The translations under genes and the position numbers were made by a program. Positions 1 to 64,000 of a stretch of 64,000 bases of DNA are shown in pieces. How positions within the stretch are numbered: position 1 is the stretch's first letter; every line of letters starts with the position of its first letter. The notes under the pieces are model-generated. The model was not told the DNA's origin. It made no database searches and saw nothing but the letters and a program-made list of their open reading frames with translations. Source of the DNA: a virus; IMG/VR virus record IMGVR_UViG_3300030061_002429, positions 37,689 through 101,688 of that record, one strand, 5' to 3'.

Positions 1-1
1 C

Positions 2-43
2 CGAACCCTGCCGAAGTACATCGAAATGGTGGTGTTCAATTGA
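2..43 (+). CDS. C-terminal end of an upstream virion gene (partial)
   Basis: The window opens inside a reading frame whose last 13 residues are RTLPKYIEMVVFN before a TGA at 41-43. The stop overlaps the TTG start of the next gene in a TTGA arrangement, which recurs at 3625 and 30039 in this genome and supports a real coupled upstream gene. Position, just before tail-completion genes, suggests a head or neck protein, but too little is visible to name it. Confidence 0.5.
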   Translation, partial: RTLPKYIEMVVFN

Positions 44-408
44 GCCGTGATAGGGACATTAAGAAAACCAATGAGGTTGTTTTTGAACAAATACGAGAAG
101 AACAACGGAAAAGTAAGCAGTTTCAACAGCAAATGTTTGATACTTTCACCGTTACTCCACCTGATTTACGTGAATTACTCTTAAGAATCGAGGCACAAAA
201 TCGTGGTTTTCAAATTATTGACGGGCAAATTGTTGATGATAGTGAACAACCTGTCAATGAGCAAACCGCTAAAATGGTCGAAGATGAAACCAACAAAGCG
301 ATGTTACGTAGCAATCCTAAAATGGAAGAACTGAATTATGAGTACAAGGACGGTTTTTTTGTAACCATTAGCGTCAAAAAAATGTTGGAAAAGGAGGGTA
401 AAGCCTAA
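40..408 (+). CDS. Hypothetical protein, probable head-tail joining region
   Basis: A 122-residue hydrophilic protein starting at TTG (position 40), overlapping the upstream stop as TTGA. The N-terminal 40 residues are charged and glutamine-rich (RDRDIKKTNEVVFEQIREEQ) and look helical. The middle is acidic, and the C-terminus has a short beta-like segment (YKDGFFVTISV). No family is recognised. Its stop overlaps the next ATG (TAATG at 406-410), so the two are translationally coupled. Placement directly before a candidate tail terminator and the tail tube suggests a neck or head-completion role; this is inferred from order only. Confidence 0.6.
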   Translation: MSRDRDIKKTNEVVFEQIREEQRKSKQFQQQMFDTFTVTPPDLRELLLRIEAQNRGFQIIDGQIVDDSEQPVNEQTAKMVEDETNKAMLRSNPKMEELNYEYKDGFFVTISVKKMLEKEGKA

Positions 409-857
409 TGGTTGCAACATGGAAGGAGGGTCTTACGTCACTGCTTGACATCTTCAAAACGGATTGGAATCGAGCCAATACTGGTAACTATCGGCCAGTC
501 GTTTTGGACATCACCGATACTTCCCCTGAACACGGCAAGCGTCTTGATTTACAGAAGCACGATTACGTCCTACTGTACGAAACAGCACACAACGAAGAAG
601 CACCTGAACTGTTCTACGATTTCGTCACAACACGTATAAATATAACCGTAGATATGAGAACAGTTAAGGGTAGGAAGCACTTGGAACTACTTGAGAACGA
701 GATACGAAGACTTGTCCACAGTAAACGAAAGGGGGATGGAACGAATTTTGACCGGTTAGTATTCAAGACACGAACTGACCTAAGTGACCGTAGCAAAATT
801 CTATTTCGTATGACGTTTCAGGTTGAAGTAGTGATACTCGCAGAATTGATACCATAG
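408..857 (+). CDS. Putative tail terminator/completion protein
   Basis: 149 residues, within the size range of siphovirus tail terminators. The predicted pattern fits an alpha/beta fold of that type: an N-terminal helix (WKEGLTSLLDIFKTDW), a central beta segment (TTRINITVDMRTVKGRKHLELLENEIRRLV), and C-terminal strands (KILFRMTFQVEVVILAEL). It lies immediately upstream of the tail-tube gene, the usual position of head-tail connector or tail terminator genes. No diagnostic motif exists for this fold, so the call rests on size, order and secondary structure. Start ATG 408 overlaps the previous stop. Confidence 0.45.
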   Translation: MVATWKEGLTSLLDIFKTDWNRANTGNYRPVVLDITDTSPEHGKRLDLQKHDYVLLYETAHNEEAPELFYDFVTTRINITVDMRTVKGRKHLELLENEIRRLVHSKRKGDGTNFDRLVFKTRTDLSDRSKILFRMTFQVEVVILAELIP

Positions 858-867
858 GTGATAAAAA

Positions 868-2784
868 ATGCCATCGACAGTCTACAAGGGAGATGTTTCA
901 GAAGTCTTATTCGCCCCTGAAGTGGGTTTAACCATACGCCATACAACAGACTCTACATTCACGCTTGCAAATTCGGGCGGTATTGCTACAATAACATTCG
1001 GTTCAGACACCAACACAGCACTGTTTGATAGTAGTAACCGTCTAAAATTCCCAGTCAATTCACTCGTTGGTTCTCATCTCACATTTGATAACGTACACGC
1101 TGATGTTGATGGAAAAGTATTCACAATTGTTGAAAACGATGGTACTGCCATAAAAATAAGTCCGGAAGTTGCCAACACTTCCACAGGAAGTAGCAATGTC
1201 ATATTTATTCATCCTTACAAAACTCCACCAATGGATAGTGTCAATTATACATATCGAGCAAGTGCAACAGGCGCACCTTCTGAAAGTCTACTTATCGACC
1301 AATTTTTAGGCATTGCAAACGCTATCACTCTACCTGAAACCAAGTTTGAGGTCAAGCGATACCACGTTGTCGGTCTTGGGCGGGAAACTTCAGTGCAAGT
1401 ACCCGGTAAGATTGTCACAGAAGGTGGCTCGTTTGAGGTTAATTTACACAGTGCTCGTTGGCTTAAGTACTGTTTAGGTGGCGAAGTAATTGGCGATGTT
1501 GGTGTTTCAGGTGGTCCTGTAGGGAATGTTTCAACGACGCTTAGTTCAGCCGCTAACGCTGGTGATGTACACATTGATGTTGCTTCGGCATCAAACTTTA
1601 CAGTAGGAAAATATGTTCTTATTCAAAATGAAAATGATGCGGCAATTGATATTACACCTGTTGGTCGTGCTTTAGATGATGTGTGGGACCAACTAATGAC
1701 TGCACGTAAATTTGACAAAGCCCTCCCATTTGAAATTCGACGTATCACTGCTGTACATAGCACTCGAATTTATCTTGATGAGCCACTTCAATATGACCAC
1801 GCATCGAGTGTAGACGCAGGTGATGCGGCATATGGTTCAAGCACAAACACTGTGTTTTGCCTCGATTACGCAACACCCGCTACTGGTGCGCCACAAATTA
1901 CAACACAAACAATTACCAATCCAATTACGCATCTTTTGTACGGTGCAAGTGAACAACCTTCGTTCTGTTTGGAGGTATCACAACGCCGTAGCAATGTCGA
2001 TAAATCCACAGTGGTTGATGGAAGCCAAAGCGATACAAAGGAACTTACCCGAATTTATCGTGGTTGCAAAGTCACTGATTTTACGCTTACAACCGATAAC
2101 GATGCGGCACTGCGTCTTTCAGTGAATTTCAATGCCGCACTGTGTTACACCGATACTGGAAGACTTGACACACCCGGCACATCAACAAACCGATACAATC
2201 CTCACCGTATGTTTGATGATACAGCAAGTTCAGCCAACGAGCGTTTGAAGGCGGGTATTGGTGTTGGAACGCAAAAACCGTTTATGTTTTACAACGGTCA
2301 AATCAATGTAGCGGGACGTACCGTAGCACAAGTACACAACTTTAGCCTATCAGGTCAAACAGGTATGCAAGCATTCCACACCATTAACAATACCAGTGTT
2401 TCAAACACATCGGCTGAATCGCAAGTACCGTTTGCAGGTAGTCGTAATACCTCAATTATGGTTGAAGGTCAAACATCGTATGAAATGTCATTAGAAATCG
2501 TTGTTGATGACCCAATATTCTTCCATAAGATGCGTTCTCAAGCCGAGTTTAGCGTATCAAGTACCGACGCTACAACCAATCAAATTGTCATTGATTTTGA
2601 AAAGCAAGTCATTGGAAGCACTAATGTGGCTGACAGTGAACGAATTACAATTTTGATTGACGAGTACTACATTATTGAAGCCCCTATGCAAATTCCTGAA
2701 GATAAGGGTGTTATGAAGAGTACATTGAAGATTATGCCGAAGAGTATCAAGGTACTTGCTCGTGATACTATTTTGAAGTATTGA
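868..2784 (+). CDS. Large tail tube (major tail) protein
   Basis: 638 residues. Two segments resemble phage tail-tube proteins: residues about 160-200 (VGLGRETSVQVPGKIVTEG followed by FEVNLHSARWLKYCLGG), and about 390-430 (TRIYRGCKVTDFTLTTDND followed by ALRLSVNFNAALCY), the beta strand pair typical of tube beta-sandwich folds. Between them, about residues 215-335, is an inserted beta-rich domain (STTLSSAANAGDVHIDVASA). A typical tube protein is 150-300 residues, so this one is two- to four-fold enlarged and may display extra domains on the tail surface. A GGTGAT Shine-Dalgarno precedes the ATG. Two candidate assembly chaperones and the tape measure follow, in normal tail-module order. A capsid-type protein cannot be fully excluded. 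Confidence 0.6.
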   Translation: MPSTVYKGDVSEVLFAPEVGLTIRHTTDSTFTLANSGGIATITFGSDTNTALFDSSNRLKFPVNSLVGSHLTFDNVHADVDGKVFTIVENDGTAIKISPEVANTSTGSSNVIFIHPYKTPPMDSVNYTYRASATGAPSESLLIDQFLGIANAITLPETKFEVKRYHVVGLGRETSVQVPGKIVTEGGSFEVNLHSARWLKYCLGGEVIGDVGVSGGPVGNVSTTLSSAANAGDVHIDVASASNFTVGKYVLIQNENDAAIDITPVGRALDDVWDQLMTARKFDKALPFEIRRITAVHSTRIYLDEPLQYDHASSVDAGDAAYGSSTNTVFCLDYATPATGAPQITTQTITNPITHLLYGASEQPSFCLEVSQRRSNVDKSTVVDGSQSDTKELTRIYRGCKVTDFTLTTDNDAALRLSVNFNAALCYTDTGRLDTPGTSTNRYNPHRMFDDTASSANERLKAGIGVGTQKPFMFYNGQINVAGRTVAQVHNFSLSGQTGMQAFHTINNTSVSNTSAESQVPFAGSRNTSIMVEGQTSYEMSLEIVVDDPIFFHKMRSQAEFSVSSTDATTNQIVIDFEKQVIGSTNVADSERITILIDEYYIIEAPMQIPEDKGVMKSTLKIMPKSIKVLARDTILKY

Positions 2785-2793
2785 GGTGAAAGT

Positions 2794-3318
2794 ATGATTT
2801 ATTCAATTAACCAGTGTCGAAAACTTGGACTACAAGACTATCTTGTATGGATTTGTGAGATTAACAATGTAGACCTTCCTACTGATGAGGTGTACATGCT
2901 TGACGCTGGACGAATACATGATTGGGTTGAATTATGTTTGAACCCAGTCGAAGAGATTGTAGAAGAAGTAGAGGTCAAGAGCGACCCAGTACCACCTGCA
3001 CCTGCTGATGCAAACCCATTCCCTACTGACTTACAGTATGATTCACTCACCGTAGCGGAACTCCGTGACTTATGCAAAGAGCGAGGTCTACCCGTATACG
3101 GTACAAAAGCCGAGATAGTTTTGCGATTAAAGCAGAACGATGAAGGTATTATTCCCGAAGAAGAACCCGATAGCCCTACCGAAGAGGTAGCCCTTGACGG
3201 TGATTCGGAAGCCCCTACCGAAGAGGTAGCCGCATCCAATGGAGAGGAAACAAATGAAACGGACAGTAATACAAGACAAGAGCCTATTGATGAGCAACCA
3301 AGTACCGAAGAAGCATGA
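2794..3318 (+). CDS. SAP-domain protein with acidic repeat tail
   Basis: 174 residues with three parts. Residues 1-65 are a small unrecognised N-terminal domain. Residues about 85-112 form a SAP motif (LTVAELRDLCKERGLPVYG then TKAEIVLRLK), a helix-extended-helix fold usually involved in nucleic-acid or protein binding. The rest is an acidic, low-complexity tail with two copies of a PTEEVA repeat. SAP-like motifs occur in many phage structural genes, sometimes in head-tail proteins. The 3' end overlaps the next gene by 65 bp. A GGTGAAAGT ribosome site precedes the ATG. Role in tail assembly is inferred from position. Confidence 0.6.
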   Translation: MIYSINQCRKLGLQDYLVWICEINNVDLPTDEVYMLDAGRIHDWVELCLNPVEEIVEEVEVKSDPVPPAPADANPFPTDLQYDSLTVAELRDLCKERGLPVYGTKAEIVLRLKQNDEGIIPEEEPDSPTEEVALDGDSEAPTEEVAASNGEETNETDSNTRQEPIDEQPSTEEA

Positions 3319-3628
3319 AGTACAAATTGACCCTGACGACCCTTCGATGATTATCGAAGTATGGGTTAAAGAATTGACCTTTTTGGACATCCAAAAATCA
3401 GTCGAAAAACTTCTCAAAATTGGTAAAGACGGAAGCATCGGGCTTAATCTTGAAGGCTACTGGAAGTACGCTTTCTCACATTGGGTACAAAAAACAAATC
3501 CAAGTTTGACTGTTGATGATATGATGTCATTGACTGGATATGTTGGAGAACAGATGTCACAAATTTTGCCTAAGCCTCAAGACATTGCGGAGCAAATGCA
3601 AGCGGGGTTTACGAAAGCGAGTCTTTGA
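3254..3628 (+). CDS. Putative tail assembly chaperone (first of pair)
   Basis: 124 residues from the ATG at 3254, chosen because GGAGAGG (3241-3247) sits six bases upstream; ATGs at 3239 and 3290 lack a comparable site. The protein is acidic-amphipathic (VWVKELTFLDIQKSVEKLLK) and ends in a helical, glutamine-rich tail. Its size, and its place between tube and tape-measure genes, match the gpG-type tail assembly chaperone of siphoviruses. The following gene is in the -1 frame and starts at a TTGA overlap, the geometry in which G/GT frameshift fusions occur. No canonical slippery heptamer in the required register is visible near the stop. Confidence 0.45.
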   Translation: MKRTVIQDKSLLMSNQVPKKHEVQIDPDDPSMIIEVWVKELTFLDIQKSVEKLLKIGKDGSIGLNLEGYWKYAFSHWVQKTNPSLTVDDMMSLTGYVGEQMSQILPKPQDIAEQMQAGFTKASL

Positions 3629-3918
3629 GGATTCGCTCGTTTTTAGAAAAAGGTGAAGTAAGGGGCGTGCAAGACATAAAGACACAATTTGAATTGTGGG
3701 CTTATATGGTTGCAAAGCATTACAGTATATCGCTTCAAGAGGTGTATTCAATGAGTCCTGAAATGTTCAAGCAGTCTATTGTTTGGGCGGGTGTTACAAC
3801 TCAAATCCAAGGCGAAGAACAAGAAAAACGGATGGAAGAAATGAAACAAAAAACGAAGTCCAATGGAAATGAATCTGTTTCAATAGACCATTATAAGAAC
3901 TTCTTGGACATGGAGTGA
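3625..3918 (+). CDS. Putative tail assembly chaperone (second of pair)
   Basis: 97 residues starting at TTG 3625, which overlaps the previous TGA. It is helical and charged, with KRMEEMKQKTK in its C-terminal half, and ends NFLDME. Size and position just upstream of the tape measure fit the gpT-like partner of a tail assembly chaperone. The frame is open upstream of the TTG in the -1 register relative to the preceding gene, so it could be made by re-initiation or as a frameshifted extension. No family motif is visible. Confidence 0.45.
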   Translation: MRIRSFLEKGEVRGVQDIKTQFELWAYMVAKHYSISLQEVYSMSPEMFKQSIVWAGVTTQIQGEEQEKRMEEMKQKTKSNGNESVSIDHYKNFLDME

Positions 3919-3922
3919 TTAG

Positions 3923-5257
3923 ATGGCCGCACCTTTACTTGGAATGCTCACTTCCGCAAGTGGATTGGTTTCTACTATTGGTAGTGGTATTTCGAGTCTT
4001 GGTAAAATTATTGGCGACCTTGTTGGTGAAGTTTTTAATTTGATAAACCAATATCTTGTACAACCATTGACAGATTTTGGTTCTTTCATTTGGGACGGTA
4101 TCACTGCTGCATGGGATTGGACAGTAGCCACTCTTGGTGCGCTTATGGGGTTGATAGGTGACTTCTTTTCATTTGTGAATGAGAGCGTGCTTGTTCCGAT
4201 AGGGGATATGTTCGTAACTGGTTACGATTGGACTGTAACGGCTATAGGTGCTATCATAGGTTTCGTAGGCGATATATGGGACTTCATAATGACTTATGTT
4301 ATTGACCCAGCCATTTCTTTGTTTACTGCTGGTTGGGATGCAGGAAAGTCACTGGTTGGATGGGTAATTGATAGTGCTGTATCAATATGGGATTTTATTA
4401 CTAACAGCATGGTAAACCCAGCAGTGTCTTTGTATGGTATGGGAATGAACGCTCTTACGACATTATATGATTGGTTTTTAACCTCAATGAGTGCAATATG
4501 GGATTTCATTGATAGCGTTATTATTCAGCCTACAGTGTTTTTATTTGGAGCAGGAATGAACGCACTTACTGTATCGTACAATTGGTTCTTAACAGCAATG
4601 GGCGCAATATGGAATTTTATTGATACAGTTATTATAAAACCCATTGGATTTGTATTTGGTTTAGCATTAAACGCCGTAACCACCGCTTTTGATTGGTTTA
4701 CAAGTACGGTCACAACAATATGGAATTTTATTGATTCTGTATTTATTACCCCGTTGTTTAATTTTGGTTCAATGGTATGGAATGGTATACTGGCTACGAA
4801 AGATTGGATATTTGGCGCAATAAGCGAAACATGGAATTTTATGAACACATACTTCCTTTCACCATTAGAAACTGGAATTGATTTTCTTAGCGGTATAATT
4901 GATGATGTCGTAAGCAGTATCGAATGGGCTTTGGATGCAGGTAGCAACCTTTGGGACACTGCTACAGGGTGGATTCCCGGCTTTAGCGAGGGTGGTATTG
5001 CCACAGGACCATCAAGCGGTTACCCTGCTATGCTCCACGGTACAGAAGCCATTGTGCCGCTAAGTGGTGGGCGTTCAATTCCTGTTGAAATTAACGGGGC
5101 TACTGGTGGTGGTGGTAATACTTTCAACATTACTGTAAACGCAGGTGGTATTACGGACCGCACAGATAAAAGACAACTGGCACGAGAGATTGGTAATATG
5201 ATTCAACAGGAGATGTCAAGAAGCATTGGCGGTACAACGATGCAGGGGCGGTACTAA
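3923..5257 (+). CDS. Tail tape measure protein with 37-residue repeats
   Basis: 444 residues. Residues about 45-320 are seven to eight imperfect repeats of about 37 residues, each with a G.(N/D)A(L/V)T..(Y/F)(D/N)WF core, an (A/T)IW(D/N)FI segment and a V(I/F)I.P turn; they are strongly hydrophobic and amphipathic. The C-terminus has the tape-measure-like segment GFSEGGIATGPSSGYPAMLH followed by GTEAIVPL, then a glycine hinge and a helical end. At roughly 1.5 Angstrom per residue the length predicts a tail of about 65 nm, short for a siphovirus. ATG 3923 follows GGAGTGATT. The stop overlaps the next ATG (TAATG). Confidence 0.8.
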   Translation: MAAPLLGMLTSASGLVSTIGSGISSLGKIIGDLVGEVFNLINQYLVQPLTDFGSFIWDGITAAWDWTVATLGALMGLIGDFFSFVNESVLVPIGDMFVTGYDWTVTAIGAIIGFVGDIWDFIMTYVIDPAISLFTAGWDAGKSLVGWVIDSAVSIWDFITNSMVNPAVSLYGMGMNALTTLYDWFLTSMSAIWDFIDSVIIQPTVFLFGAGMNALTVSYNWFLTAMGAIWNFIDTVIIKPIGFVFGLALNAVTTAFDWFTSTVTTIWNFIDSVFITPLFNFGSMVWNGILATKDWIFGAISETWNFMNTYFLSPLETGIDFLSGIIDDVVSSIEWALDAGSNLWDTATGWIPGFSEGGIATGPSSGYPAMLHGTEAIVPLSGGRSIPVEINGATGGGGNTFNITVNAGGITDRTDKRQLAREIGNMIQQEMSRSIGGTTMQGRY

Positions 5258-6468
5258 TGGCAGGTAATGCAAACACCCCAGTACGTTTGGTAAGTCAAAA
5301 CGGTAAGTTTTACAATCTTAACTGTACTACACTTTCAATTGACATAGACAGAAAAGTAAACGCTTCCCCTATGCCGTTTATGAACAGTTATCGTTTCACT
5401 ATGGATTTGAACTTAACCAATGCGATTATTACGCTTGAAGGGTACATCACGGATGACGATGTTATTTCATTTAGTGACGGTAGTGTAGCAATTGCATATG
5501 TTGATTTTGACGCTGTGGAAACTGCAATTGGAAGTAACACAACTGCAACATTTGAGGATTACATTGATATTTTGTTGGATAACAAAACTTCCTTTAGCGG
5601 TATTTTAAATACGCATTCTCATGAACTTAATAGAAAACACGGCTTTGTGATTCAAGATGGTAATGGAGCATTAAGAACCATTTTCTTTGGTGTTATTTCA
5701 ACACAATATGCTACGCACAGTGCTGAATCTGATGCGTTTATTGTTCAAATTCATGACGGTACATCGAGTAAAACTAACGCTGAAATAGCGGCCAATCTAA
5801 AGGCTCTTGTCGATGCATCAATAGCAGGTGCTACTGCATCACTCCAAACGGGTGAAAAAGGAAACACTAACACAAGAGTACAAATTACTTACTCAAGCGT
5901 ACCTTCAGGTAGTACATACGTCAATAATAATTCACCTTACATTACATCAGCAACATGGAAAACAACAACACCCACACCTAAATTTACAACATTTTCAGGT
6001 GGAAAAAGTAACAGTTCTGACACTGGTATGAGTGCTGGTGATATGGTGCAACAACTTTATGCTATTATTGATAACTCAAACGACGAATGGGGTGACAATG
6101 GTAAATCAGACTATATACACGCTGTGCAAATACCATTTTTGTCCAAAGTAGCGGCTGAAACAGGTGACAAGTACTCTTCTCGATATTTCTTTCAAACAGC
6201 AGGTTACGATGTCGAAGATGGTGATTATCTTGGTGAATTTGCATCAGCATCACTAAGCGCAACGCTTACGAATAATTTACTACAAGAAGGCGGTATATAT
6301 GCAAAAGGTTCTGTACCAGTAGGTACAGAATACAGTGAGGCTTGGGGTGGTCGTACATTTACAGGTATCAAAGCCATTGTAGACAAAGCAACGTTTGTTC
6401 AAGTAGGCGGTGAGCCAAACATTTACCAGTTTACAATTATTATGATGCCAACAAATACAATTCTTTGA
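5257..6468 (+). CDS. Tail-associated virion protein, possible distal tail protein
   Basis: 403 residues, beta-rich and with few charges, following the tape measure where distal tail or baseplate genes normally lie. The N-terminus (VRLVSQNGKFYNLNCTTLSI then DIDRKVNASPMPFM) and the segment RFTMDLNLTNAIITLEGYIT resemble tail beta-sandwich proteins rather than an enzyme. The C-terminal half (FTGIKAIVDKATFVQVGG then PNIYQFTIIMMPTN) is also strand-rich. No catalytic motif is seen. Coupled to the tape measure by TAATG and followed 9 bp later by the giant tail gene. Confidence 0.55.
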   Translation: MAGNANTPVRLVSQNGKFYNLNCTTLSIDIDRKVNASPMPFMNSYRFTMDLNLTNAIITLEGYITDDDVISFSDGSVAIAYVDFDAVETAIGSNTTATFEDYIDILLDNKTSFSGILNTHSHELNRKHGFVIQDGNGALRTIFFGVISTQYATHSAESDAFIVQIHDGTSSKTNAEIAANLKALVDASIAGATASLQTGEKGNTNTRVQITYSSVPSGSTYVNNNSPYITSATWKTTTPTPKFTTFSGGKSNSSDTGMSAGDMVQQLYAIIDNSNDEWGDNGKSDYIHAVQIPFLSKVAAETGDKYSSRYFFQTAGYDVEDGDYLGEFASASLSATLTNNLLQEGGIYAKGSVPVGTEYSEAWGGRTFTGIKAIVDKATFVQVGGEPNIYQFTIIMMPTNTIL

Positions 6469-6477
6469 TGTGATACA

Positions 6478-9400
6478 ATGGTAGCAATTGGAAGAACAAG
6501 TCACGCTTTCTTTTTTGATGGCGTATCTGATTCCATTATTATACCACAAAGCACATTTAACAGCACTGGAATAGAACGTAATGGTGTTAAAGCACCCCTT
6601 TCAGCATTGTCGGATGTTGAATTGCAAAACACCATAGGAAACATTTCGTATTCTGATTTTGTTATTGAAGCATGGGTCATTCCCGATTGTGGTGGTATTA
6701 TTGCTCAACGAGATGGACAGTTTCAATTGGAATTAGGAACAGTTGATACGCCCGGACCAGCAGTATTTCATCTTACTATGCAAACAGCGTTTGGTGATAA
6801 AACAATTACACTTAACACTGCTTTTGATAAAACAACTCGATGGGATGGCGTTGTTTACCCGTCACAAGAATATGGCGGTATACATGACTCATACAATCGT
6901 TTTGACACTTCCAATTACGGTGAAGCAAGTGGTTTGAATTTTAATAATCGACCACTGTATCATATTGTTGCTTCGTATCGAGGAGGTAACATTGAATTGT
7001 ATGTCAATACAGATATGGTTGCATCGAAAAAAGTCCCAATAGAATACCGAGTAAAACAGGTTGATGGTCACGTCTATGTTGGTGGGAAGGGTGGTCAATT
7101 TCGTGGTGCTATTGAAAGCATACATTTCTCCAACAGTAAATCAAATAACATTTTCCAACCTGATTTTCCAACGTTAGGGAATGCAAGCACTGGTTTGTAT
7201 CGTTTTGAAGAACCACTTGACATTGTAGAAAAGGTCTACACAATGAATGCTGTAACAGCCGCAACTGATGGTTCGACAAAAACCATCACGATTGGAACGG
7301 CTGATGCACAGGAACTCATCGCTAAATTAACTGGTAAAGCATACGATAGCAGTAGTCCTATTGCGACTTTTACCGAATCACCATACAGTATGGGGAATTA
7401 CGAAGTCAATGATTTTTATTCTACACCCGGTACGACTGCAAAACTTTCGATAGCGCACACGCCTTACAATCTACTCATCAATGCGGGTTCACTTAATCGT
7501 AACACGTTCAAGCCTAATCAAAAACCGCCTGAACGTGTGCGTTTGCATTCTATAGATGGAAGCAATGGAAACATTTCAATTTCGAGTATACACGTTGATT
7601 TCGTTAATGGTACAAGCGGATTGCGAGGTTTATTGCATTCAAGAACGGCTGATATTGATAATTATTTTGTAGTTGTTGGTGCTGATTTATTGATTGATAA
7701 CGGTACAGGAAAGCCCTATCAACCACCGCATTACGGTACACAAATTTTTGACAGAACGGGACAAATGGTTCTTGATGAATCGGACAGTGAATCTCACGGA
7801 TTAGTATACTCATCAAGAATGGCAACAACTACATCTGACCCTAAAAATCCTTTTGCGGTTGTATGGCCTACATCAATTGACACGTTGTTCCAAATTGGTC
7901 ACAGTGGAAGACATGCTCTTTCTCATATTACTGGACACGACTACATGCGAAGATTACCAGTACCAAACGATATGACTGTAGACCAAGTAATGAGTGGTAG
8001 TAGTGATATTGTTACGATGCGTTACGATTCTTCTCAACGTAACTTAAAAAATACAATCAGCATCAATAAGAATGTAGATGCTTACAGTCCTAATTTGAAA
8101 GGAAGCGTGAAAAGTTTTGTTAATACAAGTACTGTGGCTTCTATTGTAGATAACGGCTTACCTGCGTCGGTAAAGGAACTAATCGCTATTGGTGGGGCTG
8201 GGTTCGATGTACGACCGTTTTTCTTGAAAGGTCCAGTTCCACAATCATATGACGAAGAAAGTCGTCTTTTCCATTTACGACCTGAAAAAGAATCTCGTAT
8301 TGCTTTGCTCAAAGTACCCGCATTGCAGTCTTCTCACAATCTTGCACCGTTTGTTGAAATTCATTACAATGCAATTGACTTAACAGGTGCAAGCATGGGG
8401 ATTAGCGGTCCAATGCTCATGGTTGAAAAAACTGTACCAGCAGGGTCTTTTGACTTAGGTAGTGGTACTCGTGTCATTGATGTTATTACCAGTGACCTTG
8501 CGAATACTGTGCTTTATTCAGCAGGTGGAGTAATTGATTTTACAACGGGATATATGGGGTCAAACAATGTATTGAGTAAACCAAATTCTCTTGTTGGTGA
8601 TACGACTGGTGGTAATGATAATGATTCTGAACTTGACTTTTCGACTACACCTGCTGTATATACTCCTGTAAGTGATGTTAATGCTATACCAGCCTCCCCG
8701 CCTAAAGTTATCAAAAAGTCACATGTATCATCTAATCACAATTCAGTTTATCATAAACTGTACTTTACACCTTCAACTAACATAATAACAGAAGAAGACC
8801 AAACGTTTTATCGTAAAATAAAACCTCTTACAACAAAATCTTCCACTGGAGAATTTGATATTGGACCGGTCAACACTCGTTCACATATGTTTGAGATGTT
8901 TGATATTATTGATAATCAATCTACCAATGATAATCGAACAGCCATTTTATATGTTCAACCTTCAAACAAAAAACGTACAAATCAATTTTACAATTTATCC
9001 ACCGCTACAAATGGTCAAGCCACAAGAATGCATATATTGCAACTCATAACAAGAGGGCGAATCCGTAGCATCAATCAAGTTGTAGACGGTGAAACAAATG
9101 AAATTGATACTGAAATTGTCATTCGTGGTATATCGGATGAGTATCTTTCACAGAACATTGACGTTCTTGGTAGTGGTTCGCCTGATTCTCATGTCGTCAA
9201 AGAGATTGAACCCAATGCACCTGTCGTCACCGTCACGCTTGGCGGTCCCGGTCAAGGGGCGGTCAATACCAAGCCCACCTTCGACCCTTCACCGTTAATG
9301 CGTCTACCCGGCTCGACACGGCGAATGTGCGCTGTACAAGGCGTTGAGGTATTTGCTACAAACAGTAGTACAAGCGGTGTCACTGATTCGCTTACTATAC

Positions 9401-12400
9401 GACCTCTTAACAATCAATCACCAGATTTACTTTCATGGGGAACGTATTGCTTCCCAAAGATTGGTCGAGTGTACCTTGCAAGCGGCGCAAGTGCTCTTTA
9501 CTATGCAAAAACTGGTTCGGGCTTTGCATTTGAAAATTCGGCCACTGCAATCAGTGAGCGTCGATTTTTGCTTTCTGATGGAACGGCTGTTGAAAGTTTC
9601 TATGTATGGTGCAAAGCAAACGGGGTAATAACACAATCAGGTGCTACAGTTACAGAAGAAGTTTCTGATTACTTTTACAATGATGATAACTTCAATGATG
9701 ATTCACTTACACAAGATGGTAGTACGGTCAATGACCGTTTATTCCAGTCAATGGACGGAGTAACGCATGATTATCAGTTGGGTTCACAATACTCAAGCAC
9801 TCGTGCGATGGTTGAGATACCGTTTTTCCCTCAACAATTCTTTGACCATGAGAATGAAAACGTGTTCCCCGGACCTGACAACAGTATGAAAATTCATATT
9901 GATGCCACATACACAGCCCATACTTGGAATCCTACACCCGTTGGACGACGTGCTGATGATGTTCAAGTAGCCGACCGTACAGCGTCATCGGCTTATTCAT
10001 ACAATATCAACAATCAAGACTACGTTTCGTCTACAACAATTACAAAAGTAGAATACGACTCAAGTGGTAAATTCTACAAAATTTATGTGTCGCATCCATC
10101 GCTTTTCCCACCTGTCGATACATCAGTGTTTGAATACACCAACATGAAGAAACTACCTCGTTATCGACGTGCATTCTTAGCAAATGGTATGTGGTGTGTG
10201 TATCGTAACGACCCCAGTAGTGACGGTTATCTTCGTGTTGATGAGCATGAAAGTGCAACGAGTGGTGTCATATCAGGTTCGTACGCCAAAGGTTTCTTTG
10301 AAGGTGCAGTGCCACAAACTGCTCTCTTTATTGCACAAGGTTACCGCAGTGAAAATTTACTACCAATAGCATCCGATAATGAAACGCCTTCTTCTGATTA
10401 CGAAGCACGCTCACCGTACTACTACGACAACGCCAACGTCAAAACACAAGGCGGTAATCTTGACTATGGTCTTCGACAGTACGTGAGTGCAATCGAAATT
10501 AAAGCAGGTCCACTTGTCAATCCGCACGCCCCACGAGTTCAATCAGGTGTAGCACAATCTACAATTTTGTCTGTAAAAGGAACAAGTGGAAAATACGTAT
10601 TTAACTTAGAAGATGCCAGTTCGTTTCCTGTTCTTACTGAATATACAAAAGACGTTACAAATTTACTTGCTATTGACGAAGGCGACCTAATGTATATTGC
10701 AGAAGTGCGACTTGCTGATGGTACAACACATGAAATGGTTTATTTTGGAAAACTACTTGAAGATAAGTCTGAAAACACAATCATATGCAAATCGGCAAAT
10801 ACTTCTTTGACGGGTCTTGAAAACGCTACGTTGTCAATAAAAAGAGTTGGTAGAGCCTTACATTCAGCCGCAAGTGTATCAACTGCAACTGATAATGAAA
10901 GAAAGGCATTGACATTTCTCCCTGACACATCCGAACAGTGGACGGTCGCAGTTGCGGCAACCAGTGGTACTACTACTACGATTGAAATCACAACCACTGC
11001 ATCAGATAGACTTGCATCATCGAATACAATAGGATTGAATATACGCAAAGATGACGAGTTGTATATTGACGATGTATCGCATAATGACGTTGATTATCTT
11101 GGAAAAGTGTCTTCTATTGTATCAAACGTTGTAGGAGGTACAACAAACACAGTCATCACGCTTACTACAAACAATGCTTGTGATGTGGCAGTTGGTGACA
11201 AGATTCGAGTTTCAATTCAAAGCGTTGTAGCCGAAGACCAAGACGGTATTTTGAACGCAACGTGGCTAAATCCATACGCTACAGGTGGAATGCGTAACGG
11301 TGACACCGTATGGATGAACATGACCATGAACAACCCACACGCTGTAGAAGGGCTGTTCTGTAAGAGTCGTGGTGTATACAATGAGCATCTCGTATGGAAA
11401 GGTTTCAACGGTGGACGTGGTTCACTTACCAGTCGCCCTCGTGACTCAATCCCTCTTGAGAATTTTTTGATTGGTGATACGTGTTTAGAAACGGCGCAAA
11501 ACTTGGCTCAACACATTAACAAAACAATTGAAATCAATTATGAATCAATGCTTGGTAGTACATACACAGATATTCCAAGAGTAGCATACGTAGACCCATA
11601 TCTTGCTACAGAAGGACATGCTCGTGTATTGCTCTACGATGTAGCCCATGACCGTGAATTTATCGCATTCCATGACCTACACATGCAAGTTCAATCGAGT
11701 GCGGCTACACCGAATATTGGGTTTGGTCGTGACATTGTACATGCAGGTGGCGTTTTAAAACTCGACCGTTTCTTGGTATCTCACAATGGTGGCGCACCGC
11801 ATTACTTTACAACACAAATTGACGTAGCCAATGGATTCCCAAGTGAAAACAAATACTTGCGTAGTACGCAACAATCGAAGTTCATTGAATCAGCCTATGC
11901 ACACGATATAGCAAACAGTAGTGAGAATTTCTTGATACAAGACCCAACTACAAGAGGTAATAACATACAACTCAAAGGTAAAGGTCACGGTCACTTTGTA
12001 CATTCAGGACTAATGTATGGCTTCAATAGTAACATCTACGCTGTGAGTGACAATGCGTTACCTCGTGTTGAACCTGCTGTAGCATCAGTCTATTGGGCAA
12101 ATGAGAAACATAAAAATTCGAGGATAACAAGTCGAGATGCCTTTGTCAAAGCGGTGAAAAATCACCGATTGTCAAAAAATCCATCTACATTTAGTTTCCG
12201 TGACGCAAGTACGTTGTTCGATACACCTGATGGAACACGATGTATTTCAGCATTCTTGAGTTTGAAAGGCATACGCTCCTCTACTCTCGACTTATCGGGT
12301 CATGAAGAAGACCGTTTGGAACATCTACCACACTGGACAGAAATGGATTTTGTGCGACGTATGGTGATTGATTGTGGTGAAGTTGGTGTCAAAGAGGGTG

Positions 12401-15400
12401 TGACGGATATTGAAGCGGCTACTCGTGAAATTGTGCGTTTAATCAATCAAGGCAGTGCAAAGAATGGTCGAACTCACGCACGTCGTCCATCTCAACAATA
12501 CCCCGGTGAAAGTGAAAACCTTGACCTTACACGTATTGGTGTACGACAAGACGTGACTTCCGAAGCAAAAGACCCCAGTAGCGCACACATCAATGCTGAT
12601 TTCGCCGCTACGGGTTCAACCTATGACCCTGCACCGTGGTGGTTTGTAGAAGAAGCATTTGATACTCACGACCGTGGTAGCCACATGGGGTATGTACGTG
12701 CTCACATTGGACGTGTTGTTGAAGACATGAATGGTAATGAGGGCTTCTCAATTGTCATTCACTCCACCGTACCCGGTGCATCAGGTCGTAACTTCTGTGT
12801 ATGGCTTGACAACAGTAAGGGTCAATCGAACTACAAGCCGCAATTCCTTATTGGACACGGTGGGCGATTCCGTAACTTTTGGTGTCAGCCTGATGAAACA
12901 CTGGGCGAGAACATGCATCCAGCCCCAATGCCTCTTAACAAGCATGGTCGCCCATTTGCTCCTGTTACAACACTGCGTGAGTATGTACTTCAAGAAGAAC
13001 CCGATGAGCCATTTACCAACAACCATGATGTCGGTAATCGCAAATCAAACAACTCATCAGAAAACCGCAATGTATCGGCACGTATTGGTGGTATCAATCA
13101 CAATACTGTATCGGATGAGTCGTTTGAAGTCCAAGGTCTTTCGACCAATCTTGTCGAAGGATTGCGAGCAGGTAAGCAAGCAGTTGGGCGTATCAACTTT
13201 GGTGGGCTTGTTGCATCAGGAGTACCCGGCTTTGCACCCGATGCAGGTACACATGGCTTTGGTCGAAGAGGTGATGAGCGATTCGATTACAAATACGGTG
13301 AAGCCATTAAGTTTGGTGACAGTGACCCAACTGCTATCGCTTCATACACAGGACATGTCAATCCAAGTGATGTCACAGAAGATGCAATCGGGGATTCACC
13401 ACTATACGGTTTCAGATTTACCGACCATAGAGGTCGTGGGTATGGTGTACGTTATGTCTACCGTAAATTCGGTCAAGCGTTTTCCGATGAAAATACTACA
13501 TTACCTTCGACCTTAGAAGATGAAGTTATCATTCACATCAATGATGACGATGTTTCAATGGGTGGGTTTACTCTTGGTGGTCATATGCTCGGTTGGGGTG
13601 ACCCAACAGGTCGCTTAGATGTATCAGGACTTCAACTCTCTAAATGGCGTGGTAACCAATGGAGAGGCATGTACGCACCAAATGCAGGTGTTGATGCCGA
13701 AGTAACATGGGACGGTACAGCAAACACACTCACTGTTGTGTTTGAAGCACCATTCAATACTGGTGCTTCTTCATCACCATTAGCAAATCACCCTGATTTA
13801 CTTGGCTATCTTGGTTATCCTCATACCAATGGTGTCATTCATCTCCATGACACATTTACGGGTACAACTGATAAAGGGGTTGTTGGAAACGCATTGTCTT
13901 ACGAATCACGTACAGTGGATGATATAACGGGTACACATATCTTTTACGGGGTACGTGGAGAATCCTTTGTATCATCTCACTACGTGAGTAGCGGAACTGT
14001 AACAGATGCAATAAGGACACAACCTCACGCTTCAGACAACACTATGCGTGTGTTACTATCATCACGCATTAACTGGACAACACTGGTCACCGACGAAGTG
14101 CTTGCGTACGCTACCAACGTGGCTATCAATCATCCTAATCCAAATCAAGAAGATGGAATAGCAGTTGATGTACGTCGATTGTATGCGTGTGACGGTCGTA
14201 CGCTCGGTGAATGGGGCGTAGCCGAAGATGCAATCATTGTACGCTCGCACAACCCACAGCGTGGTGCTACGCCAATTTCAAGCATGTTCTCTTCAAAACT
14301 GCATACCGACTATGCTATACAAGCGGCTCATCTTGAGTACGGAGAATATGAAACATTAGCAAAGGACGCTACTGGGATTTACGCATTCAGTTCATCATCC
14401 GATGCTGTGCATCAACCGATAAGTGATGCACTACTTGACAAGAATAGACAAATTGACGCAGGGTATCTTCCAAGAACAGTACTGCAAATTCGCACAAAAG
14501 GACGAGGGTATCACGCCAACACCCCTACGCCTATCCTTGTTGATTCGTTTAACGACCCTGTACCAGTCGATGCGTGGCGAAAGAATCTGAAAGGTATCAC
14601 ATTCACATCAACAAGTGGTGACCATATCTTACCTGCACTTAACAACGAAATGTTGTTGTTCAATCATTATCAACACTCCGCAAAATACTTTTACCATACA
14701 ACTACAGATAACGGTATTTCTCATGCGCTTATTCCAGCAGGGCAAGAAGGTGCTACAATTGACACTTTTGCTAAAGAGGCATCTTTTGGTGAGCAAAAAC
14801 GTTTCTACTTTACCGATGTACAATATGCCTTGCTTAATTCTATACAGGGTACAAACTCGCTCACTCGTGTTGAATGGGGAAGAGATGACTTTGCAAACCA
14901 AGATTGGGTAGACCATTTCACTGCAAATTTCAGCAATGAAGACCACATATTAATGCGGTTTGGTAATCAAAAGATAGGTGGTCGTCGCTCATACGGTGCT
15001 GTTGATGCTGAACCGCTTGTTTACTTCAAAGGCGCAAAAGACAGCAACGACCATTCCGTACCACTGTACTTTGGTGGTGGTTTTAGCGGCGTAGTGCTGG
15101 ACATTAACGACGGTACAGAAAACGATTATTCATCGTTCTATACACACCCGTATTCCAATGGACCAACAGGTACAGCAGGTATACAAAATGCCAACGAGAT
15201 TTCTACTTCATTTGCTATTGTAGACTGCAATGCGTTGCTTGCATTCTTCCCTGCTACACCATTACTAAATCAACACCGTGGGAGTTTAACGCACCCAGTA
15301 GCCAACCGTAACAATGTCCTTTCACCCGATTTAGCGGCTGGAGCACACACAAGACACACCGATACACCTGCACACGTTGTAGCAAGATACACGGCAGGTA

Positions 15401-18400
15401 TCGTACAGCAAAAACCATCACCGCTTGTGTTGCGTGTAGCGAATCCAAATGCACGATACAAAGACACAGATGTGGGTGAAACACACACGACGTACATTAT
15501 CTTTGGTCCCGGTCAAGCCTTCCCGTTTACGGAAATGACAACAGTCAATTCGGATGAACAACCTCACCCCGGTTATGTTGTCACAACTGGTAATACATGG
15601 AGCAAAGTACCTGCTAACAAGAATCTACCAAATGAAATCAAAAACTCCGACGATAAATACGGACCACCATCAAGTACGTATCAATCAGCACGTCAAGTAT
15701 TCCATTGGAACACAACATGGAATTGGTCACCAGCGCAAGGTATACCTAACATTGGCACAACCACTGGTGCTGGACTTATACAACGTCCTGAACATGGTTC
15801 GCACTATGGTGAGCATTTTACAGGACATGTTGCTGTTACGTTAAACAATCTTGAAGATTATCGAAAAGCACATCCGTACAAGTTTGTAGGTGCAATGTAT
15901 TACGGTATCGCTATGGGTGCTGATTTGTGCTTCCACATGGACGGTGGTTATCATCCCGGTGGTTCTTGGATGGACAACCAGTTATCATTTAATCCACCAC
16001 ATGTCATTAGTGATTACAAAATAAATCGAGGACATAATATTGTACACCCATCAGCATTCCGTGTATCGGGTAAACTTGCAAACAATTTTGTTACAGGTGT
16101 AAGTAATGAAAACATTGCTTTATTGTATGAAGATGAGTTCATTGTAGTTGATGCTACACGTTGTCAAAACGGTGAAGAGTTGGCAACCGTACTCGGACAA
16201 TCCATCAATGAGTTCCCCGGAAGCAGTGCTATCAAAGCGATGGGTGGTACATTTGCACCTTCAATGGGTAATGCTATGCGTCAAGACCGATATGGTTGGA
16301 TTGAAATGTCATTTGAATCTTATACTGTAGACGGTCCACCAGTTGCAATTACTTCTTCAAAAACAATTTTGATAGCAAGTATATCAGGAGCATCTCAAGC
16401 AACGCTTGAACAAATACCCGCATGTGGGTGGCTCCGTACACCTGATGGTGGTACAACAAATGTTGGTTCGGGTGACATACCTACGTTTGCTCCATATCAT
16501 AGTCGAGAAGTTGTTTATGATAGCGGTAGTAGTAGTTACAAAGTGCATTTCTTACTTGCCCCAAACCGTTCATCGAGTCTACCTTTAATGGAAAGTCTAC
16601 GCACATATGATGATGTAGAACAAGGAACTTACGCCGCAGGTTTATCACATCCCGATTATGCAGGTGGAAATCCTACTGCTGTTTATGTGTGGTCAAAGGC
16701 AGGTGTGCATCGTTTCAACAATGAAAATGACTCAACTCGTGACCACATGACACAGGTACACTTTAGCGGTATAGTCGATGCTATTGACCGTACACGCCCC
16801 GTAGGTGCAGTAGGATGGGCAGGGGAGCGTTATTCGTACCTTAACTCTCTTAAGGTAGGTTCGGAGCAGTATGGTGCAGGTTTAGGTGCATGGCATCCAA
16901 TGCTTGGATTTTCACCGTATGGACCGAGTAACAGTTGTATGACAGCGTTTGGTCATCTTGCACATAGTAACCCAATTCCTTTTTCTCCTGAAGGAATAAA
17001 CAGAATCAATAATCAAACTATAGTGAGTGATGCCATCATCAGTAACATATATTCATGGAAGTATGGACTTCCGTCTACTGATGATTATTATGCAACAGAT
17101 TACGCTTTTGAACAGGCTGATAACTCCATTTTAGGAAAACAACCAGTAACATATCGTGATAATAGTGATGACACATTCGCACTACCACGTAGCCTTCACA
17201 TGCCTCAAGGTGTGTACAGTCGAGCGTTTGTTGTTATATCGTACGAAAGCGAAATGGCACTTGTAGCGAAGCACGACAGGGACGGTATCAAAGCAACAGG
17301 TGACTGGCTTTCTGTATCATCGAAAGTCAATGTTGATAGCGTAATCCCTGCAACAGCCATCACGTTTGCAGGTACTACACGATGGGATGAGCGTATTCAC
17401 AATCCTGAACGATTTACAGCACCCGCTAATGCTGGACCCAACGTAGAAGCATTGGTGAGAAAGGACGGTTCTGACCCGTTTACAATGCCTCAAGCGGAGT
17501 ACCCAAGTGCATTCAATTTTGGAGCACCATTGGCAAATGATGAAGATTTATACAACGCTGAACCTTGTTTTAATGAAACGGGTGATTTGTTTTATGATAT
17601 AGACATTAGCCCCGGTGCTTTCCATTTAGAAACAAGTGCGGGTGTTGAACGTAATTTACAACTTAAATACATTACAGGCAGTACAGATGCATCAATTACT
17701 TCTCGTTACACTATAAGCGGTGCTCGTGACTTTTGGGGCGGTGATTTGAATGCATTCCGTCTTGCTGAACATTCACCAGCAAGGAATTTCTCAATTGAAA
17801 ACATTGTATGGAAACGTATGGACGGTGGCAACTTATCACTCCCTGCTGTCAATGCTCGTGGTCTTGGTGCAGTACCGTTTATCACTCGTGTATCGGGCGG
17901 TACAGCCTACACCACTGGTGAAAAATTGTTTGGTAATTGTCGGTTCTCATTTGAAACAACGAACTCGGCAATGTACCCAATCATACAGGCACAGGAGTTG
18001 AGTCATCCACAAATTGCGGCTCGACATCCCGATGAGTTACGTAACGTGCTTGAGATACCGAATGAAGAGTTGCAATTCTTAGCCATGTCTGTTGTGGACG
18101 ACACTGGTCAAGAACATTCAATCGAAGGTGGTTCGCCGTTTGGTACAATCATACGTTCATTCAAACAAATTTCAGACCGTACAGCCGAGGGGTTAGCACC
18201 ATCGGAAGCGGGAAGCGGTGTTGAGCCAAACTTGAAGATTCAACTACCTGATGCTGATGCTATTCCCGGTAACATCATCGTACGTAGTGGATTTGACCGT
18301 CTACAAGCCTATCAGAACGAAACAATGGGTACGGGCGGTATGCTACGTCCAAACATCGAAACGGGCATAGAGGGCATCTTTACAGACGCTACAGACGGTC

Positions 18401-21400
18401 CACGCTTAGGACCGACGTTTAGTGACCATGAATACGACCATATCAGTCAAAACTCCGTAGGCGAAGCCTTCCCCGATATGACACGAAAGGGTTGGAAGTC
18501 GGCAACCAACAATGCACCACTAAAGACATCGTACGAACTGCATGACCGAGCCTTGTTCTTCCACATTACCAAGAACGGTAACTCGCACACGCATCGCTAT
18601 CCTACAATCTACACACACGATAATGGTGTCATCAACAACGCTCTCACGGCACAGACGTATTCAGGCACTACTTTAACAGTGAATGCAACTATCAATACAA
18701 CATTGTATCGTGACGCATATGGTGATTCACAGAAAGACGATGGTGGTACACGTCGATTTTTACGCATATACGACGACGCAACTGGTGAAAGTGGTGTTGC
18801 CTCGTTCACTGGAATATCGACCAATACATTCACTGGTTGTGTAGGTGATTCAGCATTCGATGCTATTGTTGCTAAGAGCAGTATAACGTCATTCAGCGTC
18901 GTGCCTTCATACTACGTACCTGCTGGTAGTAACCGATTCTTTGCGGCACGTCGAATCCGTGACCATGCGGAAGTAAGCGGTAACAGCCCTGACATGGCAC
19001 ACTCGATGTATGTGACTGGACATGGTGGACCGAATGTATTGTGTTATGATGCATACAAAAAGACACGACTTACACCAATGGCAATTCCACGTATGGGTCA
19101 TCACTTCGTTAATGCTACGCAAGCCATGTTACCCGGACATTGGGCGCACCCTGCGTATCAAGGATTGTACTTTAAGCACCGAGCCGACCGTTCAGCAACG
19201 CAAAAGAATCTTGAGCAAGACCTCATTCAAAGCACTGCTCTCGATACCGATAGGTCGAACTTACCAGCAGATACCCAACGTAAGTTACCAGTCTATGACC
19301 CTATGATTACATTCGGCGCAATGACTGCTACACCAAGTGGTCCGAGTGATATTCACGGCGGTGGATTTACACTCATGTTTGAAACCAAAGTCAAGTACGA
19401 TGGCTATGGTGTGTTGGCTTCAAAAGGTCAAGCGGGTGTTGTAAACTCGAAAGGTGGTCATACTATTGTATTGGAAGCAGGTGCTACATATACCCTTAAG
19501 CATCACTTCCCTGACCCATCAGAAGTTGGTGCGTACCAAATCATCATTCAACCTAACGTACACAAGTCACAGTTTTACGGCTACCACGAAAACGGCAGTG
19601 CTACTGGACTACCTGATGGTTCGGTTAATGAATTAACTGGACAACAAGTAGCGTTAGTTATCGGTATACGTGAGCCTGATTCAGCCACAGGTGGACTTGG
19701 TTTGGTCTTAGCCGAAGCAACTATGGCCGATGTACGTGGTTGTGAAGTGTTCATCAATGAGGTTATGCTTGACCATGACCCTGATTATGGTGGACAACTG
19801 GCAAACATACCTCCGCTATTGCTGTACAATGCGTTAGGTGTACAAGGTACAGAAGCACCTGCATTTACACGACGAAGCCTACCGTATCACCCCGGTATGT
19901 TTGTCGATGCTACACCCGGCTTTACAACCAACATACCGTGGTGGTCAATCGTTCACAAAATAAGTCCTGAAGATTCATCAGCAGTAGGATTCCGTCATTT
20001 GACATGGCACAGAATTGATAATTACTACGAGTTCTTACGTGCTGGTGCTGGAAGCATTGCGTGTCAATTGACTCTTGCAGGTTATCCGTCCAACTATCCT
20101 GACTTCTATTCGACCGTATTAGAAAATGTTAGCCTCTCACCTGTTGCTGTGGTAAAGTCGGTGTCTTCAACGCTTATCACTGTCGATGATGCAAGAGGCT
20201 TTCCTAAAGTGCCATACTATGGTATGAAGTTGGAATACACTGATGCTGACGGTATTCGACGTACACATACATACACTGAACGCAGTGGTAATGATGCAAC
20301 ATACATGAACAAACCGTATAGATTCACCATTACTGCATCTTCAAATTTCACCAATAACCTTACTGTGGGAACAAAGATTCGCTTGACTCGTGCATATGAT
20401 TTCCGCCCTGCTGGAAAATTGATGAAGGAATCGAGGTCAAGTATTTTTACACGCATGTTACCTCAATTACTACAAGGTAGTCGTGATACAAACAGCCTTC
20501 ACATGGCTGATGCATATCTATGTTTATGGAATCCAAACCTTGGCCGACCGCACACATTTTATTCAGATGGAAGTCGTACATGGTTGAGTCCAACTGGTGA
20601 CAGGGCAGTTAATCGAAAACCACTGAACAGCCTACCTGAACACTATGAAACCATCCATTACCATGATGCAACATACTACAACAGTTTAGGTCCGTTTACT
20701 TTTACAATGAATACAACAAGACCGATTCAACCATTAGTTACACACGCACTAAGTGATAGGATAATCGTATCAACTGCGAGTAATGTCATAACAACGGCAC
20801 ATTCGCCACCATCATTACCAAATGATACGATTCAAATTGAAAATGAAATTTTTGTTGTTGTGAGCGATACAGGTGCTTTGCTAACTGTGAATCGTGACAT
20901 AACGCATCTTACAAATGGTAGTAAGATATACATTCATGGAGATGGGGATGCAGTAACAGCAGGTGGGTTGCATAGTGATTACACGGCTCAAGGTGGTACA
21001 GATGTCATGCTCAATCATTACTGGCCGTGTGGTAGTCGTGGTGGGCCGCTTACCAGTCGCCTTGATGGGTATGGGTATGTAAGCACTGCGTGGGATTATC
21101 CACAAGAGTATACATCAGACGGTCCTGTATGGGAAGACCAAGATGATACTGGTTCATACGTAGTAAGCAGTGGTATCACAAAAACATCGTATGATTCAAT
21201 CAGTAGCCCTACACGACCTCGACCCTTTGGTTACCGCTTCGGATTGCGACAACCCTACAATAAACCACAGTGGGCTATGTACGGTGCTCGTGCATATCGA
21301 GAAACGCCTATCTCTTCATCAAACACCATTGCGGGGTATCAGCATGGTCCTTTGGTGCAATTAGAAGAAAGAACTACTGGAAACAAGTGGGAATACGTTG

Positions 21401-23208
21401 GTGGAAGTGGTTTATCAAATACCGACTTTAATGCCACATACGTTGGTATTATGGAGCGTCAAACAAACTTCTCCGCTATGCTCGGTGTAGACAAACCTGA
21501 ATGGCAAGTACGATACAGTAACGGTATGCGTATGACACGAGCGTTTGGTTGCCCAGTACGTGTATTACGTAACGCAAACACCGTCATACGTGATTGGTGG
21601 GGTGACCCGCTTGGTAAGAACATCTCAAAGGTAGATGAAGCAGTAAAGTATTATCTTGTTGATTGGTGGGGCAACACTCGTGGTGAAGATGTACGACGTT
21701 ATCCTGTGCGTGGTTTTGGTATACGCCCTGCTTGGGATTGCAGTGACGTATACGAATATGACCGCACCAACGACCTAACTCCATACGCACGTCTATGGAA
21801 CGGCGGTAATCCACTGGTCAATCTCAAGACGCTTGTTGATTTTACAAGTTCAGACCTAACGGCCACCGATGTGAACTTCCCACGTATGGCGGGACGAATC
21901 AACAACGTGAACAACAACGATTCAGCAAATCCAGTCGATGTGTTCTTCCCAACCAACCCACATCGTGTCGGTGACATGGGTAACGGTCGAGGTGTACGCT
22001 ATCCGACCATGTTCAACGAAGATGTACTCACAGACCTTGATGAGCCGTATCACGCCACAGGGGTCGTTCTTTCGCACCATACTGCCGAGCCGAACACATC
22101 AGACGGGTACGTGCGCCCACGTAACGATGTACTGCAACCCAACGAAGTACTGCGTGGTATCAGTGCTCGGTTGGGTGTCGATGAAGATGGACTGCTCAAA
22201 CCCGAAGCCGTAGCAAGCGACCGTGTAGAAGACTTCACTGGTGACACACCGCACAAGGATGCTATCAGTCGGTCAAGCCCACGTATCGGTATTGACAGCG
22301 AGAACATCGAGGGTGTAGATGACAACCTTATTGCTATCAACACAGAAGCACACAGTCTTCACACAGACCGCAACGTAGGACAGCGAGTGGTTATGGAGGG
22401 TGGCTTGACCGCAGGTTCACAGACGCTTACCGATTACGACCTTACTGGTTTGACCTTCGCTGCACAGCCACAGGGTGGTGCAATGAGATTGACCCACACC
22501 TCCAACTTCAACCCAATGGGTGGTACATACCTCGCTGAAACCCGCAACTTCCTTGCACCTATCAGTGACAAAGATTGGGGCGGTATAAGTGGGTCAAACA
22601 AGACATCAAACCCGTACGAAACAAACGTACACGTAAGCAACAAGCAAACAAACTTGACCGACAAGAAAGTTACTTTCATGCTTAGACCAGTGCGATTGCT
22701 TGACAAGCAACACGTTGAGATGTTCCGACCAAACAACAACCTGCACTCATCATCCCCGCAATACGGCGCAAACTACTTTTCGGCTACTGCTGGTGGTAAG
22801 TATGGTATGTATGTGTATGAAGTAGAAAATGGTCGAGCAAGTTCAGGCTACTACATCCGTAGCACTAACCCCGACACCAATCCACCTTATGCGCCGTTGT
22901 ATGTCATGGACATTAGTGGTGACGAGTCTGTACCAGTAAGCAAAGGGCCAAAGTTGCCCGGTATCAGTGAAACATCATTCGATAGTACAAAACTCAACAA
23001 TGCGGTCACTCGTATTGTCATCAGCGAAAACACGCTCCAACACTATCGTGCTGATGCGGCACGTCGTCGCTCCCGCATTGACAGTGATGAAACAACAAAG
23101 CGTATGGACTTCTCCGTAGTACCACGATTCTCACAGGCACTTCATCCAAAAGGACATAAAGGTGATGTAACCTACAACACATCAGACCACACAGGTGATG
23201 GCGCATGA
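6478..23208 (+). CDS. Giant 5,576-residue tail/adhesion protein with LamG-like domains
   Basis: One uninterrupted frame of 16.7 kb, a quarter of the window. Residues about 10-245 look like a LamG/concanavalin-type jelly roll: FDGVSDSIIIPQ, then FVIEAWVIPDCGGIIAQRDG, IVASYRGGNIELYVNTDMVA and a closing GLYRFEEP. A second LamG-like region is near residues 4295-4450 (FTLMFETKVKYDGYGVLASK ... GCEVFINEVML). Most of the rest is Gly/Ser/Thr/His/Asn-rich, beta-like and unassigned, with scattered small beta modules (about 1,360-1,500 and 4,540-4,650). There is no signal peptide, transmembrane segment or obvious protease motif. Its place after the distal tail gene and before hub and fibre genes suggests a tail-tip or side-fibre adhesin that binds the host surface. 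Large host-recognition proteins exist in other phages, but this size is extreme. Stop overlaps the next ATG (ATGA). Confidence 0.75.
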   Translation: MVAIGRTSHAFFFDGVSDSIIIPQSTFNSTGIERNGVKAPLSALSDVELQNTIGNISYSDFVIEAWVIPDCGGIIAQRDGQFQLELGTVDTPGPAVFHLTMQTAFGDKTITLNTAFDKTTRWDGVVYPSQEYGGIHDSYNRFDTSNYGEASGLNFNNRPLYHIVASYRGGNIELYVNTDMVASKKVPIEYRVKQVDGHVYVGGKGGQFRGAIESIHFSNSKSNNIFQPDFPTLGNASTGLYRFEEPLDIVEKVYTMNAVTAATDGSTKTITIGTADAQELIAKLTGKAYDSSSPIATFTESPYSMGNYEVNDFYSTPGTTAKLSIAHTPYNLLINAGSLNRNTFKPNQKPPERVRLHSIDGSNGNISISSIHVDFVNGTSGLRGLLHSRTADIDNYFVVVGADLLIDNGTGKPYQPPHYGTQIFDRTGQMVLDESDSESHGLVYSSRMATTTSDPKNPFAVVWPTSIDTLFQIGHSGRHALSHITGHDYMRRLPVPNDMTVDQVMSGSSDIVTMRYDSSQRNLKNTISINKNVDAYSPNLKGSVKSFVNTSTVASIVDNGLPASVKELIAIGGAGFDVRPFFLKGPVPQSYDEESRLFHLRPEKESRIALLKVPALQSSHNLAPFVEIHYNAIDLTGASMGISGPMLMVEKTVPAGSFDLGSGTRVIDVITSDLANTVLYSAGGVIDFTTGYMGSNNVLSKPNSLVGDTTGGNDNDSELDFSTTPAVYTPVSDVNAIPASPPKVIKKSHVSSNHNSVYHKLYFTPSTNIITEEDQTFYRKIKPLTTKSSTGEFDIGPVNTRSHMFEMFDIIDNQSTNDNRTAILYVQPSNKKRTNQFYNLSTATNGQATRMHILQLITRGRIRSINQVVDGETNEIDTEIVIRGISDEYLSQNIDVLGSGSPDSHVVKEIEPNAPVVTVTLGGPGQGAVNTKPTFDPSPLMRLPGSTRRMCAVQGVEVFATNSSTSGVTDSLTIRPLNNQSPDLLSWGTYCFPKIGRVYLASGASALYYAKTGSGFAFENSATAISERRFLLSDGTAVESFYVWCKANGVITQSGATVTEEVSDYFYNDDNFNDDSLTQDGSTVNDRLFQSMDGVTHDYQLGSQYSSTRAMVEIPFFPQQFFDHENENVFPGPDNSMKIHIDATYTAHTWNPTPVGRRADDVQVADRTASSAYSYNINNQDYVSSTTITKVEYDSSGKFYKIYVSHPSLFPPVDTSVFEYTNMKKLPRYRRAFLANGMWCVYRNDPSSDGYLRVDEHESATSGVISGSYAKGFFEGAVPQTALFIAQGYRSENLLPIASDNETPSSDYEARSPYYYDNANVKTQGGNLDYGLRQYVSAIEIKAGPLVNPHAPRVQSGVAQSTILSVKGTSGKYVFNLEDASSFPVLTEYTKDVTNLLAIDEGDLMYIAEVRLADGTTHEMVYFGKLLEDKSENTIICKSANTSLTGLENATLSIKRVGRALHSAASVSTATDNERKALTFLPDTSEQWTVAVAATSGTTTTIEITTTASDRLASSNTIGLNIRKDDELYIDDVSHNDVDYLGKVSSIVSNVVGGTTNTVITLTTNNACDVAVGDKIRVSIQSVVAEDQDGILNATWLNPYATGGMRNGDTVWMNMTMNNPHAVEGLFCKSRGVYNEHLVWKGFNGGRGSLTSRPRDSIPLENFLIGDTCLETAQNLAQHINKTIEINYESMLGSTYTDIPRVAYVDPYLATEGHARVLLYDVAHDREFIAFHDLHMQVQSSAATPNIGFGRDIVHAGGVLKLDRFLVSHNGGAPHYFTTQIDVANGFPSENKYLRSTQQSKFIESAYAHDIANSSENFLIQDPTTRGNNIQLKGKGHGHFVHSGLMYGFNSNIYAVSDNALPRVEPAVASVYWANEKHKNSRITSRDAFVKAVKNHRLSKNPSTFSFRDASTLFDTPDGTRCISAFLSLKGIRSSTLDLSGHEEDRLEHLPHWTEMDFVRRMVIDCGEVGVKEGVTDIEAATREIVRLINQGSAKNGRTHARRPSQQYPGESENLDLTRIGVRQDVTSEAKDPSSAHINADFAATGSTYDPAPWWFVEEAFDTHDRGSHMGYVRAHIGRVVEDMNGNEGFSIVIHSTVPGASGRNFCVWLDNSKGQSNYKPQFLIGHGGRFRNFWCQPDETLGENMHPAPMPLNKHGRPFAPVTTLREYVLQEEPDEPFTNNHDVGNRKSNNSSENRNVSARIGGINHNTVSDESFEVQGLSTNLVEGLRAGKQAVGRINFGGLVASGVPGFAPDAGTHGFGRRGDERFDYKYGEAIKFGDSDPTAIASYTGHVNPSDVTEDAIGDSPLYGFRFTDHRGRGYGVRYVYRKFGQAFSDENTTLPSTLEDEVIIHINDDDVSMGGFTLGGHMLGWGDPTGRLDVSGLQLSKWRGNQWRGMYAPNAGVDAEVTWDGTANTLTVVFEAPFNTGASSSPLANHPDLLGYLGYPHTNGVIHLHDTFTGTTDKGVVGNALSYESRTVDDITGTHIFYGVRGESFVSSHYVSSGTVTDAIRTQPHASDNTMRVLLSSRINWTTLVTDEVLAYATNVAINHPNPNQEDGIAVDVRRLYACDGRTLGEWGVAEDAIIVRSHNPQRGATPISSMFSSKLHTDYAIQAAHLEYGEYETLAKDATGIYAFSSSSDAVHQPISDALLDKNRQIDAGYLPRTVLQIRTKGRGYHANTPTPILVDSFNDPVPVDAWRKNLKGITFTSTSGDHILPALNNEMLLFNHYQHSAKYFYHTTTDNGISHALIPAGQEGATIDTFAKEASFGEQKRFYFTDVQYALLNSIQGTNSLTRVEWGRDDFANQDWVDHFTANFSNEDHILMRFGNQKIGGRRSYGAVDAEPLVYFKGAKDSNDHSVPLYFGGGFSGVVLDINDGTENDYSSFYTHPYSNGPTGTAGIQNANEISTSFAIVDCNALLAFFPATPLLNQHRGSLTHPVANRNNVLSPDLAAGAHTRHTDTPAHVVARYTAGIVQQKPSPLVLRVANPNARYKDTDVGETHTTYIIFGPGQAFPFTEMTTVNSDEQPHPGYVVTTGNTWSKVPANKNLPNEIKNSDDKYGPPSSTYQSARQVFHWNTTWNWSPAQGIPNIGTTTGAGLIQRPEHGSHYGEHFTGHVAVTLNNLEDYRKAHPYKFVGAMYYGIAMGADLCFHMDGGYHPGGSWMDNQLSFNPPHVISDYKINRGHNIVHPSAFRVSGKLANNFVTGVSNENIALLYEDEFIVVDATRCQNGEELATVLGQSINEFPGSSAIKAMGGTFAPSMGNAMRQDRYGWIEMSFESYTVDGPPVAITSSKTILIASISGASQATLEQIPACGWLRTPDGGTTNVGSGDIPTFAPYHSREVVYDSGSSSYKVHFLLAPNRSSSLPLMESLRTYDDVEQGTYAAGLSHPDYAGGNPTAVYVWSKAGVHRFNNENDSTRDHMTQVHFSGIVDAIDRTRPVGAVGWAGERYSYLNSLKVGSEQYGAGLGAWHPMLGFSPYGPSNSCMTAFGHLAHSNPIPFSPEGINRINNQTIVSDAIISNIYSWKYGLPSTDDYYATDYAFEQADNSILGKQPVTYRDNSDDTFALPRSLHMPQGVYSRAFVVISYESEMALVAKHDRDGIKATGDWLSVSSKVNVDSVIPATAITFAGTTRWDERIHNPERFTAPANAGPNVEALVRKDGSDPFTMPQAEYPSAFNFGAPLANDEDLYNAEPCFNETGDLFYDIDISPGAFHLETSAGVERNLQLKYITGSTDASITSRYTISGARDFWGGDLNAFRLAEHSPARNFSIENIVWKRMDGGNLSLPAVNARGLGAVPFITRVSGGTAYTTGEKLFGNCRFSFETTNSAMYPIIQAQELSHPQIAARHPDELRNVLEIPNEELQFLAMSVVDDTGQEHSIEGGSPFGTIIRSFKQISDRTAEGLAPSEAGSGVEPNLKIQLPDADAIPGNIIVRSGFDRLQAYQNETMGTGGMLRPNIETGIEGIFTDATDGPRLGPTFSDHEYDHISQNSVGEAFPDMTRKGWKSATNNAPLKTSYELHDRALFFHITKNGNSHTHRYPTIYTHDNGVINNALTAQTYSGTTLTVNATINTTLYRDAYGDSQKDDGGTRRFLRIYDDATGESGVASFTGISTNTFTGCVGDSAFDAIVAKSSITSFSVVPSYYVPAGSNRFFAARRIRDHAEVSGNSPDMAHSMYVTGHGGPNVLCYDAYKKTRLTPMAIPRMGHHFVNATQAMLPGHWAHPAYQGLYFKHRADRSATQKNLEQDLIQSTALDTDRSNLPADTQRKLPVYDPMITFGAMTATPSGPSDIHGGGFTLMFETKVKYDGYGVLASKGQAGVVNSKGGHTIVLEAGATYTLKHHFPDPSEVGAYQIIIQPNVHKSQFYGYHENGSATGLPDGSVNELTGQQVALVIGIREPDSATGGLGLVLAEATMADVRGCEVFINEVMLDHDPDYGGQLANIPPLLLYNALGVQGTEAPAFTRRSLPYHPGMFVDATPGFTTNIPWWSIVHKISPEDSSAVGFRHLTWHRIDNYYEFLRAGAGSIACQLTLAGYPSNYPDFYSTVLENVSLSPVAVVKSVSSTLITVDDARGFPKVPYYGMKLEYTDADGIRRTHTYTERSGNDATYMNKPYRFTITASSNFTNNLTVGTKIRLTRAYDFRPAGKLMKESRSSIFTRMLPQLLQGSRDTNSLHMADAYLCLWNPNLGRPHTFYSDGSRTWLSPTGDRAVNRKPLNSLPEHYETIHYHDATYYNSLGPFTFTMNTTRPIQPLVTHALSDRIIVSTASNVITTAHSPPSLPNDTIQIENEIFVVVSDTGALLTVNRDITHLTNGSKIYIHGDGDAVTAGGLHSDYTAQGGTDVMLNHYWPCGSRGGPLTSRLDGYGYVSTAWDYPQEYTSDGPVWEDQDDTGSYVVSSGITKTSYDSISSPTRPRPFGYRFGLRQPYNKPQWAMYGARAYRETPISSSNTIAGYQHGPLVQLEERTTGNKWEYVGGSGLSNTDFNATYVGIMERQTNFSAMLGVDKPEWQVRYSNGMRMTRAFGCPVRVLRNANTVIRDWWGDPLGKNISKVDEAVKYYLVDWWGNTRGEDVRRYPVRGFGIRPAWDCSDVYEYDRTNDLTPYARLWNGGNPLVNLKTLVDFTSSDLTATDVNFPRMAGRINNVNNNDSANPVDVFFPTNPHRVGDMGNGRGVRYPTMFNEDVLTDLDEPYHATGVVLSHHTAEPNTSDGYVRPRNDVLQPNEVLRGISARLGVDEDGLLKPEAVASDRVEDFTGDTPHKDAISRSSPRIGIDSENIEGVDDNLIAINTEAHSLHTDRNVGQRVVMEGGLTAGSQTLTDYDLTGLTFAAQPQGGAMRLTHTSNFNPMGGTYLAETRNFLAPISDKDWGGISGSNKTSNPYETNVHVSNKQTNLTDKKVTFMLRPVRLLDKQHVEMFRPNNNLHSSSPQYGANYFSATAGGKYGMYVYEVENGRASSGYYIRSTNPDTNPPYAPLYVMDISGDESVPVSKGPKLPGISETSFDSTKLNNAVTRIVISENTLQHYRADAARRRSRIDSDETTKRMDFSVVPRFSQALHPKGHKGDVTYNTSDHTGDGA

Positions 23209-23543
23209 TTGAATACGACTTTTGCGATTGTTGTACACCAATGGAAAATGCAATAGCATTGATGAAAGCAAAGAAAAAGAGCAAGCCTTTTCACGGCTAC
23301 AATCCAAATCGACATCACAGAAAGGGTGGTTTAAACGCTAAAGGACGTGCCAAAGCAAAGCGTGAAACTGGCGCAAACCTCAAACCACCTGTGACAACAA
23401 AGCCGAGCAAACTCAAACCCGGTAGCAAGAAAGCCAAGCGTCGTAAATCATTCTGTGCAAGAATGGGTGGTATGAAAGGACCAACATCGAAGAAAGGCAA
23501 ATTGACTCCGAAGGGTGCGGCTCTCAAGCGATGGAACTGTTGA
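23205..23543 (+). CDS. DUF6321-like basic protein
   Basis: 112 residues. The N-terminal 25 residues include a CDCC cluster. From about residue 40 the sequence matches the marine-phage DUF6321 pattern: KGGLNAKGRAKAKRETGANL, KPGSKKAKRRKSFCARMGGM and the terminal LKRWNC. It is very basic (many Lys/Arg), so nucleic-acid binding is plausible, but its function is unknown. It is coupled to the giant tail gene by ATGA, and is often found among structural genes of marine viruses. Confidence 0.8.
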   Translation: MIEYDFCDCCTPMENAIALMKAKKKSKPFHGYNPNRHHRKGGLNAKGRAKAKRETGANLKPPVTTKPSKLKPGSKKAKRRKSFCARMGGMKGPTSKKGKLTPKGAALKRWNC

Positions 23544-23555
23544 GGTGGAAAAAAA

Positions 23556-24059
23556 ATGTTTGAGAAGGCATGGCGTTTTCTCAAGGCTTCTCGTCAAATG
23601 AAGTTGTACAATTACATTGAGGACTACCCCGGTATGAACCCTGTAAGTGGTTATAGAGGTGTACCACTAATGTCCACGGCTCCCCAAAGTCAAGAAAATT
23701 GGTCACAAAAACCCGATTCTTTCATTGACCTAAGCGGAAAAGGTACGTGGTGGGCTGATAAAAAAACCGTTGAACCACACGCAACTGCATCGTTTTTTGC
23801 TAACGCAAATTTTCATGATGTAGAAGGAACTCCAACAGTACTTGGTCTTCGTGGACCTATGGAGAATTATGGTAGAGTACAACGTAGACGAGGTTGGAAT
23901 CCAACAAATGAACGACTTCTTTCAGAAGCACTAATTACTCATGATAAGCCTATTGATTGGGAGAACATTGTGTTTTCTCAACCATCGGAAAGTGTGACTA
24001 CTGGTATGACTGAAGAAGAGGAAGAGGCATGGGCTAAACAACAATTTGGGTGGGCTTAA
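23556..24059 (+). CDS. MFEKAWRFLKA-leader protein 1
   Basis: 167 residues, hydrophilic, no recognised fold. The first 11 residues (MFEKAWRFLKA) are shared with the next gene, with nearly identical DNA, while the bodies differ. The shared peptide is an amphipathic helix with aromatic and basic faces, like a short targeting or docking tag. The body has several NPT/NPV and WxxKP segments and an acidic C-terminus (TEEEEEAWAKQQFGWA). GAGGTGG precedes the ATG. It sits between the DUF6321-like gene and the hub-like gene, so it is probably a virion-associated protein. Confidence 0.65.
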   Translation: MFEKAWRFLKASRQMKLYNYIEDYPGMNPVSGYRGVPLMSTAPQSQENWSQKPDSFIDLSGKGTWWADKKTVEPHATASFFANANFHDVEGTPTVLGLRGPMENYGRVQRRRGWNPTNERLLSEALITHDKPIDWENIVFSQPSESVTTGMTEEEEEAWAKQQFGWA

Positions 24060-24656
24060 ATGTTTGAGAAGGCATGGCGTTTTCTCAAGGCTACACGCCA
24101 AACCACACTTGGCGAGTTTCATCCTGATTTTCCAAGTCCTCATGGTCCTGTGACTATGCGAAGGTTTCACCCTACACAAGAATGGGGAAATAATTGGTTA
24201 AAAACAATTGATACAGGGTACGCTACTCATGATGATTTTAATCCTGATGAATTTCAACCGTATGAAGATTTAATTATTGAAGGTCTTAAACCGCAAGCAC
24301 CGACTTTAGATAGTATATTATGGGAAAATGACCATGTAGAAGATAACATAGATGATAATGTTAAACCATTTCGTTTAGATGAAACCACATTAGGCAATTG
24401 GTTTTATCCTACTGGAAAATTGACCGATGACCAAAAGGCTTTATCACATGAATTTATGATAGAAGATGGACAGCGAAAACAAATAGGTGTAAGAATGCCT
24501 ATTGAACAATTACAAGGCCAATTTAGAAATTTAGGGTATATGGGTGAAGCACCTGAAGCGCACGTAATAAATCATATTCCTCCGCAATACTTAGTACAAC
24601 TTCCTGATAATTTTTATGGCGAAGGAGAAGCAACTTGGGGGGCGAAGGGAGAATGA
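24060..24656 (+). CDS. MFEKAWRFLKA-leader protein 2
   Basis: 198 residues, directly abutting its neighbour (TAA then ATG). It shares the leader MFEKAWRFLKA, then TRQTTLGEFHPDFP, and diverges. The body is acidic, proline- and aspartate-rich with no known domain. The stop overlaps the hub-like gene start (ATGA at 24653). Compared with gene 23556, only the first 14 codons are conserved, suggesting the leader is a functional module fused to unrelated bodies. It also carries a Q..L..F pattern right after the leader, loosely like a PCNA-binding box; this may be chance. Confidence 0.65.
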   Translation: MFEKAWRFLKATRQTTLGEFHPDFPSPHGPVTMRRFHPTQEWGNNWLKTIDTGYATHDDFNPDEFQPYEDLIIEGLKPQAPTLDSILWENDHVEDNIDDNVKPFRLDETTLGNWFYPTGKLTDDQKALSHEFMIEDGQRKQIGVRMPIEQLQGQFRNLGYMGEAPEAHVINHIPPQYLVQLPDNFYGEGEATWGAKGE

Positions 24657-26062
24657 CACTCATCACAAACACCAGTACTGGGCGTTATGACACCGATGCC
24701 AACGAGGTCATGGACCACGTACGTAAGCCAGTCTTTGTCGATAACGCTGTTCATCATGGTCGCATAAGCGTGCAAACGTCAAACAAAGCAAAGATTACAG
24801 TCGAGAAGAACAACACTCGTAACCTGCAAGTCATGCCTCAAACACGCTATCAGATTGTCGAGAGCGAGGGTGGCGTACAACTCACACACGTACAAAAATC
24901 AGGTCACGAATACACTGGCGTTCCATACTTTAACGGGGAAACTTTGTCTTCGAGTAACATACCTATTCTCCTTTACAACGCCGACAACCCATCCGAGCGT
25001 ATCGTATTGAGCGATGTCGAGAACAGCACTATCGGTGTGTTTGGCAACCTACGTAACATGAAAGGCCGCACACTGCAAGACATTGGCTTTACCAGTGATA
25101 TTGTAAAACTCGGACAACCAGTGGACGTGGGACTGCGTACAACGGACTTGGCTATCAAGTTGGGTGAATCAATTAGTGGGGGTGCAACAAGCGTCAATAT
25201 CGCACGACCTGAAACAATCGTTGCACAGAATCGTGCTCACAGCACACGGTTTGTAGCACAAGATTTCAGGAATACCAATCTTATGACTTCACTACGCTAT
25301 CTTGCACGTCATGATGGACGTATGGTGATTCTCGATACCTTTGGGAATTTGTTGTACATCCCGCTATCGTTTACTGAAAACACTGTTGAAATCAAGAATA
25401 GAGTACCAACAGTCACAGTTGATAATCCGATTGATGATGCACCAAACAGGGTCACTGTACAGGGTCTTCCGATGGGGCTTAATGACTTGGTAATTGTCAC
25501 CGTTGATGATGCTGAATCACAAGTTGAAGAGGTACGTGAAGCACCTTCGGTGTTTGTAGACCACACGGTACGCAACACAACCAGTGCAAAGCGAATAGCA
25601 AGAAAGGTATTACGTGGTCATTCGTTGGTCAAGGGTAAGGAAGAGGTCAATGGAAACTACAACTCACTTGATGTACGACCCGGTATGACTGTTACTCATA
25701 ATGGAAAAAACAAGATAGTAACGGAAGTTCGACATTACCCATTTGCAAATCAAAGTGATTTTTCTTTAATGAATGTCGAAGTTGGTTTAGAAGGTATTCT
25801 ACAGGCTATTGATACTGGGGCAACTGTACAACAAAACAGTACAAACCCCGACACGGCTGTGCAGGTTGTAGACCTGAACCTCGCTATGTTTGGCCGTATC
25901 GAGTTACGTATTGAAAGCAAGGTTGTAGAGAACGTTGTTTACAAAACCGCAATGCTTATCGGTGGAACATCAAGAGGTACAATAGGAGGTAATGCTGAAA
26001 GCATAGGTGGTAATAAGAGCATCATCAGCATACAACGAAGGAGGGTTGGGGGATTCCAGTAA
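24653..26062 (+). CDS. Putative baseplate/tail hub protein (gpD/gp27-like)
   Basis: 469 residues from ATG 24653, which overlaps the previous stop and has GGGAG upstream; an earlier in-frame TTG at 24635 is less likely. The arrangement recalls late-control D/hub proteins: beta-barrel segments in the first half (GRMVILDTFGNLLYIPLSF), then PNRVTVQGLPMGLNDLVIV, a helix with A..IARK.L, and the LDVRPGMTVTHNGKNKIVTE step (about residues 350-370) typical of the second hub barrel. It probably closes the tail tube and anchors the fibres. The terminal 60 residues are Gly/Ile-rich. The family is diverse and the call is by pattern only. Confidence 0.5.
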   Translation: MTLITNTSTGRYDTDANEVMDHVRKPVFVDNAVHHGRISVQTSNKAKITVEKNNTRNLQVMPQTRYQIVESEGGVQLTHVQKSGHEYTGVPYFNGETLSSSNIPILLYNADNPSERIVLSDVENSTIGVFGNLRNMKGRTLQDIGFTSDIVKLGQPVDVGLRTTDLAIKLGESISGGATSVNIARPETIVAQNRAHSTRFVAQDFRNTNLMTSLRYLARHDGRMVILDTFGNLLYIPLSFTENTVEIKNRVPTVTVDNPIDDAPNRVTVQGLPMGLNDLVIVTVDDAESQVEEVREAPSVFVDHTVRNTTSAKRIARKVLRGHSLVKGKEEVNGNYNSLDVRPGMTVTHNGKNKIVTEVRHYPFANQSDFSLMNVEVGLEGILQAIDTGATVQQNSTNPDTAVQVVDLNLAMFGRIELRIESKVVENVVYKTAMLIGGTSRGTIGGNAESIGGNKSIISIQRRRVGGFQ

Positions 26063-26397
26063 GTAATCACATTCGTCGTCTTCTTATTGAAACAATAAGG
26101 GACAACATCAACGAGGTCATTTTAGGCTTTGACGGTACACCTGCTACCAGTGACGATGGTTCGGCGGGAAGACCTGCCATCACACTCGTGCCTACGGTAA
26201 CTATTTTGGATGATTCAACGCTTCTTGTGCAAGCGGTCTTACCACAAACGCAATCCTTTACAGAACAAATCAAAGAGGTCTATTTGCAATTAAGAGGTGC
26301 ATCAAGTTTTACACCAGTGAGTAGATTCACCATTAAACCAATAACGAAAACGACGAGCAACGAAGTCAAAATTGAAATTACAATTGAGGTGGCATAA
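26053..26397 (+). CDS. Small tail/baseplate protein with apparent ATT start
   Basis: The frame is open from about 26,017 to a TAA at 26,395, but contains no ATG at its N-terminus. The best start is ATT at 26053: a strong AAGGAGGG (26037-26044) lies eight bases upstream, and the resulting 114-residue protein (PVSNHIRRLLIETIRDNINE, VILGFDGTPATSDDG, then a beta-rich half) is continuous. The in-frame GTG at 26188 has no ribosome site and would lose the conserved-looking N-terminus. The gene overlaps the hub gene by 10 bp and is coupled to the fibre gene by TAATG. Likely a small tail-tip component. Confidence 0.6.
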   Translation: MPVSNHIRRLLIETIRDNINEVILGFDGTPATSDDGSAGRPAITLVPTVTILDDSTLLVQAVLPQTQSFTEQIKEVYLQLRGASSFTPVSRFTIKPITKTTSNEVKIEITIEVA

Positions 26398-28103
26398 TGA
26401 CAGGGAATCCATTATCAGGACACACGAAAGGAAACATGACGCTCACAACGTATACCAGTTTATCCGTTCCTACTGCGGAAGATGGACTGTTTGACGGTGA
26501 GCATATCATCAGCCCTACGCTCACGAATGCGTACGAGGGCGTACACGGAAACGGCATTGTGCTTGAGGAAGACACTGCGGCAGGTGACGGTGACCGTAAT
26601 AATCCACTCAATCTCGCAGGACGTGTCAATGGTGTAGGTTCGTCAGTGCATTACCGTGTCAATGTACAAGGTGGGTATGCAGTGCTCGATGGAGTCATGT
26701 ACAACTTCGGTAGTTCAACCAACATTGATGTTGATTTGATTACTACCAGTACACACAAAGCGGGTTCGCCTACAGCACTAACAAGTGGACAAGAGGCTAT
26801 CATTGTTGTATACGTTAATACAGATACAAGCAACAATTGCATAGGATGGGAGATGGGTACGCCTGTTACTATTGGTGCATCATACCCACTTGCACCGTCG
26901 AGTTTTCTTAATTACCCGTCCTCATCGTTGAGTGTTAAACAATCATTGGTACTGGCGACTTTGCGTTGTGTTTTTGAATCGGGTTCAGGTGATTTAAACA
27001 TTAAAGTAACAGAAATCAACGATAAGCGAGTCTTCATCAGACCGACCCCAATTTACTTCACACCTGTTACATCAGGTGCGGTAGCCGCTACTGGTGCTAT
27101 TGATTCGCACACAGACCTCGATAACTTACACGGTGGTAGCGAGGCAGGTGCGCTTTCAAGTAGTCGTATGGGTGCTATGTGGCAATCGTACGACAGTGAA
27201 GGTAACCAAGTCATGTTTTACACAGGTAAGGATTCAGGTGGTAATCGGTTTACACGTCGTATCTTCAACTCGGTCTTGTCTTCTACGGCCACCAGTATTA
27301 CTGTTACGTCGGCTGATGAGAATGTACTCATGCTCACACCCAGTGGGACATGTACAGTAACACCAAGCGGTACATTCCCTGATGGTCACGTTATTACAAT
27401 CAAAAATCTACACGGTAGCAATACTGTTAATTTCAACTCATTGGGTGCGTTTGGTCAAACGGTGAAACAATACGTTTACGATAAAACTAACACATCTTGG
27501 AACAGTATTGAGGTCATCGGTACAGCGACAGGTACAGTAACTTCTATTGCGACTACCGCACCAATCACTGGTGGCACAATCACAACCACAGGAACAATAG
27601 GAATTAGTGCGGCTACAACAAGTGCCGCAGGTTCGATGTCGAGTGCCGACAAGACGAAGTTGGATGCAATACCTACTACGAGAGCACACATGTTTGCAAA
27701 AATAACAACACCGGGTTCGGCACTAACAAGTACTGTCCCGGCTGTCATACAACACAGTACGACAGAATACGATGAAAATAGCGACTTTCTTGCCAGCGAC
27801 TATGCCTTTGTCGCACCAAGAGATGGCTACTATCTTGTCAGTGTAGGATTTTATCTGAATCTTACCCCCACTTGGTCATTCTCAATGGTATATAAATCAA
27901 CAGATGGTGGTACAACCTACCCTGATATTGTTGTACGAGAAGTATCGGGTTCGGGACAAAAAAATCAATTAACAACCGTAGTCAAATTAGATGCAAATGA
28001 CAGATTACGCCACTACGCTAATGCCAGTTTTTCATCAGGTACGTACCAAGTACAAAGTGGTAACACTGCACTTACATATTTTAGAGTTTCGGAGTTGATT
28101 TGA
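26397..28103 (+). CDS. Tail fibre/tip protein with C1q-like C-terminus
   Basis: 568 residues. N-terminal 200 residues: AEDGLFDGEHIISPTLTNAY and NVQGGYAVLDGVMYNFG, a segment resembling baseplate/fibre attachment domains. Residues about 380-420 hold the phage-fibre linker GTVTSIATTAPITGGTITTT followed by SAAGSMSSADKTKLDAI, common in marine phage fibres. The last 140 residues look like a C1q/TNF jelly roll: FAKITTPGSAL, YAFVAPRDGYYLVSVGFYLN, RLRHYANAS and the closing TYFRVSELI. Such tips normally trimerise and bind host glycans. Coupled to neighbours by TAATG and TGATG. Host receptor specificity cannot be read from sequence. Confidence 0.75.
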   Translation: MTGNPLSGHTKGNMTLTTYTSLSVPTAEDGLFDGEHIISPTLTNAYEGVHGNGIVLEEDTAAGDGDRNNPLNLAGRVNGVGSSVHYRVNVQGGYAVLDGVMYNFGSSTNIDVDLITTSTHKAGSPTALTSGQEAIIVVYVNTDTSNNCIGWEMGTPVTIGASYPLAPSSFLNYPSSSLSVKQSLVLATLRCVFESGSGDLNIKVTEINDKRVFIRPTPIYFTPVTSGAVAATGAIDSHTDLDNLHGGSEAGALSSSRMGAMWQSYDSEGNQVMFYTGKDSGGNRFTRRIFNSVLSSTATSITVTSADENVLMLTPSGTCTVTPSGTFPDGHVITIKNLHGSNTVNFNSLGAFGQTVKQYVYDKTNTSWNSIEVIGTATGTVTSIATTAPITGGTITTTGTIGISAATTSAAGSMSSADKTKLDAIPTTRAHMFAKITTPGSALTSTVPAVIQHSTTEYDENSDFLASDYAFVAPRDGYYLVSVGFYLNLTPTWSFSMVYKSTDGGTTYPDIVVREVSGSGQKNQLTTVVKLDANDRLRHYANASFSSGTYQVQSGNTALTYFRVSELI

Positions 28104-28270
28104 TGCCGTCAGTAAAGGAAGCAATGGAAGCAAGATACCCTCTCTATGTTTATGATGAACATTTGCACTTAATCCGTGACGACGGAGATGGACTCGTTAT
28201 CCTAAGTGACGAGTGGCCGTCAGGTTGGGGCGCATGTCCTACGATACAAACAGTATTGAGTTGGCTATGA
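28103..28270 (+). CDS. Small hypothetical protein after the fibre gene
   Basis: 55 residues (MPSVKEAMEARYPLYVYDEH then acidic). Its ATG overlaps the fibre stop (TGATG at 28101-28105), and its own stop overlaps the next ATG (ATGA), so it is embedded in a coupled chain and is very likely translated. It has aromatic, Asp-rich sequence with single Cys and several Trp residues, no transmembrane segment and no known motif. It may assist fibre assembly. Confidence 0.6.
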   Translation: MPSVKEAMEARYPLYVYDEHLHLIRDDGDGLVILSDEWPSGWGACPTIQTVLSWL

Positions 28271-28362
28271 TTTATATGAGTGTAATAGAAGTTATTTTAC
28301 TTTCTATTATATCTTTTATCGCAGGGTTTGTCGCAACATGGTTTGCTACGATTGGCGATTGA
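28267..28362 (+). CDS. 31-residue single-pass membrane peptide
   Basis: MIYMSVIEVILLSIISFIAG then FVATWFATIGD. One clear transmembrane helix covers almost the entire peptide. The start overlaps the preceding stop (ATGA), and the stop lies inside the convergent leftward gene, so the two transcription units overlap by 17 bp. Its position as the last gene of the virion operon would suit a small lysis/exit or holin-like peptide, but nothing beyond hydrophobicity supports this. Confidence 0.55.
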   Translation: MIYMSVIEVILLSIISFIAGFVATWFATIGD

Positions 28363-28519
28363 ACGCACTGTCAATCCAAAAGTGACCACACTCTTTGCAT
28401 TGCAACATGTGCAGTCGTTCTTTTTCACCGTCAATGTAGCGAGCAGTGAGCCTTCTCGGTATGTGCCAATGTGTGCATCTTCGGCACTTGACCTTCAAGC
28501 GGTCAAGCAAACGCCCCAT
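28346..28519 (-). CDS. Small zinc-ribbon protein
   Basis: 57 residues, starting at ATG 28519, which overlaps the chaperonin stop (TGATG). Two CxxC knuckles, CRRC (residues 12-15) and CKEC (41-44), flank a basic stretch, giving a four-cysteine zinc ribbon that probably binds nucleic acid or protein. It is the last gene of the helicase-exonuclease-chaperonin operon and its 3' end overlaps the convergent membrane-peptide gene. Confidence 0.7.
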   Translation of the reverse strand: MGRLLDRLKVKCRRCTHWHIPRRLTARYIDGEKERLHMLQCKECGHFWIDSAFNRQS

Positions 28520-30039
28520 CACTCAACGCCTCGTCGTGCAATGATGTCATCAATGCGTAGGATAGCATTCGTGACTTCAGCCGCACTAAGCACTGCTTGA
28601 CGTACGAGTTCAGCAGGTTCAAGCACGCCCAACTTGAGCATGTCGCACACGCCTCCGTTCTCAACATCAGGACCAACCGTGAGGTCGCCGTCCATCAGAC
28701 GGTGACGTAGTTCAAGGATGGTATCGAGTGGGTCATGACCTGCATTCTCGGCAATGGTCGCAGGGATGGTTTCTAAGGCATCAGCAAACGCCTCAATAGC
28801 CATCTGTGCTCTACCCCCTACCTGTGCCGCATGTTGGCGTAGATAGACGGCCATACGAGCGTAGGCATTGCCTCCGCCCACGACGACCTTCTCATCACCA
28901 ATTACCATTGATACGACACCAAGAGCGTCATCAAATCCACGCTCGACTTCTTCCAGTGTGTGCGTGGTTGCACCACGCAAGATAAGCGTAGCCTCTTTGC
29001 TCTCCTTGTGATTTGAATGCACGAACAAATACCATATGTCGTTGTGCATCTCACGTACGACCTTTGTCATTGTCATGTCTTCGATGTCATCAACGGTTTG
29101 GTAGATGACACTGTTTGTAGCACGCTTCATGGCACGCATAGCGGATTCAGGCGTACGGCGTACAACATAGATACCGTTCTTCTTGAGGTACGCACAAACG
29201 TGGTCATTGACCCCATCACGTACGAAAACAATACCTACTTTACCTTTGAAAGCATCAACAATCTCTTTGGCTCTTGAAATCAAATCAGCCTTACCTGCCG
29301 ATTTGTATGTACTGTATGACTGTGCATCGAGTTGTACTTGCACGTTCTCTTCGTTCTTTTCAACATCAAGGCCAGTATTGATGAGCATCATGTGGTAGTA
29401 CTCGCTTGCATCAGACTCATCTTCAATCACGAAGTCCTTGCTCACAATGACACCGTTGAACAGGGATGAGTCATTGACCGAGCCACCCGGAAACGACACC
29501 ACACGCACAGACTTCGCATCACCCGCTTGCTCAACAGCCGATACACACAGTTCAGCCACTTGGTCAAGCGAATGCTCAAGTGTCTTACCAGTGATTGCTG
29601 TCTTAGCAACGGACAGTGTTTCATCTCGCCCTTCGGCAAGCATTGTAATTTCATCTTGCAAGTACTTGGTTGCCATTTGTGAAGCCTCGTGATACCCACG
29701 ACAAATCACATTCGGGTGCAAACCTTTAGCGAACAATGCTTCGGTATGTCCAAGCAATGCCCCTGAAAGTACGACTGTACTTGTTGTTCCGTCGTAGCAT
29801 AGGTTTTCTTGTGTCTTTGCTACTTCGGCAATCATCTTCCCGCCCGGATGTGAAACATCGACTTCACGGAGGATGGTAGCCCCGTCATTCGTTACGATGA
29901 CGTTGCCGTGTCCATCGACCAACATCTTGTCCATACCCATCGGTCCAAGCGTAGACTTGACGGTTTCAGCAATCGTCCTTGCCGCCCGTATGTTCATCGC
30001 TTGTGCATTCGTTCTTGTTTGTTCTGTATCTTTCTTCAA
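28519..30039 (-). CDS. Group II chaperonin (thermosome/CCT-like subunit)
   Basis: 506 residues. It has the TCP-1/thermosome signatures: TLGPMGMDKMLV (30-41), VTNDGATIL (49-57), the ATPase loop YDGTTSTV (82-89, catalytic Asp83 kept), a GGGNAYARMAVYLR segment and AENAGHDPLD near residue 430. Length is slightly below cellular subunits (about 540), and the usual Gly/Met-rich C-terminal tail is absent. It should form double-ring folding chambers, alone or mixed with host subunits; the giant tail or capsid proteins are plausible clients. The start is TTG 30039, overlapping the exonuclease stop (TTGA), with GAGGTGA upstream. Viral thermosomes are reported from magroviruses. Confidence 0.92.
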   Translation of the reverse strand: MKKDTEQTRTNAQAMNIRAARTIAETVKSTLGPMGMDKMLVDGHGNVIVTNDGATILREVDVSHPGGKMIAEVAKTQENLCYDGTTSTVVLSGALLGHTEALFAKGLHPNVICRGYHEASQMATKYLQDEITMLAEGRDETLSVAKTAITGKTLEHSLDQVAELCVSAVEQAGDAKSVRVVSFPGGSVNDSSLFNGVIVSKDFVIEDESDASEYYHMMLINTGLDVEKNEENVQVQLDAQSYSTYKSAGKADLISRAKEIVDAFKGKVGIVFVRDGVNDHVCAYLKKNGIYVVRRTPESAMRAMKRATNSVIYQTVDDIEDMTMTKVVREMHNDIWYLFVHSNHKESKEATLILRGATTHTLEEVERGFDDALGVVSMVIGDEKVVVGGGNAYARMAVYLRQHAAQVGGRAQMAIEAFADALETIPATIAENAGHDPLDTILELRHRLMDGDLTVGPDVENGGVCDMLKLGVLEPAELVRQAVLSAAEVTNAILRIDDIIARRGVE

Positions 30040-30647
30040 TTCCAGTTCACCTCAACTTCAATTATTTGTCCCGTATCAACAGCACGAGAACGTACATAGC
30101 CTTCGCTCTTGCCGAAACTGTAGAGGTCGTAAGTAAGCCGAGCATCGCTCAAGCAGTACTTCGCCACCTCGTCGTATCGTCCGTTCCTCCAAGCCGTAGG
30201 CGCATCTTCGCTGTTCATTAACTTACTGTCGCCCAACGTGTGTTTGACAAGGGAATTTAGGTCAGTCATCACTTTCTGTTGCGACAGGGATGCCTTGTTT
30301 ACGAGATTCTTTGTGTCGATGACACTATCGCTCTTGAGCATGTCACCTGCTGTCCAACAATCCAATGCATCTCGTAGCACTGGTAGGTCAAAGGACTTGA
30401 TGTTGTGACCAATAATTGAACCACCCTTCTCCACATGGTCGGCTAAATCGTCACCGAGTGTACGTGGGTGTAGGGCTTTGACAGTAGCATCTATAGAAAG
30501 CGATTTGTTGCAATATACACTACCACTATCACCATTCCATGTAGCCACGACTGTAGGCTCAAACGAAGCCGTCTTGTCCCAACCACCTATCTCCCAAGAG
30601 AAGTTACCAGTTTCAATATCAAGTGCCATTACGTTATCGCTCACCAT
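30036..30647 (-). CDS. DnaQ-like 3'-5' exonuclease
   Basis: 203 residues. The three DEDD motifs are present: ExoI DIETG near the N-terminus, ExoII GHNIKSFDLPVL and ExoIII YCLSDARLTYDLY, so this should be an active RNase H-fold exonuclease. The ATG at 30647 is preferred over an in-frame GTG at 30653 because AAGGGTGAT sits just upstream. It overlaps the helicase 3' end by 14 bp and the chaperonin start by TTGA. It may supply proofreading or DNA/RNA end trimming beside the polymerase, whose own exonuclease motifs are partly eroded. Confidence 0.8.
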   Translation of the reverse strand: MVSDNVMALDIETGNFSWEIGGWDKTASFEPTVVATWNGDSGSVYCNKSLSIDATVKALHPRTLGDDLADHVEKGGSIIGHNIKSFDLPVLRDALDCWTAGDMLKSDSVIDTKNLVNKASLSQQKVMTDLNSLVKHTLGDSKLMNSEDAPTAWRNGRYDEVAKYCLSDARLTYDLYSFGKSEGYVRSRAVDTGQIIEVEVNWN

Positions 30648-32040
30648 TATCACCCTTGCGTCTGTAGTACATTCGTCCGTTGCTCTTTTTACGATTGAAT
30701 AGTTTGGGTCCGTAGTCTTTGAAGTGACGCTGTACGGTACTCTTGCTCACTCCCGTATGTGACATATACTGATTCCATACGCTTGATTGCATTCGCCAGC
30801 CGTCACCATGACCATCCAACTCATATCCTGCACATTCGCCATACGCCTTAAGCATATCATCTTGCAACTTGGCTTCCTTTGCTTTGTTACCACCAATCTC
30901 GACAGAATCCTCAAGCCACGCAATGAGGTTTTGGAACAGGTCGAAAAGAATCTCATGCGCCATGTCTACGTGTTCAGGCTTGACTTCCCACTTCTCATCG
31001 AGTAGAGCCATGTGTACTGAAAAGATACCAAGATAATTCTCAACCGCAGGTGTGAAGGATGCTACAATTTCAGACATTGCCGCATCCATGTTGCGTAGTA
31101 GGTCGTATATCTCATCAGACGCTTGATACAGTGCAGTTTCATAGTCACTTGAAGCAGTGAACATATCCCACATCTTTTCTTGTACGAGGTCTTCTTTCTC
31201 ATCATTCGTCATCTCGTCCCATTGCGTGAATGTAATTTCACCCATGTTGAGAAGGCGGTCACGTATGCGCTTCTCGGTTGTTGTAAAGTAATCGTAGATG
31301 TCGTCCTTTGTGTATTCGACCTGCTTTGACTTACGGAAGAATGTACCCAGTCGAGTGTTGCTCACCTCTTGACGCATGTCCATGTCCCAGTGTGCCCAGT
31401 ACAACAGTACACGCTGAAAGATACCTTTCGTCAAGACATACTCCTTGACACCCTTTGGTGGGTACGTTGTAATCCATAGCGACACCAGTGAAGGACACTC
31501 AATCTTGTTACCCTTCATGTGCTTCACAAGTACATTGTTTCCGCTACCTACAGGGTTACAGGCTGTCTGTAGATACAGAACAGTTTCTTGACTGTGCTTG
31601 TTTGGGGTAAGAAGAATAGAACCCTCATCGAAGTTGATACCCTTGCGCCCTGCAAGAAGTCCTTCGACCGTTTCAACCTCGCTTGTTGGTTTACCGTTCT
31701 CATCCATGACGACATTCGTTGAACCAATCAGACCTGCGTCTGTACCCGAAGCAAACAACTCGGTTGGTAAATCGACATTCTCCATGATGTCACCAATGAA
31801 GTTCCATGCAATCGACTTACCCGTTCTCGATGGCTGAATCCAAAAGACGTGTACACGAGGGTCAAGGTGCGTGTCACCTGTCGGTATACGAATGTACGGT
31901 AATGCCAGTTGTCCTTGGATATAGAAAAAGGACAGTAGGCCCGGTATCTCATTGTTCATTGATGTTCTCGAAAAATGATGCAAGTATGCATCAAGAACTG
32001 GGAACTTTTGTACTGCTTTGTAATTGCTTGCTTCTGTCAT
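30634..32040 (-). CDS. P-loop helicase-like replication protein
   Basis: 468 residues. The Walker A motif is QPSRTGKS (69-76), Walker B is INFDE (135-139), and arginines downstream (GIFQRVLLYW) could be finger residues. The layout resembles DUF3987/primase-associated helicases more than MCM. The C-terminus (WRMQSSVWNQYMSHTGVSKS then TVQRHFKDYGPKLF) looks like a winged helix for DNA binding. It is the first gene of its own operon, 36 bp after a TATA-type promoter, and is separated from the primase by only two genes of the adjacent operon. Probable replicative helicase; family assignment is uncertain. Confidence 0.6.
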   Translation of the reverse strand: MTEASNYKAVQKFPVLDAYLHHFSRTSMNNEIPGLLSFFYIQGQLALPYIRIPTGDTHLDPRVHVFWIQPSRTGKSIAWNFIGDIMENVDLPTELFASGTDAGLIGSTNVVMDENGKPTSEVETVEGLLAGRKGINFDEGSILLTPNKHSQETVLYLQTACNPVGSGNNVLVKHMKGNKIECPSLVSLWITTYPPKGVKEYVLTKGIFQRVLLYWAHWDMDMRQEVSNTRLGTFFRKSKQVEYTKDDIYDYFTTTEKRIRDRLLNMGEITFTQWDEMTNDEKEDLVQEKMWDMFTASSDYETALYQASDEIYDLLRNMDAAMSEIVASFTPAVENYLGIFSVHMALLDEKWEVKPEHVDMAHEILFDLFQNLIAWLEDSVEIGGNKAKEAKLQDDMLKAYGECAGYELDGHGDGWRMQSSVWNQYMSHTGVSKSTVQRHFKDYGPKLFNRKKSNGRMYYRRKGDNGER

Positions 32041-32053
32041 ATTTTCACACCTT

Positions 32054-32076
32054 CTTTCTCTTTGCCAGTTTATAAA
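32054..32076 (-). promoter_or_regulatory. Promoter cassette P1 (helicase-exonuclease-chaperonin operon)
   Basis: TATA box TTTATAAA at 32069-32076 followed by the conserved box CTGGCAAAGAGAAAG (32054-32068). The helicase ATG lies 36 nt after the TATA start. The TATA box directly abuts the TGA of the upstream nuclease gene. With the normal archaeal TATA-to-start-site distance, the mRNA would have a leader of only a few bases. Confidence 0.85.
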
Positions 32077-32778
32077 TCAGCGACGGACTTTACGCTCTTG
32101 TCTTACTTCTTCTTCACTCGTTAGTACTTTCATCAGTAATTTACGTCGTGCTTCACCAAGCCCTTTCACCTGTTTCAATGATTCAGGGAAAGCCATCTCC
32201 TCGATGCTACCGCACTTGTCAAGCAAGCGTTCAGCAATCTCTCGTCCTACGGAGGGTATAGCCATCAGCACGTCCATGCGTATGTCATTGGACGCTACAC
32301 GGCGCACTGCTTGAGCACCATGCTTACTTGCAGGTTTGTGCAACTTGTCGTGTAGTTTAACGACAAACATAGCCGCTTCACTAACGTGTGGAGTGTAGAA
32401 TACTTGGCAGTTGAAATCAGACATAATGCGTGCGATAGTGCCAATCAATTCGCTTTGAACTCGTGAGTATGTGACATTCTTACTCCCCTTGTTCTTCATT
32501 ATGCTTACGTGTTTTTCTATAGAACCGTGTACGAGAAGGAAGAACCTTTCGTAGTTGGCATCCATGTTGTCCAGTTGTCGCCATAGATGACCGTTGTGTG
32601 ATGACTGAAACAAGTCGCTGATGCTCTTGGCTTCAACACACGCCCCTCCTAATTGGTAGTCACCGACCACCAACACTTGGCGTGCGACAGTCATACCTGC
32701 TTTCTCGGCACGTCGTTCTACAGACTCGCATAGTGTTCCTCGTTCATTGCTGTCAATAATTAAATCAGGTTTAGCCAT
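32077..32778 (-). CDS. XPF/ERCC4-family structure-specific nuclease
   Basis: 233 residues from ATG 32778 (GGAGGAAG upstream; TAATG overlap with the previous gene). The ERCC4 nuclease core is visible: DSNERG (9-14), VVGDYQLGG (37-45) and VEAKSISDL (48-56), so GD...ExK...D is kept but the usual ERK reads EAK. The C-terminal 80 residues hold helix-hairpin-helix repeats (AIPSVGREIAERLLDKCGSI and VKGLGEARRKLL) for DNA binding. It probably cuts forked or flapped DNA, resolving replication intermediates. It is the last gene of the replication operon. Confidence 0.85.
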   Translation of the reverse strand: MAKPDLIIDSNERGTLCESVERRAEKAGMTVARQVLVVGDYQLGGACVEAKSISDLFQSSHNGHLWRQLDNMDANYERFFLLVHGSIEKHVSIMKNKGSKNVTYSRVQSELIGTIARIMSDFNCQVFYTPHVSEAAMFVVKLHDKLHKPASKHGAQAVRRVASNDIRMDVLMAIPSVGREIAERLLDKCGSIEEMAFPESLKQVKGLGEARRKLLMKVLTSEEEVRQERKVRR

Positions 32779-33020
32779 TATTCTTCCTCCGTGATACGTG
32801 TGTTTATTTTTTGATGATTGTTGCAAAATAAACTATTCTGAATTCTAAATTGTTTACATCTTTTTCCTCTTGCTGTAATGGATTTACAATGATACTCTTC
32901 TTGCACTTCTTTCTTACCTTTACATGCATAACAAATTCGTACATAGCCTTCAAAGTAACGACTTGGTATTACAGTGCCTCTATTACCATTGCAGATAGTA
33001 CACGGAACAGACGGCATCAT
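32778..33020 (-). CDS. Two-part zinc-finger protein
   Basis: 80 residues. The first half has paired knuckles CTICNG (7-12) and CYACKG (31-36), like a DnaJ-type zinc module. The second half has C..ITARGKRCKQF and LFCNNHQ, a C/C/C/H motif of the kind seen in small phage proteins ending C..H. It overlaps the primase by 4 bp and the nuclease by TAATG. Likely binds nucleic acid or a replication partner; the function is unknown. Confidence 0.7.
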   Translation of the reverse strand: MMPSVPCTICNGNRGTVIPSRYFEGYVRICYACKGKKEVQEEYHCKSITARGKRCKQFRIQNSLFCNNHQKINTRITEEE

Positions 33021-34105
33021 AAACCACCCGTCCCATCATAGTAATTACACTTACCGACGCATAATCCTTCATTGTACAATGAAGCACAAGTCGCATGAGT
33101 ATGACCCGCCTTTACAATGTGTGACACACGCATTGTCGTATAATCACGGTCAAAGTCTACCCAGTTTTGTTGTGAGCAAATACTTACAATTGGTTCAACA
33201 TGTTTCATCCTATCTTCTTCCTTGACCTTCCATGCGGGAAAGAACATGCGGAAGCGGTCAGCAAGGTACGATACGAAGTGGTATCTTGCTCGGTCGGTGG
33301 GGTTGCCCCCACCCATAGCCGCTTGTGCCAAGCAGGGAAGAATGTGAATGTCATCATAGGATATGGTTGGTAAATCAACGGGCTTGATGTCGTTCATTGT
33401 CATCAGTTGGTTCTCAACTATCTTGAACTCCAACGGCTCACCACCCATACTGATGTAACCTTCGTGTGCATCCATTGCCTTGTCTTGTAGGTCATCATAC
33501 GAGAGGGTCATCAGGTCTTCGCTTGACAGTGGTATCGACCAACAATCTCGTCTTGCATTGTACGAGTTGGGAATACGAATCATACCACTGGTATCGAATG
33601 CTACTGTTGGGTCATTGCACCGCAGTCCACCAATGTCCTTCTCCCACTGGTTCAATAGCATTGCACCCGAATACTTTACTCTTGAAAGTTCAGAACCGCT
33701 TGTCGGATTTATTGATTCAGCAAACGGAACCCATACGTGAAAACCACCACCACTGAACCAAACAAAGTGTTCAATGTTCTTGCCCTGCAAGTGCTGATGA
33801 AGACGACGCACCTCCTCTTGAGGCACTTCAAAGTGTACCTCCGCACCACGATTCTTGAAGTCTTTACAATCAAAGTCCATAACGAAGTGATGTATCTTCG
33901 GAGTATTGTAATCGACTCGGTGATGCTTCGGTGCTTGCGTTTCATTGTAACCGTACGCTGTGAAGTATACGTTGCCCGAACCGTTCTTTCCTTTCCAGTA
34001 CTGTTGCAACTCATCAGCGTTGCGTACAATACGTCGCCAACCCTTCATGCCATTGGCAGGGAGTTCTAAGACCTCACGAGGGAAGTCTATCGGTACAAAG
34101 GGCAT
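33017..34105 (-). CDS. Mini-primase: PriS-like catalytic domain with PriL-type Fe-S tail
   Basis: 362 residues. The N-terminal part is an archaeo-eukaryotic primase small-subunit domain: catalytic MDFDCKD (Asp77, Asp79) and SGGGFHVWV (118-126, His123). Residues about 255-353 resemble the C-terminal Fe-S domain of the primase large subunit: ILPCLAQ (Cys258), then ARYHFVSYLADRF, then HATCASLYNEGLCVGKC (Cys340, Cys349, Cys353). One polypeptide therefore seems to combine RNA/DNA primer synthesis and the PriL initiation domain, as in plasmid and viral PriS-PriL fusions but shorter. The ATG follows GGTGATTGT. It lies in the operon with polymerase, clamp and loader. Confidence 0.85.
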   Translation of the reverse strand: MPFVPIDFPREVLELPANGMKGWRRIVRNADELQQYWKGKNGSGNVYFTAYGYNETQAPKHHRVDYNTPKIHHFVMDFDCKDFKNRGAEVHFEVPQEEVRRLHQHLQGKNIEHFVWFSGGGFHVWVPFAESINPTSGSELSRVKYSGAMLLNQWEKDIGGLRCNDPTVAFDTSGMIRIPNSYNARRDCWSIPLSSEDLMTLSYDDLQDKAMDAHEGYISMGGEPLEFKIVENQLMTMNDIKPVDLPTISYDDIHILPCLAQAAMGGGNPTDRARYHFVSYLADRFRMFFPAWKVKEEDRMKHVEPIVSICSQQNWVDFDRDYTTMRVSHIVKAGHTHATCASLYNEGLCVGKCNYYDGTGGL

Positions 34106-34109
34106 ACAA

Positions 34110-34412
34110 TCACCGCTTAAGAAACATCATGGCATCAAGATGTTCAGCCATATCATCCATCAGTTGATTGATTTTTTCAGGCTTGAGGTATCTTGCATGT
34201 ACAGTGTAATGAATGTGATACGGTCCAACGAAATCAGGATAACCCGTTTCTTCTTCCAAAAATTTGTCAAGCGTCGTTTGGCGAAATACATTACAAGTGA
34301 AAGGAACTCGATTTGGTAAGTTGCCAGTTTTTTGCACAGCGATGTGTACAATGTGTTCTTCGTCTACTTTTTCCGATAGGTATTTTTCTATTGCTATTGT
34401 TGCTTCTTTCAT
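34110..34412 (-). CDS. Small protein with PCNA-binding (PIP) box
   Basis: 100 residues, no known fold. Residues 45-52, QTTLDKFL, match the archaeal PIP-box consensus (Q..L..F-hydrophobic), and the same RQTTLD core recurs in the protein at 35725. The remainder has beta strands (YHIHYTVHARYL) and a C-terminal helix. It lies between primase and Cas4-like genes, next to the viral clamp genes, so recruitment to the clamp is a reasonable prediction. GGAGGACG precedes the ATG. Confidence 0.65.
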   Translation of the reverse strand: MKEATIAIEKYLSEKVDEEHIVHIAVQKTGNLPNRVPFTCNVFRQTTLDKFLEEETGYPDFVGPYHIHYTVHARYLKPEKINQLMDDMAEHLDAMMFLKR

Positions 34413-35434
34413 TGTTCGTCCTCCATTATCTTGTCTAAATATTCATCTGTTACCGACCAAAACTCGCAGTGGTCTTTGTAGTCGCACCAGTTACATTTGA
34501 GTTTCTGTTCTTCAAGGGGTACATCTTTTTTGAGCCTACCCAAGTATGGGTCGGGTGGGAACTCCATTGCGATGTGCGCTCGCACCATCTTCTCCAGTGT
34601 ACGCTCGACGCTCTTGACTGCGTTGCTTCCTGTCTTGTTTGTTGCCGATTCGTAGTGAATGGCTGGACCAGTACCACCCTCGATACCCCCACCCGGAAAC
34701 TCCCATCCCCAGTGGGTGATAGGAAGATACTCATGGTGTGGACTGTGGTCAAGCATCATCTTGTAGAAAGCCATCTCCTTACGCATGTTCGTAGGTTTGC
34801 TCTTGTTGTACTTACCACTCTTCAATTCCATGAGCGCATAACCATCAGACTCGCTTGGGAACAGCGTGTCAATAAATCCCGATAGGTGTACTTTCACTGG
34901 TGTATCATCAATAACAACGTAGCGGTTAGCATGTACGTTTGCCTCAACACCAGCAGGTCGCCACTTCTTACCTTGTGTAATGATGAGTCGATTGTATTGC
35001 CAATCAACCCATTGTCGAATCTGTTCCTCCTCACCGTACTCATACGGTTCAGGAGGCTGTGGAATAAAACTGTGGAGTAGCGCACGCCCTGCTTCATCAT
35101 CAAATTCAGCGAGGTTCAAAACCGCTTGCTCTTGCTTCTTCGATATGTTCTCCCAAAACCACTCCATCATGTCGTGTACGTTCAGTCCACGAGTGTGATA
35201 ATATCGGCTCTCGCCTCGCAGTCCCTTGAATTTCTCAAGGTAGTATTGTTGGCGACACCAACCGAATGTACCCATGCTTGACTTCGTGACTCTCAAGATA
35301 GTACCGTCTTGCAGGTTTGGATTCCAAGCGTATGTGCTGTTTTGATGCCACAGCATTTCTTCCCTGTGGCCTGTTTCAGCATTGTACTCTTCAATGGTTT
35401 GACGTGAGTCATCACCTGTTGGATTCCATCTCAT
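34409..35434 (-). CDS. Cas4/RecB-like PD-(D/E)XK nuclease with Fe-S cluster
   Basis: 341 residues. The nuclease residues are His87, GFID (Asp189) and MELKSGKY (Glu203, Lys205). Four cysteines, Cys60 (FGWCRQQYYLEKF) and Cys314/317/323 (CNWCDYKDHC), are spaced as in the Fe-S cluster of Cas4/AddB enzymes. It is likely a 5'-3' single-strand exonuclease for recombination or end processing. No CRISPR genes are nearby, so an adaptation role is not suggested. ATG 35434 follows AGGTGA. It overlaps its neighbours at both ends within the replication operon. Confidence 0.88.
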   Translation of the reverse strand: MRWNPTGDDSRQTIEEYNAETGHREEMLWHQNSTYAWNPNLQDGTILRVTKSSMGTFGWCRQQYYLEKFKGLRGESRYYHTRGLNVHDMMEWFWENISKKQEQAVLNLAEFDDEAGRALLHSFIPQPPEPYEYGEEEQIRQWVDWQYNRLIITQGKKWRPAGVEANVHANRYVVIDDTPVKVHLSGFIDTLFPSESDGYALMELKSGKYNKSKPTNMRKEMAFYKMMLDHSPHHEYLPITHWGWEFPGGGIEGGTGPAIHYESATNKTGSNAVKSVERTLEKMVRAHIAMEFPPDPYLGRLKKDVPLEEQKLKCNWCDYKDHCEFWSVTDEYLDKIMEDEQ

Positions 35435-35615
35435 CGGTCACCTCTCCTATCAATTTTTCAACATACACAGCCGCATCCATCAACTCTTCTTGGAGGTGGA
35501 TGAGCCACTCACGTAGTGAGAGAATCTCATCAGCCATGCTCACGCCATACTTCTTCAAACCGACTTCGGCTCGACCTTGAATCTTCTCACATACTTTGTC
35601 TTCTATTGTACTCAT
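35412..35615 (-). CDS. Conserved phage protein, KYG/EWL.H...E motif
   Basis: 67 residues. The sequence KIQGRAEVGLKKYGVSM then LREWLIHLQEELMDAAVYVE matches a small helical phage family (raevG..KYG...eWL.hlqeElmDaa.Y) that has a MazG-like helical look. Whether it binds nucleotides is unknown. ATG 35615 is chosen because GGAGGAAGAGGA lies just upstream; an earlier in-frame ATG would overlap the upstream gene further. Coupled by ATGA. Confidence 0.75.
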   Translation of the reverse strand: MSTIEDKVCEKIQGRAEVGLKKYGVSMADEILSLREWLIHLQEELMDAAVYVEKLIGEVTDEMESNR

Positions 35616-35725
35616 TCCTCTTCCTCCTTCTTCTTCCATAATTCAGAACATCTTGGACCTGCACAGAAGCGGAAGCCACGATGTGCGGGTAGGCTACATC
35701 CACGCTTGGCGCAAGGGCGAGGCAT
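35612..35725 (-). CDS. 37-residue cysteine-rich mini-protein
   Basis: MPRPCAKRGCSLPAHRGFRF then CAGPRCSELWKKKEEEE. Four cysteines in C-x4-C...C-x4-C spacing plus a histidine suggest a small zinc-binding unit. Start and stop both overlap neighbours (TGATG and ATGA), so it exactly fills the gap between two genes of the operon and is very likely real. Function unknown. Confidence 0.65.
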   Translation of the reverse strand: MPRPCAKRGCSLPAHRGFRFCAGPRCSELWKKKEEEE

Positions 35726-35943
35726 CAAATCATCCCCCTGTACTTACGTGGAGTGTTACCAAAGCCCACGCTTTCAGTCATCTCGTAATCCGTTAATCGC
35801 TTCTGTGATGGATGAGTCAAGTCAAAGAACTCATCCAGTGTAGTCTGTCGCATAATCTTACCACCGCAGTTACAACAATACTTTACCTTTGATTGTACAG
35901 TTTCCGCTTCGGTCACTTTTTTCCAAAATTTCCATTTACTCAT
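35725..35943 (-). CDS. Small zinc-knuckle protein with PIP box
   Basis: 72 residues from ATG 35943, after GGTGATAAC. A CCNCGG knuckle at 23-28 is followed at once by MRQTTLDEFF (31-40), a good PCNA-interacting box. The basic, tryptophan-containing N-terminus (MSKWKFWKK) and phosphate-type C-terminus are unassigned. It directly follows the DNA polymerase gene, so it may tether a factor or the polymerase to the clamp. Confidence 0.7.
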   Translation of the reverse strand: MSKWKFWKKVTEAETVQSKVKYCCNCGGKIMRQTTLDEFFDLTHPSQKRLTDYEMTESVGFGNTPRKYRGMI

Positions 35944-35947
35944 GTTA

Positions 35948-38350
35948 TCACCATCCATACCTCTTCGGTACTCGCAAGTCCGTTAGAGCATCCAAGTTCC
36001 AATAGAGAGTTTCGTATACTGATTTGATTTTCGACCGAATCCATTTCTCAACGGTAGTCGTCCAGTCGATGCTGTAGCCCTCCAACTGGTGAGGTTCTTC
36101 AAACGCTACGACGTTGCACATGGGTTGCCCTTCGGGAACACCGTCGATAAATACCCATCGTATGCTGTCGCCCTTGTTGAAGTCGGTTTGAAGGTGGAGG
36201 TTGGAGTAGCGTGCCGCTTTCGCAGGGTTGGGTACAACCTTGTCGTACTCATGTAGATGCTTAGAGATACGCCCACTTGAGGCAATCTCTTGCACGTCAC
36301 GCTCACCCTTGTACAACTGTTTGATGAGAGGACGTACCTGTTCAAACACCTCATCTTCATTAGCCCCAGTACCAATTAACGTAAACGCTGTCGAAAGAAT
36401 CTCTTTCGTAATAGCAGGTGCATTCGATGCCTTGAGTGAATACCCAGTGACCTTCATTTGACCCTCCTCTTCGGGAGGGAAAGACTTGATACCAAAGTTG
36501 CGATTCTTCATGTTGGCTGTAAACCAGTATGGGAAGAACGCTTCAAACTCAACGTCAAGGTAAGCCAAATTCATATCTTCTTGTGCGATGGTTGTCAACT
36601 CCTCGCACAAACCTTGAGCCTCATCAAACGGTACTTGTACATACACTGAATCCGTGTGACCTGCAAGTGCTTTGTAGCCACGCTTCTCACACTCATCAAC
36701 GAGCATGGTAATCGACCTGCGACCAAGATAGGTAATGGACTGTGCAATCGCATAGTTACTCCATTGGCCTGAAATTTTACGTGTGCCCGTCATGCCGTAC
36801 AGTGCATTGACTGCAACTTTGACAGCCATCTGCAACATGTTGTAACCCAGTTTCTCATCAGGGTTGGTTGCTTCTTTCATGAGAGTCTTGTACTCCTTAC
36901 GTAGAGCGAGTAATTCTTTAACAACCTTCGGGAACAAACCTTCCGTGGTTTGGTCCCAGTGATATGTACCACCAGTGCCTTCGATGTATGTGCCATCTTT
37001 GTCACGCTTTGGTGGAATGTTGAGTGTGAGTATACCTTCTCCACCCTCATCAACGAGGGTCGTCCAGCATAGGTTAGCGGAGAGGATAATGTTAGGATAT
37101 AGAGATGCGAAGTCTTTCAATGCAACGTTCTCATGACGACCCGGTACGGGTGTCATGACCCATGCGGCTTCAAGTTCAGGCCGTTCTTCAACGAATGAAG
37201 ATGGTGCTTTGAGTTCCGTACGTCGTCCTATCAGACCACGGAAGTAACGAGTCACCTTGTGCGTGCTTGCGAACTGTACACCACAGACTTTCTGTAGCGC
37301 AACGTGGAAGTCAGTGCAATGCAACTTCTCATCACAGTCACGCAAGAGTGTTGTGTCCACTAAACAATAATCAACGAAGTCATCATAGTAATCTGTCCAA
37401 CCGTTAAAGACGGTCATACCTTGAATGTCATTGGTTAGTTTACCTGCGAAACCAAGTTGTTTAGCAAACCAATCCAACTTTCTCGACTCGGCTTGTCCCT
37501 TGCCCGACTTTTGCCATATGGCCTCAAAGCCCGTACCGTCCGTCCACTGTGCGGCTGTGTCATACACCAGTCGTCCTTTGATGGGTTGGCGTGTTGTCTT
37601 GTACCCCGACCCATCCTTTGGTGGTGCAATGAAGATATTGAGTGGCGACATGCGCTCACGCTCAACACCGAGCCTCTTGTGTAGATGAGGCAGGTCAGCC
37701 CAGTGACCTGCGTGTGCAATCAGAATATCAGGGTCACGTTCCTCAAGGAAGGATAAGAAACCATCATGCATCTTGTGCTCATTGGGGAACGTACGCAACT
37801 CATAACCATCGTATCGGTCAATCCATTCAGTCTTGTACACGTTGTTCAGATTACTATGCTCATTCCATGCAAATACCACTGGATGTTCCATGTCGGTATC
37901 GACAACAGCCATGACTGTTGTGTAATCATTGTCACCGTTTGGATTCCATTCAAGGTCGTAATACCACTTACGAGGTTGGAAGTTGGGCATCTCATCAGGG
38001 TACAGTTTCATTAGCACTTGGTCTTGATACGATACATCAGCCTCGTGCGTCCAACGGTCACATCGGTCTTTGAGTTGCCATAGTGTGTTGGGGTGCGATA
38101 CTGATACCTTCCACAACTTGTTGCCGTACAAACCCTGTGCTACTTCATCGTAGTGTATGGTAGCGTTGAGCCGTTGCATCCTACGCAATACGTGTGTAGG
38201 TGCGGCTTGGTCTACCCAACAGAAGGGTCGCACGTAGTCTTCATCTTCCGCACGTATGTATCGCTCGTGCAGTACACCATCAGACCCACGAGTACGTAGG
38301 TACAGCACTGGTGCGTCGTACGCACTTTCCGAATACCAGTCGATTATCAT
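35948..38350 (-). CDS. Family B DNA polymerase
   Basis: 800 residues. Exonuclease motifs: ExoI YYDLEW (Asp132, Glu134), a modified ExoII IAHAGHWADLP (Asp219, but the usual YN is lost) and ExoIII YCLVD (328-332). Polymerase motifs: A DFASLYPNI (413-421), B KVAVNALYG (511-519) and C GHTDSVYV (564-571), where the first Asp of the standard DTDS is His; the essential second Asp (567) remains. The downstream KG..R-type motif is replaced by VTGYSLKASNAP. No C-terminal PIP box is seen. It is the replicative polymerase of the virus, coupled by ATGA to the clamp gene. Confidence 0.95.
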   Translation of the reverse strand: MIIDWYSESAYDAPVLYLRTRGSDGVLHERYIRAEDEDYVRPFCWVDQAAPTHVLRRMQRLNATIHYDEVAQGLYGNKLWKVSVSHPNTLWQLKDRCDRWTHEADVSYQDQVLMKLYPDEMPNFQPRKWYYDLEWNPNGDNDYTTVMAVVDTDMEHPVVFAWNEHSNLNNVYKTEWIDRYDGYELRTFPNEHKMHDGFLSFLEERDPDILIAHAGHWADLPHLHKRLGVERERMSPLNIFIAPPKDGSGYKTTRQPIKGRLVYDTAAQWTDGTGFEAIWQKSGKGQAESRKLDWFAKQLGFAGKLTNDIQGMTVFNGWTDYYDDFVDYCLVDTTLLRDCDEKLHCTDFHVALQKVCGVQFASTHKVTRYFRGLIGRRTELKAPSSFVEERPELEAAWVMTPVPGRHENVALKDFASLYPNIILSANLCWTTLVDEGGEGILTLNIPPKRDKDGTYIEGTGGTYHWDQTTEGLFPKVVKELLALRKEYKTLMKEATNPDEKLGYNMLQMAVKVAVNALYGMTGTRKISGQWSNYAIAQSITYLGRRSITMLVDECEKRGYKALAGHTDSVYVQVPFDEAQGLCEELTTIAQEDMNLAYLDVEFEAFFPYWFTANMKNRNFGIKSFPPEEEGQMKVTGYSLKASNAPAITKEILSTAFTLIGTGANEDEVFEQVRPLIKQLYKGERDVQEIASSGRISKHLHEYDKVVPNPAKAARYSNLHLQTDFNKGDSIRWVFIDGVPEGQPMCNVVAFEEPHQLEGYSIDWTTTVEKWIRSKIKSVYETLYWNLDALTDLRVPKRYGW

Positions 38351-39108
38351 TCATCTCCCTCGTCTATTACAACCAGTAAAGTATTGGCTTGCTCAAAGAT
38401 AAGCGGAGTACCATCACCCATGTGGAAACGTGCAGTGCCTTCATCGAGGTACATCAGACAAACAGGCAACCACTCACCGAAGTTGGATTGGATGGTAGCC
38501 GAAGGTCCGTCTGTGTCCGTGATGGGCAATGTGGTAAACAGGCGACCACTTGCCGCCTTACCTGCAACGATACCGAACTCGTTCTCACCGCAGTGCGTAC
38601 GCACCTTGAACTGTGCATTGTCAGCGATGACCTTACGCATACCTGCAAGCGAAATCAAATCCTTCGTATCAGATATGCTTCCATGAGCACTCAATGGTGA
38701 CTTGTAGAATACAGTGAAGTTGTTGTCGATGCACGCACTGATGACCCGACCCATTGCATTGACCTTTGCAAACGATTCAATCTCGTCTGTACTTGGTATC
38801 TGAAGTCGGTTACCACCTGCATCAATGTGCAGTGGTTTCACTGGTGCAGTCTGTCGCAGTGTGATGTTGGTTTGCTTGCTCGCCTTGATGAATTTCAAGA
38901 ACTTGTCCATCAGTGCAATGTGAATGAAGCCCTCTTCCTCGATAGCCCCTGTTTCAACTGGAAACCTCTTGCGTAGGTAGTGGTTAGCATAGGCCACCTC
39001 AACCGTCAAGAACGCACCACTGCAAGCGATTCGCAGGTCGTCCAAGTCCTTTGCAAAGGACATAAGGAACGACTGAAAATCATTTCTGTTCACTGTTACT
39101 TTTACCAT
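38347..39108 (-). CDS. PCNA-like sliding clamp
   Basis: 253 residues, the size of archaeal PCNA. The pattern of two similar halves (FQSFLMSFAKDLDDLRIACS in the first, and the second beginning near ISLAGMRKVIADNAQFKV), plus the C-terminal TPLIFEQANTLLVVIDE strand, fits a clamp. Sequence is divergent, so trimer formation is inferred from context: it is coupled to the polymerase, in one operon with the clamp loader, and two nearby proteins carry PIP boxes. Upstream lies a structured leader (39130-39221). Confidence 0.78.
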   Translation of the reverse strand: MVKVTVNRNDFQSFLMSFAKDLDDLRIACSGAFLTVEVAYANHYLRKRFPVETGAIEEEGFIHIALMDKFLKFIKASKQTNITLRQTAPVKPLHIDAGGNRLQIPSTDEIESFAKVNAMGRVISACIDNNFTVFYKSPLSAHGSISDTKDLISLAGMRKVIADNAQFKVRTHCGENEFGIVAGKAASGRLFTTLPITDTDGPSATIQSNFGEWLPVCLMYLDEGTARFHMGDGTPLIFEQANTLLVVIDEGDE

Positions 39109-39129
39109 AAAATCACCTTATCTGTATGT

Positions 39130-39221
39130 GATGGGGAGGGGCGGGAGGGAATGTAAAACCCCCCGACGAAGGCGGGATGCCCACAAGGAAGGGTATGCCC
39201 CAATTACTTGTCAGACCCATC
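39130..39221 (-). ncRNA. Candidate structured leader RNA, copy A (before the clamp gene)
   Basis: No gene covers 39109-39248. Read on either strand it folds with an outer 6-bp stem (39130-39135 with 39216-39221, GATGGG/CCCATC), a 2 x 14-nt internal loop, a 5-bp stem (39138-39142 with 39197-39201, GGGGC/GCCCC), and inner hairpins (39162-39176; 39177-39196 with a 6-bp ATGCCC/GGGTAT stem). The same architecture occurs at 52540-52620. Being 22 nt upstream of the clamp ATG, it may act as a leader or processing element. No match to a ribozyme or riboswitch I know. Confidence 0.5.
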
Positions 39222-39248
39222 ACACAGAACCCCTGTACTGTGTGAATA

Positions 39249-40199
39249 TCAAAGTTCTCCTTGATACAATTCTGGAAGGCCATACCATTCAGGCTCGCCA
39301 TCAGGTCTTGTAACGAATATCTTACGTCGTTGGTCTTGTAGGTTCGGGTTCGTCTTACACTTGTCGAACACTGCGTAGTAGACCGTTTCAATCAATTCAC
39401 CATCCGCATCGAAGACTTCTTCTTTCTCGGTCTTCAAGATGGTTGGAAGGTAGTTGTTGGACCTCTTCTCCCAGTCAGCGACGTATCGCTTGTTAGGTCC
39501 ATAGAAGTCCCTTGTCGTGACGTGCGTTTCCCAAAAGACACGTACGCCCATGCGAACAAGGTCACGAGAGAGCGAGGTCAATTGGTGGAAACGAGTGTTG
39601 CGGATAGCCCATGTCGATTGCTTATCGACCTTCGCCGCACCACTTCCGTCAGCCGCTTGAATGGCATCGCTTGCCAATCCCAAGTCCACAATACGCATGT
39701 TGTTGGTGCATATCTCAAGCCACGAATCAACACCACTGATGATGATACCCCAAATCGGTACACCTTGTTGCACTTGATTGTAAAAGTGCTTCATCAAGTT
39801 CATGACACGCTGATGTGTGTCAGGATAGTTGTAGGCTGTACGGTCGTTGTGACTCATCGCCCACGGATTCCATGAGATGATGTTCTCTTGTGGATGCAAT
39901 GCCGATGAAAGCATACCCACACCCATGTCGAAATCAATCGAGTGAAGGACTGAACCCTCCACCTTCTTCTTGTCGTTGCGGAACGCATCGAGTATGATAC
40001 CACTCTTACCTGTTCCGTCCTCGCCCCACACACCGATGAACTGATACTTCTTCTGTTTCGCATTCATCAGTAGTGCTTGTTCTTTCTCGAAAGACGCAAA
40101 GGGATTATCAGATGCAACAGCCGCTTGTGCTGTCGCTTCCTTCTTCGCTTCTTTCACTTCTTCTTTGATGTCCTGTACTTGTTGTCCAAATCCTGCCAT
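39249..40199 (-). CDS. RecA/RadA-superfamily ATPase (Sak4-like)
   Basis: 316 residues. After a 40-residue helical, Lys/Glu/Ala-rich N-terminus comes a P-loop GVWGEDGTGKSG (57-67), and the strand WGIIISGVDSWLEI provides Walker B. The single compact core without RadA N-terminal HhH or long L1/L2 loops fits phage Sak4-type ATPases that assist single-strand annealing. It lies between the SSB-like and clamp genes. Related viral ATPases are usually recombination mediators. Stops short of the structured leader. Confidence 0.68.
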   Translation of the reverse strand: MAGFGQQVQDIKEEVKEAKKEATAQAAVASDNPFASFEKEQALLMNAKQKKYQFIGVWGEDGTGKSGIILDAFRNDKKKVEGSVLHSIDFDMGVGMLSSALHPQENIISWNPWAMSHNDRTAYNYPDTHQRVMNLMKHFYNQVQQGVPIWGIIISGVDSWLEICTNNMRIVDLGLASDAIQAADGSGAAKVDKQSTWAIRNTRFHQLTSLSRDLVRMGVRVFWETHVTTRDFYGPNKRYVADWEKRSNNYLPTILKTEKEEVFDADGELIETVYYAVFDKCKTNPNLQDQRRKIFVTRPDGEPEWYGLPELYQGEL

Positions 40200-40210
40200 G
40201 TTTATTCCTC

Positions 40211-41548
40211 CTAATCGAATTGTCCTACTCCTGTGTTGCCACCAGTTGCACGTCGTCGGCTACGTCTTGGGTCAGCATAGACACCAAAGACGCTCATCTT
40301 GGGTGAAACAACACCGTTGTATTCCTTCATACCAAGACGGCCAAAGACAAGCACCGTAGAATTTTCAGCAATGTCAAACGCATCATCGCCCCAACCCGCT
40401 TTGAACGGTGTTGTAAGTTTGCCGACTGCACCTGAAATCCAACACGTCATGTCACCTGTAATGCTACTGGTGAGCGTCATGGAGTAGTTGTGACCTTCGG
40501 GGTCATACTCACTCTCACGAGGTTCTGTGTTGAGTGTTGATACCATACCTCGTGTGAACACGAGTGGACCCCATGAACGCTTCTCGCCTCCAATCATGCC
40601 ACTCTCCTTGCGAGTTTCAAACGCCTCCTCAAGTTCGTCAATGTGTACGTAGTAGTCGTGACCCAAATCTCGTGATGTCCAAAACTTGGATGCATTGAGA
40701 AGAGGCTTCACGTTATCAGCAACGAAGTCATCTGTGTATTCAACCTCAAAGGAACGGTATGTACCGAGTACATCCTTGAAGTTCTCACTCGCCTTCTCTC
40801 GTGGAGGTACGACCTGTATCTTACATGGCCGTCCGATGTCCACTTCAAGGTTTGATAACTCGTTGTTCAAGTCGATACGCCACAGTGAAACCTCACCCTG
40901 CTTGACAAACTTCTCTTCTTCGTTGCCGAGGAAGTAGTAGTAGCGACCCATCTTCTTGTACGGTGCAGGGTCGTCATTGTATGATGTAAGGCACACCCAA
41001 TCTTGGTCTACTTTAACACCGAAAGGTGGATTCTCATCAGCCGATACCTCAAGTTTCTTGACACCGTTCTTCGTATGCAATGACCAGTTCGCACCAGTCC
41101 TTTCAAACACACCAAGACGACCACTACCAATTGCTTCATTGGGGTCTTCCTGATACAACTTGATGTTGCTTGCAAGAATGTTCGCAAGCCTATCTCGTGT
41201 ACGGTCTTGTACACCTACGAACTCACCGACCCACGTCGATAGGTTCGCATTGCTTCCACCGCTTTGCTTGCGGGTTTCAGTGAACACTTGTTCGGCCCAA
41301 TCAATGAGCAGGTCTTCATCTGATTCCTGTGTGTAGTCATCCACACCGTAATGTTCCTTGATGTAGTCAAGGTACATTTGTCGTGCTTCGTCGGGCTTCT
41401 TTCCTGTACGTTCAGCAAATGCATTCATACGAACAAGGACACCCTTCGGTAAGTCGTTGCTCGTGGATTCTTGCACTTCTCCAAACCCATTCGTTTCTTC
41501 GTTCATGTTTTCCATCTCCATGTATTCATCTTCTTCTTGCCAAGTCAT
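40211..41548 (-). CDS. RPA-like single-stranded DNA-binding protein
   Basis: 445 residues, acidic, with an N-terminal helical acidic region followed by probable OB folds: LSTWVGEFVGVQDRTRDRLA near 105-125, a middle region (YRSFEVEYTDDFV), and a C-terminal OB (ITGDMTCWISGAVGKL then VLVFGRLGMKEYNGVVSPKM). The C-terminal tail (PRRSRRRATGGN) is basic. Multiple OB folds and location between the clamp loader and the annealing ATPase suggest a viral RPA. No zinc finger is seen. Coupled to the loader by ATGA. Confidence 0.55.
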   Translation of the reverse strand: MTWQEEDEYMEMENMNEETNGFGEVQESTSNDLPKGVLVRMNAFAERTGKKPDEARQMYLDYIKEHYGVDDYTQESDEDLLIDWAEQVFTETRKQSGGSNANLSTWVGEFVGVQDRTRDRLANILASNIKLYQEDPNEAIGSGRLGVFERTGANWSLHTKNGVKKLEVSADENPPFGVKVDQDWVCLTSYNDDPAPYKKMGRYYYFLGNEEEKFVKQGEVSLWRIDLNNELSNLEVDIGRPCKIQVVPPREKASENFKDVLGTYRSFEVEYTDDFVADNVKPLLNASKFWTSRDLGHDYYVHIDELEEAFETRKESGMIGGEKRSWGPLVFTRGMVSTLNTEPRESEYDPEGHNYSMTLTSSITGDMTCWISGAVGKLTTPFKAGWGDDAFDIAENSTVLVFGRLGMKEYNGVVSPKMSVFGVYADPRRSRRRATGGNTGVGQFD

Positions 41549-42471
41549 TGTTTCAACTCCTTCTTCAATCGAGCAGTAAATACGTCCACGTATGCCGCAT
41601 CAGTACCTACAAATTCATGCACAATCTGCATCATCTCACCCCAAACATATGTCACGGCAAACGCTGTTTCAGGCGTATTGTCGAACTGTTTGCTGATGTA
41701 CTTGTGCAGTCCATGCATGAATGTGGTGCGATTACCTGCATCTCTCAATCGCTGATGCAGGGTCTTGCGGATGTTGTCGAACTTGTGCTCATCAAGTTCA
41801 GCCCACCAGTTGTCTTCGCTGTCCTGTGTCACCACATGGTCAAGCGCATCAGGTGTGCGCTTGAGGGTGGACAGGTAATTGACACTCTTTCGTAGGTCAC
41901 CATCCATTCGTTCAACGAGCGCAGGGTAATTCTTCACCCACTCACTCGGTAGAAAATCAAGTCGTGATAGGTGCTTTGCACCCTCACTCGGAACAACACG
42001 GTCAAACACGTAGGTACGACATCGACTCTTAATCGCCTCGTGTATCTTCTCACCTTGATTTGCAGTGAGAATGAACACAATACGATTGGCGTATTGCTCC
42101 ATGATACCACGTAGGATTTGCTGTGCCTGTACAGTGAAACCATCGAACTCATCAAGCACAATGGGTTTCTTTTCTGTGCCTACACCACGCAAACGACAGA
42201 ACTGTTTGACCTCTTCACGGACAAAGGCGATGCCTCGTTCATCACTGGCATTCGTCCAAAGCATATTGATTGCGTTGTGAGCCTTACCGAGTATAGTACG
42301 ACACATGACATTGGCCGCACTGGACTTACCCGTACCCGGTGGTCCGAGTAAGAGGACGGCTGATGGGTAATCATCATTCTCAACCCAGTGACGCATGTCA
42401 TCTGTGAACTCCTTGTTGCCGACGATTTCATCGACAGTAACAGGGCGTAGTTGCTCATTCCAATTGTCCAT
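41545..42471 (-). CDS. Clamp-loader small subunit (RFC-S-like)
   Basis: 308 residues from ATG 42471, chosen because it lies 35 nt after a TATA box. Walker A GPPGTGKSS (43-51), the RFC signature NASDERGI (74-81), Walker B VLDEFD (105-110), sensor TAN (136-138) and the SRC motif (149-151) are all present. It should load the viral PCNA onto primed DNA. No large subunit is seen in the window, so it may act as a homo-oligomer or join host RFC-L. It is the first gene of the replication operon that runs to 32077. Confidence 0.93.
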   Translation of the reverse strand: MDNWNEQLRPVTVDEIVGNKEFTDDMRHWVENDDYPSAVLLLGPPGTGKSSAANVMCRTILGKAHNAINMLWTNASDERGIAFVREEVKQFCRLRGVGTEKKPIVLDEFDGFTVQAQQILRGIMEQYANRIVFILTANQGEKIHEAIKSRCRTYVFDRVVPSEGAKHLSRLDFLPSEWVKNYPALVERMDGDLRKSVNYLSTLKRTPDALDHVVTQDSEDNWWAELDEHKFDNIRKTLHQRLRDAGNRTTFMHGLHKYISKQFDNTPETAFAVTYVWGEMMQIVHEFVGTDAAYVDVFTARLKKELKQ

Positions 42472-42483
42472 ATTTCTCACCTT

Positions 42484-42506
42484 CTTTCTCTTTGCCAATT
42501 TATAAA
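42484..42506 (-). promoter_or_regulatory. Promoter cassette P2 (replication operon)
   Basis: TTTATAAA at 42499-42506 plus TTGGCAAAGAGAAAG at 42484-42498. The clamp-loader ATG is 35 nt after the TATA start. No other cassette copy occurs between here and 32077, so it may drive the whole replication operon. Confidence 0.85.
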
Positions 42507-42511
42507 GCAAA

Positions 42512-42787
42512 TCATCTCTTTCTCTCTTTTTGTGTTTTCTCACGAAGTTCTTCATTCATGTGATTAACCATCTTAATAAATGATTCAATTGATTCGGCAT
42601 GAAGAACGGCATGTAGTGATTTGAATTGTTCTTCCGTTAAGACATCCCATATTTTCATTTGCATAAAACTTTGAAGTGAGTGTCTTGTTCTTGTTTTTTT
42701 AAATTTCTTGACAACTTCAATAGGAAGCCCAAAGACGACTATTAACATTTCATCAAACATCGAATACATGCGTATATTATAATTCAT
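42512..42787 (-). CDS. Hypothetical helical protein
   Basis: 91 residues. It begins MNYNIRMYSMFDEMLIVVFG, is largely helical, and ends in a basic, charged tail (REKTQKERKR). No motif is recognised. It overlaps the upstream gene by 4 bp and ends 5 bp before the TATA box of the replication operon, closing its own operon. Confidence 0.6.
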   Translation of the reverse strand: MNYNIRMYSMFDEMLIVVFGLPIEVVKKFKKTRTRHSLQSFMQMKIWDVLTEEQFKSLHAVLHAESIESFIKMVNHMNEELREKTQKERKR

Positions 42788-43164
42788 AATTCATCCCTCA
42801 CTCGGTCAAATTCCTCCGCCCACTCAATGAAGTCATCGTAGGATGTACTGGGAACAGGATTGTTGAATGTGTACACCATTGTGTCGTAGTAGCGTTGCTT
42901 GGTCAGCAGGTGAGCGTACGGCTCAAGTGTGTCCAACCACTCGGTCACGTCAGCGTTAGCGGTTGCAGGTAGCGGAGGTAGCCCACTCTCATCAATCCAC
43001 ATCTGTACAGGTAACTCTTGGTCGCTGTCGTAGGTGATGTCGATTTTACGCTTGAGCCTGTACCCCACCCCAGTGTGTACCTTCTCGGCTGTGGTAGAGA
43101 AGCGTAGTTTCGACAGTAAAATACCAAGCCCTACGTTGGTCAGCCAGTCCTTTGTTCTACTCAT
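42784..43164 (-). CDS. Hypothetical protein
   Basis: 126 residues from ATG 43164, which has GGTGAT four bases upstream and overlaps the previous gene's stop by 8 bp. Mixed alpha/beta with a hydrophobic core, an acidic C-terminus (FIEWAEEFDRVRDEL) and no recognised family. Its position between two small unknowns downstream of the ligase-like gene gives no clear hint. Confidence 0.6.
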   Translation of the reverse strand: MSRTKDWLTNVGLGILLSKLRFSTTAEKVHTGVGYRLKRKIDITYDSDQELPVQMWIDESGLPPLPATANADVTEWLDTLEPYAHLLTKQRYYDTMVYTFNNPVPSTSYDDFIEWAEEFDRVRDEL

Positions 43165-43462
43165 CTGTATCACCACTGAATGTGTAAAGCATTCCTTCAC
43201 CATTCTCGTTTATTGAAACCGTTTTTACTGTTACCATGCTTCGTCTTTTAAGAATAGGAATAGCCTGTGAGTTGTGAGTAAATTTTCTTGTTCTGAAAAC
43301 ATGTGACATACCAACATGATGCCTGTACGCTCTTTCAACTAAATACCAAAAATCAAACATCTCATCTTTGTTCAATGTTTGACCTTCGTGATATTGAGCG
43401 ACATCAATCACCGCTTTCCTGTATGCTTTGAAATCTATTTTTCTACTTCCACCCTGTGGCAT
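43157..43462 (-). CDS. Hypothetical basic protein
   Basis: 101 residues from ATG 43462 (GGTGAGAATT upstream; an in-frame GTG at 43471 is less likely). Basic in the middle (FRTRKFTHNSQAIPILKRRS), with a beta-like C-terminal half (MVTVKTVSINENGEGMLYTF). It overlaps the ligase-like gene by 20 bp. No family is recognised. Confidence 0.6.
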   Translation of the reverse strand: MPQGGSRKIDFKAYRKAVIDVAQYHEGQTLNKDEMFDFWYLVERAYRHHVGMSHVFRTRKFTHNSQAIPILKRRSMVTVKTVSINENGEGMLYTFSGDTDE

Positions 43463-44684
43463 AATTCTCACCTACCAATGTAATGTAATCGACTATTTCA
43501 TCCACGTCGGACAAGCCGTATGAAGTGAAAAGTCCACTGTATATGAAGTGCCAGTTGCGTCGTGGACTCCAAGTATACTCTACTTTCACTGTTAAATTAT
43601 CAGAAAGCGGTTCGGAAACCTGCCTCGCTGTGACGTTGATGTGTTGTTTACGCAATTGCTGTTCAATCTCAAACGGCAGTTGTGTCATAGCAATGATGTC
43701 AGGCACATCAACAACATCAAGGCCGTCACGGAAACCGAGCGTGAACTCTATGTTGTCACCGACTCGCTTGTAATACATGAGTTGCCCCATCAATGATACT
43801 GTGCCACTGCTCATCAAGAAGTATTCACCATACTCTTTGATGAGGAAGCCACCCTTCGGGTAATTGTGTAGGAGTTGCAAAGACTCTTCCCACGATGTAG
43901 GAAGCGGTTCTTTGTATTTAGAAAACGGAAGTTCTATACTTTCGCTGTGAATGTAATTTGTTTGGAGTGGATTCAACCAACACCATGTAAGCGGTACATC
44001 TGTCGGTATGTCCATCATCAGGTCTACCACGAGTTCTTTGGCTCTATTGCGTACAGCACCTCGATGTACCTGTATGAGTGTACTGCAATCAGTGACGAAC
44101 CAATACTCACTTGATGTTCCAACAATCCCAAGTTTGTTGTTTGTATAGGGGCGCAATGGTACGAACATCTCCTCCGCTAATTTGTCCCTACCGATACCTG
44201 TAAACACCATCTGTATCAGCATTTCAGGATTGTAGTTACTGATGTCCGACATGCCGAGCCTTATCTTCAACCACTTAACCATACGGTAACGCACAGAAGA
44301 CCAACGGTACTCCAACGCCCAACGCCAAAACATCTCGGCTTCGATTAGGGACATTGAACGACATAGGTCAAGCAACCAGTCCTCATCAGGTATGTTGTGT
44401 ACCAACGCCATCAGTTCATCAACGTTCAAGCCTTTGCTTTGGTCGTTGGATTCCCATGTCAAGATTTTCGATATGTGTGCATTGTCGCCAACTGCATCGA
44501 GTTGTTCGACAAAGCAACCGCACTCGTTTGCAAGTTGTATCTTGACACGTCGTGCTGTCATAGGTAACCTTTCTTTGGCATCCAAGAAACGCCACACTGT
44601 AAGGGCTTCTTCCATTGACAAATCATTCGTCGTGAGATGACGTGGCATCTTTGAAACCAATACACATAGACGCTGGAAGTTCAT
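43443..44684 (-). CDS. DNA ligase-like protein lacking the catalytic lysine
   Basis: 413 residues. The layout follows an ATP-dependent DNA ligase: a helical N-terminal DNA-binding-like domain (1-170), a step FVPLRPYTNNKLG like the P(V/L)xPMLA linker, then a nucleotidyltransferase-like region beginning EYWFVTDCSTLIQVHRG (193-209), GGFLIKEYGEYFL (278-290, like motif IV EGxxxK), and an OB-like C-terminus. The KxDGxR motif that carries the AMP-lysine is replaced by TDCSTL, so activity as a ligase is unlikely. It could be a degenerate structural ligase or an unrelated look-alike; I judge the resemblance moderate. Confidence 0.42.
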   Translation of the reverse strand: MNFQRLCVLVSKMPRHLTTNDLSMEEALTVWRFLDAKERLPMTARRVKIQLANECGCFVEQLDAVGDNAHISKILTWESNDQSKGLNVDELMALVHNIPDEDWLLDLCRSMSLIEAEMFWRWALEYRWSSVRYRMVKWLKIRLGMSDISNYNPEMLIQMVFTGIGRDKLAEEMFVPLRPYTNNKLGIVGTSSEYWFVTDCSTLIQVHRGAVRNRAKELVVDLMMDIPTDVPLTWCWLNPLQTNYIHSESIELPFSKYKEPLPTSWEESLQLLHNYPKGGFLIKEYGEYFLMSSGTVSLMGQLMYYKRVGDNIEFTLGFRDGLDVVDVPDIIAMTQLPFEIEQQLRKQHINVTARQVSEPLSDNLTVKVEYTWSPRRNWHFIYSGLFTSYGLSDVDEIVDYITLVGENYATGWK

Positions 44685-45010
44685 ACATGCACCCCCAAGT
44701 ATATCCTATCACTATCATCAACGATGAGGTTCTCAATCCACCCTGCACCATGCTCATCATGCTCGTACAACGCACCCGTCTTATCAGAACGGACTTTCAA
44801 GAATGGTATAGTTTCAGGGTGAAAGTTTTTGCTCACCATAAGATGACATCCTTTGTGTAATGCACTTCGTGCAATCAATGCACTTTGACTACGCAACAAA
44901 TTGTGTACAACGTCAGTGAGTGTGAAGGAAAGGCTTTCACCCGCAAGTGGTCCGTCAACGAATTCCCATGTCCTATTCCGTTGTTTCCAACGGAGAAGGT
45001 ATGCTTTCAT
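44681..45010 (-). CDS. Hypothetical protein
   Basis: 109 residues from ATG 45010 (GAGGGAAGAAG upstream), overlapping the upstream gene by 38 bp; coupled to the ligase-like gene by ATGA. Sequence is mixed: LRWKQRNRTWEFVDGPLAGE, a central helix, and a C-terminal half GAGWIENLIVDDSDRIYLGV. No motif is recognised. Earlier in-frame ATGs (to 45148) would lie deep inside the neighbouring gene and are not used. Confidence 0.55.
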   Translation of the reverse strand: MKAYLLRWKQRNRTWEFVDGPLAGESLSFTLTDVVHNLLRSQSALIARSALHKGCHLMVSKNFHPETIPFLKVRSDKTGALYEHDEHGAGWIENLIVDDSDRIYLGVHV

Positions 45011-45290
45011 CTTCTTCCCTCGCAATTCGTCGTTGTTGTTCTTCTTCGTTTGAGTCGATGTGGTCGAGTATCTCAACCAAGACTGGGAGAAGTTCTCGGA
45101 TTTGATTCGGTGTGAATCGAACTCCCTCTCTTGTATGTTCATAACCATCGTCCTTCCGTTTCAACACACGTATGTCAATCCAGTTTCGTCCTTTGAATTT
45201 AATCCATGCAGTGCGAACCTTTCCCTTTCCAGCACCCCACTTTTGGGTCTTCCCGTCTTGGAGAAGATAGTCCCGTTCAAAGTTGCTCAT
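44973..45290 (-). CDS. PC4/Sub1-like single-strand DNA-binding protein
   Basis: 105 residues. AWIKFKGRNWIDIRVLKRK, then HTREGVRFTPNQIRELLPVL and VEILDHI, match the PC4 coactivator fold (strand with GR..IDIR, TR.G..., terminal helix). PC4 proteins are ssDNA-binding dimers acting in transcription and repair. The C-terminus is an acidic tail (NEEEQQRR then EEDESIPSP). Overlaps its neighbours tightly. Could modulate viral promoters or replication. Confidence 0.68.
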   Translation of the reverse strand: MSNFERDYLLQDGKTQKWGAGKGKVRTAWIKFKGRNWIDIRVLKRKDDGYEHTREGVRFTPNQIRELLPVLVEILDHIDSNEEEQQRRIAREEDESIPSPLETTE

Positions 45291-46024
45291 TCTTCTTCCT
45301 CGTCCTTCTTACGTGAAGTTCGTTCAACCAACAAGCCCCACATCCACGGAGGTACTTTACCTTCGTCGTGGTCGCTTCCTAAGACGTGATACAGTGAATT
45401 GTCATTCAAACTCTCTTCTGTGAAGAACCCCTTGTCGGCTCGCTCTTTCAACTCGATACGAGTCATCGCCTTGTAAGTGTGGTCGTCTGTGTGCCACGTC
45501 ATGTACAACTCGTCACCCGCAAGCAGGTGGTAGTCTTGTGGCTCCATAGCAATATCAGCACCGCACGCAGGGCATGTGATGTGTGTACGCCATAGTTCAA
45601 CTGGTGCAGTGTTCCCGCTATCGAGTTGAGCCTCGATGGTTTCAACGAACTCATCAGACTTTCTTTCAAGGTTAAAGTTTGCAAGTGGTTCACCACAGTT
45701 GCACGCCCAACCTGATGCAATCGCTTGTCGTTGTTGGAACTCTTGTTCCGCAACTTGTGTTGGGTCAAGTGGTGGTACAACCATTTCAAATCCATCGGGT
45801 GTTTGAACAGTGACACCCAGTTCACCGAACAAGTCCATCACGCTGTTGTGGAATGCGTGTGTGTCAGGATGGTCGTACATGGACATCAACGCCCATGTGG
45901 TTTCGTCTTGTTTGTGGTACTGAACACCTGCACCCTGTGGTGACCATGTGCCACCAACGGGTATGCTGTCAATGTGTTCCTTCGCCCATACAATCAGTTC
46001 TTCGTTTACTTCAAATGCTGTCAT
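45287..46024 (-). CDS. Zinc-ribbon hypothetical protein
   Basis: 245 residues from ATG 46024 (GAGGTGA upstream). Two CxxC-type sites, CNCGE near residue 107 and CPACG near 150, form a split zinc ribbon; an N-terminal alpha/beta region and an acidic poly-Glu C-terminus (KKDEEEE) flank it. No catalytic motif is visible. Two bases separate it from the upstream zinc protein, so the two may be co-translated. Confidence 0.6.
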   Translation of the reverse strand: MTAFEVNEELIVWAKEHIDSIPVGGTWSPQGAGVQYHKQDETTWALMSMYDHPDTHAFHNSVMDLFGELGVTVQTPDGFEMVVPPLDPTQVAEQEFQQRQAIASGWACNCGEPLANFNLERKSDEFVETIEAQLDSGNTAPVELWRTHITCPACGADIAMEPQDYHLLAGDELYMTWHTDDHTYKAMTRIELKERADKGFFTEESLNDNSLYHVLGSDHDEGKVPPWMWGLLVERTSRKKDEEEE

Positions 46025-46025
46025 G

Positions 46026-46253
46026 TCATTCACCTCTCTTTACTTTGCACACCGTGAATATTTCACAATGCTCACATGCAGTCAAAACCAAGTCGTCCTT
46101 GTCAAGTACATACACGTCAGCATTCGGTGCGTCACATACAGGGCATTCGGTTTCGTTCTTTAGTGTAACGGCTACATCATACTTCTTACCAAAGACTTTG
46201 ATGGTTGCTGATTCAAGCAACTCATGGTCACCCATTCGTACTTGCAACTTCAT
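46026..46253 (-). CDS. Small zinc-binding protein
   Basis: 75 residues from ATG 46253, overlapping the previous stop as ATGA, with GGAAGTGATT upstream. Contains CPVC (37-40ish) and CEHC separated by a beta-hairpin-like stretch (ADVYVLDKDDLVLTA), the spacing of a zinc ribbon. The N-terminal half is beta-rich. Function unknown. Confidence 0.68.
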   Translation of the reverse strand: MKLQVRMGDHELLESATIKVFGKKYDVAVTLKNETECPVCDAPNADVYVLDKDDLVLTACEHCEIFTVCKVKRGE

Positions 46254-47281
46254 TGAATCACTTCCAATGCCAACTCCCAAGCAATCTTCTTCTTGCGAGC
46301 GTAAGGACCGAAGATGGCCGACTCAATACCCTTGCGACTCTTCTCACCATTGCGAAGTGTCGTAGCGTGATGGTCGATGAACTCGGTGACAGCATTGTAT
46401 GCCGCCCACCATGTGCCACCCATGTCACCCACATTGTTCTGTGGACTTGAGAGCAACTGCATCAACTTATTCATCTTGAGTCTTGTTTTGGTGTTGTCAG
46501 CCATCTCACCCGTTTCAGGGTCACGCTTGAGGCCAAGCACATCAATGAAGTACTCCTTGACATCATCAATCTCGTACTGAACAGTAGCCAGTTCACTTGC
46601 TTGTTCACCCCATTCGATGAACTGCTTGTTCATGATACCCAATGCTCGACGCACATCATCAACACGCTGACCCATCTTGGATGTGTGACGCACGTTGTAC
46701 GTGGATGCCTTGCCTTGTCCAATCGCACCACTCAATGTATTTTGACAAACGACACGGATTGGTGTAGGAAGGAACTTCACTGCACCTGTACCGTCGTGCT
46801 TGTTTGTGATAAGGAAGTATTGTTCCACTGGGTCTTGTCCATTGATGACAATGGTATCAGGCAACTTCGCCAAAATCCATACGGTTTCCCCGTTACCCAA
46901 CGCACCTGCAACTTCGATAGCCGCCTCGTGTGATTGTAGAATCTCATCCATGAATGCAAACGCATCCACGTTCTGTAGTGGTTTCCATACCCGACCTACG
47001 GCTTTACCCCCACGAGTGAGTGGGACAAGTCCATCCTCGCTCTCACGGAAGACACCGTATGTATCAGGTACAGCATTGAAAGAAGGATTAACAGTCAAAT
47101 CATCTGATGTATCATACCACAATGGTAACTTCACCACACTCCAATCAAGGTGTGCTTTCTGTAATGCTTCCGTCGTAGTCATCAGACCCTCGACAGATGT
47201 TCCCAGTCCATGCCACGGTGTACTACCCGCCCATGCTGTCATGTATTCTCCGCTTGCTGTTTGTGCTAAATCGTGTGCCAT
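46250..47281 (-). CDS. DUF932 (phage/plasmid-like TIGR03299) protein
   Basis: 343 residues, full length for the family. Diagnostic stretches: TPWHGLGTSV, VWKPLQNVDAFAFMDEIL, ETVWILAKLPDTIVINGQDP, RVVCQNTLSGAIGQGKAS and GTWWAAYNAVTEFIDHH. The family is widespread in phages, plasmids and defence-adjacent regions; its biochemical role is not established. It is coupled to a small zinc protein downstream (ATGA) and follows a 53-residue ORF. Confidence 0.92.
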   Translation of the reverse strand: MAHDLAQTASGEYMTAWAGSTPWHGLGTSVEGLMTTTEALQKAHLDWSVVKLPLWYDTSDDLTVNPSFNAVPDTYGVFRESEDGLVPLTRGGKAVGRVWKPLQNVDAFAFMDEILQSHEAAIEVAGALGNGETVWILAKLPDTIVINGQDPVEQYFLITNKHDGTGAVKFLPTPIRVVCQNTLSGAIGQGKASTYNVRHTSKMGQRVDDVRRALGIMNKQFIEWGEQASELATVQYEIDDVKEYFIDVLGLKRDPETGEMADNTKTRLKMNKLMQLLSSPQNNVGDMGGTWWAAYNAVTEFIDHHATTLRNGEKSRKGIESAIFGPYARKKKIAWELALEVIQ

Positions 47282-47283
47282 AC

Positions 47284-47445
47284 TTAGTCCTCCTGTAGTA
47301 TCTCGTAATCCACTGCGTCAAACAATGTGTCATCGAATGGTTTGTCGAACAACTTGTGTACGAGCCACAACTTCTCCTCAAGTTCTACTTCGCTGTCAGC
47401 AAGTATCTCGCCTTCGTACGTTACTTTGACCATGAATGTTTTCAT
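47284..47445 (-). CDS. Small conserved phage-type protein
   Basis: 53 residues from ATG 47445, with GAGGTG six bases upstream and 1 bp after the previous stop. MKTFMVKVTYEGEILADSEV then EELEEKLW... reads as a beta-hairpin followed by an acidic helix, a pattern common in small phage proteins. No function can be assigned. Earlier ATGs in frame overlap the preceding gene and lack a ribosome site. Confidence 0.55.
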   Translation of the reverse strand: MKTFMVKVTYEGEILADSEVELEEKLWLVHKLFDKPFDDTLFDAVDYEILQED

Positions 47446-47446
47446 C

Positions 47447-47962
47447 TCAAGCACCTCGTCCATACTGCAATACCATTGCCAACAATTGAGGATGCGTTTC
47501 ACGTAGGGTCTTGATTGGTGTGTGGTAAATCAAATCATCAAACACACTCAACAGGTCATCTCGTTGTACACCCATGATGAGTAGCACTTCCCCAACAGGT
47601 ACGTCTTCAACGTCAGCCACACGATGTTCAGGCTTGACCGCTTCAATAACGTCGTTCACTTTCTTGTGGTCTGCACTGTAATATTGTGCATTAACATGCG
47701 ATTGATTCCATTGCTTTGCACCTGAAATGATACGACTGTACACCATGCGTTTGCGTGATGGACACTTACGCTTGGTTGCATATCCCATCTGTGCCATGTT
47801 TGATAATTGTTCGGACAAGTTCTTGAATGTCACATTGGAACGCTTGGAGATGAACGGGAAGAGTTCTTCTCGTGAACACTCCGTATCTCCAAACTCTTCA
47901 TTCAATACTCGCCAAACATAGTTGCGCTTCGTTTCTTTTGGTTGTCTTTTGTAAACTGCCAT
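47447..47962 (-). CDS. Hypothetical protein with helix-turn-helix-like N-terminus
   Basis: 171 residues, first gene of an operon. Residues about 10-75 (RNYVWRVLNEEF ... LSEQLSNMAQMGYATKRKCP) read as a winged-helix or helical DNA-binding domain with a basic wing (SRKRMVYSR). The rest is acidic and helical with no motif. Given its promoter-proximal position it could be a regulator; that is inference. Confidence 0.5.
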   Translation of the reverse strand: MAVYKRQPKETKRNYVWRVLNEEFGDTECSREELFPFISKRSNVTFKNLSEQLSNMAQMGYATKRKCPSRKRMVYSRIISGAKQWNQSHVNAQYYSADHKKVNDVIEAVKPEHRVADVEDVPVGEVLLIMGVQRDDLLSVFDDLIYHTPIKTLRETHPQLLAMVLQYGRGA

Positions 47963-47973
47963 TTTATCACCTT

Positions 47974-47996
47974 CTTTCTCTTTGCCGATTTATAAA
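47974..47996 (-). promoter_or_regulatory. Promoter cassette P3
   Basis: TTTATAAA at 47989-47996 and TCGGCAAAGAGAAAG at 47974-47988, with AAGGTGATAAA directly before the ATG at 47962 (34 nt from the TATA start). Serves the operon running to 42512. Confidence 0.85.
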
Positions 47997-48005
47997 GGAA
48001 ATCGG

Positions 48006-48419
48006 TCATTCCTCCTCATAAGCAATGCGCTCATTGTCGTATACCATACCAAAATCATCCAGTGTAGTGTACTCATTCGTTGGTCGATGTGGCATGCCCC
48101 ATTGGTACATTGTGAACCACACATCGGTCAATGCACGAGCATACGTTTTGTCAGGGACGCTTGCTTTGAAATTGTCATAGTCAATGCGGTTAATCTGTCT
48201 GTTCATGTATCTATCGAACTCCTCTCTCGTGACATACATTCGATACGGGTAATCCGCATCAAAGTCTATGAAGATACGGTCACCCTCAAGCGATGGATGT
48301 TCCTGTAGATACAACAAGACACAGATTAGGTGCGCTTCATTGCGAGCACGCACCAGTAGTTCATCTGTACCACGTCGCTTAACGACGCTTACCCATCCTT
48401 CATTCGTTGCTATCCACAC
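48006..48419 (-). CDS. Conserved phage hypothetical (MWIATN...DADYPYR family)
   Basis: 137 residues. The N-terminal MWIATNEGWVSVVKRRGTDE, then LLVRARNEAHL, DADYPYRMYVTREEFDRYM and IDYDNFKASV are characteristic of a small family common in phages of several hosts, unnamed in function. Beta-rich. It ends an operon 9 bp before the P3 TATA box. Confidence 0.78.
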   Translation of the reverse strand: MWIATNEGWVSVVKRRGTDELLVRARNEAHLICVLLYLQEHPSLEGDRIFIDFDADYPYRMYVTREEFDRYMNRQINRIDYDNFKASVPDKTYARALTDVWFTMYQWGMPHRPTNEYTTLDDFGMVYDNERIAYEEE

Positions 48420-48651
48420 GGTTATCCTCTCCCATAATCATTTCAATTCCTTTGAACTGCCACACTTCAAACCACATTGATTTGCAATCAGCACAGGCCA
48501 CGTCGATTGACCCACTCATGAAATCGCTACGGTATCGTAACTGGTCACTTCCACAAGAGGGACAATGTACAATCTCCTCTTGCTCTTGTTGTGAAAGTAT
48601 CAACTCACACAATTCTTTCTTCGTCTTTCTCATCAATTTTTTCTCGTCCAT
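48400..48651 (-). CDS. Zinc-ribbon protein
   Basis: 83 residues from ATG 48651. After a basic helix (KLMRKTKKELCELIL) come CPSCGS and CADCKS, a C2-C2 zinc ribbon, with the strand MWFEVWQFKG after it. GTGATAAT precedes the start. It overlaps the next gene by 20 bp. Likely binds nucleic acid or regulates transcription. Confidence 0.7.
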   Translation of the reverse strand: MDEKKLMRKTKKELCELILSQQEQEEIVHCPSCGSDQLRYRSDFMSGSIDVACADCKSMWFEVWQFKGIEMIMGEDNRVDSNE

Positions 48652-48655
48652 ATTA

Positions 48656-48739
48656 TCACGCCTCAAAGTATTCAATGAAGATGTATTCATCTTCTTCGAT
48701 TTTGATTTTGATATTGTGCTCGTTCATGTCTTTACTCAT
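48656..48739 (-). CDS. 27-residue acidic peptide
   Basis: MSKDMNEHNIKIKIEEDEYI then FIEYFEA. The ATG overlaps the phosphatase stop (ATGAGTAA) and the stop lies 4 bp before the next start, so it exactly fills the gap in a tightly packed operon. Short acidic beta-like sequence; no function proposed. Real translation is likely but not certain. Confidence 0.45.
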   Translation of the reverse strand: MSKDMNEHNIKIKIEEDEYIFIEYFEA

Positions 48740-49199
48740 TGTCATCTCTCCCTTCTTCCAGTTCACCTATGACCTTGTAATACAAACTACCTTTCTCGTA
48801 TATTTTCTCGGTGAAAGTATTCATTCCAATCTTTGGTCGTGCCTTACCCATCATCTCCAATATCTTTCCACCTTCTTTCATGGGGAACATGTGGTTGAGC
48901 ACAATGAAACCTACACCGCCAGTGCGGTCACGTCCATGTACGCAGTGTAGCAGTACGTGCTTACCCTCGTCAAGTAAGTCGAGTACCAACTCCGAAGCAT
49001 GTTGCCAAATGAACGGGTCGTTGTTGTGCGCTCGGAAGTAGTAGTGATGTCGCTCTTGCTTGTCACTGTCAATGAACCGTGGCGGGTATCGGCACAGGGT
49101 CACAACTGTGTGTGTCGGCTTGAGTGTATCTCGAAAATCCTCAAGGTCACACATGGTCAGTGACGAGCCATTCGCAAATGTGATTGGTGTGTTCTTCAT
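48732..49199 (-). CDS. Dual-specificity/tyrosine phosphatase-like protein
   Basis: 155 residues from ATG 49199, seven bases after a GGAGG site. The P-loop is VLLHCVHGRDRTGG with HCX5R (His85, Cys86, Arg92), the cysteine phosphatase signature. The upstream SLTMCDLEDF and WQHASELVLDLL look like the core of a compact DUSP fold. Predicted to hydrolyse phosphoprotein, RNA 5' or phospholipid phosphate. A second CX5R protein lies at 57516, and a kinase-like and a dikinase-like protein are also nearby. Confidence 0.78.
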   Translation of the reverse strand: MKNTPITFANGSSLTMCDLEDFRDTLKPTHTVVTLCRYPPRFIDSDKQERHHYYFRAHNNDPFIWQHASELVLDLLDEGKHVLLHCVHGRDRTGGVGFIVLNHMFPMKEGGKILEMMGKARPKIGMNTFTEKIYEKGSLYYKVIGELEEGRDDNE

Positions 49200-49201
49200 A
49201 T

Positions 49202-49366
49202 TCATTCCTCCTCTCGTAGTGCAAAGCAATGTGAGCAAGCCATCGTGCCGTCCACATCGTACTCCTCAACGCTATCGACAATCTTGCCACACACGTCACA
49301 TTCGTACGATGCATTCGCTCGGTCTTCCCACATCTGTGCGTCCATCTTTTCGTACCAGTCGTACAT
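49202..49366 (-). CDS. 54-residue zinc-ribbon protein
   Basis: MYDWYEKMDAQMWEDRANAS, then CDVCG and CSHC separated by about 21 acidic residues. GGAGGAATGA lies before the ATG at 49366. It exactly bridges the phosphatase and the preceding gene, with a TGA of the upstream gene just before its start. Predicted zinc ribbon, function unknown. Confidence 0.65.
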   Translation of the reverse strand: MYDWYEKMDAQMWEDRANASYECDVCGKIVDSVEEYDVDGTMACSHCFALREEE

Positions 49367-49684
49367 TCATTCCTCCTCCCGTAGTTCATCGAATGGGTCT
49401 TCGATAACAGTGTTAGATAGTTTGAATGTTGTTGTACGCATTACACCGCACATGATACAGATTTGCAAGTTCTTCACAATCTCACTACTGTTATCATCGT
49501 ACCGAAGACCAGTCCATCCGTCTTGCCACTCTATGTCATGCCAGTCATGGTGTGATTCTTCACAGATATGTGTCCTGTAGCCTTGCCTCTCAAACTCTTC
49601 AAGCAGTGCCAGTCGTCGTTGCAGTGCTTGCAACTCCACACTTATCTTCATCTTCGCATCAATTATCTTGTCAGTTGTCGTCAT
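49367..49684 (-). CDS. Hypothetical coiled-coil protein with cysteines
   Basis: 105 residues. Residues 1-35 form a coiled-coil-like helix (DAKMKISVELQALQRRLALL). The middle holds HICEESHHDWHDIEW, and ICIMCGVMR gives a further cysteine pair, suggesting a metal site of Cys and His. First gene after promoter P4. Not recognised. Confidence 0.6.
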   Translation of the reverse strand: MTTTDKIIDAKMKISVELQALQRRLALLEEFERQGYRTHICEESHHDWHDIEWQDGWTGLRYDDNSSEIVKNLQICIMCGVMRTTTFKLSNTVIEDPFDELREEE

Positions 49685-49694
49685 TTTATCATCC

Positions 49695-49717
49695 TCTTTC
49701 TCTTTGCCAGTTTATAA
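49695..49717 (-). promoter_or_regulatory. Promoter cassette P4
   Basis: TTTATAAA at 49710-49717, CTGGCAAAGAGAAAG at 49695-49709. ATG 49684 lies 34 nt from the TATA start, with AGGATGATAAA between the box and start. Confidence 0.85.
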
Positions 49718-49736
49718 ATCAACAGTGAAAGTATGC

Positions 49737-49925
49737 TCACTCCTTCGCCTCCACGTCATCCACTCGTACAACAGTCCCACCACACGAGCATACATCACCA
49801 TAGAACGGTCTTGGGTTTTCGCCTTGCTTCTGTATGTATTCATCAGTAAAGTTCCACCAACACTTCTCGCACATTATCATGAAATGATTCTTTTTCTTCT
49901 CTTCATTCTTCTTCCAAAATCTCAC
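49737..49925 (-). CDS. Small zinc-binding protein, GTG start
   Basis: 62 residues starting at GTG 49925. Contains MCEKCWWNF and CSCGG, two cysteine pairs of a zinc ribbon, after a very basic N-terminus (FWKKNEEKKKN). The start is within the 16-nt junction element GGAGGTGACGGCGTGA, which supplies both the ribosome site and the last four codons of the upstream gene. Confidence 0.68.
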   Translation of the reverse strand: MRFWKKNEEKKKNHFMIMCEKCWWNFTDEYIQKQGENPRPFYGDVCSCGGTVVRVDDVEAKE

Positions 49926-50128
49926 GCCGTCACCTCCAATCCAAGATGTGTCGCTACCTCTTCCAGTGTAGCGAGTTCACAGTAACCCAAGTCATCATCA
50001 ATCATGCCCCAAAGATAATCAATACTGTAGATGTATTCGTGTTCTTTGTCTGTCACTATCTCGACATCCACTGGGGTATGTACTCCATGCTTGCTCAATA
50101 CGAAATGCTGTTCCCACCTTGTGTTCAC
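49922..50128 (-). CDS. Hypothetical protein ending EVTA, GTG start
   Basis: 68 residues from GTG 50128 (an ATG at 50146 lies inside the upstream gene). Acidic alpha/beta sequence (HEYIYSIDYLWGMIDDDLGY). It ends LGLEVTA, where EVTA is the translated form of the shared GGAGGTGACGGCGTGA junction. Coupled at both ends by GTGA. No family. Confidence 0.6.
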   Translation of the reverse strand: MNTRWEQHFVLSKHGVHTPVDVEIVTDKEHEYIYSIDYLWGMIDDDLGYCELATLEEVATHLGLEVTA

Positions 50129-50280
50129 GCCGTCACCTCCATGCACTCACACTCTAAACCATAACCTACAATTGTAGCAAGAGGATAGTAAGTAATGGGG
50201 CAACCAGTACAACCTTTGCATTTCAGTAGTTGCACCTTTGCATGGTGTTCCCAATACTCATCATCAAAACATTCATTCAC
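50125..50280 (-). CDS. 51-residue cysteine-rich protein ending EVTA
   Basis: Starts at GTG 50280 within the shared junction, ends CECMEVTA. CKGCTGC and CEC give five cysteines in 30 residues, suggesting a metal-binding mini-domain. GTGA coupling on both sides. Function unknown. Confidence 0.6.
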   Translation of the reverse strand: MNECFDDEYWEHHAKVQLLKCKGCTGCPITYYPLATIVGYGLECECMEVTA

Positions 50281-50783
50281 GCCGTCACCTCCACGCCTCG
50301 CCACCAGTCGGGGGCAGGTGTACCCTTCTCCCACTTGGCGAACTGCTTGCTGTGGTAGTAGGCTTGGTATGCTACAACCGCATCGTCATTACGATACTCG
50401 TCGGGCATGGCCTGTGCGAATGGTGTGAGTTCATCATACGGAACAATACCATGTAGTGCATACATTATACCTATAGGTTCATGACACGCATGTTGTTTAC
50501 CGAATCGCATACTGTATTCTAAACATAGTGCCAAACCATGTTGGGCCAACCATCTAAAATTAGCACCGGAGTCACCAGCCCATACTGTGCATGGGTGATG
50601 CTTGTAGCCACCCTTGTAGGGCTTACCTGCTTTGGTGAGTGGCATGTCCTCATCAGTCGCACCATGTCGGCGCAGGGCTGATGCCATCATCTGTGCGGCC
50701 TCTACACACATCTTGGGGATGTGCTTGTCGCAGTGCATTCGTGCCGCAGTGATTGGGTTTCTGTCTAATACAAATATGTTCAT
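50277..50783 (-). CDS. Conserved phage protein, MNIFVLD...HCDKH family
   Basis: 168 residues from ATG 50783 (GGAGGGGAAC upstream). It begins MNIFVLDRNPITAARMHCDK, followed by HIPKMCVEAAQMM, then GYKHHPCTVWAGDSGANFRW and LALCLEYSMRFGKQHAC. The family is widespread in phages and is sometimes labelled a pyrimidine-dimer glycosylase; I see no T4 DenV-like catalytic N-terminus, so the enzyme name is doubtful. Cys/His residues suggest metal binding. Ends RGVEVTA. Confidence 0.82.
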   Translation of the reverse strand: MNIFVLDRNPITAARMHCDKHIPKMCVEAAQMMASALRRHGATDEDMPLTKAGKPYKGGYKHHPCTVWAGDSGANFRWLAQHGLALCLEYSMRFGKQHACHEPIGIMYALHGIVPYDELTPFAQAMPDEYRNDDAVVAYQAYYHSKQFAKWEKGTPAPDWWRGVEVTA

Positions 50784-50911
50784 TCGTTCCCCTCCGTACA
50801 GTATGGACAACAAATGTAACCAGCATCCATATCAAACGACTTGTCGCACCACGGACACAGCATAATCGGTATCAACACTGGTACGTGCTTTGGTGGGTGT
50901 TTTTTCTTCAT
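50780..50911 (-). CDS. 43-residue zinc-ribbon peptide
   Basis: MKKKHPPKHVPVLIPIMLCP then WCDKSFDMDAGY and ICCPYC. The pattern CPWC...CCPYC is a minimal zinc ribbon. The stop overlaps the next ATG (GAATGA), supporting a real gene. Function unknown. Confidence 0.62.
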   Translation of the reverse strand: MKKKHPPKHVPVLIPIMLCPWCDKSFDMDAGYICCPYCTEGNE

Positions 50912-50914
50912 TCT

Positions 50915-51136
50915 CTATTCCTCCAATTGATAATCGAAGTACAGGAAAGCAATCGCTTCCGCTATTGTTTCGGGTGACATCCAATGATGACCACCAAAAC
51001 CAACACGTATACTGCACCCACTCGTGTCTTCCCATGCCTCTTCCAATCCTAAACCACAAGCGTGTTTACACGCTTTGTCGGCTTCTTCAAATCTATCGTG
51101 CGTTTTCCAAATTTCTATATTCCAACCCCATGTCAT
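50915..51136 (-). CDS. Hypothetical protein
   Basis: 73 residues from ATG 51136; ATG 51142, overlapping the upstream stop (ATGA), is an alternative but leaves only two bases after GGTG. Contains two Cys in ACKHACGLG, Trp-rich N-terminus and a C-terminal helix (IAEAIAFLYFDYQLEE). No family. Confidence 0.55.
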   Translation of the reverse strand: MTWGWNIEIWKTHDRFEEADKACKHACGLGLEEAWEDTSGCSIRVGFGGHHWMSPETIAEAIAFLYFDYQLEE

Positions 51137-51138
51137 AT

Positions 51139-51612
51139 TCATCCCACCCTGTAAATGAAATACGTGACATCTTCAAACAATCCGTTTTGGAAAGTCACAA
51201 AGTTTTCTTCGGAGTCGTATCGTGCAAGGAAGTGTCCTCGTCCATCACAGCGTACAGCGTCTTCAACAAAGTGGTCGAAGTCCTTAATCATCGCAGTGAT
51301 GGCTTGGTTTGCACTTGGACTCATCTTCTTTTGCACTTCTTCGATTATGTTACTGCTTACACCAGTGTGTGCTTGGAGGAAGGATGGGGTGAACCCCCAT
51401 ACCGTTTCCTCGATATACTCACGCACTGCTTCATCCGCTTCCTCATCAGTATAGACAAGATAATCGTTGTCGATGTAACCGTCCACTTCTTCAAAGTCAT
51501 ATTCACCAAGATGTATCGCCAGTGCAATGACACGCTCACGGTCATCGCCTACGTTTACAAATGCTCTCTCCCATAATTCGTTCTTCATTCCTTCAATTGT
51601 TTTTGCTTTCAT
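51139..51612 (-). CDS. Conserved phage hypothetical (DRGHFL...Y family)
   Basis: 157 residues, acidic, helical. TDEEADEAVREYIEE and CDGRGHFLARYDSEEN then FIYRVG resemble a family common in phages (DDEADEAFEEYLD...RYDGRGHSLSSYDG), with no known function. Coupled to its neighbours by short overlaps. Confidence 0.7.
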   Translation of the reverse strand: MKAKTIEGMKNELWERAFVNVGDDRERVIALAIHLGEYDFEEVDGYIDNDYLVYTDEEADEAVREYIEETVWGFTPSFLQAHTGVSSNIIEEVQKKMSPSANQAITAMIKDFDHFVEDAVRCDGRGHFLARYDSEENFVTFQNGLFEDVTYFIYRVG

Positions 51613-51818
51613 TCGTTCACCTCATCCATTAACAGTTTCAACCATTCGTTCACAATAGCCATACCCCTGAGTAACTCTATCTTGCACATCCTTGCCCAAT
51701 CACTCACGTCATCCATATCGTGTATGTGATAGAAGGACAGGATGTTGTCGGTTAGATTGTTAGCCTGTACCTTGAGGTCGATTGCTCCCACTTGTATTTC
51801 TTCAATGCTTTCGCTCAT
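51609..51818 (-). CDS. Small helical protein after promoter P5
   Basis: 69 residues, predicted entirely helical (NLTDNILSFYHIHDMDDVSD). No motif. Its ATG (51818) is overlapped by the stop of a five-codon mini-ORF beginning at the standard leaderless position, giving the ATGA coupling discussed in the findings. It leads an operon. Confidence 0.6.
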   Translation of the reverse strand: MSESIEEIQVGAIDLKVQANNLTDNILSFYHIHDMDDVSDWARMCKIELLRGMAIVNEWLKLLMDEVNE

Positions 51819-51844
51819 ACTTTCACTTCCAATGTTTTCACCTT

Positions 51845-51867
51845 CTTTCTCTTTGCCGATTTATAAA
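51845..51867 (-). promoter_or_regulatory. Promoter cassette P5 (class II, with mini-ORF)
   Basis: TTTATAAA at 51860-51867 and TCGGCAAAGAGAAAG at 51845-51859. The gene start is 49 nt from the TATA start instead of 34-36. A TTG-GAA-GTG-AAA-GTA-TGA mini-ORF begins at 35 nt, its stop overlapping the ATG at 51818. Confidence 0.8.
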
Positions 51868-51882
51868 GCAAAGATTACTGAA

Positions 51883-52506
51883 TCAAGCCACTCGTCGTGC
51901 AATGTCTTGCACTCGTTGTTGCATGATGTTGCGAGTCTGTGCATCACGGAGGTACTGCAATGCTTGTTCCATTGGTTCGATACCTCCATGTGCATCGAGT
52001 GAACGTCCTAAGTCTTGTTCACTCATCCCCTGAAACACAGGGTTGCGTTGTCGAAGTGAGTCGAGTTCACCTACATTCGTGGTGAATCTATCTCCCTTCG
52101 GTGCGCCCATTGCTCGGAACGCACCCGCCCCTCCTACATCGACGTAGGAGAGAGAGCCGTCAGGTTGGCGTAGTACATTGTCACCCGTCATACCAAGCAC
52201 ATCCCAGTTGGCTGTTAATGCGTGGGGTACGAAGTCACGCTGTAGTTGTCGTACGTCTTCTTGAGTTGGTCTTGTGCCGACCTCTTGTGAATCGGCTATG
52301 AAGTCGGCAAGCATGGTTGGCTTTCCCCTGTGTGTAATCATCTCGGCTTGAGGTACATTCACACCTAAAGCATTCAAGTATCGGTTCATGTCGAACTCGT
52401 TCTGAATGTGTGCAGGATGCGCTCCTTGCTTGCCTACTCGTGGCCCCTGTTCAGTATCGTACAGGGTTGCACCAGTCGAACCTCCTAAGAATCGAACTGG
52501 TCGCAT
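51883..52506 (-). CDS. HipA/PI-kinase-like protein kinase
   Basis: 207 residues. Kinase-like residues: GGSTGATLYD (8-17), RVGKQGAHPA (Lys26) and NEFDMNRYL (Glu37), then HALTANWDVLGMTGDNVL (Asn100, Asp102, Asn110) and YVDVGGAGAF (Asp123), an arrangement resembling the minimal HipA-type/PI-kinase fold. Such proteins phosphorylate protein or lipid, and occur as toxins or as phage factors. N-terminal leader lacks targeting signals. It is preceded by the structured leader copy B and closes its operon. Confidence 0.58.
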   Translation of the reverse strand: MRPVRFLGGSTGATLYDTEQGPRVGKQGAHPAHIQNEFDMNRYLNALGVNVPQAEMITHRGKPTMLADFIADSQEVGTRPTQEDVRQLQRDFVPHALTANWDVLGMTGDNVLRQPDGSLSYVDVGGAGAFRAMGAPKGDRFTTNVGELDSLRQRNPVFQGMSEQDLGRSLDAHGGIEPMEQALQYLRDAQTRNIMQQRVQDIARRVA

Positions 52507-52539
52507 GGTTATCCCATGTAATCATTGTACATAAATTCA

Positions 52540-52620
52540 GATGGGGAAGGGCTTCATTGTGAAAACACAACAACTATCTCCGAGGTCAAACCTTTTGCCC
52601 TTATTATTGGATAAACCCAT
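52540..52620 (-). ncRNA. Candidate structured leader RNA, copy B (before the kinase-like gene)
   Basis: The 120-bp space between 52507 and 52626 holds no gene. It folds with an outer 5-bp stem (ATGGG 52541-52545 with CCCAT 52616-52620), a 2 x 14-nt internal loop, the inner stem AGGGC/GCCCT (52548-52552 with 52597-52601), then a TTGTG-AAAA-CACAA hairpin (52557-52570) and a small AGG/CCT hairpin. The internal loops have the same lengths as in copy A and share an ATTA core. Located 34 nt before the ATG of the kinase-like gene. Confidence 0.5.
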
Positions 52621-52626
52621 GCGAAT

Positions 52627-52857
52627 CTAATCAAGTGGATGTTCTATATTCAGGTCACCCAGTACCCATCGCAACGCCTTGACCACGCCTTCCAGTGCTT
52701 TGTAGTTTCTCATGTGAAACATACGCTTGTCCCTCGTGCATGATTGCATTGCTGTGTAATGTTTATTTTGTAATCGCTCGGCTTTGTCGAGCATCTCTTC
52801 AATCTCTACCCACGTTCTTTCGTAGGTGAAGTGTTCACTGTCTTGATGGTCGTTCAT
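52627..52857 (-). CDS. Small helical phage protein
   Basis: 76 residues from ATG 52857 (GGAAGTAGA upstream; ATGA overlap). YERTWVEIEEMLDKAERLQN and MRNYKALEGVVKALRWVLGD then NIEHPLD match a recurrent phage family. Helical and charged, function unknown. It closes the paralogous array. Confidence 0.68.
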   Translation of the reverse strand: MNDHQDSEHFTYERTWVEIEEMLDKAERLQNKHYTAMQSCTRDKRMFHMRNYKALEGVVKALRWVLGDLNIEHPLD

Positions 52858-53180
52858 TCTACTTCCGCCTTCCATTCGCTTTGTTCTTCATCACCATACT
52901 GTACCATGACACGATGGCCTTTTTCAAGCATCCATGTTTCACAGTCTTCGTAACAACGAGCATCCCTGTAATCATAGAAGGCTTGCACGATTCGTCGCTC
53001 AATACGCAGTGCTTCACGCAACCGCTTGACTTCTGCAAGAAGTTTTGGTGCGTCATTCAGTAGTGCGGAGGTAGCCTTGTGTTGTTCAATCGTTTCAGCG
53101 TTTTTCAGCATCCATTTAGACCAAGCCCAAGTCTGTCCTTCACTCGCTAAGTGTCCTTCGTATTTGTCTGTGTCAATCAT
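52854..53180 (-). CDS. MIDTDKYEGH family member 1 (Ea22-like)
   Basis: 108 residues. It begins MIDTDKYEGHLASEGQTWAW, has the conserved core SALLNDAPKLLAEVKRLREA, and then a variable coiled C-terminus (EQSEWKAEVE). Seven such genes lie in tandem at 52854-55047; N-terminal DNA is nearly identical. The format (short N-tag, variable middle, conserved xDAPxLLxEVKRLRE helix) is like phage Ead/Ea22 proteins, whose function is unclear. It overlaps its neighbours by a few bases. Confidence 0.82.
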   Translation of the reverse strand: MIDTDKYEGHLASEGQTWAWSKWMLKNAETIEQHKATSALLNDAPKLLAEVKRLREALRIERRIVQAFYDYRDARCYEDCETWMLEKGHRVMVQYGDEEQSEWKAEVE

Positions 53181-53518
53181 TCTTCCTCATCCTCGTGGTA
53201 ACCTATCATATCTCTCAAGCAATCAGTGGCATGTTGTATGTCACGAATGTAGTGGTTGTCCATGCTGTCAATCATGTCCACAATCTGCTCACGCAACCGC
53301 TTGACTTCTTGAAGGAGTAGTGGTGCGTCTTGTAAGAGTTGAATGTTAGGGTAATCAGCGTGAGTGAAGTCAATGTCAGTGAAGTAAGATGTTTCAGTCA
53401 CCAGCACTCCGTTTGCATCTACGATGTCAAGGTGAGAGCCTTCGTCATCGTATGGTTGTCCTTCGGCAGTTCGCCACGGCCCCAACCTGTGTCCTTCGTA
53501 TTTGTCTGTGTCAATCAT
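53177..53518 (-). CDS. MIDTDKYEGH family member 2
   Basis: 113 residues: MIDTDKYEGHRLGPWRTAEG, an acidic middle (HLDIVDANGVLVTETSYFTD), then LLQDAPLLLQEVKRLREQIV and a tail rich in Asp/Glu (GYHEDEEE). The HxxGPW module after the tag is typical of the group. ATG overlaps the upstream stop by 8 bp. Confidence 0.82.
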   Translation of the reverse strand: MIDTDKYEGHRLGPWRTAEGQPYDDEGSHLDIVDANGVLVTETSYFTDIDFTHADYPNIQLLQDAPLLLQEVKRLREQIVDMIDSMDNHYIRDIQHATDCLRDMIGYHEDEEE

Positions 53519-53825
53519 GTTTCGTCATCTCCTTGTATGTTCCCCCATAAAGCCATGTGCATTTCATAGAATCGCATCCACGAATCGCTTCATGTAATCG
53601 CTCATTCTCTTCACGCAACCGCTTGACTTCGGCAAGAAGTTTTGGTGCGTCTGCCATAAGTTGTTGAGTTGGCGTATCATCATTCCAATCTTCGCCAACA
53701 AGTTCAACAGTACATGGCTCTCCTAAAACCTGTACTATTTCTTTCCCTATTGCATTGTATAAGCAAAAGTAATCCCAATGCCACGGTCCTTCTGTATGTC
53801 CTTCGTATTTGTCTGTGTCAATCAT
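53511..53825 (-). CDS. MIDTDKYEGH family member 3
   Basis: 104 residues: MIDTDKYEGHTEGPWHWDYF, then a beta-like variable part, QLMADAPKLLAEVKRLREEN and a C-terminal helix ending KEMTKHD. The conserved helix is placed later than in member 1, showing that the tag and helix are kept while the spacer varies. Confidence 0.82.
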   Translation of the reverse strand: MIDTDKYEGHTEGPWHWDYFCLYNAIGKEIVQVLGEPCTVELVGEDWNDDTPTQQLMADAPKLLAEVKRLREENERLHEAIRGCDSMKCTWLYGGTYKEMTKHD

Positions 53826-53829
53826 TCAA

Positions 53830-54291
53830 TCACCTCTTTCGTGCAACTTCACTTGGTTCACCCCAATGCTTTACCCAAGCATCTCGGTTAGTAGTAATGT
53901 ATCTCTCAATGAGTTGAACAGTTCCTTCTTCGTCATAATCCCAATAGTGGGTTTCGGGATAGAGCCATACTTCCATAGCGTAGTGCCATGTGTTATCTCC
54001 TACCTGCGCCCTCATGTGTTCGGCTTGTGTGATTGCATAGTCTTTCAACTGATACTTCTTGACTTCTTGAAGGATTAGTGGTGCGTCAGCGATGAGTTGT
54101 GCGTCGGCCTTAGACAATGTATTCTTACGCACACCGAGCATACATTTATCGAGGCGTGTAACATTGATGGATTGAGAGTTGTTCTTGTGTGTAGGAAGAA
54201 GAACCTCCCATCCAAAACCGTGTGTGTCTGTACCATCGTATGCGTACCATTCTCCTTCTGTATGTCCTTCGTATTTGTCTGTGTCAATCAT
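53830..54291 (-). CDS. MIDTDKYEGH family member 4 (longest)
   Basis: 153 residues: tag MIDTDKYEGHTEGEWYAYDG, a long variable middle (including CMLGVRKNTLS), the motif QLIADAPLILQEVKKYQLKD, where RLRE is degraded to KYQL, and an added Trp/Tyr-rich C-terminal domain (HYWDYDEEGTVQLIERYITT). The C-terminal extension is unique in the array and may be a fused extra domain. Confidence 0.8.
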   Translation of the reverse strand: MIDTDKYEGHTEGEWYAYDGTDTHGFGWEVLLPTHKNNSQSINVTRLDKCMLGVRKNTLSKADAQLIADAPLILQEVKKYQLKDYAITQAEHMRAQVGDNTWHYAMEVWLYPETHYWDYDEEGTVQLIERYITTNRDAWVKHWGEPSEVARKR

Positions 54292-54620
54292 TCTTCTTCA
54301 CCCCAAACATAGTCATCAAAGTTCATCATCGCTGAATCATTGTGGAGAACTTGTTTGTAAGCCCATTTAGTCGCCCTTGATAACTGTTCACTCAACCTCT
54401 TGATGTATGCTTCTCGTCCGTCTAATTCTTCACGCAATCGCTTGACTTCCTCAAGGAGAAGTGGTGAGTCGGCTATAAGATGAGTATTGATTTCTTCAAT
54501 CACAGTCGCAATTTTACCACCTACATTCCCTATTTTGCAAGCGTCTTGAGCATGGATGCGCTCTCCATGAATCTCCCACGGCGCAGGTGTATGTCCTTCG
54601 TATTTGTCTGTGTCAATCAT
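54288..54620 (-). CDS. MIDTDKYEGH family member 5
   Basis: 110 residues: MIDTDKYEGHTPAPWEIHGE, variable middle with a VGGKIATVIEEINTHL segment, then IADSPLLLEEVKRLREELDG and an acidic tail. Coupled by ATGA to both neighbours. Confidence 0.82.
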   Translation of the reverse strand: MIDTDKYEGHTPAPWEIHGERIHAQDACKIGNVGGKIATVIEEINTHLIADSPLLLEEVKRLREELDGREAYIKRLSEQLSRATKWAYKQVLHNDSAMMNFDDYVWGEEE

Positions 54621-54847
54621 TCTTCTTCACTCCTATACTCTTCATCGTAAGCACCATATCCAACGGCTTTCTCAACCATGTCCCTTAGTCGCTCATTTTC
54701 TTCACGCAGTCGCTTGTACGCTTCAAGGAGAAGTGGTGCGTCATTCAGTAGTGCATAAGTAGCAACCAGTTCTTTTCCATCATTCACAACCACTATCTCA
54801 TAAGTGTATTCGGTTGAGTGTCCGTCGTATTTGTTTGTGTCAATCAT
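54617..54847 (-). CDS. MIDTDKYEGH family member 6 (short)
   Basis: 76 residues: MIDTNKYDGHSTEYTYEIVV, then ALLNDAPLLLEAYKRLREEN, a coiled segment and the acidic end YRSEEE. A shortened variant missing most of the spacer, retaining tag and helix. Confidence 0.8.
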   Translation of the reverse strand: MIDTNKYDGHSTEYTYEIVVVNDGKELVATYALLNDAPLLLEAYKRLREENERLRDMVEKAVGYGAYDEEYRSEEE

Positions 54848-55047
54848 TCAATCATCACCTTCAAAGCACCTTTGATTCCCAATAAAATATCTTCATCCTC
54901 ATAAGTGATAACTGCATCAAGATATTCATACAATGTCTTCACTCCTTTTCGCAACCGCTTGACTTCTGCGAGCAGGTCAAGTGCCAACACATTGTTTCTC
55001 CCATCATCATCTTTGAGAATGCGCTCGTATTCGTCTGTGTCAATCAT
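54844..55047 (-). CDS. MIDTDKYEGH family member 7 (most diverged)
   Basis: 67 residues: MIDTDEYERILKDDDGRNNV, LLAEVKRLRKGVKTLYEYLD, then IKGALKVMIE. The tag and the EVKRLR helix remain; the PW and DAP elements are lost. It is the first gene translated of the seven and may be the oldest or most degraded copy. Confidence 0.75.
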   Translation of the reverse strand: MIDTDEYERILKDDDGRNNVLALDLLAEVKRLRKGVKTLYEYLDAVITYEDEDILLGIKGALKVMIE

Positions 55048-55649
55048 TCTTCTTCACCTTTTGATACACCTTGTGTTGGTCGCTTACCTTCACACTGAAT
55101 GTACGCATTGTTTTGTTCAACGAAGTTAATCATTTCACTGCACTTCTTGAAATCAATATCAAGTCGCCATGTGTTTGAGAAGTTGAACTTGAACACATGC
55201 TCAAGGTTTGGATTCATCACTGCATTGTTTGAGCCGTCAATGACCAACTGGTAGCCATCTTCGTACTTTTCAACACTGATGTTACGCACGTAACATACTG
55301 TATCTGATGCAAACGACGTATGTGTTGCTTTGAGAGCATGTAAATATGCCCCCACATCAGGAGGCATGGTGTACTTACCTGCGAAACCGTATTCACGGTT
55401 GATGGTAACTTCACCAAAGCCCTGTACATGCATGACACCAGTGCCCTCGCTACTGATTGTCCTTACCTGTAAGGTCGGTTCGTTCACTTGTTTTGCTTCT
55501 TTGTATTGTTCGTCTATTGTTTGTTCTCCCATGTTGTTCACTTCCATATTCATTGGCATTGGCACAGAAAATAGTTTCGCAATGAAATCTTGTGCATCTG
55601 CAATTTGTTCGGTCATTTCTTTTGTTTCGTCTTCATTGTTTTCGGTCAT
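55044..55649 (-). CDS. Hypothetical protein upstream of the paralogous array
   Basis: 201 residues, acidic N-terminus (TENNEDETKEMTEQIADAQD), a beta-rich centre (TGVMHVQGFGEVTINREYGF) and C-terminal strands (VFKFNFSNTWRLDIDFKKCS), ending KGEEE. It overlaps the array by ATGA. No motif; could be a small capsid-like or regulatory protein, but nothing is diagnostic. Confidence 0.6.
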   Translation of the reverse strand: MTENNEDETKEMTEQIADAQDFIAKLFSVPMPMNMEVNNMGEQTIDEQYKEAKQVNEPTLQVRTISSEGTGVMHVQGFGEVTINREYGFAGKYTMPPDVGAYLHALKATHTSFASDTVCYVRNISVEKYEDGYQLVIDGSNNAVMNPNLEHVFKFNFSNTWRLDIDFKKCSEMINFVEQNNAYIQCEGKRPTQGVSKGEEE

Positions 55650-55851
55650 TGTAATCCCTCTCTTGTTCTATGTTTTTCATGTCTTTCAGCACTTTCTTCC
55701 ACATGTCTATGATGTGTGGAATGTACTCAATAATGTCATCCACTTCTTCATCAAAACCGTAGTCTTTCAAGTCCTTGAGTGTAATCCGTCCATCACCACT
55801 CCAGTGATGGTTGTATGCTAATTCGTCCAGTGTCGCAGGGCAACTCACCAT
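55633..55851 (-). CDS. Small acidic protein
   Basis: 72 residues from ATG 55851, eight bases after GAGGAGG; an ATG at 55857 lies too close to it. Helical (ITLKDLKDYGFDEEVDDIIE), ends IEQERDYNDRKQ. No family. Confidence 0.55.
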   Translation of the reverse strand: MVSCPATLDELAYNHHWSGDGRITLKDLKDYGFDEEVDDIIEYIPHIIDMWKKVLKDMKNIEQERDYNDRKQ

Positions 55852-55853
55852 GT

Positions 55854-56105
55854 TCATTCCTCCTCGTTCATGTAATCAGGTATGTTCATCGGTATCAGTG
55901 ATGCTCGGTTGGGTACGACGTACGATGGTCCGACATCCGATAGGTCGTTGAATAACTCCCATCCACGAGTCGTCTTGCGTACCATGTAGCCCACGTATCG
56001 CTCGTCACCGTTCTCAACGAAGGTCACTTGATACCAATGTGGGTTCACTCGTTGCATCTCATACCAATGCGTTGTGCTTAATACCAGTCTGTAATAGTCA
56101 TCCAT
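55854..56105 (-). CDS. Small protein after promoter P6
   Basis: 83 residues from ATG 56105, placed 35 nt from the TATA start like other promoter-linked starts; earlier ATGs (56120, 56114) lie too close to the TATA box. Mixed alpha/beta with aromatic residues, no motif. GGAGATGAGAACT precedes the ATG. Confidence 0.6.
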   Translation of the reverse strand: MDDYYRLVLSTTHWYEMQRVNPHWYQVTFVENGDERYVGYMVRKTTRGWELFNDLSDVGPSYVVPNRASLIPMNIPDYMNEEE

Positions 56106-56117
56106 AGTTCTCATCTC

Positions 56118-56140
56118 CATTCTCTTTGCCAATTTATAAA
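56118..56140 (-). promoter_or_regulatory. Promoter cassette P6
   Basis: TTTATAAA at 56133-56140 and TTGGCAAAGAGAATG at 56118-56132 (box with AATG instead of AAAG). Start codon 35 nt from the TATA start. Confidence 0.8.
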
Positions 56141-56166
56141 GCAGTGATTGATGATAGTCATCAGAC

Positions 56167-57480
56167 TCACGCATCAGCCTCCGCCTTTTCCTTCTTCACA
56201 CGCTGGATGTGCAAAGGCAACTTAGGGAGGTTATCATACATACCACTGTAGTTGCTCTTGCTCGCAGGTGCTTTGAGAAATTCTTTGAACATGTCTTGGG
56301 GTGTGGGTAAATCTTCAACAAACACATCGGGCTTGAGTCGTAACTCGTAACTCATTCTCTCCAACACACTCGTTACCTGTTGGTCTGTGATGTTGAACTC
56401 TTCATCAACCTCTCGATACACTGGGTACGCACCCGATGGTAGTGGCAATGCTTCCACCAACATGTCCCTGTATTGTTGGGCAGTGGTTTTATCAGCAAAG
56501 ATGTAAGGTGTTGATACACTACTTGTATCGAAACGTGGGTAGTACTCCCACTTGTGTGTCGTGTAGTTGTATGAACGACTGTGACCTAACGTACCGCCAA
56601 CGACTGTGACTGAAAAGTACGTCAACTCCTCGACAGGTTTCCAGTGATACTTGTTCACCGCTATACCCCAATAGTCTGTCGTGTTCTTTACAGCATACTC
56701 CCAGCCGTTGATGGTGTCACCAATCTTACGGTTGAACGAGTTGCTTACAAGAACTTCTTGACGTACAGTTTCCAACCATGACCACTCTCGCCACTCGAAT
56801 GTACGACCTCGACCCACTGATGTTTGTCTACATCTTCCGTTCTTGACCATGCGATTGAAACCTTTGTTGATACAGCGAAGCAATTCTTTCTCACCATCCT
56901 TGTCAGTAAGCACTCGTATCAAACCACGCCAGTCTGAATCCGATACTTCTGTTAGGTGTTTGGTTGATTGCCAATTCCTAAAGTGTGAACGATTCTTCTC
57001 CCACGATGAAATCAACTTACCACGATACAGTGGGGTTAATGCACCTGTTGAGCCGTTGCTTTCTTTCATCTCCTTCCATGTGCTTCCACTGTTAATCCGT
57101 TCCAACAAATTCGTTCTCATGTGCCATGACATTCCACTCACCATCGGGTACTTACCGTGTTGCTCAAAGTACGCTTGATTCGTTTTGTCCTCGACCTTTG
57201 TATCAACGAGAGCAAACAATCGTGTGTCGTACCAAAAGGCACGTCGTGTCTGTTCGTTGATGCAATCCTTTGCTGTCACTTGCACATCAGGTCCGAGTGA
57301 CATCAGTGTATAGGTCAGCGCAATGTCCATTGCACATGACCTGCGACACATGTCTTTGGTCTTACCAATACCAAGTGTCGATATAATCTCATCATCGGTG
57401 AAGCGTAAGGATGTACCTACTAACCCTACCCTTTCCCATTCATTTGCGCTTCTATGTGTGTTGTGGTGTGTTCGTCCCAT
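56167..57480 (-). CDS. Hypothetical protein, monocistronic after P7
   Basis: 437 residues from ATG 57480, 35 nt after the TATA-type box (an ATG at 57489 lies within the expected upstream region). No recognised family. It has many Trp residues (EWREWSWLETVRQEVLVSNS), basic DNA-binding-like stretches (RGRTFEWR) and mixed alpha/beta predictions; a nucleotidyltransferase- or recombinase-like fold cannot be excluded. It stands alone between promoters P7 and P6. Confidence 0.6.
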   Translation of the reverse strand: MGRTHHNTHRSANEWERVGLVGTSLRFTDDEIISTLGIGKTKDMCRRSCAMDIALTYTLMSLGPDVQVTAKDCINEQTRRAFWYDTRLFALVDTKVEDKTNQAYFEQHGKYPMVSGMSWHMRTNLLERINSGSTWKEMKESNGSTGALTPLYRGKLISSWEKNRSHFRNWQSTKHLTEVSDSDWRGLIRVLTDKDGEKELLRCINKGFNRMVKNGRCRQTSVGRGRTFEWREWSWLETVRQEVLVSNSFNRKIGDTINGWEYAVKNTTDYWGIAVNKYHWKPVEELTYFSVTVVGGTLGHSRSYNYTTHKWEYYPRFDTSSVSTPYIFADKTTAQQYRDMLVEALPLPSGAYPVYREVDEEFNITDQQVTSVLERMSYELRLKPDVFVEDLPTPQDMFKEFLKAPASKSNYSGMYDNLPKLPLHIQRVKKEKAEADA

Positions 57481-57492
57481 ATTTCTCATCTC

Positions 57493-57515
57493 CTTTCTCT
57501 TTGCCAGTTTATATA
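57493..57515 (-). promoter_or_regulatory. Promoter cassette P7
   Basis: TATATAAA at 57508-57515 and CTGGCAAAGAGAAAG at 57493-57507. The upstream gene's TGA (57516) abuts it. ATG 57480 is 35 nt from the TATA start. Confidence 0.8.
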
Positions 57516-58763
57516 TCAGTTCTTACTTTTACAATCAAAGCATGTCACTGTGGAATCCGTAGTGTCAATCATATAGATGTAACGCACAGGCTTGTGCTTG
57601 AGGCACACAGTGCATTGCACTGTAGCCTCGTTGTCTTTCTTAGGTGGTTTGAATACCAGTGGTTTTGCACCAGTGCGTAGTTCAGCATTCGCACGTTCAA
57701 CAGTACAAGATGCACAGGAATCATCACCCTCCTCAATGTAATGCTCACGCACGTTGAGGTCACGGTCACAGTCTAAGCATATCTTCTTGTCTTTGCTCTC
57801 GGCTTCTCTCGTTGTGTCGTAATCACAATCCATACAGATACCGTAGTCATCCACATGGTCATTACCACAAGCAGGACACACGTATATCTTCACATCAGGT
57901 GCGCCACCAATAGCAAGGCCACAAGAAGGACAGTCACCATACTCGTAGTCTGTTGCGCTAAGAAAGTTGCCACAGCCTTCACAGATGTCATCATCATCTT
58001 GTGAACCTGTGGCCGACTCAAAATGTGTGTCGCCCCATTTCTTGTAGGGATTGTACCCAGTGTAGTACGAGGTGCTGTACTTCTCAATCTTCGCCTCCCC
58101 TACTGGTAGGTCACACACATCAGCGATGTACTGCTGTTGAGCAGTGGTTTCGACAGCGTGGTGGCAGTGTGCATCACGCACCCAATCAATGAGTTGCCCA
58201 GCAGTGGTGATGCCTGATGCCTCACGTTCTTCTGTGGTGAAAGTAAGATAGCGGAAGATGCACAACTGCACACCAGTCCGACCATGCCCACCCGCACACT
58301 GAACAGACACACGAGTAAGTTTATGCTCACGTATGTCATCAAGTAGTGCATACCAAAACAACACTGGTGAAGCAGGGATGCCAAAGTCGGGGAAGTCCAA
58401 GTGGATGAACAACGGTTCGGGTTCGGGCGAACCGACGAACTCGGCGCACGAGAAACCATCGGGTACAGTGGTGTCATCTGATGATGCAGGTGTACCATGC
58501 ATTGTTTCGCTCGGACCCATTGCAAGGTCGGGTAGTGGCGACATCTTGTGCCAACCACCTGCACGATTCTTACCACCGCCGAAGAAGGTGATGCCATCTG
58601 ATGTAGTAAAGATGGGCTTCTGTCCTGTGTGGCACGATGTCTTGTCCCACTTGTTTTTCTTCGTCGTTGTATTTGTAATTGGTTTCATGTTTTTTCCTCC
58701 TGTATTTTTCTTGTTCTTTCGTTGTTGCTTTCGTGTCTTGCGTTTGTTACGTCGTCCCATCAT
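57516..58763 (-). CDS. CX5R phosphatase-like protein with multiple zinc ribbons
   Basis: 415 residues from ATG 58763 (GGAGGAAG upstream); a strong internal GGAGGAAAAAAC before ATG 58688 allows a 390-residue form lacking the basic N-terminus. A CX5R loop, VQCAGGHGRTGVQ (Cys156, Arg162), marks a cysteine phosphatase; the usual His before the Cys is Gln. The C-terminal half has at least four zinc-ribbon pairs (CEGCGN/CPSCG, CPACG/CMDCD, CLDCD/CASC, CTVC/CFDC). The fusion suggests RNA- or protein-bound substrate. It is coupled by ATGA to the dikinase-like gene upstream. Confidence 0.72.
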   Translation of the reverse strand: MMGRRNKRKTRKQQRKNKKNTGGKNMKPITNTTTKKNKWDKTSCHTGQKPIFTTSDGITFFGGGKNRAGGWHKMSPLPDLAMGPSETMHGTPASSDDTTVPDGFSCAEFVGSPEPEPLFIHLDFPDFGIPASPVLFWYALLDDIREHKLTRVSVQCAGGHGRTGVQLCIFRYLTFTTEEREASGITTAGQLIDWVRDAHCHHAVETTAQQQYIADVCDLPVGEAKIEKYSTSYYTGYNPYKKWGDTHFESATGSQDDDDICEGCGNFLSATDYEYGDCPSCGLAIGGAPDVKIYVCPACGNDHVDDYGICMDCDYDTTREAESKDKKICLDCDRDLNVREHYIEEGDDSCASCTVERANAELRTGAKPLVFKPPKKDNEATVQCTVCLKHKPVRYIYMIDTTDSTVTCFDCKSKN

Positions 58764-61117
58764 TCTTCCTCCGATGTAGTTACCTGCTGGAATGTGTCAA
58801 TGTATTCACTGCTGAACATGAGTGAATAGAAGTGAGCAAAGGCTTCACTCGATTTCTGTTTGTGGTATGGGGTCATCAAGTTCCATTTGCTTTCAATGTC
58901 CTTGCCCATGTCGAGAGTCTTGGTGATGAATGATTCATTCAATGTACCCTTACCTCGCAGTGCTTGCTTGAGTATGACCACACCCGCATACATGATGTTG
59001 GATTGTGTTTCATCAACAGTGGATATTGTTGGGAAGTCCAAGTCAAGTTTAGTTGCACTGGGCTTTATCTTGTACAATGGTAGGTCCATTTGGATGTTGT
59101 TGAATACCATGTCTTTACACTTCCCACAGTAGGCTGAACCACATGGAATGAATGTGTCCATTGTATGACTGCCGTTTGTACCGTGACCGTGGAACTTGTC
59201 GTACCCTACAATTGTATCTTCAAGTACCCGCATCTCTTTGGGTATGTCCTTGCGTACAAAGATAGGTTTGGTACGAAGGTCATCTTCCGATATGTTCTCA
59301 ACATACTTGAGGATGTGAGTAACGTCAGTGGATGGGAAGTCTGTGTCCTCATTGAATTGATACGCATCGAAAGCGGAGTAGTACACACGGAAGAATTCAT
59401 GAGGGTTCAAAACAATATTGGATGCATTAGTACCCCAGTCGAGTGCTGTCTTGGATAGGAACTTGTTGAAGAAGAAACCAGTGTTGTGTATGTTGTTCTC
59501 ACACAGGTTGGCTTCACCAATAACATCGAGCATGTTCTTCTCGGTAGGTTTGTTCATGTAACGCTTGATGGACTGTGCAAGTTTGAGTGTGTTGTCCACC
59601 GACTTCTTGTACTTCGCACCACCGTAACCATTCGACCAACCGCCGTAGTACTTCTTGCTCGTCCACTTGAGTAGTGCGATGATGGAGTCGAGGGTGATAG
59701 GTTCGTTCTCAATGGCTGTGTAGTAGTGCTTACGATTACCCGATAGAACGTCACCCGATTGTTTCTGTGCTTCCTTACCATAGATGGATGCAACCACGAG
59801 TGGTGTCATGTAGTTGTGCTTATCGGAACGCATACCTGCGGAGTGTCGCAACTCACCAACAGATACGGACAGCCCTGCATTGACAAGCCAACCGACAAAC
59901 ACACCACCGAAGAAGGCAGTGTTGGATGGGTCAATCAATGGCGCACCAATGAACTGATGGAAGTGATTGGAGAGCCAACCATGTTGGCGAGCGAAACGAT
60001 ACAGTCCTACGTTAAGTCCCTGCTTGAACGCATCACTGAACTCGAATGGATTGTATGGCATGGCCTTCAACTTCATGTTGGTTGTCACCCAACCCGATGC
60101 AACCTCTTTCCATGACTGTCCGACCTCAACCTCATTGACGATGTAAGGAACTCCATACTTACGGCACTGCCCTGCATGGTGGGACAGGTGAGATGCACCT
60201 GTACCAATGTGTGATACAACTGTACCCTTTGGTGGGTCGCTACGTAGCAACTCTTCAAGGCGAGCCAACTCTTCGTCGCCTGAATTGTGAACTGTGTGTA
60301 CGGCCTTGACCTTGACCTTACCTTGTGGAATCGAACCGTTGATGGTCACACCCGCAGGTGGAGTGAGCAGTGGAGTGTGTCCTGATGAGCCACGCAACTG
60401 AACGATGTAAGATGCGTGATTCACTGCATAAGAGTTACGAACATTGGTACGGTCTTTGTACCCATCACTCATTTGCGAGATAAATTCCAACTCAATGTGA
60501 GCAGGGTCAATGGAGAGTTCTTCCAAGTTTTTCCTTGTCGCATAGTCACCTGTATGTGGGAGAGCAAGGCGAAGGGTTGCGCTCCCTGCTGTGATACCAT
60601 CGTGGCTGTCACCCATCATGATGTATGAGTTGGGTGCAACAACTGCTGATGCATCAGCGTTGATGAATGGTTGAATAATGATGCAACCGAATGGGTCAAT
60701 GAGTCCGTGGTCGTATGCTGTAGTATCGGCTGTATCAACGGACAACATCTTGTCGATGATGCGAACAATGGTTTCACGCAACTCTTCTGTGGAATGTGCG
60801 GGTGATGACTCCAACACACCGGGGCGTGGAGTGAGTGGACACGCACGAACAAAGAGTGGTCTGTTCTTGGTGGGAGAACCAACATGTAGTTGGATGCTCT
60901 CAACTTGTTTGTCAATGAGTGCGTCGTCAAGGAAGACTCCCTTGAGTCTTTCACTCATCTCTTCATTACTAACCGTACTCGAAAGTGCTTCCACGAGTTT
61001 TAAATCTTCTACGAGATTGATACGATGGGTGACAAGTGGTTGCCAATACCCACTCATCATCCCTGCTTCGTGTGCCTTCGTGTACTTCGCCAATGCTTCT
61101 GCCTTCTGTGATGTCAT
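58760..61117 (-). CDS. PEP-synthase/pyruvate-phosphate-dikinase-like protein
   Basis: 785 residues. Residues about 85-245 resemble the ATP-grasp half of dikinases: PLFVRACPLTPRPGVLES (87-104), CIIIQPFINADASAVV (145-160) and HDGITAG (172-178). Residues about 295-335 resemble the swivelling phosphohistidine domain: GTVVSHIGTG, then LSHHAGQCRKYGVPYIV (311-327), matching the SHxAxxxRxxGxPxxV signature, with His313 as the candidate phosphorylated residue. The other 450 residues are unassigned, with one CGSAYCGKC zinc-like cluster. It could transfer phosphate from ATP to a small molecule, protein or RNA. Product and substrate are unknown. Confidence 0.55.
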   Translation of the reverse strand: MTSQKAEALAKYTKAHEAGMMSGYWQPLVTHRINLVEDLKLVEALSSTVSNEEMSERLKGVFLDDALIDKQVESIQLHVGSPTKNRPLFVRACPLTPRPGVLESSPAHSTEELRETIVRIIDKMLSVDTADTTAYDHGLIDPFGCIIIQPFINADASAVVAPNSYIMMGDSHDGITAGSATLRLALPHTGDYATRKNLEELSIDPAHIELEFISQMSDGYKDRTNVRNSYAVNHASYIVQLRGSSGHTPLLTPPAGVTINGSIPQGKVKVKAVHTVHNSGDEELARLEELLRSDPPKGTVVSHIGTGASHLSHHAGQCRKYGVPYIVNEVEVGQSWKEVASGWVTTNMKLKAMPYNPFEFSDAFKQGLNVGLYRFARQHGWLSNHFHQFIGAPLIDPSNTAFFGGVFVGWLVNAGLSVSVGELRHSAGMRSDKHNYMTPLVVASIYGKEAQKQSGDVLSGNRKHYYTAIENEPITLDSIIALLKWTSKKYYGGWSNGYGGAKYKKSVDNTLKLAQSIKRYMNKPTEKNMLDVIGEANLCENNIHNTGFFFNKFLSKTALDWGTNASNIVLNPHEFFRVYYSAFDAYQFNEDTDFPSTDVTHILKYVENISEDDLRTKPIFVRKDIPKEMRVLEDTIVGYDKFHGHGTNGSHTMDTFIPCGSAYCGKCKDMVFNNIQMDLPLYKIKPSATKLDLDFPTISTVDETQSNIMYAGVVILKQALRGKGTLNESFITKTLDMGKDIESKWNLMTPYHKQKSSEAFAHFYSLMFSSEYIDTFQQVTTSEEE

Positions 61118-61143
61118 ACTTTAACCTCCATTGTTTTCATCCT

Positions 61144-61166
61144 CTTTCTCTTTGCCGATTTATAAA
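61144..61166 (-). promoter_or_regulatory. Promoter cassette P8 (class II, with mini-ORF)
   Basis: TTTATAAA at 61159-61166 and TCGGCAAAGAGAAAG at 61144-61158. The gene start (61117) is 49 nt away; ATG-GAG-GTT-AAA-GTA-TGA starts at 35 nt, and its stop overlaps the real ATG. The upstream gene's TGA (61167) abuts the TATA box. Confidence 0.82.
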
Positions 61167-63770
61167 TCAAACCGATTCAGTCCTCTTTTTCTTCTCAAGG
61201 AAATCGGATGGAATGTCGCCGTCTTGTATCATCTTAGCGATGAGCATGTTGGATATACCTACACGTTCATCCACTGTGCCACCGTCAAGCACAGCCTGTA
61301 CAACCTTACGCTTCTGTTCGATGACGTAGTTGAACTTCTCGTCAATGGTGTTCTCGACGGACAAGTACACCGCACTTACTGAATTACTCTCTTGACCGAT
61401 ACGGTTCACTCGGTCTTCGGCTTGCTCCTCGTATGCGGGAACCCACTCACGTTCAACGAACAAGGTGGTGTCGGATGCTGTAAGTGTGATGCCCTCCTTC
61501 GCTGCGATGGTCGAGCATACGAGTACCATGAGGTCGCCACGTTGGAATGCTTCGACTTGTTGCTGTCGCTTCTGTGCTGGCATGTCACCTGCGATAGCAC
61601 CGACCTTACCACGTAGGTTCTCGTCCTCACGTAGTGTGGTAAAGATGCTTTGAAGAATGTCACGATGATGTGCGAAGACAACGATGGGCTTACCGCTAAT
61701 CTCCACGTAGTCTTTGACGTACTGGATGGCATGGTCAACCTTCATGCGACCACACTCATGACGTAGGTCAGTCAGCATGTTGAGAACGAATCCTTTGGGT
61801 AGTGTACCGTAGTGTCGGTGTGCATCATACTCGTCAAGCCACTTGCGAAGCAGGGCGTTGTAGTCCTTGGTTTGTTGCGACGTTGGATTGATGTAGTGAA
61901 GCGAGCGTACTTTAGCAGGTAATTCAGTAAGCACCTCGCTCTTGAGTCTACGAATACAGAAGTCACGAGTACGATTGTGCAACTCGTCTGTGTTGGATGC
62001 ACCATTGAAGTCCCATGCGAACCTGCCTCGACCAATTGGTTTCTGATGTCCGTCGCAGTATCGTTTGCCGTACTCATAGAAGTTGCTGAACTCGTTGGGG
62101 CGTAGGAGATTGAGTGTGGTATAGAATTCGTTTGGTCTGTTGGTGATGGCCGTACCTGAAAGACAGATGACCGACTCGGATTGCTTGGCAATCTCAAGCA
62201 CTGCTTGTGTGCGTTGAGCCTTGCTGTTCTTGAGGTAGTGCGACTCATCACATACAACAATGTTGAAACCATAGTCAAGCAGTTGCTCACGTCGCCGTGA
62301 GATGAGGTCGTAGTTTGCGATGACAACATTGCAGTGGCGAGGGATGTCACCCTTCCATCCACTAAGGACTTCGACCTTCCATTCAGGTAGCCATGCCTTG
62401 ACTTCCTTCTCCCAGTTGTACTTGACCGATGCTGGACAGACAACCAGTGCAGGTGTGTTGTGCATGTTCAATGCTATGTGTGCGATGGCTTGGATGGTCT
62501 TACCGATTCCCATGTCATCACCAATCAAGGCACGACCATGTGCGAGTTGAGCGAACTTAACTCCGACGTACTGGAAGGGGTACAGTTCACGGTCATCGGG
62601 AAACGATTCAATGAGTATGTCCTTGATGTCTTGGATGGCTTCGTCGTCATCGAGTACGGATGCACTGCTGATGGCGATGCGTTCAGCACGCTCCCGCATG
62701 TAGGATGCGACTTCGGGTATGGCTTCGATGGCATCAGCAATCTCAACGAGATAAGGTACAGCAGACTTAGAGAAGAACCTGCCTTCTTGTTTCTTACGAA
62801 TCCTATCAACGAGTGGTGATGCTTCGGACAATGCAATGCTCCATGTCTTGTCATCAGGATTGAACTTGCGACCCTGTGTTTCTTTGATGTGGCTCAGTGT
62901 CAGGGTACGCTTTACTGGGTCTTGAATGAACGGCCATTGTAAGATGACGCTTGTGCCTTGTAAGCGTGCGCTTACTTGCGTGACTGAAGGGGCTTCGGGC
63001 TTGGCTTGATTGAACTCGGCTGTGAGTTGCTCGGCATTGATGTACACACCTTCTTCTTTGAAGCGTTGGCGTACGAGGTCAAGTGTTTCCTGTGTGTTCT
63101 CGATGGTCCACTTCTTGAGGTCGCCATTGAACTTGACCTTCGGGAATGGTGCAACGGACTTGAGTATGTTGTTCCAGTCTGTGTTGAATGGATAGGACAG
63201 ACCAATGCGTACGCTTGTGAACTCCTTGCCGTATCGGTTCTTCCATACGTCATTGACATGGAAGGCTGTGATGGTTGGTACGCTTGTACTCTCCAACAAA
63301 TCCATAGCGTACTGCTCACTGATTGGCGATTGTCCTGATGCGTATTCGTTGTACATGAGTTGTACAGATGGGACAGAAGGCTTCTCTCCAGTTGCGAGCA
63401 TGTGCCTACGGATGTGGTCTTTTGTCGCTTTGTCGAATGGTCGCATGGCTTCTCGCTTGGCACGAAGTGCTTCTTGCTCACGCTCGTACTTCTCTTTGGC
63501 AACCTCGCCACGCTTGCGTAGGTCGTCAAGGAATGCATCGACTGAACCTTCAATGCCAGCGTCACGTAGGATGGAAGGCATCTGTGTGTTGCGGTACTTG
63601 TAGAATCGTTCCGATGCTTCGATGAGTTCACGCTCAACGAGTTGCTCTTGGTGTGCAAGGCGTGAGAAGAAAGGCCAGTCAGGTTTGTTCGGACCTACGT
63701 CATCCTTGTGGTCGGGCGCACCGTAGCCCACGAAGGTTCGTATCATTTGATGTATGGTATCAGCGTTCAT
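61167..63770 (-). CDS. SNF2-family helicase with HARP-like domains (SMARCAL1-type)
   Basis: 867 residues. Motifs: I GDDMGIGKT (417-425), Ia CPASVKYNW, II DESH (508-511), III LSGTAITNR, and VI EDRVNRIGQ near 800, so the SNF2 ATPase is intact. The preceding region (about 165-245 and 265-330) has two HARP-like segments (SYPFNTDWNNILKSVAPFP and QWPFIQDPVKRTLT), as in annealing helicases. The N-terminal 150 residues are helical and charged. Expected to remodel or anneal single-stranded DNA at stalled forks. Start ATG 63770 lies 34 nt from its TATA box and overlaps the preceding small gene. Confidence 0.9.
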   Translation of the reverse strand: MNADTIHQMIRTFVGYGAPDHKDDVGPNKPDWPFFSRLAHQEQLVERELIEASERFYKYRNTQMPSILRDAGIEGSVDAFLDDLRKRGEVAKEKYEREQEALRAKREAMRPFDKATKDHIRRHMLATGEKPSVPSVQLMYNEYASGQSPISEQYAMDLLESTSVPTITAFHVNDVWKNRYGKEFTSVRIGLSYPFNTDWNNILKSVAPFPKVKFNGDLKKWTIENTQETLDLVRQRFKEEGVYINAEQLTAEFNQAKPEAPSVTQVSARLQGTSVILQWPFIQDPVKRTLTLSHIKETQGRKFNPDDKTWSIALSEASPLVDRIRKKQEGRFFSKSAVPYLVEIADAIEAIPEVASYMRERAERIAISSASVLDDDEAIQDIKDILIESFPDDRELYPFQYVGVKFAQLAHGRALIGDDMGIGKTIQAIAHIALNMHNTPALVVCPASVKYNWEKEVKAWLPEWKVEVLSGWKGDIPRHCNVVIANYDLISRRREQLLDYGFNIVVCDESHYLKNSKAQRTQAVLEIAKQSESVICLSGTAITNRPNEFYTTLNLLRPNEFSNFYEYGKRYCDGHQKPIGRGRFAWDFNGASNTDELHNRTRDFCIRRLKSEVLTELPAKVRSLHYINPTSQQTKDYNALLRKWLDEYDAHRHYGTLPKGFVLNMLTDLRHECGRMKVDHAIQYVKDYVEISGKPIVVFAHHRDILQSIFTTLREDENLRGKVGAIAGDMPAQKRQQQVEAFQRGDLMVLVCSTIAAKEGITLTASDTTLFVEREWVPAYEEQAEDRVNRIGQESNSVSAVYLSVENTIDEKFNYVIEQKRKVVQAVLDGGTVDERVGISNMLIAKMIQDGDIPSDFLEKKKRTESV

Positions 63771-63874
63771 TGTATCGACCTCTCTCTCTTTGCCGAGTTA
63801 TAAAGCAACTTAACTGCGATGGTAATGTACACTGCTCCGACGAACAGAAGGGGGAACACTTCGACCATGTTCAT
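63767..63874 (-). CDS. 35-residue membrane peptide containing a promoter
   Basis: MNMVEVFPLLFVGAVYITIA then VKLLYNSAKRERSIQ: one transmembrane helix with a basic C-terminal tail. ATG overlaps the previous gene's stop (ATGA) and its stop overlaps the helicase ATG. Promoter cassette P9 lies entirely within it, coding for the KLLYNSAKRE part. Function unknown. Confidence 0.65.
   Translation of the reverse strand: MNMVEVFPLLFVGAVYITIAVKLLYNSAKRERSIQ
63782..63804 (-). promoter_or_regulatory. Promoter cassette P9 (helicase gene)
   Basis: TTTATAAC at 63797-63804 and TCGGCAAAGAGAGAG at 63782-63796, so both parts deviate by one base. ATG 63770 is 34 nt from the TATA start. The cassette is inside the membrane-peptide gene. 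Confidence 0.7.
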
Positions 63875-64000
63875 GCTGTCACCTCAATCCAGTTGCCGTC
63901 CCATGCCTCACCATTGAGATACCATTGGAAGTCACGTTGGTTAATACTTACATGAGGTATAGCGTTGAGTCGTTCTTTGGTTGTGACCGTAGGCCAACCC
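63871..64000 (-). CDS. C-terminal part of a phage protein (partial)
   Basis: The visible end reads GWPTVTTKERLNAIPHVSIN, QRDFQWYLNGEAWDGNWIEV and TA, continuing past the window edge. KERLNAIP...WYLNGE.WDG.WIEV matches a small protein common in phages, whose function is not known. It ends EVTA through GAGGTGACAGCATGA, an ATG version of the shared junction at 49-50 kb. Confidence 0.68.
   Translation of the reverse strand, partial: GWPTVTTKERLNAIPHVSINQRDFQWYLNGEAWDGNWIEVTA

Follow-up and report, generated by a model that had tools for sequence, protein, structure and literature searches.

In HFTV1, an archaeal tailed virus with a solved virion, the tail genes run from the tape measure protein (gp40) through the connector (gp41), the tail fibre protein (gp42) and gp43 to the baseplate hub (gp44), for which a carbohydrate-binding domain has been predicted (PMC12494034). 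In HCTV-5, a member of the Druskaviridae, gp131 adjoins the hub-position gene gp132, the slot between them holds no giant gene, and the individual genes gp133-gp137 lie downstream of the hub, a LamG protein being encoded separately as gp136.

Here we analyse a window of 64,000 nucleotides, the final part of a 101,688-bp virus record (IMG/VR IMGVR_UViG_3300030061_002429), in which genes for a tail tube, a tape measure and a hub-position protein are related to those of HCTV-5 and arranged in the same order. Like HFTV1 gp42, a very long gene of this window lies between the tape measure and connector genes and the baseplate hub gene of an archaeal tailed virus, the connector gene being recognized here by position only. 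The two differ in size (443 aa for gp42, 5,576 aa for the giant) and share no detectable sequence similarity; a tail fibre of the gp42 kind would be expected to form a hub-bound trimer in the virion. By the HFTV1 gene order gp40-gp44 the giant gene sits in the tail-fibre slot, and because this is the position of the tail-fibre gene of a cultured archaeal virus, its product is probably an enormous part of the tail devoted to host attachment.

The giant gene and its setting

The giant gene begins with an ATG at 6478 and ends with a TGA at 23208, and the sequence-only reading, which had described a single open frame of 16.7 kb and 5,576 residues filling about a quarter of the window, was exact in both coordinates and size. 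As the window is the final 64 kb of the record, the gene accounts for 26% of the window and for 16.5% of the record. At the base composition of the window, we estimate the probability of a chance open run of this length at ~e^-320. The predicted product has a mass of 611 kDa and a pI of 5.6, and none of its hydrophobic stretches is clearly strong enough to span a membrane.

Scanning IMG/VR with the giant protein yielded 76 loci, 41-95% identical to it, and at least 287 stretches of the same collection match a profile built on the conserved region. In the fetched loci, the frame is complete in 56 unique copies (5,173-6,793 codons) and broken in only three, each interrupted elsewhere and none sharing a conserved split point with another; one of the breaks (in L060) shows a short tandem duplication, as is common in misassemblies. 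Intact frames in independent contigs, together with breaks at unrelated places, rule out an assembly artefact and agree with the earlier claim that the frame contains no frameshift. The relatives can be aligned over their full length, including the last ten residues, and comparison with a relative of 88% identity gave a dN/dS of 0.14 overall and of 0.03-0.21 across 400-codon windows. In the closest pair, the N-terminal part diverges faster. No homolog was confirmed in the cellular genomes of GTDB, and none was found in the INPHARED phage collection with residues 1-3000 and 3001-5576 as queries. UniProt A0A1B1IU10, listed in BFVD without a name, is a member of the giant family (47% identity over ~1,218 columns, TM 0.73).

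The placement of the giant between distal tail and hub genes, also proposed from the letters of the window, was upheld for the hub by phrog_21793 and hhalign and for the upstream neighbour by position (Table 1). Four members of the hub-candidate family match phrog_21793 (best 6e-7), to which HCTV-5 gp132 belongs; the 403-aa protein upstream of the giant matched neither HCTV-5 gp131 nor HFTV1 gp41 in sequence. The hub gene lies downstream of the giant in all 56 loci with 4 kb of downstream sequence and directly adjoins it in about 25 of these. When loci were retrieved through the tube or hub gene, the giant was present in 132 of 160, and the remaining 28 are apparently too short for it to be seen. 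In the window, the two genes are separated by the gene for a Lys/Arg-rich DUF6321 protein, which has relatives in 34 fetched loci and whose ATG overlaps the stop codon of the giant. A clade comprising L017, L018, L022 and L024 carries extra genes of 939-1,170 aa downstream of the hub region, and a second very long frame, of 1,932 aa, was seen outside the window (L197:4920-10718).

Table 1. Features of the tail module and the nearby thermosome gene, in window positions
Feature	Position	Strand	Basis
Tail tube protein, 638 aa	868..2784	+	hhalign 96.4% to HCTV-5 gp127
Tail assembly chaperone candidate, 129 aa	3239..3628	+	hhalign 56% to HCTV-5 gp128 (weak)
Tape measure protein, 444 aa	3923..5257	+	phrog_9807 2.3e-13; hhalign 95.8% to HCTV-5 gp130
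Distal-tail / baseplate-connector-position protein, 403 aa	5257..6468	+	position only
Giant tail protein gene (predicted), 5,576 aa	6478..23208	+	homologs, 56 unique intact frames, purifying selection
N-terminal LamG / concanavalin A-like jelly roll, residues 1 to ~240	6478..7197	+	Pfam, AF2, Foldseek
Small beta module copy 1, residues 1374-1457	10597..10848	+	hhalign to 4566-4640, probability 89.5, E 2e-6
Small beta module copy 2, residues 4566-4640	20173..20397	+	profile self-comparison; model blocks pLDDT ~73-87
Insertion point near residue 5374	22595..22602	+	relatives: ~68-78-aa mobile module or ~240-aa LamG
DUF6321 protein, 112 aa, basic	23205..23543	+	Pfam PF19846 4.5e-17; between giant and hub
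Baseplate hub candidate, 475 aa	24635..26062	+	phrog_21793 (family matches); hhalign 48% to HCTV-5 gp132
Viral thermosome (group II chaperonin)	28519..30039	-	PF00118 1.4e-124

Domains, repeats and exchange within the giant protein

LamG folds had been suggested for the N-terminus and for one internal region, and the first of these assignments stands and the second could not be confirmed. Laminin_G_3 (PF13385) matches the N-terminus of 12 of the 18 family members (best 5.1e-8); the score of the window's own protein, 24.1 bits (E 4.3e-5), lies under the curated cut-off of 27.6. AF2 modelling of residues 1-1180 (mean pLDDT 75) gave a mostly beta structure, with a pLDDT of ~77-93 at residues 61-240 and a low value in the loop at 21-60, and Foldseek matches it to LamG-type folds. 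The top PDB matches of this model are lectin-like jelly rolls of unrelated proteins with a whole-model TM of ~0.1, which is evidence for the fold only. What the N-terminus of the giant has in common with the Laminin_G_3 domains known from proteins of phages and archaeal viruses is the fold and a weak-to-clear sequence match, and this part makes up only ~4% of the protein. For the internal region, no Pfam match to LamG was obtained in the C-terminal third of the window's protein, and the AF2 model of residues 4251-5450 (pLDDT 49), whose best blocks include 4566-4640, is too poor to interpret. Some relatives do have a LamG insert of ~240 residues, at residue 5374.

The earlier observation that most of the protein matches nothing recognizable was confirmed, in that beyond the N-terminus we found no Pfam family, no confident PHROG and no PDB sequence match; a known enzyme or solved fold received no support from sequence comparison. 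Profile self-comparison detected only one small beta module, present in two or three copies (the weak third copy lies at ~4041-4145), so that the giant is essentially free of repeats and the earlier statement that no repeats had collapsed is right. The repeat-built giant adhesins of bacteria consist of tandem repeats. They resemble the giant in size and in presumed surface exposure but differ in just this respect, and the self-comparison rules out a tandem-repeat adhesin. The giant is not the tape measure protein either, as that protein has a separate gene (Table 1) and beta structure predominates where the N-terminal part of the giant was modelled.

Comparison with related contigs, which the sequence-only reading had recommended for size and domain turnover, revealed, besides the range of sizes given above, both insertion of modules and swapping of segments between relatives. 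Additional pieces occur at fixed points of a common scaffold. The commonest, inserted at many sites among the relatives, is a module of ~68-78 residues, present in 68 giant frames and absent from the window's protein, with a ~68-residue consensus of FTDATCDYNNDPTITMDSTAKLVVGMxVSGTGIPxGATVSSITNATTFELSASTTGGSVTNGTLTFT (L138, L222, L264, L360-L438); one relative has 588 extra residues at 5099. Copies of the module that are ~91% identical in protein stand at three non-homologous sites (2426/2438, 4906/4912 and 5368/5377), which were checked with 150-residue flanks, some assignments made with short flanks being noisy, and the scaffolds around them are 37-74% identical to the window's protein. These copies are only 71-75% identical in DNA, which gives no support to a recent transposition; the spread of the module is therefore old, and its sequence has been maintained by selection. 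The module also occurs in the tail tube and in a Dit-like protein of the virus group and in proteins of 800-1,000 residues of other marine viruses, and it weakly resembles phage virion-structural families. Its presence on the tail tube makes it probable that the giant is exposed on the virion. Whole segments vary as well: in the DNA of the giant gene, L033 and L064 are 95-97% identical for residues 1-1000, only 72-81% for residues 1001-3000 and again 93-97% for residues 3001-5000. Such sharp steps within the gene, from 97% down to 72% and up again, show that relatives have exchanged segments.

Virus lineage and thermosome

The PolB of the virus has its best match in the phage collection in HCTV-5, and the earlier view of an archaeal virus is supported. 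Membership of the Magrovirales, judged here by gene content and size, agrees with the relationship of both PolB and the tail genes to the Druskaviridae, with the chaperonin gene and with a record of 101.7 kb (expected ~90-110 kb). To judge from the literature, the hosts are probably common uncultured archaea of the ocean.

The viral thermosome that had been noticed in the window is indeed present; of 14 long contigs with the giant that were tested, 13 also carry it, the exception being a 70-kb fragment. It lies within 10 kb of the giant in 26 of 41 loci and was not found within that distance in the clade of L017, L018, L022 and L024; no gene for a Cpn10 partner was found in the window's own record. 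Published viruses of marine group II include a clade of 18 genomes that carries the thermosome throughout, the other clades having chaperonins of the GroEL type, and the window virus fits the thermosome-bearing clade (PMC5332604). The co-occurrence of thermosome and giant may reflect help with folding, of which it is no proof. The capacity of a chaperonin cage is far below 611 kDa, so any help from the thermosome would be given domain by domain.

Role of the giant protein

We consider it probable that the giant is an outsized, almost non-repetitive baseplate or fibre adhesin at the tail tip of a magrovirus-like member of the Caudoviricetes. Gene order and the modules held in common with the tail tube strongly suggest its location in the tail, and the LamG domain and the analogy with HFTV1 point to adhesion. 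The giant gene occupies the tail-fibre slot, with the Dit/connector-position gene on one side and the hub gene on the other, and the giant would be a fibre-shaped part of the virion. Its N-terminal jelly roll, with the LamG and small beta modules of relatives, would bind glycans on the archaeal surface, and its conserved remainder would form a scaffold attached to the hub. The exchangeable small modules, which the tail tube also carries, would decorate the exterior, and changes of modules and of whole segments between lineages would tune the interactions with the surface, while the virus's own thermosome may assist the folding of the giant. The segmental exchange and the faster divergence of the N-terminal part suit a recognition protein. 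Against this reading, the giant lacks sequence similarity to HFTV1 gp42 (hhalign with all segments, nothing above 3%), to solved structures and to named tail families. Phage fibres do not usually have their binding domain at the N-terminus, and neither sequence searches nor the AF2 models of residues 1-1180 and 4251-5450 revealed a domain for anchoring in the virion. Homology to the HFTV1 tail proteins and to HCTV-5 gp131 and gp133-137 was likewise not found.

The size of the giant would also suit a polyprotein in which several tail-tip proteins are fused and later released by a protease as individual mature proteins, all the more so as HCTV-5 has gp133-gp137 as individual genes downstream of its hub and prohead proteases occur in most magroviral genomes according to a published survey (PMC10160649). 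However, alignment to these HCTV-5 proteins and to gp131 failed for every segment of the giant, and conservation is continuous, with no variable linkers at regular places. The three broken frames, interrupted at unrelated sites, lend this explanation no support since they lack a conserved split point, and we think it improbable. The giant could instead be a baseplate scaffold or an extension of the hub, with adhesion left to other genes such as a fibre-like 568-aa gene downstream, which resembles the tail fibre family phrog_26758 (1.4e-7). That most of the giant is conserved rather than hypervariable speaks for such a division of labour; the N-terminal LamG domain, the LamG inserts of relatives, the modular turnover and the swapping of segments speak against it and make it, in our judgement, a rather unlikely account.

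N4-like phages carry a giant enzyme in the virion and eject it into the host. A protein delivered in this way might be expected from the very large size of the giant and from the many invariant W, R, H, G and D positions of its internal regions, but searches of 18 members detected no catalytic family, and both the LamG-type domains and the modules of surface type point to the exterior of the virion, so that we regard ejection as very improbable. The adhesin reading leads to a broader suggestion about this lineage of ocean archaeal viruses, which we offer tentatively and with more doubt than confidence: its tail tip may be built on a single non-repetitive polypeptide of ~600 kDa that depends on the thermosome and adjusts host range through inserted or swapped beta domains.

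The giant is a conserved gene that occupies a sixth of the genome and has apparently gone undescribed, at least in the part of the magrovirus literature covered here. In a published survey, Laminin_G_3 is listed among the 'auxiliary metabolic genes' of four magrovirus groups; since LamG is part of a structural gene of the tail in the present lineage, that label may be mistaken, at least there. The giant also offers a possible explanation for the chaperonin of these viruses.

What the first reader, a model, noticed from the sequence alone, without database searches (positions are those of the whole stretch)
34110..35943. Two unrelated small proteins share a PCNA-binding box
QTTLDKFL in the 100-residue protein and QTTLDEFF in the zinc-knuckle protein are textbook PIP boxes, both within 5 kb of the viral clamp gene. 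They could form a clamp tool-belt of adaptors. The clamp, not the polymerase (no C-terminal PIP box), may thus be the organising hub.
Basis: partly seen in the sequence, partly recalled or inferred. Interest (0 to 1): 0.7.

Follow-up and report, generated by a model that had tools for sequence, protein, structure and literature searches.

The report
Small viral clamp-docking box proteins
This archaeal virus and its relatives keep a short PCNA-clamp docking motif on small proteins beside their DNA polymerase, which lacks one of its own, and one of these proteins carries two copies, so the clamp probably recruits partners through detachable adaptors.

Summary
Observation confirmed and extended. 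QTTLDKFL (100-aa protein) and QTTLDEFF (77-aa protein) are in the sequence and far above chance. In the 100-aa family (43 divergent members, 12-75% identical) the only columns at least 90% conserved are Gln45 and Leu48, the two anchors of the box. In the other family the box is universal and a second Q-x-x-[LI] element follows, usually 14 residues later, so it is a double-box protein; in some relatives it shrinks to 29 residues, almost nothing but two boxes. All 61 distinct magrovirus-type modules spanning clamp, polymerase and primase carry at least one box on a small protein. The neighbouring clamp, unrecognised by sequence, is a PCNA by predicted fold (Z 18.9). The related polymerase of haloarchaeal viruses has the box at its own C-terminus (11/11); marine ones never do (0/64). 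Corrections: not a zinc knuckle; the eighth-position aromatic is not conserved; two deeper lineages keep the module but no such box; more box proteins lie elsewhere in the genome. Binding is unproven, and whether the target is the viral or the host clamp is open. Best reading: clamp-docking adaptors. A new variant of a known kind.

The parts
34110..34412 (-). P0001: 100-aa small alpha/beta protein with box QTTLDKFL, in the slot between the Cas4-like nuclease and the primase; its start overlaps the nuclease gene by 4 bp
34257..34280 (-). box QTTLDKFL (residues 45-52 of P0001)
35725..35958 (-). P0002: 77-aa ORF (probable start Met6 at 35943, 72 aa), tandem double-box protein with C(x)CG motif, immediately after the polymerase gene
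35824..35847 (-). first box QTTLDEFF of P0002
35782..35805 (-). second, degenerate box QKRLTDYE of P0002 (in relatives QKRLYDFE, QRKITDWL, QRLISDYI, QQVIWEYI)
38347..39108 (-). viral sliding clamp, PCNA fold (253 aa), predicted helix in the interdomain region, non-canonical C-terminus
35948..38350 (-). family B DNA polymerase without C-terminal box; conserved tail VPKRYGW
35412..35639 (-). MazG-like 75-aa protein (name from resemblance only); in L084 its relative carries a C-terminal box (QTTLDEFG)
34409..35434 (-). PD-(D/E)XK (Cas4/RecB-like) nuclease flanking P0001
33017..34105 (-). archaeo-eukaryotic-type primase flanking P0001
41545..42555 (-). clamp-loader (RFC small-subunit-like) ATPase

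Best explanation
P0001 and P0002 are dedicated sliding-clamp-binding proteins of a magrovirus-type archaeal virus. Each uses a PIP-like box (Q-[TS]-[TS]-L-x-[ED]-[FYW]) to dock on a PCNA-type clamp, most likely the virus's own divergent PCNA encoded next door. The rest of each protein, or a partner translated beside it (polymerase B for P0002; nuclease or primase for P0001), is thereby held at the clamp. The polymerase has no box, so the docking motif is supplied in trans. P0002 presents two boxes about 14 residues apart, which I infer raises avidity or lets one box exchange while the other stays bound. Shown here: presence, conservation, synteny, double box, PCNA fold of the clamp, absence of a box on the polymerase. 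Inferred: binding, the clamp targeted, the partners, the effect.
For: Only columns at least 90% conserved in 43 P0001 relatives are Q45 (42/43) and L48 (40/43). Strict box found in P0002 relatives 34/34 (shuffled 0.001) and P0001 90% (shuffled 0.006), against 0% in RFC, OB445, RecA-like, clamp, primase, ERCC4, exonuclease and thermosome. 61/61 modules have at least one box on a small protein. Second Q-x-x-[LI] at +13 to +16 in 17 of 19 non-redundant P0002-slot proteins; shuffling gives 0.4 on average, maximum 4. Amino-acid-level selection: 39 distinct DNA sequences for 47 boxes; 3 synonymous and 0 non-synonymous codon changes in the box against 22 and 25 in the rest between window and L024. 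In some lineages the slot protein is a 29-67-aa double-box protein with a Shine-Dalgarno-like sequence or overlapping the polymerase stop. All five modules where P0001 lost its box or is absent (L075, L078, L091, L096, L100) have such a protein; only one of the other 56 does. P0002 sits just after the polymerase or just before the clamp. Clamp is a PCNA by fold, best matches include archaeal PCNA-partner complexes. Haloviral relative of the polymerase has the box at its own C-terminus 11/11, marine ones 0/64. P0001 box lies at a strand end followed by a pLDDT 59 loop.
Against: No binding evidence. The clamp lacks the canonical C-terminal LAPR segment and shows no profile-level homology to archaeal PCNA. 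Two deeper lineages keep clamp, polymerase and module without this box type. The polymerase tail PK.Y(G)W is itself conserved and could be its own clamp contact. Box proteins also occur in the late/structural half of the genome. Three of 11 haloviruses have both a polymerase box and an adjacent small box ORF, so a simple 'moved off the polymerase' history is not established.
Confidence: 0.5

Rival explanations
1. The boxes target the HOST PCNA: small p21/TIP-like competitors that strip host partners from the host clamp or capture it, while the viral polymerase uses the viral clamp through its conserved Y-(G)-W tail.
For: Boxes match the canonical archaeal PIP peptide KTTQSTLDSFFK (PMC4929162) and cellular FEN1 tails KQETLDAFF / RQETLDTFL, whereas the viral clamp C-terminus is LLVVIDEGDE rather than LLAPR. 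Haloviruses with no detectable clamp of their own keep the same motif on the polymerase, presumably for host PCNA. No viral replication enzyme of the module carries a conserved terminal box. A 29-aa double-box peptide looks like a competitor.
Against: Synteny with viral clamp and polymerase, including placement directly before the clamp gene. P0001 is a folded domain, more than a peptide competitor needs. Box-less lineage L316-L333 also changed its clamp C-terminus to LLILKHQEG. A pure inhibitor need not be universal in the replication module.
Confidence: 0.28
2. Clamp-coupled late transcription as in phage T4 (gp33/gp55 with gp45): the box proteins couple the DNA-loaded clamp to the transcription machinery.
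For: Precedent for small phage proteins that act through a sliding clamp (PMC2988020, PMC7892883). P0002 is small, with basic stretches near both ends and a cysteine pair. Related viruses encode TFB.
Against: No RNA polymerase- or TFB-binding element was identified; P0002 has only two to three cysteines; no box was found on an identifiable transcription factor.
Confidence: 0.08
3. The conserved Q-x-x-L-x-x-F element is not a clamp-binding motif but a structural or protein-interaction motif peculiar to these viruses, also used in late proteins.
For: It recurs in late/structural-side proteins such as window 24060-24656 RQTTLGEFH and the C-terminus of L127:577-1389. The second aromatic is not conserved.
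Against: Coincidence with a clamp-centred module, the canonical PIP core, the PIP at the related haloviral polymerase C-terminus, and presence on structurally unrelated carriers.
Confidence: 0.14

Closest known systems
PIP-box proteins of archaea (FEN1, RFC-L, PolB/PolD, NucS, NreA)
   Same: Q-x-x-L-x-x-aromatic core, here QTTLDEFF against the canonical peptide QSTLDSFF (PMC4929162)
   Different: Box sits on small proteins of unknown family and not on an enzyme; second aromatic relaxed; tandem boxes 13-16 residues apart; virus-encoded
TIP (Thermococcales inhibitor of PCNA) and p21-type PCNA competitors
   Same: Small protein thought to act mainly by occupying PCNA
   Different: No relationship tested; here the genes lie in a viral replication module beside a viral clamp, and one is a folded domain
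Haloarchaeal tailed virus (Hafunaviridae) PolB C-terminal PIP
   Same: Related polymerase with single-aromatic boxes such as QTGLAAFC and QRGLADYV
   Different: In cis on the polymerase; those viruses have no clamp detected by either model; marine viruses have no box on PolB
T4 gp33/gp55 sliding-clamp ligands
   Same: Small phage proteins that act through a clamp
   Different: Different clamp class; transcription role not shown here
Accessory polymerase subunits that bring the PIP (e.g. eukaryotic Pol delta small subunits)
   Same: Docking motif supplied by a small subunit
   Different: Recalled from general knowledge; no polymerase contact shown here

Membership tests
PIP-box (PCNA-interacting) protein | Q-x-x-h-x-x-a-a motif | tested here: met
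   P0002 QTTLDEFF fully; P0001 QTTLDKFL with Leu in place of the second aromatic
PIP-box (PCNA-interacting) protein | Anchor residues conserved among relatives | tested here: met
   Q45 42/43, L48 40/43, position 51 aromatic (F/Y/W) 41/43 in P0001; 34/34 P0002-slot proteins
PIP-box (PCNA-interacting) protein | Two consecutive aromatics conserved | tested here: not met
   Position 8 varies (F, D, M, L, V, A) in the P0001 family
PIP-box (PCNA-interacting) protein | Box accessible, forms a 3-10 helix | tested here: inconclusive
   AF2 monomer: short helix 48-51 at the end of strand 38-46, pLDDT 59 for residues 51-60; no surface calculation possible
PIP-box (PCNA-interacting) protein | Direct binding to a PCNA | not testable with these tools
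   No complex prediction or wet test available
PCNA sliding clamp (P0003) | Two-domain PCNA fold | tested here: met
   AF2 pLDDT 95.3; Z 18.9, 3.3 A over 224 residues to A. fulgidus PCNA; Foldseek E 3.4e-14
PCNA sliding clamp (P0003) | Recognised by PCNA sequence models | tested here: not met
   No Pfam hit, no clamp among PDB sequence hits; hhalign probability 2.7%
PCNA sliding clamp (P0003) | PIP pocket residues (IDCL hydrophobics, C-terminal AP-K/R) | tested here: inconclusive
   [LI]P motif and a hydrophobic C-terminal strand conserved, LAPR absent; no residue-level structural alignment available
   Only C(x)CG or CxxCG; no further conserved Cys/His; absent in the double-box minis
Magrovirales-type archaeal virus | PolB, primase, clamp, clamp loader, chaperonin module opposed to a morphogenesis module | tested here: met
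   Module and gene order against the published description

The most novel reading that the evidence does not exclude
An archaeal virus order runs its replisome with the PCNA docking motif detached from the polymerase: the motif is kept on interchangeable small carriers (a folded domain, a double-box protein, a 29-residue double-box peptide, or a MazG-like tail), so that clamp recruitment is done in trans by dedicated adaptors, possibly with the same box also used by late proteins.
Probability: 0.35. Interest if true: 0.78.

Novelty: new variant of a known kind. Interest (0 to 1): 0.6.

Why it matters
Magroviruses are abundant uncultured marine viruses whose replication machinery is known only from gene lists. 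The papers I could search mention PCNA in magroviruses only as a gene-map label, and I found none that describes how their enzymes meet the clamp. The finding assigns a testable role to two anonymous gene families present across the group, and shows that the motif is kept while its carrier changes. The carriers include what is nearly the minimal clamp ligand, two boxes in 29 residues. If the target is the viral clamp, it is a polymerase holoenzyme with the docking motif in trans; if the host clamp, a viral PCNA competitor family in archaea.

Tried and rejected
Zinc-knuckle reading of P0002: rejected by the family alignment. Chance motif: rejected. Generic Q-x-x-L-x-x-aromatic hits in polymerase (QRKLNWF, exonuclease region), Cas4-like (QYYIKRF) and VirE-like proteins: set aside as conserved internal motifs of larger enzymes, not terminal boxes. 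P0001 fold: no Foldseek hit below 1e-3; best VIA match a minigluzincin (4qhh, Z 7.8), within the stated noise and without an HExxH motif; not claimed. Pocket mapping by hhalign against archaeal PCNAs failed. INPHARED holds no P0001, P0002 or clamp relatives at the limits used. The attempt to reach Poseidoniales host genomes for host PIP boxes failed: the genome scan landed in other archaea, one class including a Methanopyri MAG. A polymerase alignment mixing haloviral and marine sequences was too diverse for a scan. A paper search for PIP box, PCNA and archaeal virus together gave nothing. Not tried: complex prediction, for lack of a tool.

Full report
WHAT IS THERE. The window is bases 37689-101688 of a 101,688-bp virus record. 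The region on the minus strand is a replication module: clamp loader, a 445-aa protein, a 316-aa P-loop protein, clamp, polymerase B, P0002, a MazG-like protein, a PD-(D/E)XK nuclease, P0001, primase, a cysteine-rich protein, an ERCC4 nuclease, a VirE-like protein, an exonuclease and a thermosome (several of these names rest on resemblance only). This matches the published description of Magrovirales, viruses of Poseidoniales (PMC12999244; PMC10768690).

THE BOXES. QTTLDKFL lies at 34257-34280 and QTTLDEFF at 35824-35847, the only strict matches in the six-frame ORFs of the window. Neither protein matches a Pfam family, and PHROG matches are only weak and to families of unknown function. The two proteins are alike only around the box.

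CONSERVATION. Relatives were collected with P0001, P0002, the clamp and a polymerase alignment. Gene order is kept in essentially all loci. In 43 P0001-family proteins, 12-75% identical to the window protein, the only columns at least 90% conserved are Q45 and L48; position 51 is F/Y/W in 41 of 43, position 52 is variable. A strict box occurs in 34/34 P0002-slot proteins and 90% of P0001 proteins, against 0.001 and 0.006 by shuffling, and in none of RFC, OB445, RecA-like, clamp, primase, ERCC4, exonuclease or thermosome. All 61 distinct loci that span the module have at least one box on a small protein (a few of the additional hits counted there are in very short ORFs and may be chance). Codon use at the box is diverse (39 different DNA sequences for 47 boxes), so selection acts on the amino acids.

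THE SECOND BOX. P0002 and its slot relatives carry a second Q-x-x-[LI] element usually exactly 14 residues after the first (range 13-16; 11 in L040/L041): window QKRLTDYE, elsewhere QKRLYDFE, QRKITDWL, QRLISDYI, QQVIWEYI. In 19 non-redundant proteins 17 have it, against 0.4 expected and a maximum of 4 in 20,000 shuffles (L085 was mis-anchored in that script and also has the spacing of 14). In L091, L092, L096, L097 and L100 the gene directly after the polymerase encodes little more than two boxes, e.g. MEEKKKYRQTTLHEFMPEATRQTTLEEFL, overlapping or abutting the polymerase stop; in L070, L075 and L078 two near-identical boxes stand at the N-terminus behind a Shine-Dalgarno-like sequence. By general knowledge of PCNA geometry (not computed here), 13-16 residues cannot bridge two pockets of one ring, so avidity, exchange, or two different targets are more likely.

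CARRIERS CHANGE, THE BOX STAYS. The five modules with no box on P0001 (L075, L078) or no box-bearing P0001 in its slot (L091, L096, L100) all have the double-box protein after the polymerase; only one of the 56 others (L070) does. These are perhaps two to three independent events, so this is suggestive only. In L084 the box is the tail of a MazG-like protein. In L072, L073, L076, L077 and L079 P0002 stands directly before the clamp gene.

THE CLAMP. No sequence method recognised P0003, but its predicted structure (pLDDT 95.3) is a PCNA: Z 18.9 to A. fulgidus PCNA, Foldseek E 3.4e-14 to P. furiosus PCNA. Its interdomain segment is long with a predicted helix (116-128), and its C-terminus reads LLVVIDEGDE where archaeal PCNAs read LLAPRxE. 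Whether the PIP pocket is intact could not be decided.

THE POLYMERASE. Marine polymerases end in PK.Y(G)W-like tails and never carry a box near the C-terminus (0/64; none in the 65 listed C-termini). The related polymerase of haloarchaeal tailed viruses ends in a box in 11 of 11 complete cases (QTGLAAFC, QSGLGAFI, QRGLADYV), and the seven haloviral records tested show no clamp by either the Pfam model or the magroviral alignment. So viruses without a detectable clamp carry the motif on the polymerase, and viruses with their own clamp carry it on small proteins. Three of the 11 haloviruses also have a small box ORF right after the polymerase.

COUNTER-EVIDENCE. Two deeper lineages (L316-L333; L338, L339, L341, L347, L349, L352, L363) keep clamp, polymerase and module but show no box of this type in the stretches held. 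In the first of these the clamp C-terminus has changed to LLILKHQEG, which would fit loss of a ligand; in the second it has not changed.

BEYOND THE MODULE. In the whole virus, seven strict hits stand against 0.75 expected (the gene chooser missed P0002). Several are on late-side proteins of unknown function, some beginning with an AW.FLKA-like motif and some ending in the box. Either more proteins use the clamp, or the motif has a second meaning.

P0001 STRUCTURE. The model (pLDDT 85) is helix-strand-strand-strand-helix; the box runs from the end of strand 2 into a short helical turn and a loop of pLDDT 59, compatible with an accessible box. No solved fold matched convincingly.

CONCLUSION. 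That the boxes are functional PCNA-binding motifs I rate at about 0.8; that they bind the viral clamp as trans adaptors 0.5; the host clamp 0.28.

Noticed in passing
window 23556-24059 (+) and 24060-24656 (+): Two neighbouring late-side proteins share the N-terminus MFEKAWRFLKA(S/T)RQ followed by box-like QMKLYNY and QTTLGEF; a relative (L129:5806-7251) has SWSFLKARQTTLSDW. Possibly a targeting signal with an attached box.
   Followed up: partly
L127:577-1389 (+) (first part of the same record), L124, L123: Protein of about 270 aa ending in a box at the very C-terminus (TNQTSLNDFGQ; near relative TRQTRLDDFGQ; another virus KQTSLTDF).
   Followed up: partly
L127:2037-3722 (+): 561-aa protein of unknown function with KQQTRLSDFYP near its N-terminus.
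   Followed up: no
window 35948-35970 (-), polymerase C-terminus: Conserved tail PK.Y(G)W in marine PolBs, at the position where haloviral PolBs carry their PIP; a possible alternative clamp contact.
   Followed up: partly
window 38347-39108 (-): Viral PCNA with an unusually long interdomain segment containing a predicted helix (residues 116-128) and no LAPR C-terminus.
   Followed up: partly
L318, L323, L327, L329 between polymerase and Cas4-like gene: In box-less lineages a 96-98-aa protein with conserved GDA(M/L)(L/F)xxY(M/I/V/L)G follows the polymerase; could be a Gln-less substitute motif.
   Followed up: no
window 35725-35775 (-), C-terminus of P0002: Conserved C-terminal motif E(S/R/K/T)(V/I)G...RKYRG(M/N/S)(I/L) in most P0002 relatives, function unknown; lost in L010, L012 and the double-box minis.
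   Followed up: no
L220:11734-11850, L228 and L233 just after PolB: Some haloarchaeal tailed viruses have a small ORF after PolB with a QSSL.DF box in addition to the PIP on PolB itself.
   Followed up: partly
L084:9379-9621: MazG-like protein with a C-terminal box (NMKQTTLDEFGLSME), a natural fusion of the motif to another small protein of the module.
   Followed up: yes
window 6478-23208 (+): A single 5576-aa ORF in the morphogenesis half of the genome.
   Followed up: no

Follow-up and report, generated by a model that had tools for sequence, protein, structure and literature searches.

Scattered breakpoints are the usual evidence from which mosaicism in phages is inferred. Recombination is also described as building phage proteins from exchangeable fragments, a domain mosaicism that concerns large protein families and domains (PMC10684548). 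Among single genes, ea22 of the lambdoid phages is a small early-region gene encoding a coiled coil with a swapped, divergent C-terminal part and constant last residues; each phage has one such gene, and neither a constant DNA start tag nor a tandem array is described for it (PMC7093339). At the DNA level, the start-associated sequences of Cluster K mycobacteriophages (SAS and ESAS) place a repeated motif of unknown function at the starts of unrelated genes; the SAS measures 13 bp, immediately precedes the start, and may contain inverted repeats (PMC3203893).

We analyzed a viral locus that is like each of these systems in part. The window, which is the whole stretch of 64,000 nt under analysis (positions 37,689 to 101,688 of the record IMGVR_UViG_3300030061_002429), contains a tandem array of short genes with a coiled-coil-like helix and exchangeable parts. 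Unlike the large families and domains of described domain mosaicism, the array has two fixed DNA joints and parts that assort nearly independently. The Pfam profile Ead_Ea22 matched neither 85 relatives (E ≤ 0.01) nor the seven genes of the window (E ≤ 1), at filters that can miss weak matches. The tagged genes also differ from the SAS arrangement in that the block at their starts extends into the coding sequence and a second block lies inside the genes; no GGGATAGGAGCCC-like SAS 13-mer was found upstream of the starts, the conserved block being GA-ATGATTGACACAGACAAATACGAAGGA, from –2 downstream. A further likeness, the sequence match to PHROG 1273, says nothing on shuffling. Phage mosaicism, ea22, and the start-associated sequences make the arrangement known in kind, and its two-joint combinatorial form appears to be new.

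The Array and Its Genomic Context

Seven ORFs lie head to tail on the minus strand of the window, from 55047 to 52854. In the order of transcription they encode proteins of 67 (54844..55047), 76 (54617..54847), 110 (54288..54620), 153 (53830..54291), 104 (53511..53825), 113 (53177..53518), and 108 aa (52854..53180). Five of the six junctions overlap by 4 or 8 nt, and the sole nonoverlapping one is a 4-nt gap between 54291-53830 and 53825-53511. A 26-nt tag is identical in five of the seven members and has two mismatches in the 76-aa and three in the 67-aa member; its seven occurrences in the whole 101,688-bp record are confined to the array, and a reversed-pattern control gave none. The ORFs and the tag confirm the seven tandem genes with a shared MIDTDKYEGH start and near-identical DNA that the initial annotation had described. 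The constant 5′ block reaches from –2 to about +30 of the start (GA ATGATTGACACAGACAAATACGAAGGACAC), and the copy at 54591..54622 (minus strand), one of seven, overlaps the stop of the upstream gene.

The same annotation placed a DAPxLLxEVKRLRE helix in each gene, which is true of most members: the motif is complete in the proteins of 108, 113, and 104 aa (encoded on the minus strand, as are those that follow, at 53013-53054, 53288-53329, and 53610-53651) and nearly complete in those of 110 aa (DSPLLLEEVKRLRE; 54429-54470) and 76 aa (DAPLLLEAYKRLRE; 54701-54742), but it is degenerate in the 153-aa protein, the earlier "member 4" (DAPLILQEVKKYQLK; 54046-54087), and reduced to LLAEVKRLRK in the 67-aa protein (54946-54975). 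A point absent from that description is that the helix block is conserved as DNA too, forming a constant internal block of about 42 nt of coding sequence (DAPLLLAEVKRLRE, with the 110-aa gene as the example). Both repeated DNA blocks were recovered independently, D1 in seven copies and D2 to D4 in five to six. The middles of the array members are not alignable with each other.

On either side of the array are conserved minus-strand genes, a 201-aa gene upstream (55044..55649), with orthologues in the related contigs L177 and L178, and a MNDHQDSEHF gene downstream (52627..52875). The polymerases of L177 and L178 are ∼95% identical to that of the window, and between the same two flanks we found seven genes with seven tags in the window, three genes with two tags in L178, and two genes with no tag in L177. 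The replication-gene cluster thus has a fixed slot for short genes that are translationally coupled and of which zero to seven are tagged.

The source record (101.7 kb) has two opposed gene blocks, one of which holds both the array and the replication genes, all on the same strand. The virus encodes a family B DNA polymerase whose best-covered matches among phages were to HCTV-5 and other haloviruses (E = 2e-37), an RFC small subunit of the clamp loader (best PDB match 1iqp, E = 1.3e-33), a strongly matching Cpn60/TCP1 chaperonin (28519-30039 of the window, E = 1.4e-124), an SNF2 helicase, and the portal and head protease of a tailed-virus head module. This gene set fits the published description of the Poseidoniales magroviruses (PMC10768690; PMC10160649), with which the record shares a PolB related to haloarchaeal tailed viruses, its own clamp loader and chaperonin, the 90- to 100-kb genome size class, two opposed gene clusters, and a tailed-virus head module. 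As far as this evidence goes, the virus appears to be a magrovirus-like tailed virus, and its host is probably found among the marine Poseidoniales archaea. No recombinase was identified; the virus does encode a PD-(D/E)XK nuclease and a DUF932 protein, and the idea of the latter as an annealing protein was dropped, as nothing was found linking DUF932 to annealing. Elsewhere in the window, positions 6478-23208 form a single plus-strand ORF of 5576 aa that adjoins a tail-tape-measure-like gene. The DNA polymerase is encoded in two separate ORFs in the related records G023, G025, and G029, and the genome map of Aoguangviridae likewise labels PolB as N- and C-terminal parts.

A peptide-based search of viral contigs retrieved 78 loci, and the exact 30-nt tag was present in 43 stretches. 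Among 51 records, comprising the window's own and 50 relatives, the polymerase of the window had a homologue in 49, with 29 to 100% identity over the main matches; the records contained zero to seven tags, all on one strand within each record. The fetched loci, all from metagenome contigs, provided 206 distinct complete tagged genes across 81 contigs, counts that are not phylogenetically independent. The helix was found in 150 of these genes, and the full motif was lacking in 56. At least 27 tagged genes have no helix motif at all and keep the tag codons unchanged; the helix-less genes include small proteins with zinc-ribbon-like cysteine pairs, for which the Pfam matches were weak. Annotated phages gave no DNA match, and the protein searches returned three weak mycobacteriophage matches at E = 0.06 or none. 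In bacterial and archaeal genomes a single contig was matched, from a Maricaulis metagenome-assembled genome (L140, NZMJ01000078.1); it has several tagged genes and modules common to the viruses and is probably a misbinned viral contig. The number of tagged genes per contig reached a maximum of seven, with exactly seven in seven contigs and six in none. As a pattern search found six tags in one record, the gap at six is probably due to chance or method.

For the relatives, Pfam and NCBIfam gave nothing credible, and the PHROG families matched were all of unknown function. One of them, PHROG 1273, was matched by 56 of 85 relatives (best E = 7e-11), and its match in the 110-aa member of the array (E = 3e-7) spans residues 9-71, taking in the last part of the tag together with the middle and the helix. 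By eye, one tagged protein in L119 looked GroES-like, but Pfam did not support this. An AlphaFold model was confident only for a long helix beginning near the constant block (pLDDT 90 to 98 in the block, pTM 0.48 for the whole model), and a structure search with it returned no meaningful match. We guess that the genes encode small coiled-coil adaptors whose ends can change, perhaps directed against host or rival-virus targets.

Reassortment of Middles and C-Termini

We clustered the middles and the C-termini separately. Given that short modules make such clustering coarse, 27 of the 30 multimember middle clusters were joined to at least two C-terminal clusters, and 22 of the 25 multimember C-terminal clusters to more than one middle cluster. 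Among 145 genes, 101 pairs shared the same middle, 72 the same C-terminus, and 3 both, with 0.66 expected under random pairing; one of the 3 arises from an alternative start within a single gene. The picture was unchanged at four clustering thresholds. Members of the array show the same pattern. The middle of the 108-aa gene falls in a cluster whose 10 genes have 10 C-termini, all different, and the middle of the 153-aa gene is found again in L178 (4528-4848), joined to another C-terminus. The 113-aa gene has its middle in common with L010 and its C-terminal module in common with L001, L028, and L140. The C-terminal module of the 110-aa gene recurs in L004, L042, and L140, each time with another middle, and that of the 104-aa gene is also found in L004 (4152-4433), again behind another middle.

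The positions of the changeovers coincide with the constant blocks. Between genes sharing a C-terminus, nucleotide identity rises from 0.28, the level of chance, to 0.94 on entry into the helix block; between genes sharing a middle, the drop is from 0.76 to 0.37 and takes no more than 12 nt at the block's far edge. Identity is also at chance upstream of the tag and past the next start. Middles and C-termini thus reassort almost independently, with breakpoints falling in both constant blocks.

Modules are shared mainly across viruses. A 105-nt middle is 100% identical between two viruses whose polymerases are 42% identical in amino acids, many modules are 90 to 97% identical at a polymerase identity of 37 to 51%, and module-sharing pairs within one virus are nearly absent (1/104 and 2/80). 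The expectation of a diversifying array with traces of recombination is strongly supported, as copy number turns over and modules reassort. The initial annotation had taken middles conserved across distant relatives as a sign of fixed, specialized roles that would refute diversification, and half of this sign is present. Single middles are indeed near-identical in distant viruses, but the C-termini joined to them differ, so the variety arises by recombination of a shared pool rather than by fast divergence in place.

Constancy of the Blocks as DNA

For tag codons 2 to 9, counted in the 176 tags of the peptide-retrieved loci, a single codon was used in 92 to 100% of the genes keeping the residue, compared with 22 to 58% in the background. 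The fixation stops at codon 10, and third positions are no less fixed than the other two. The polymerase that each virus encodes serves as the fairest control: where the polymerases of a virus pair were less than 45% identical in amino acids, residues shared by both viruses had the same codon at 86 to 100% of tag sites vs. 29 to 56% of polymerase sites. The polymerase codons are saturated, and tag codons 2 to 9 are almost fixed. In the helix block, codon use relative to background (in parentheses) was GCA.98 (.34), CCA.94 (.30), GTC.90 (.21), TTG.88 (.20), CGT.88 (.22), and CGG.69 (.05); the fixation thus resembles that of the tag and extends to the rare CGG, at 5% in the background, although leucine codons are looser. 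A binomial test of codon fixation treated genes as independent, and its P values are not to be taken literally.

An omega-like ratio computed from single-nucleotide changes in the tag was 0.25 for codons 2 to 7, where retrieval favored the conserved peptide, 0.36 for codons 2 to 9, and 0.78 for codons 8 and 9, which retrieval left unconstrained. Overall, a DNA- or RNA-level constraint or homogenization of the tag is clear, and some peptide-level selection is possible. Inverted repeats, a feature of integron-like cassettes, were absent at the blocks.

The 5′ block consists of a Shine–Dalgarno-like stretch, the overlapping stop and start, and about nine codons. Most tag starts overlap the stop of the upstream gene, sharing its TGA as ATGA in 148 cases and as ATGATTGA in 22. 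We considered an RNA hairpin at the tag and found the opposite: folding is weaker than at other starts with a Shine–Dalgarno stretch and ATGA (–3.4 vs. –5.8 kcal/mol, P = 2.4e-5, the controls being coupled starts filtered for the Shine–Dalgarno stretch). No other start 18-mer recurs nearly as often as that of the tag, which has 98 divergent continuations, and numerous coupled starts of these viruses are without it. The 5′ block probably doubles as a ribosome-loading start. At gene ends in the array and related loci, the C-terminal tails EEE, VIE, MIE, and KND are recurrent because they are spelled out by the ribosome-binding stretch and by the start of the gene that follows; for lambda Ea22 (PMC7093339), the K/RGE tail might be explained in this way too.

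Discussion

We consider the array to be a cassette locus, with a probability of roughly 0.7, in which the short constant DNA blocks are recombination joints and the 5′ block is probably also a ribosome-loading start. During co-infection, ordinary homologous or annealing recombination may use the blocks as short homologies, as the products of exchange suggest. Exchange at the blocks would keep them alike and would let every front module be joined in frame to every back module. As a portable start, the unstructured 5′ block could allow a new module to be expressed at once, and the presumed coiled-coil adaptors might, as a guess, counter or redirect changing host or rival-virus targets. Minimal pairing segments have been reported as 23 to 27 bp for Red-beta and 31 to 34 bp for RecA (PMC3945230), and block lengths of about 30 and 42 nt suit these values. 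The blocks may either be selected as joints or merely be kept alike by exchange itself. A dedicated diversity-generating arrangement of archaeal viruses, with blocks maintained by selection as joints, two-module proteins built in many combinations from a pool common to distantly related viruses, and the 5′ joint as a portable translation start, is a tentative extension that we regard as rather unlikely.

The constant start could also be an RNA-level translation or regulatory element, such as an operator or an SAS-like enhancer, that selection maintains at gene starts, with shuffling as a side effect. The block is always at a start, beside a Shine–Dalgarno-like stretch and a stop overlap, the tag is present on helix-less genes as well, its weak folding sets it apart from other coupled starts, and its recurrence before so many divergent continuations points in the same direction. 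Such an element would leave the second, internal block and its breakpoints unexplained, and many coupled starts in the same viruses do without the tag. We place this explanation somewhat below even odds, and it is compatible with the cassette locus. Conservation of the tag for its amino acids, as a docking or sorting signal, would account for the same decapeptide on unlike proteins and for the ratios of 0.25 and 0.36. The codon tests set back a peptide-only explanation, however: third positions are as fixed as the others, codon identity in the tag far exceeds that at polymerase residues of the same viruses, and the ratio is 0.78 where retrieval had no influence. A peptide signal is accordingly improbable.

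Simple duplication in tandem, with later divergence driven by positive selection, was the process proposed in the initial annotation, and it agrees with the tandem layout and the shared ends. The relatives of the modules are found in other viruses and hardly ever in the same array, however, and the tag is also carried by genes without the helix. Repeated duplication is thus the wrong process for an array in which unlike middles and C-termini are exchanged between constant blocks, largely across viruses, and we consider this explanation very improbable. Finally, the mosaic genes might be assembly chimeras joined at short repeats, given that all sequences are metagenome contigs and the blocks are repeats. 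Yet eleven genes with tag and helix are identical over their full length in two contigs, although for some of these pairs one sample may have been assembled twice. The blocks, at about 30 to 42 nt, are not fully identical, and the words used in the final step of assembly are usually longer. With reading frames intact across the joints and the tags of each record on one strand, assembly chimeras have the least probability of all.

In this system, a few hundred short genes are enough to count the joints, the parts, and a pairing that is nearly random. A long-standing question therefore becomes directly testable: whether short, conserved boundaries are selected to promote exchange or are leftovers of recombination. 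The array also points to a gene set that evolves fast and probably faces the host or rivals, in what appear to be uncultured marine archaeal viruses.

We also observed a conserved 181-aa gene (MNIFVLDTNPITAA) at 5245-5790 of L177 and 672-1217 of L178, with related DNA near 50277-50813 of the window. Its last part is a repeated stretch (GTGGCGAGGCGTGGAGGT...), after which the sequence continues in at least nine different ways, and the end of this gene is possibly a second exchange hotspot.
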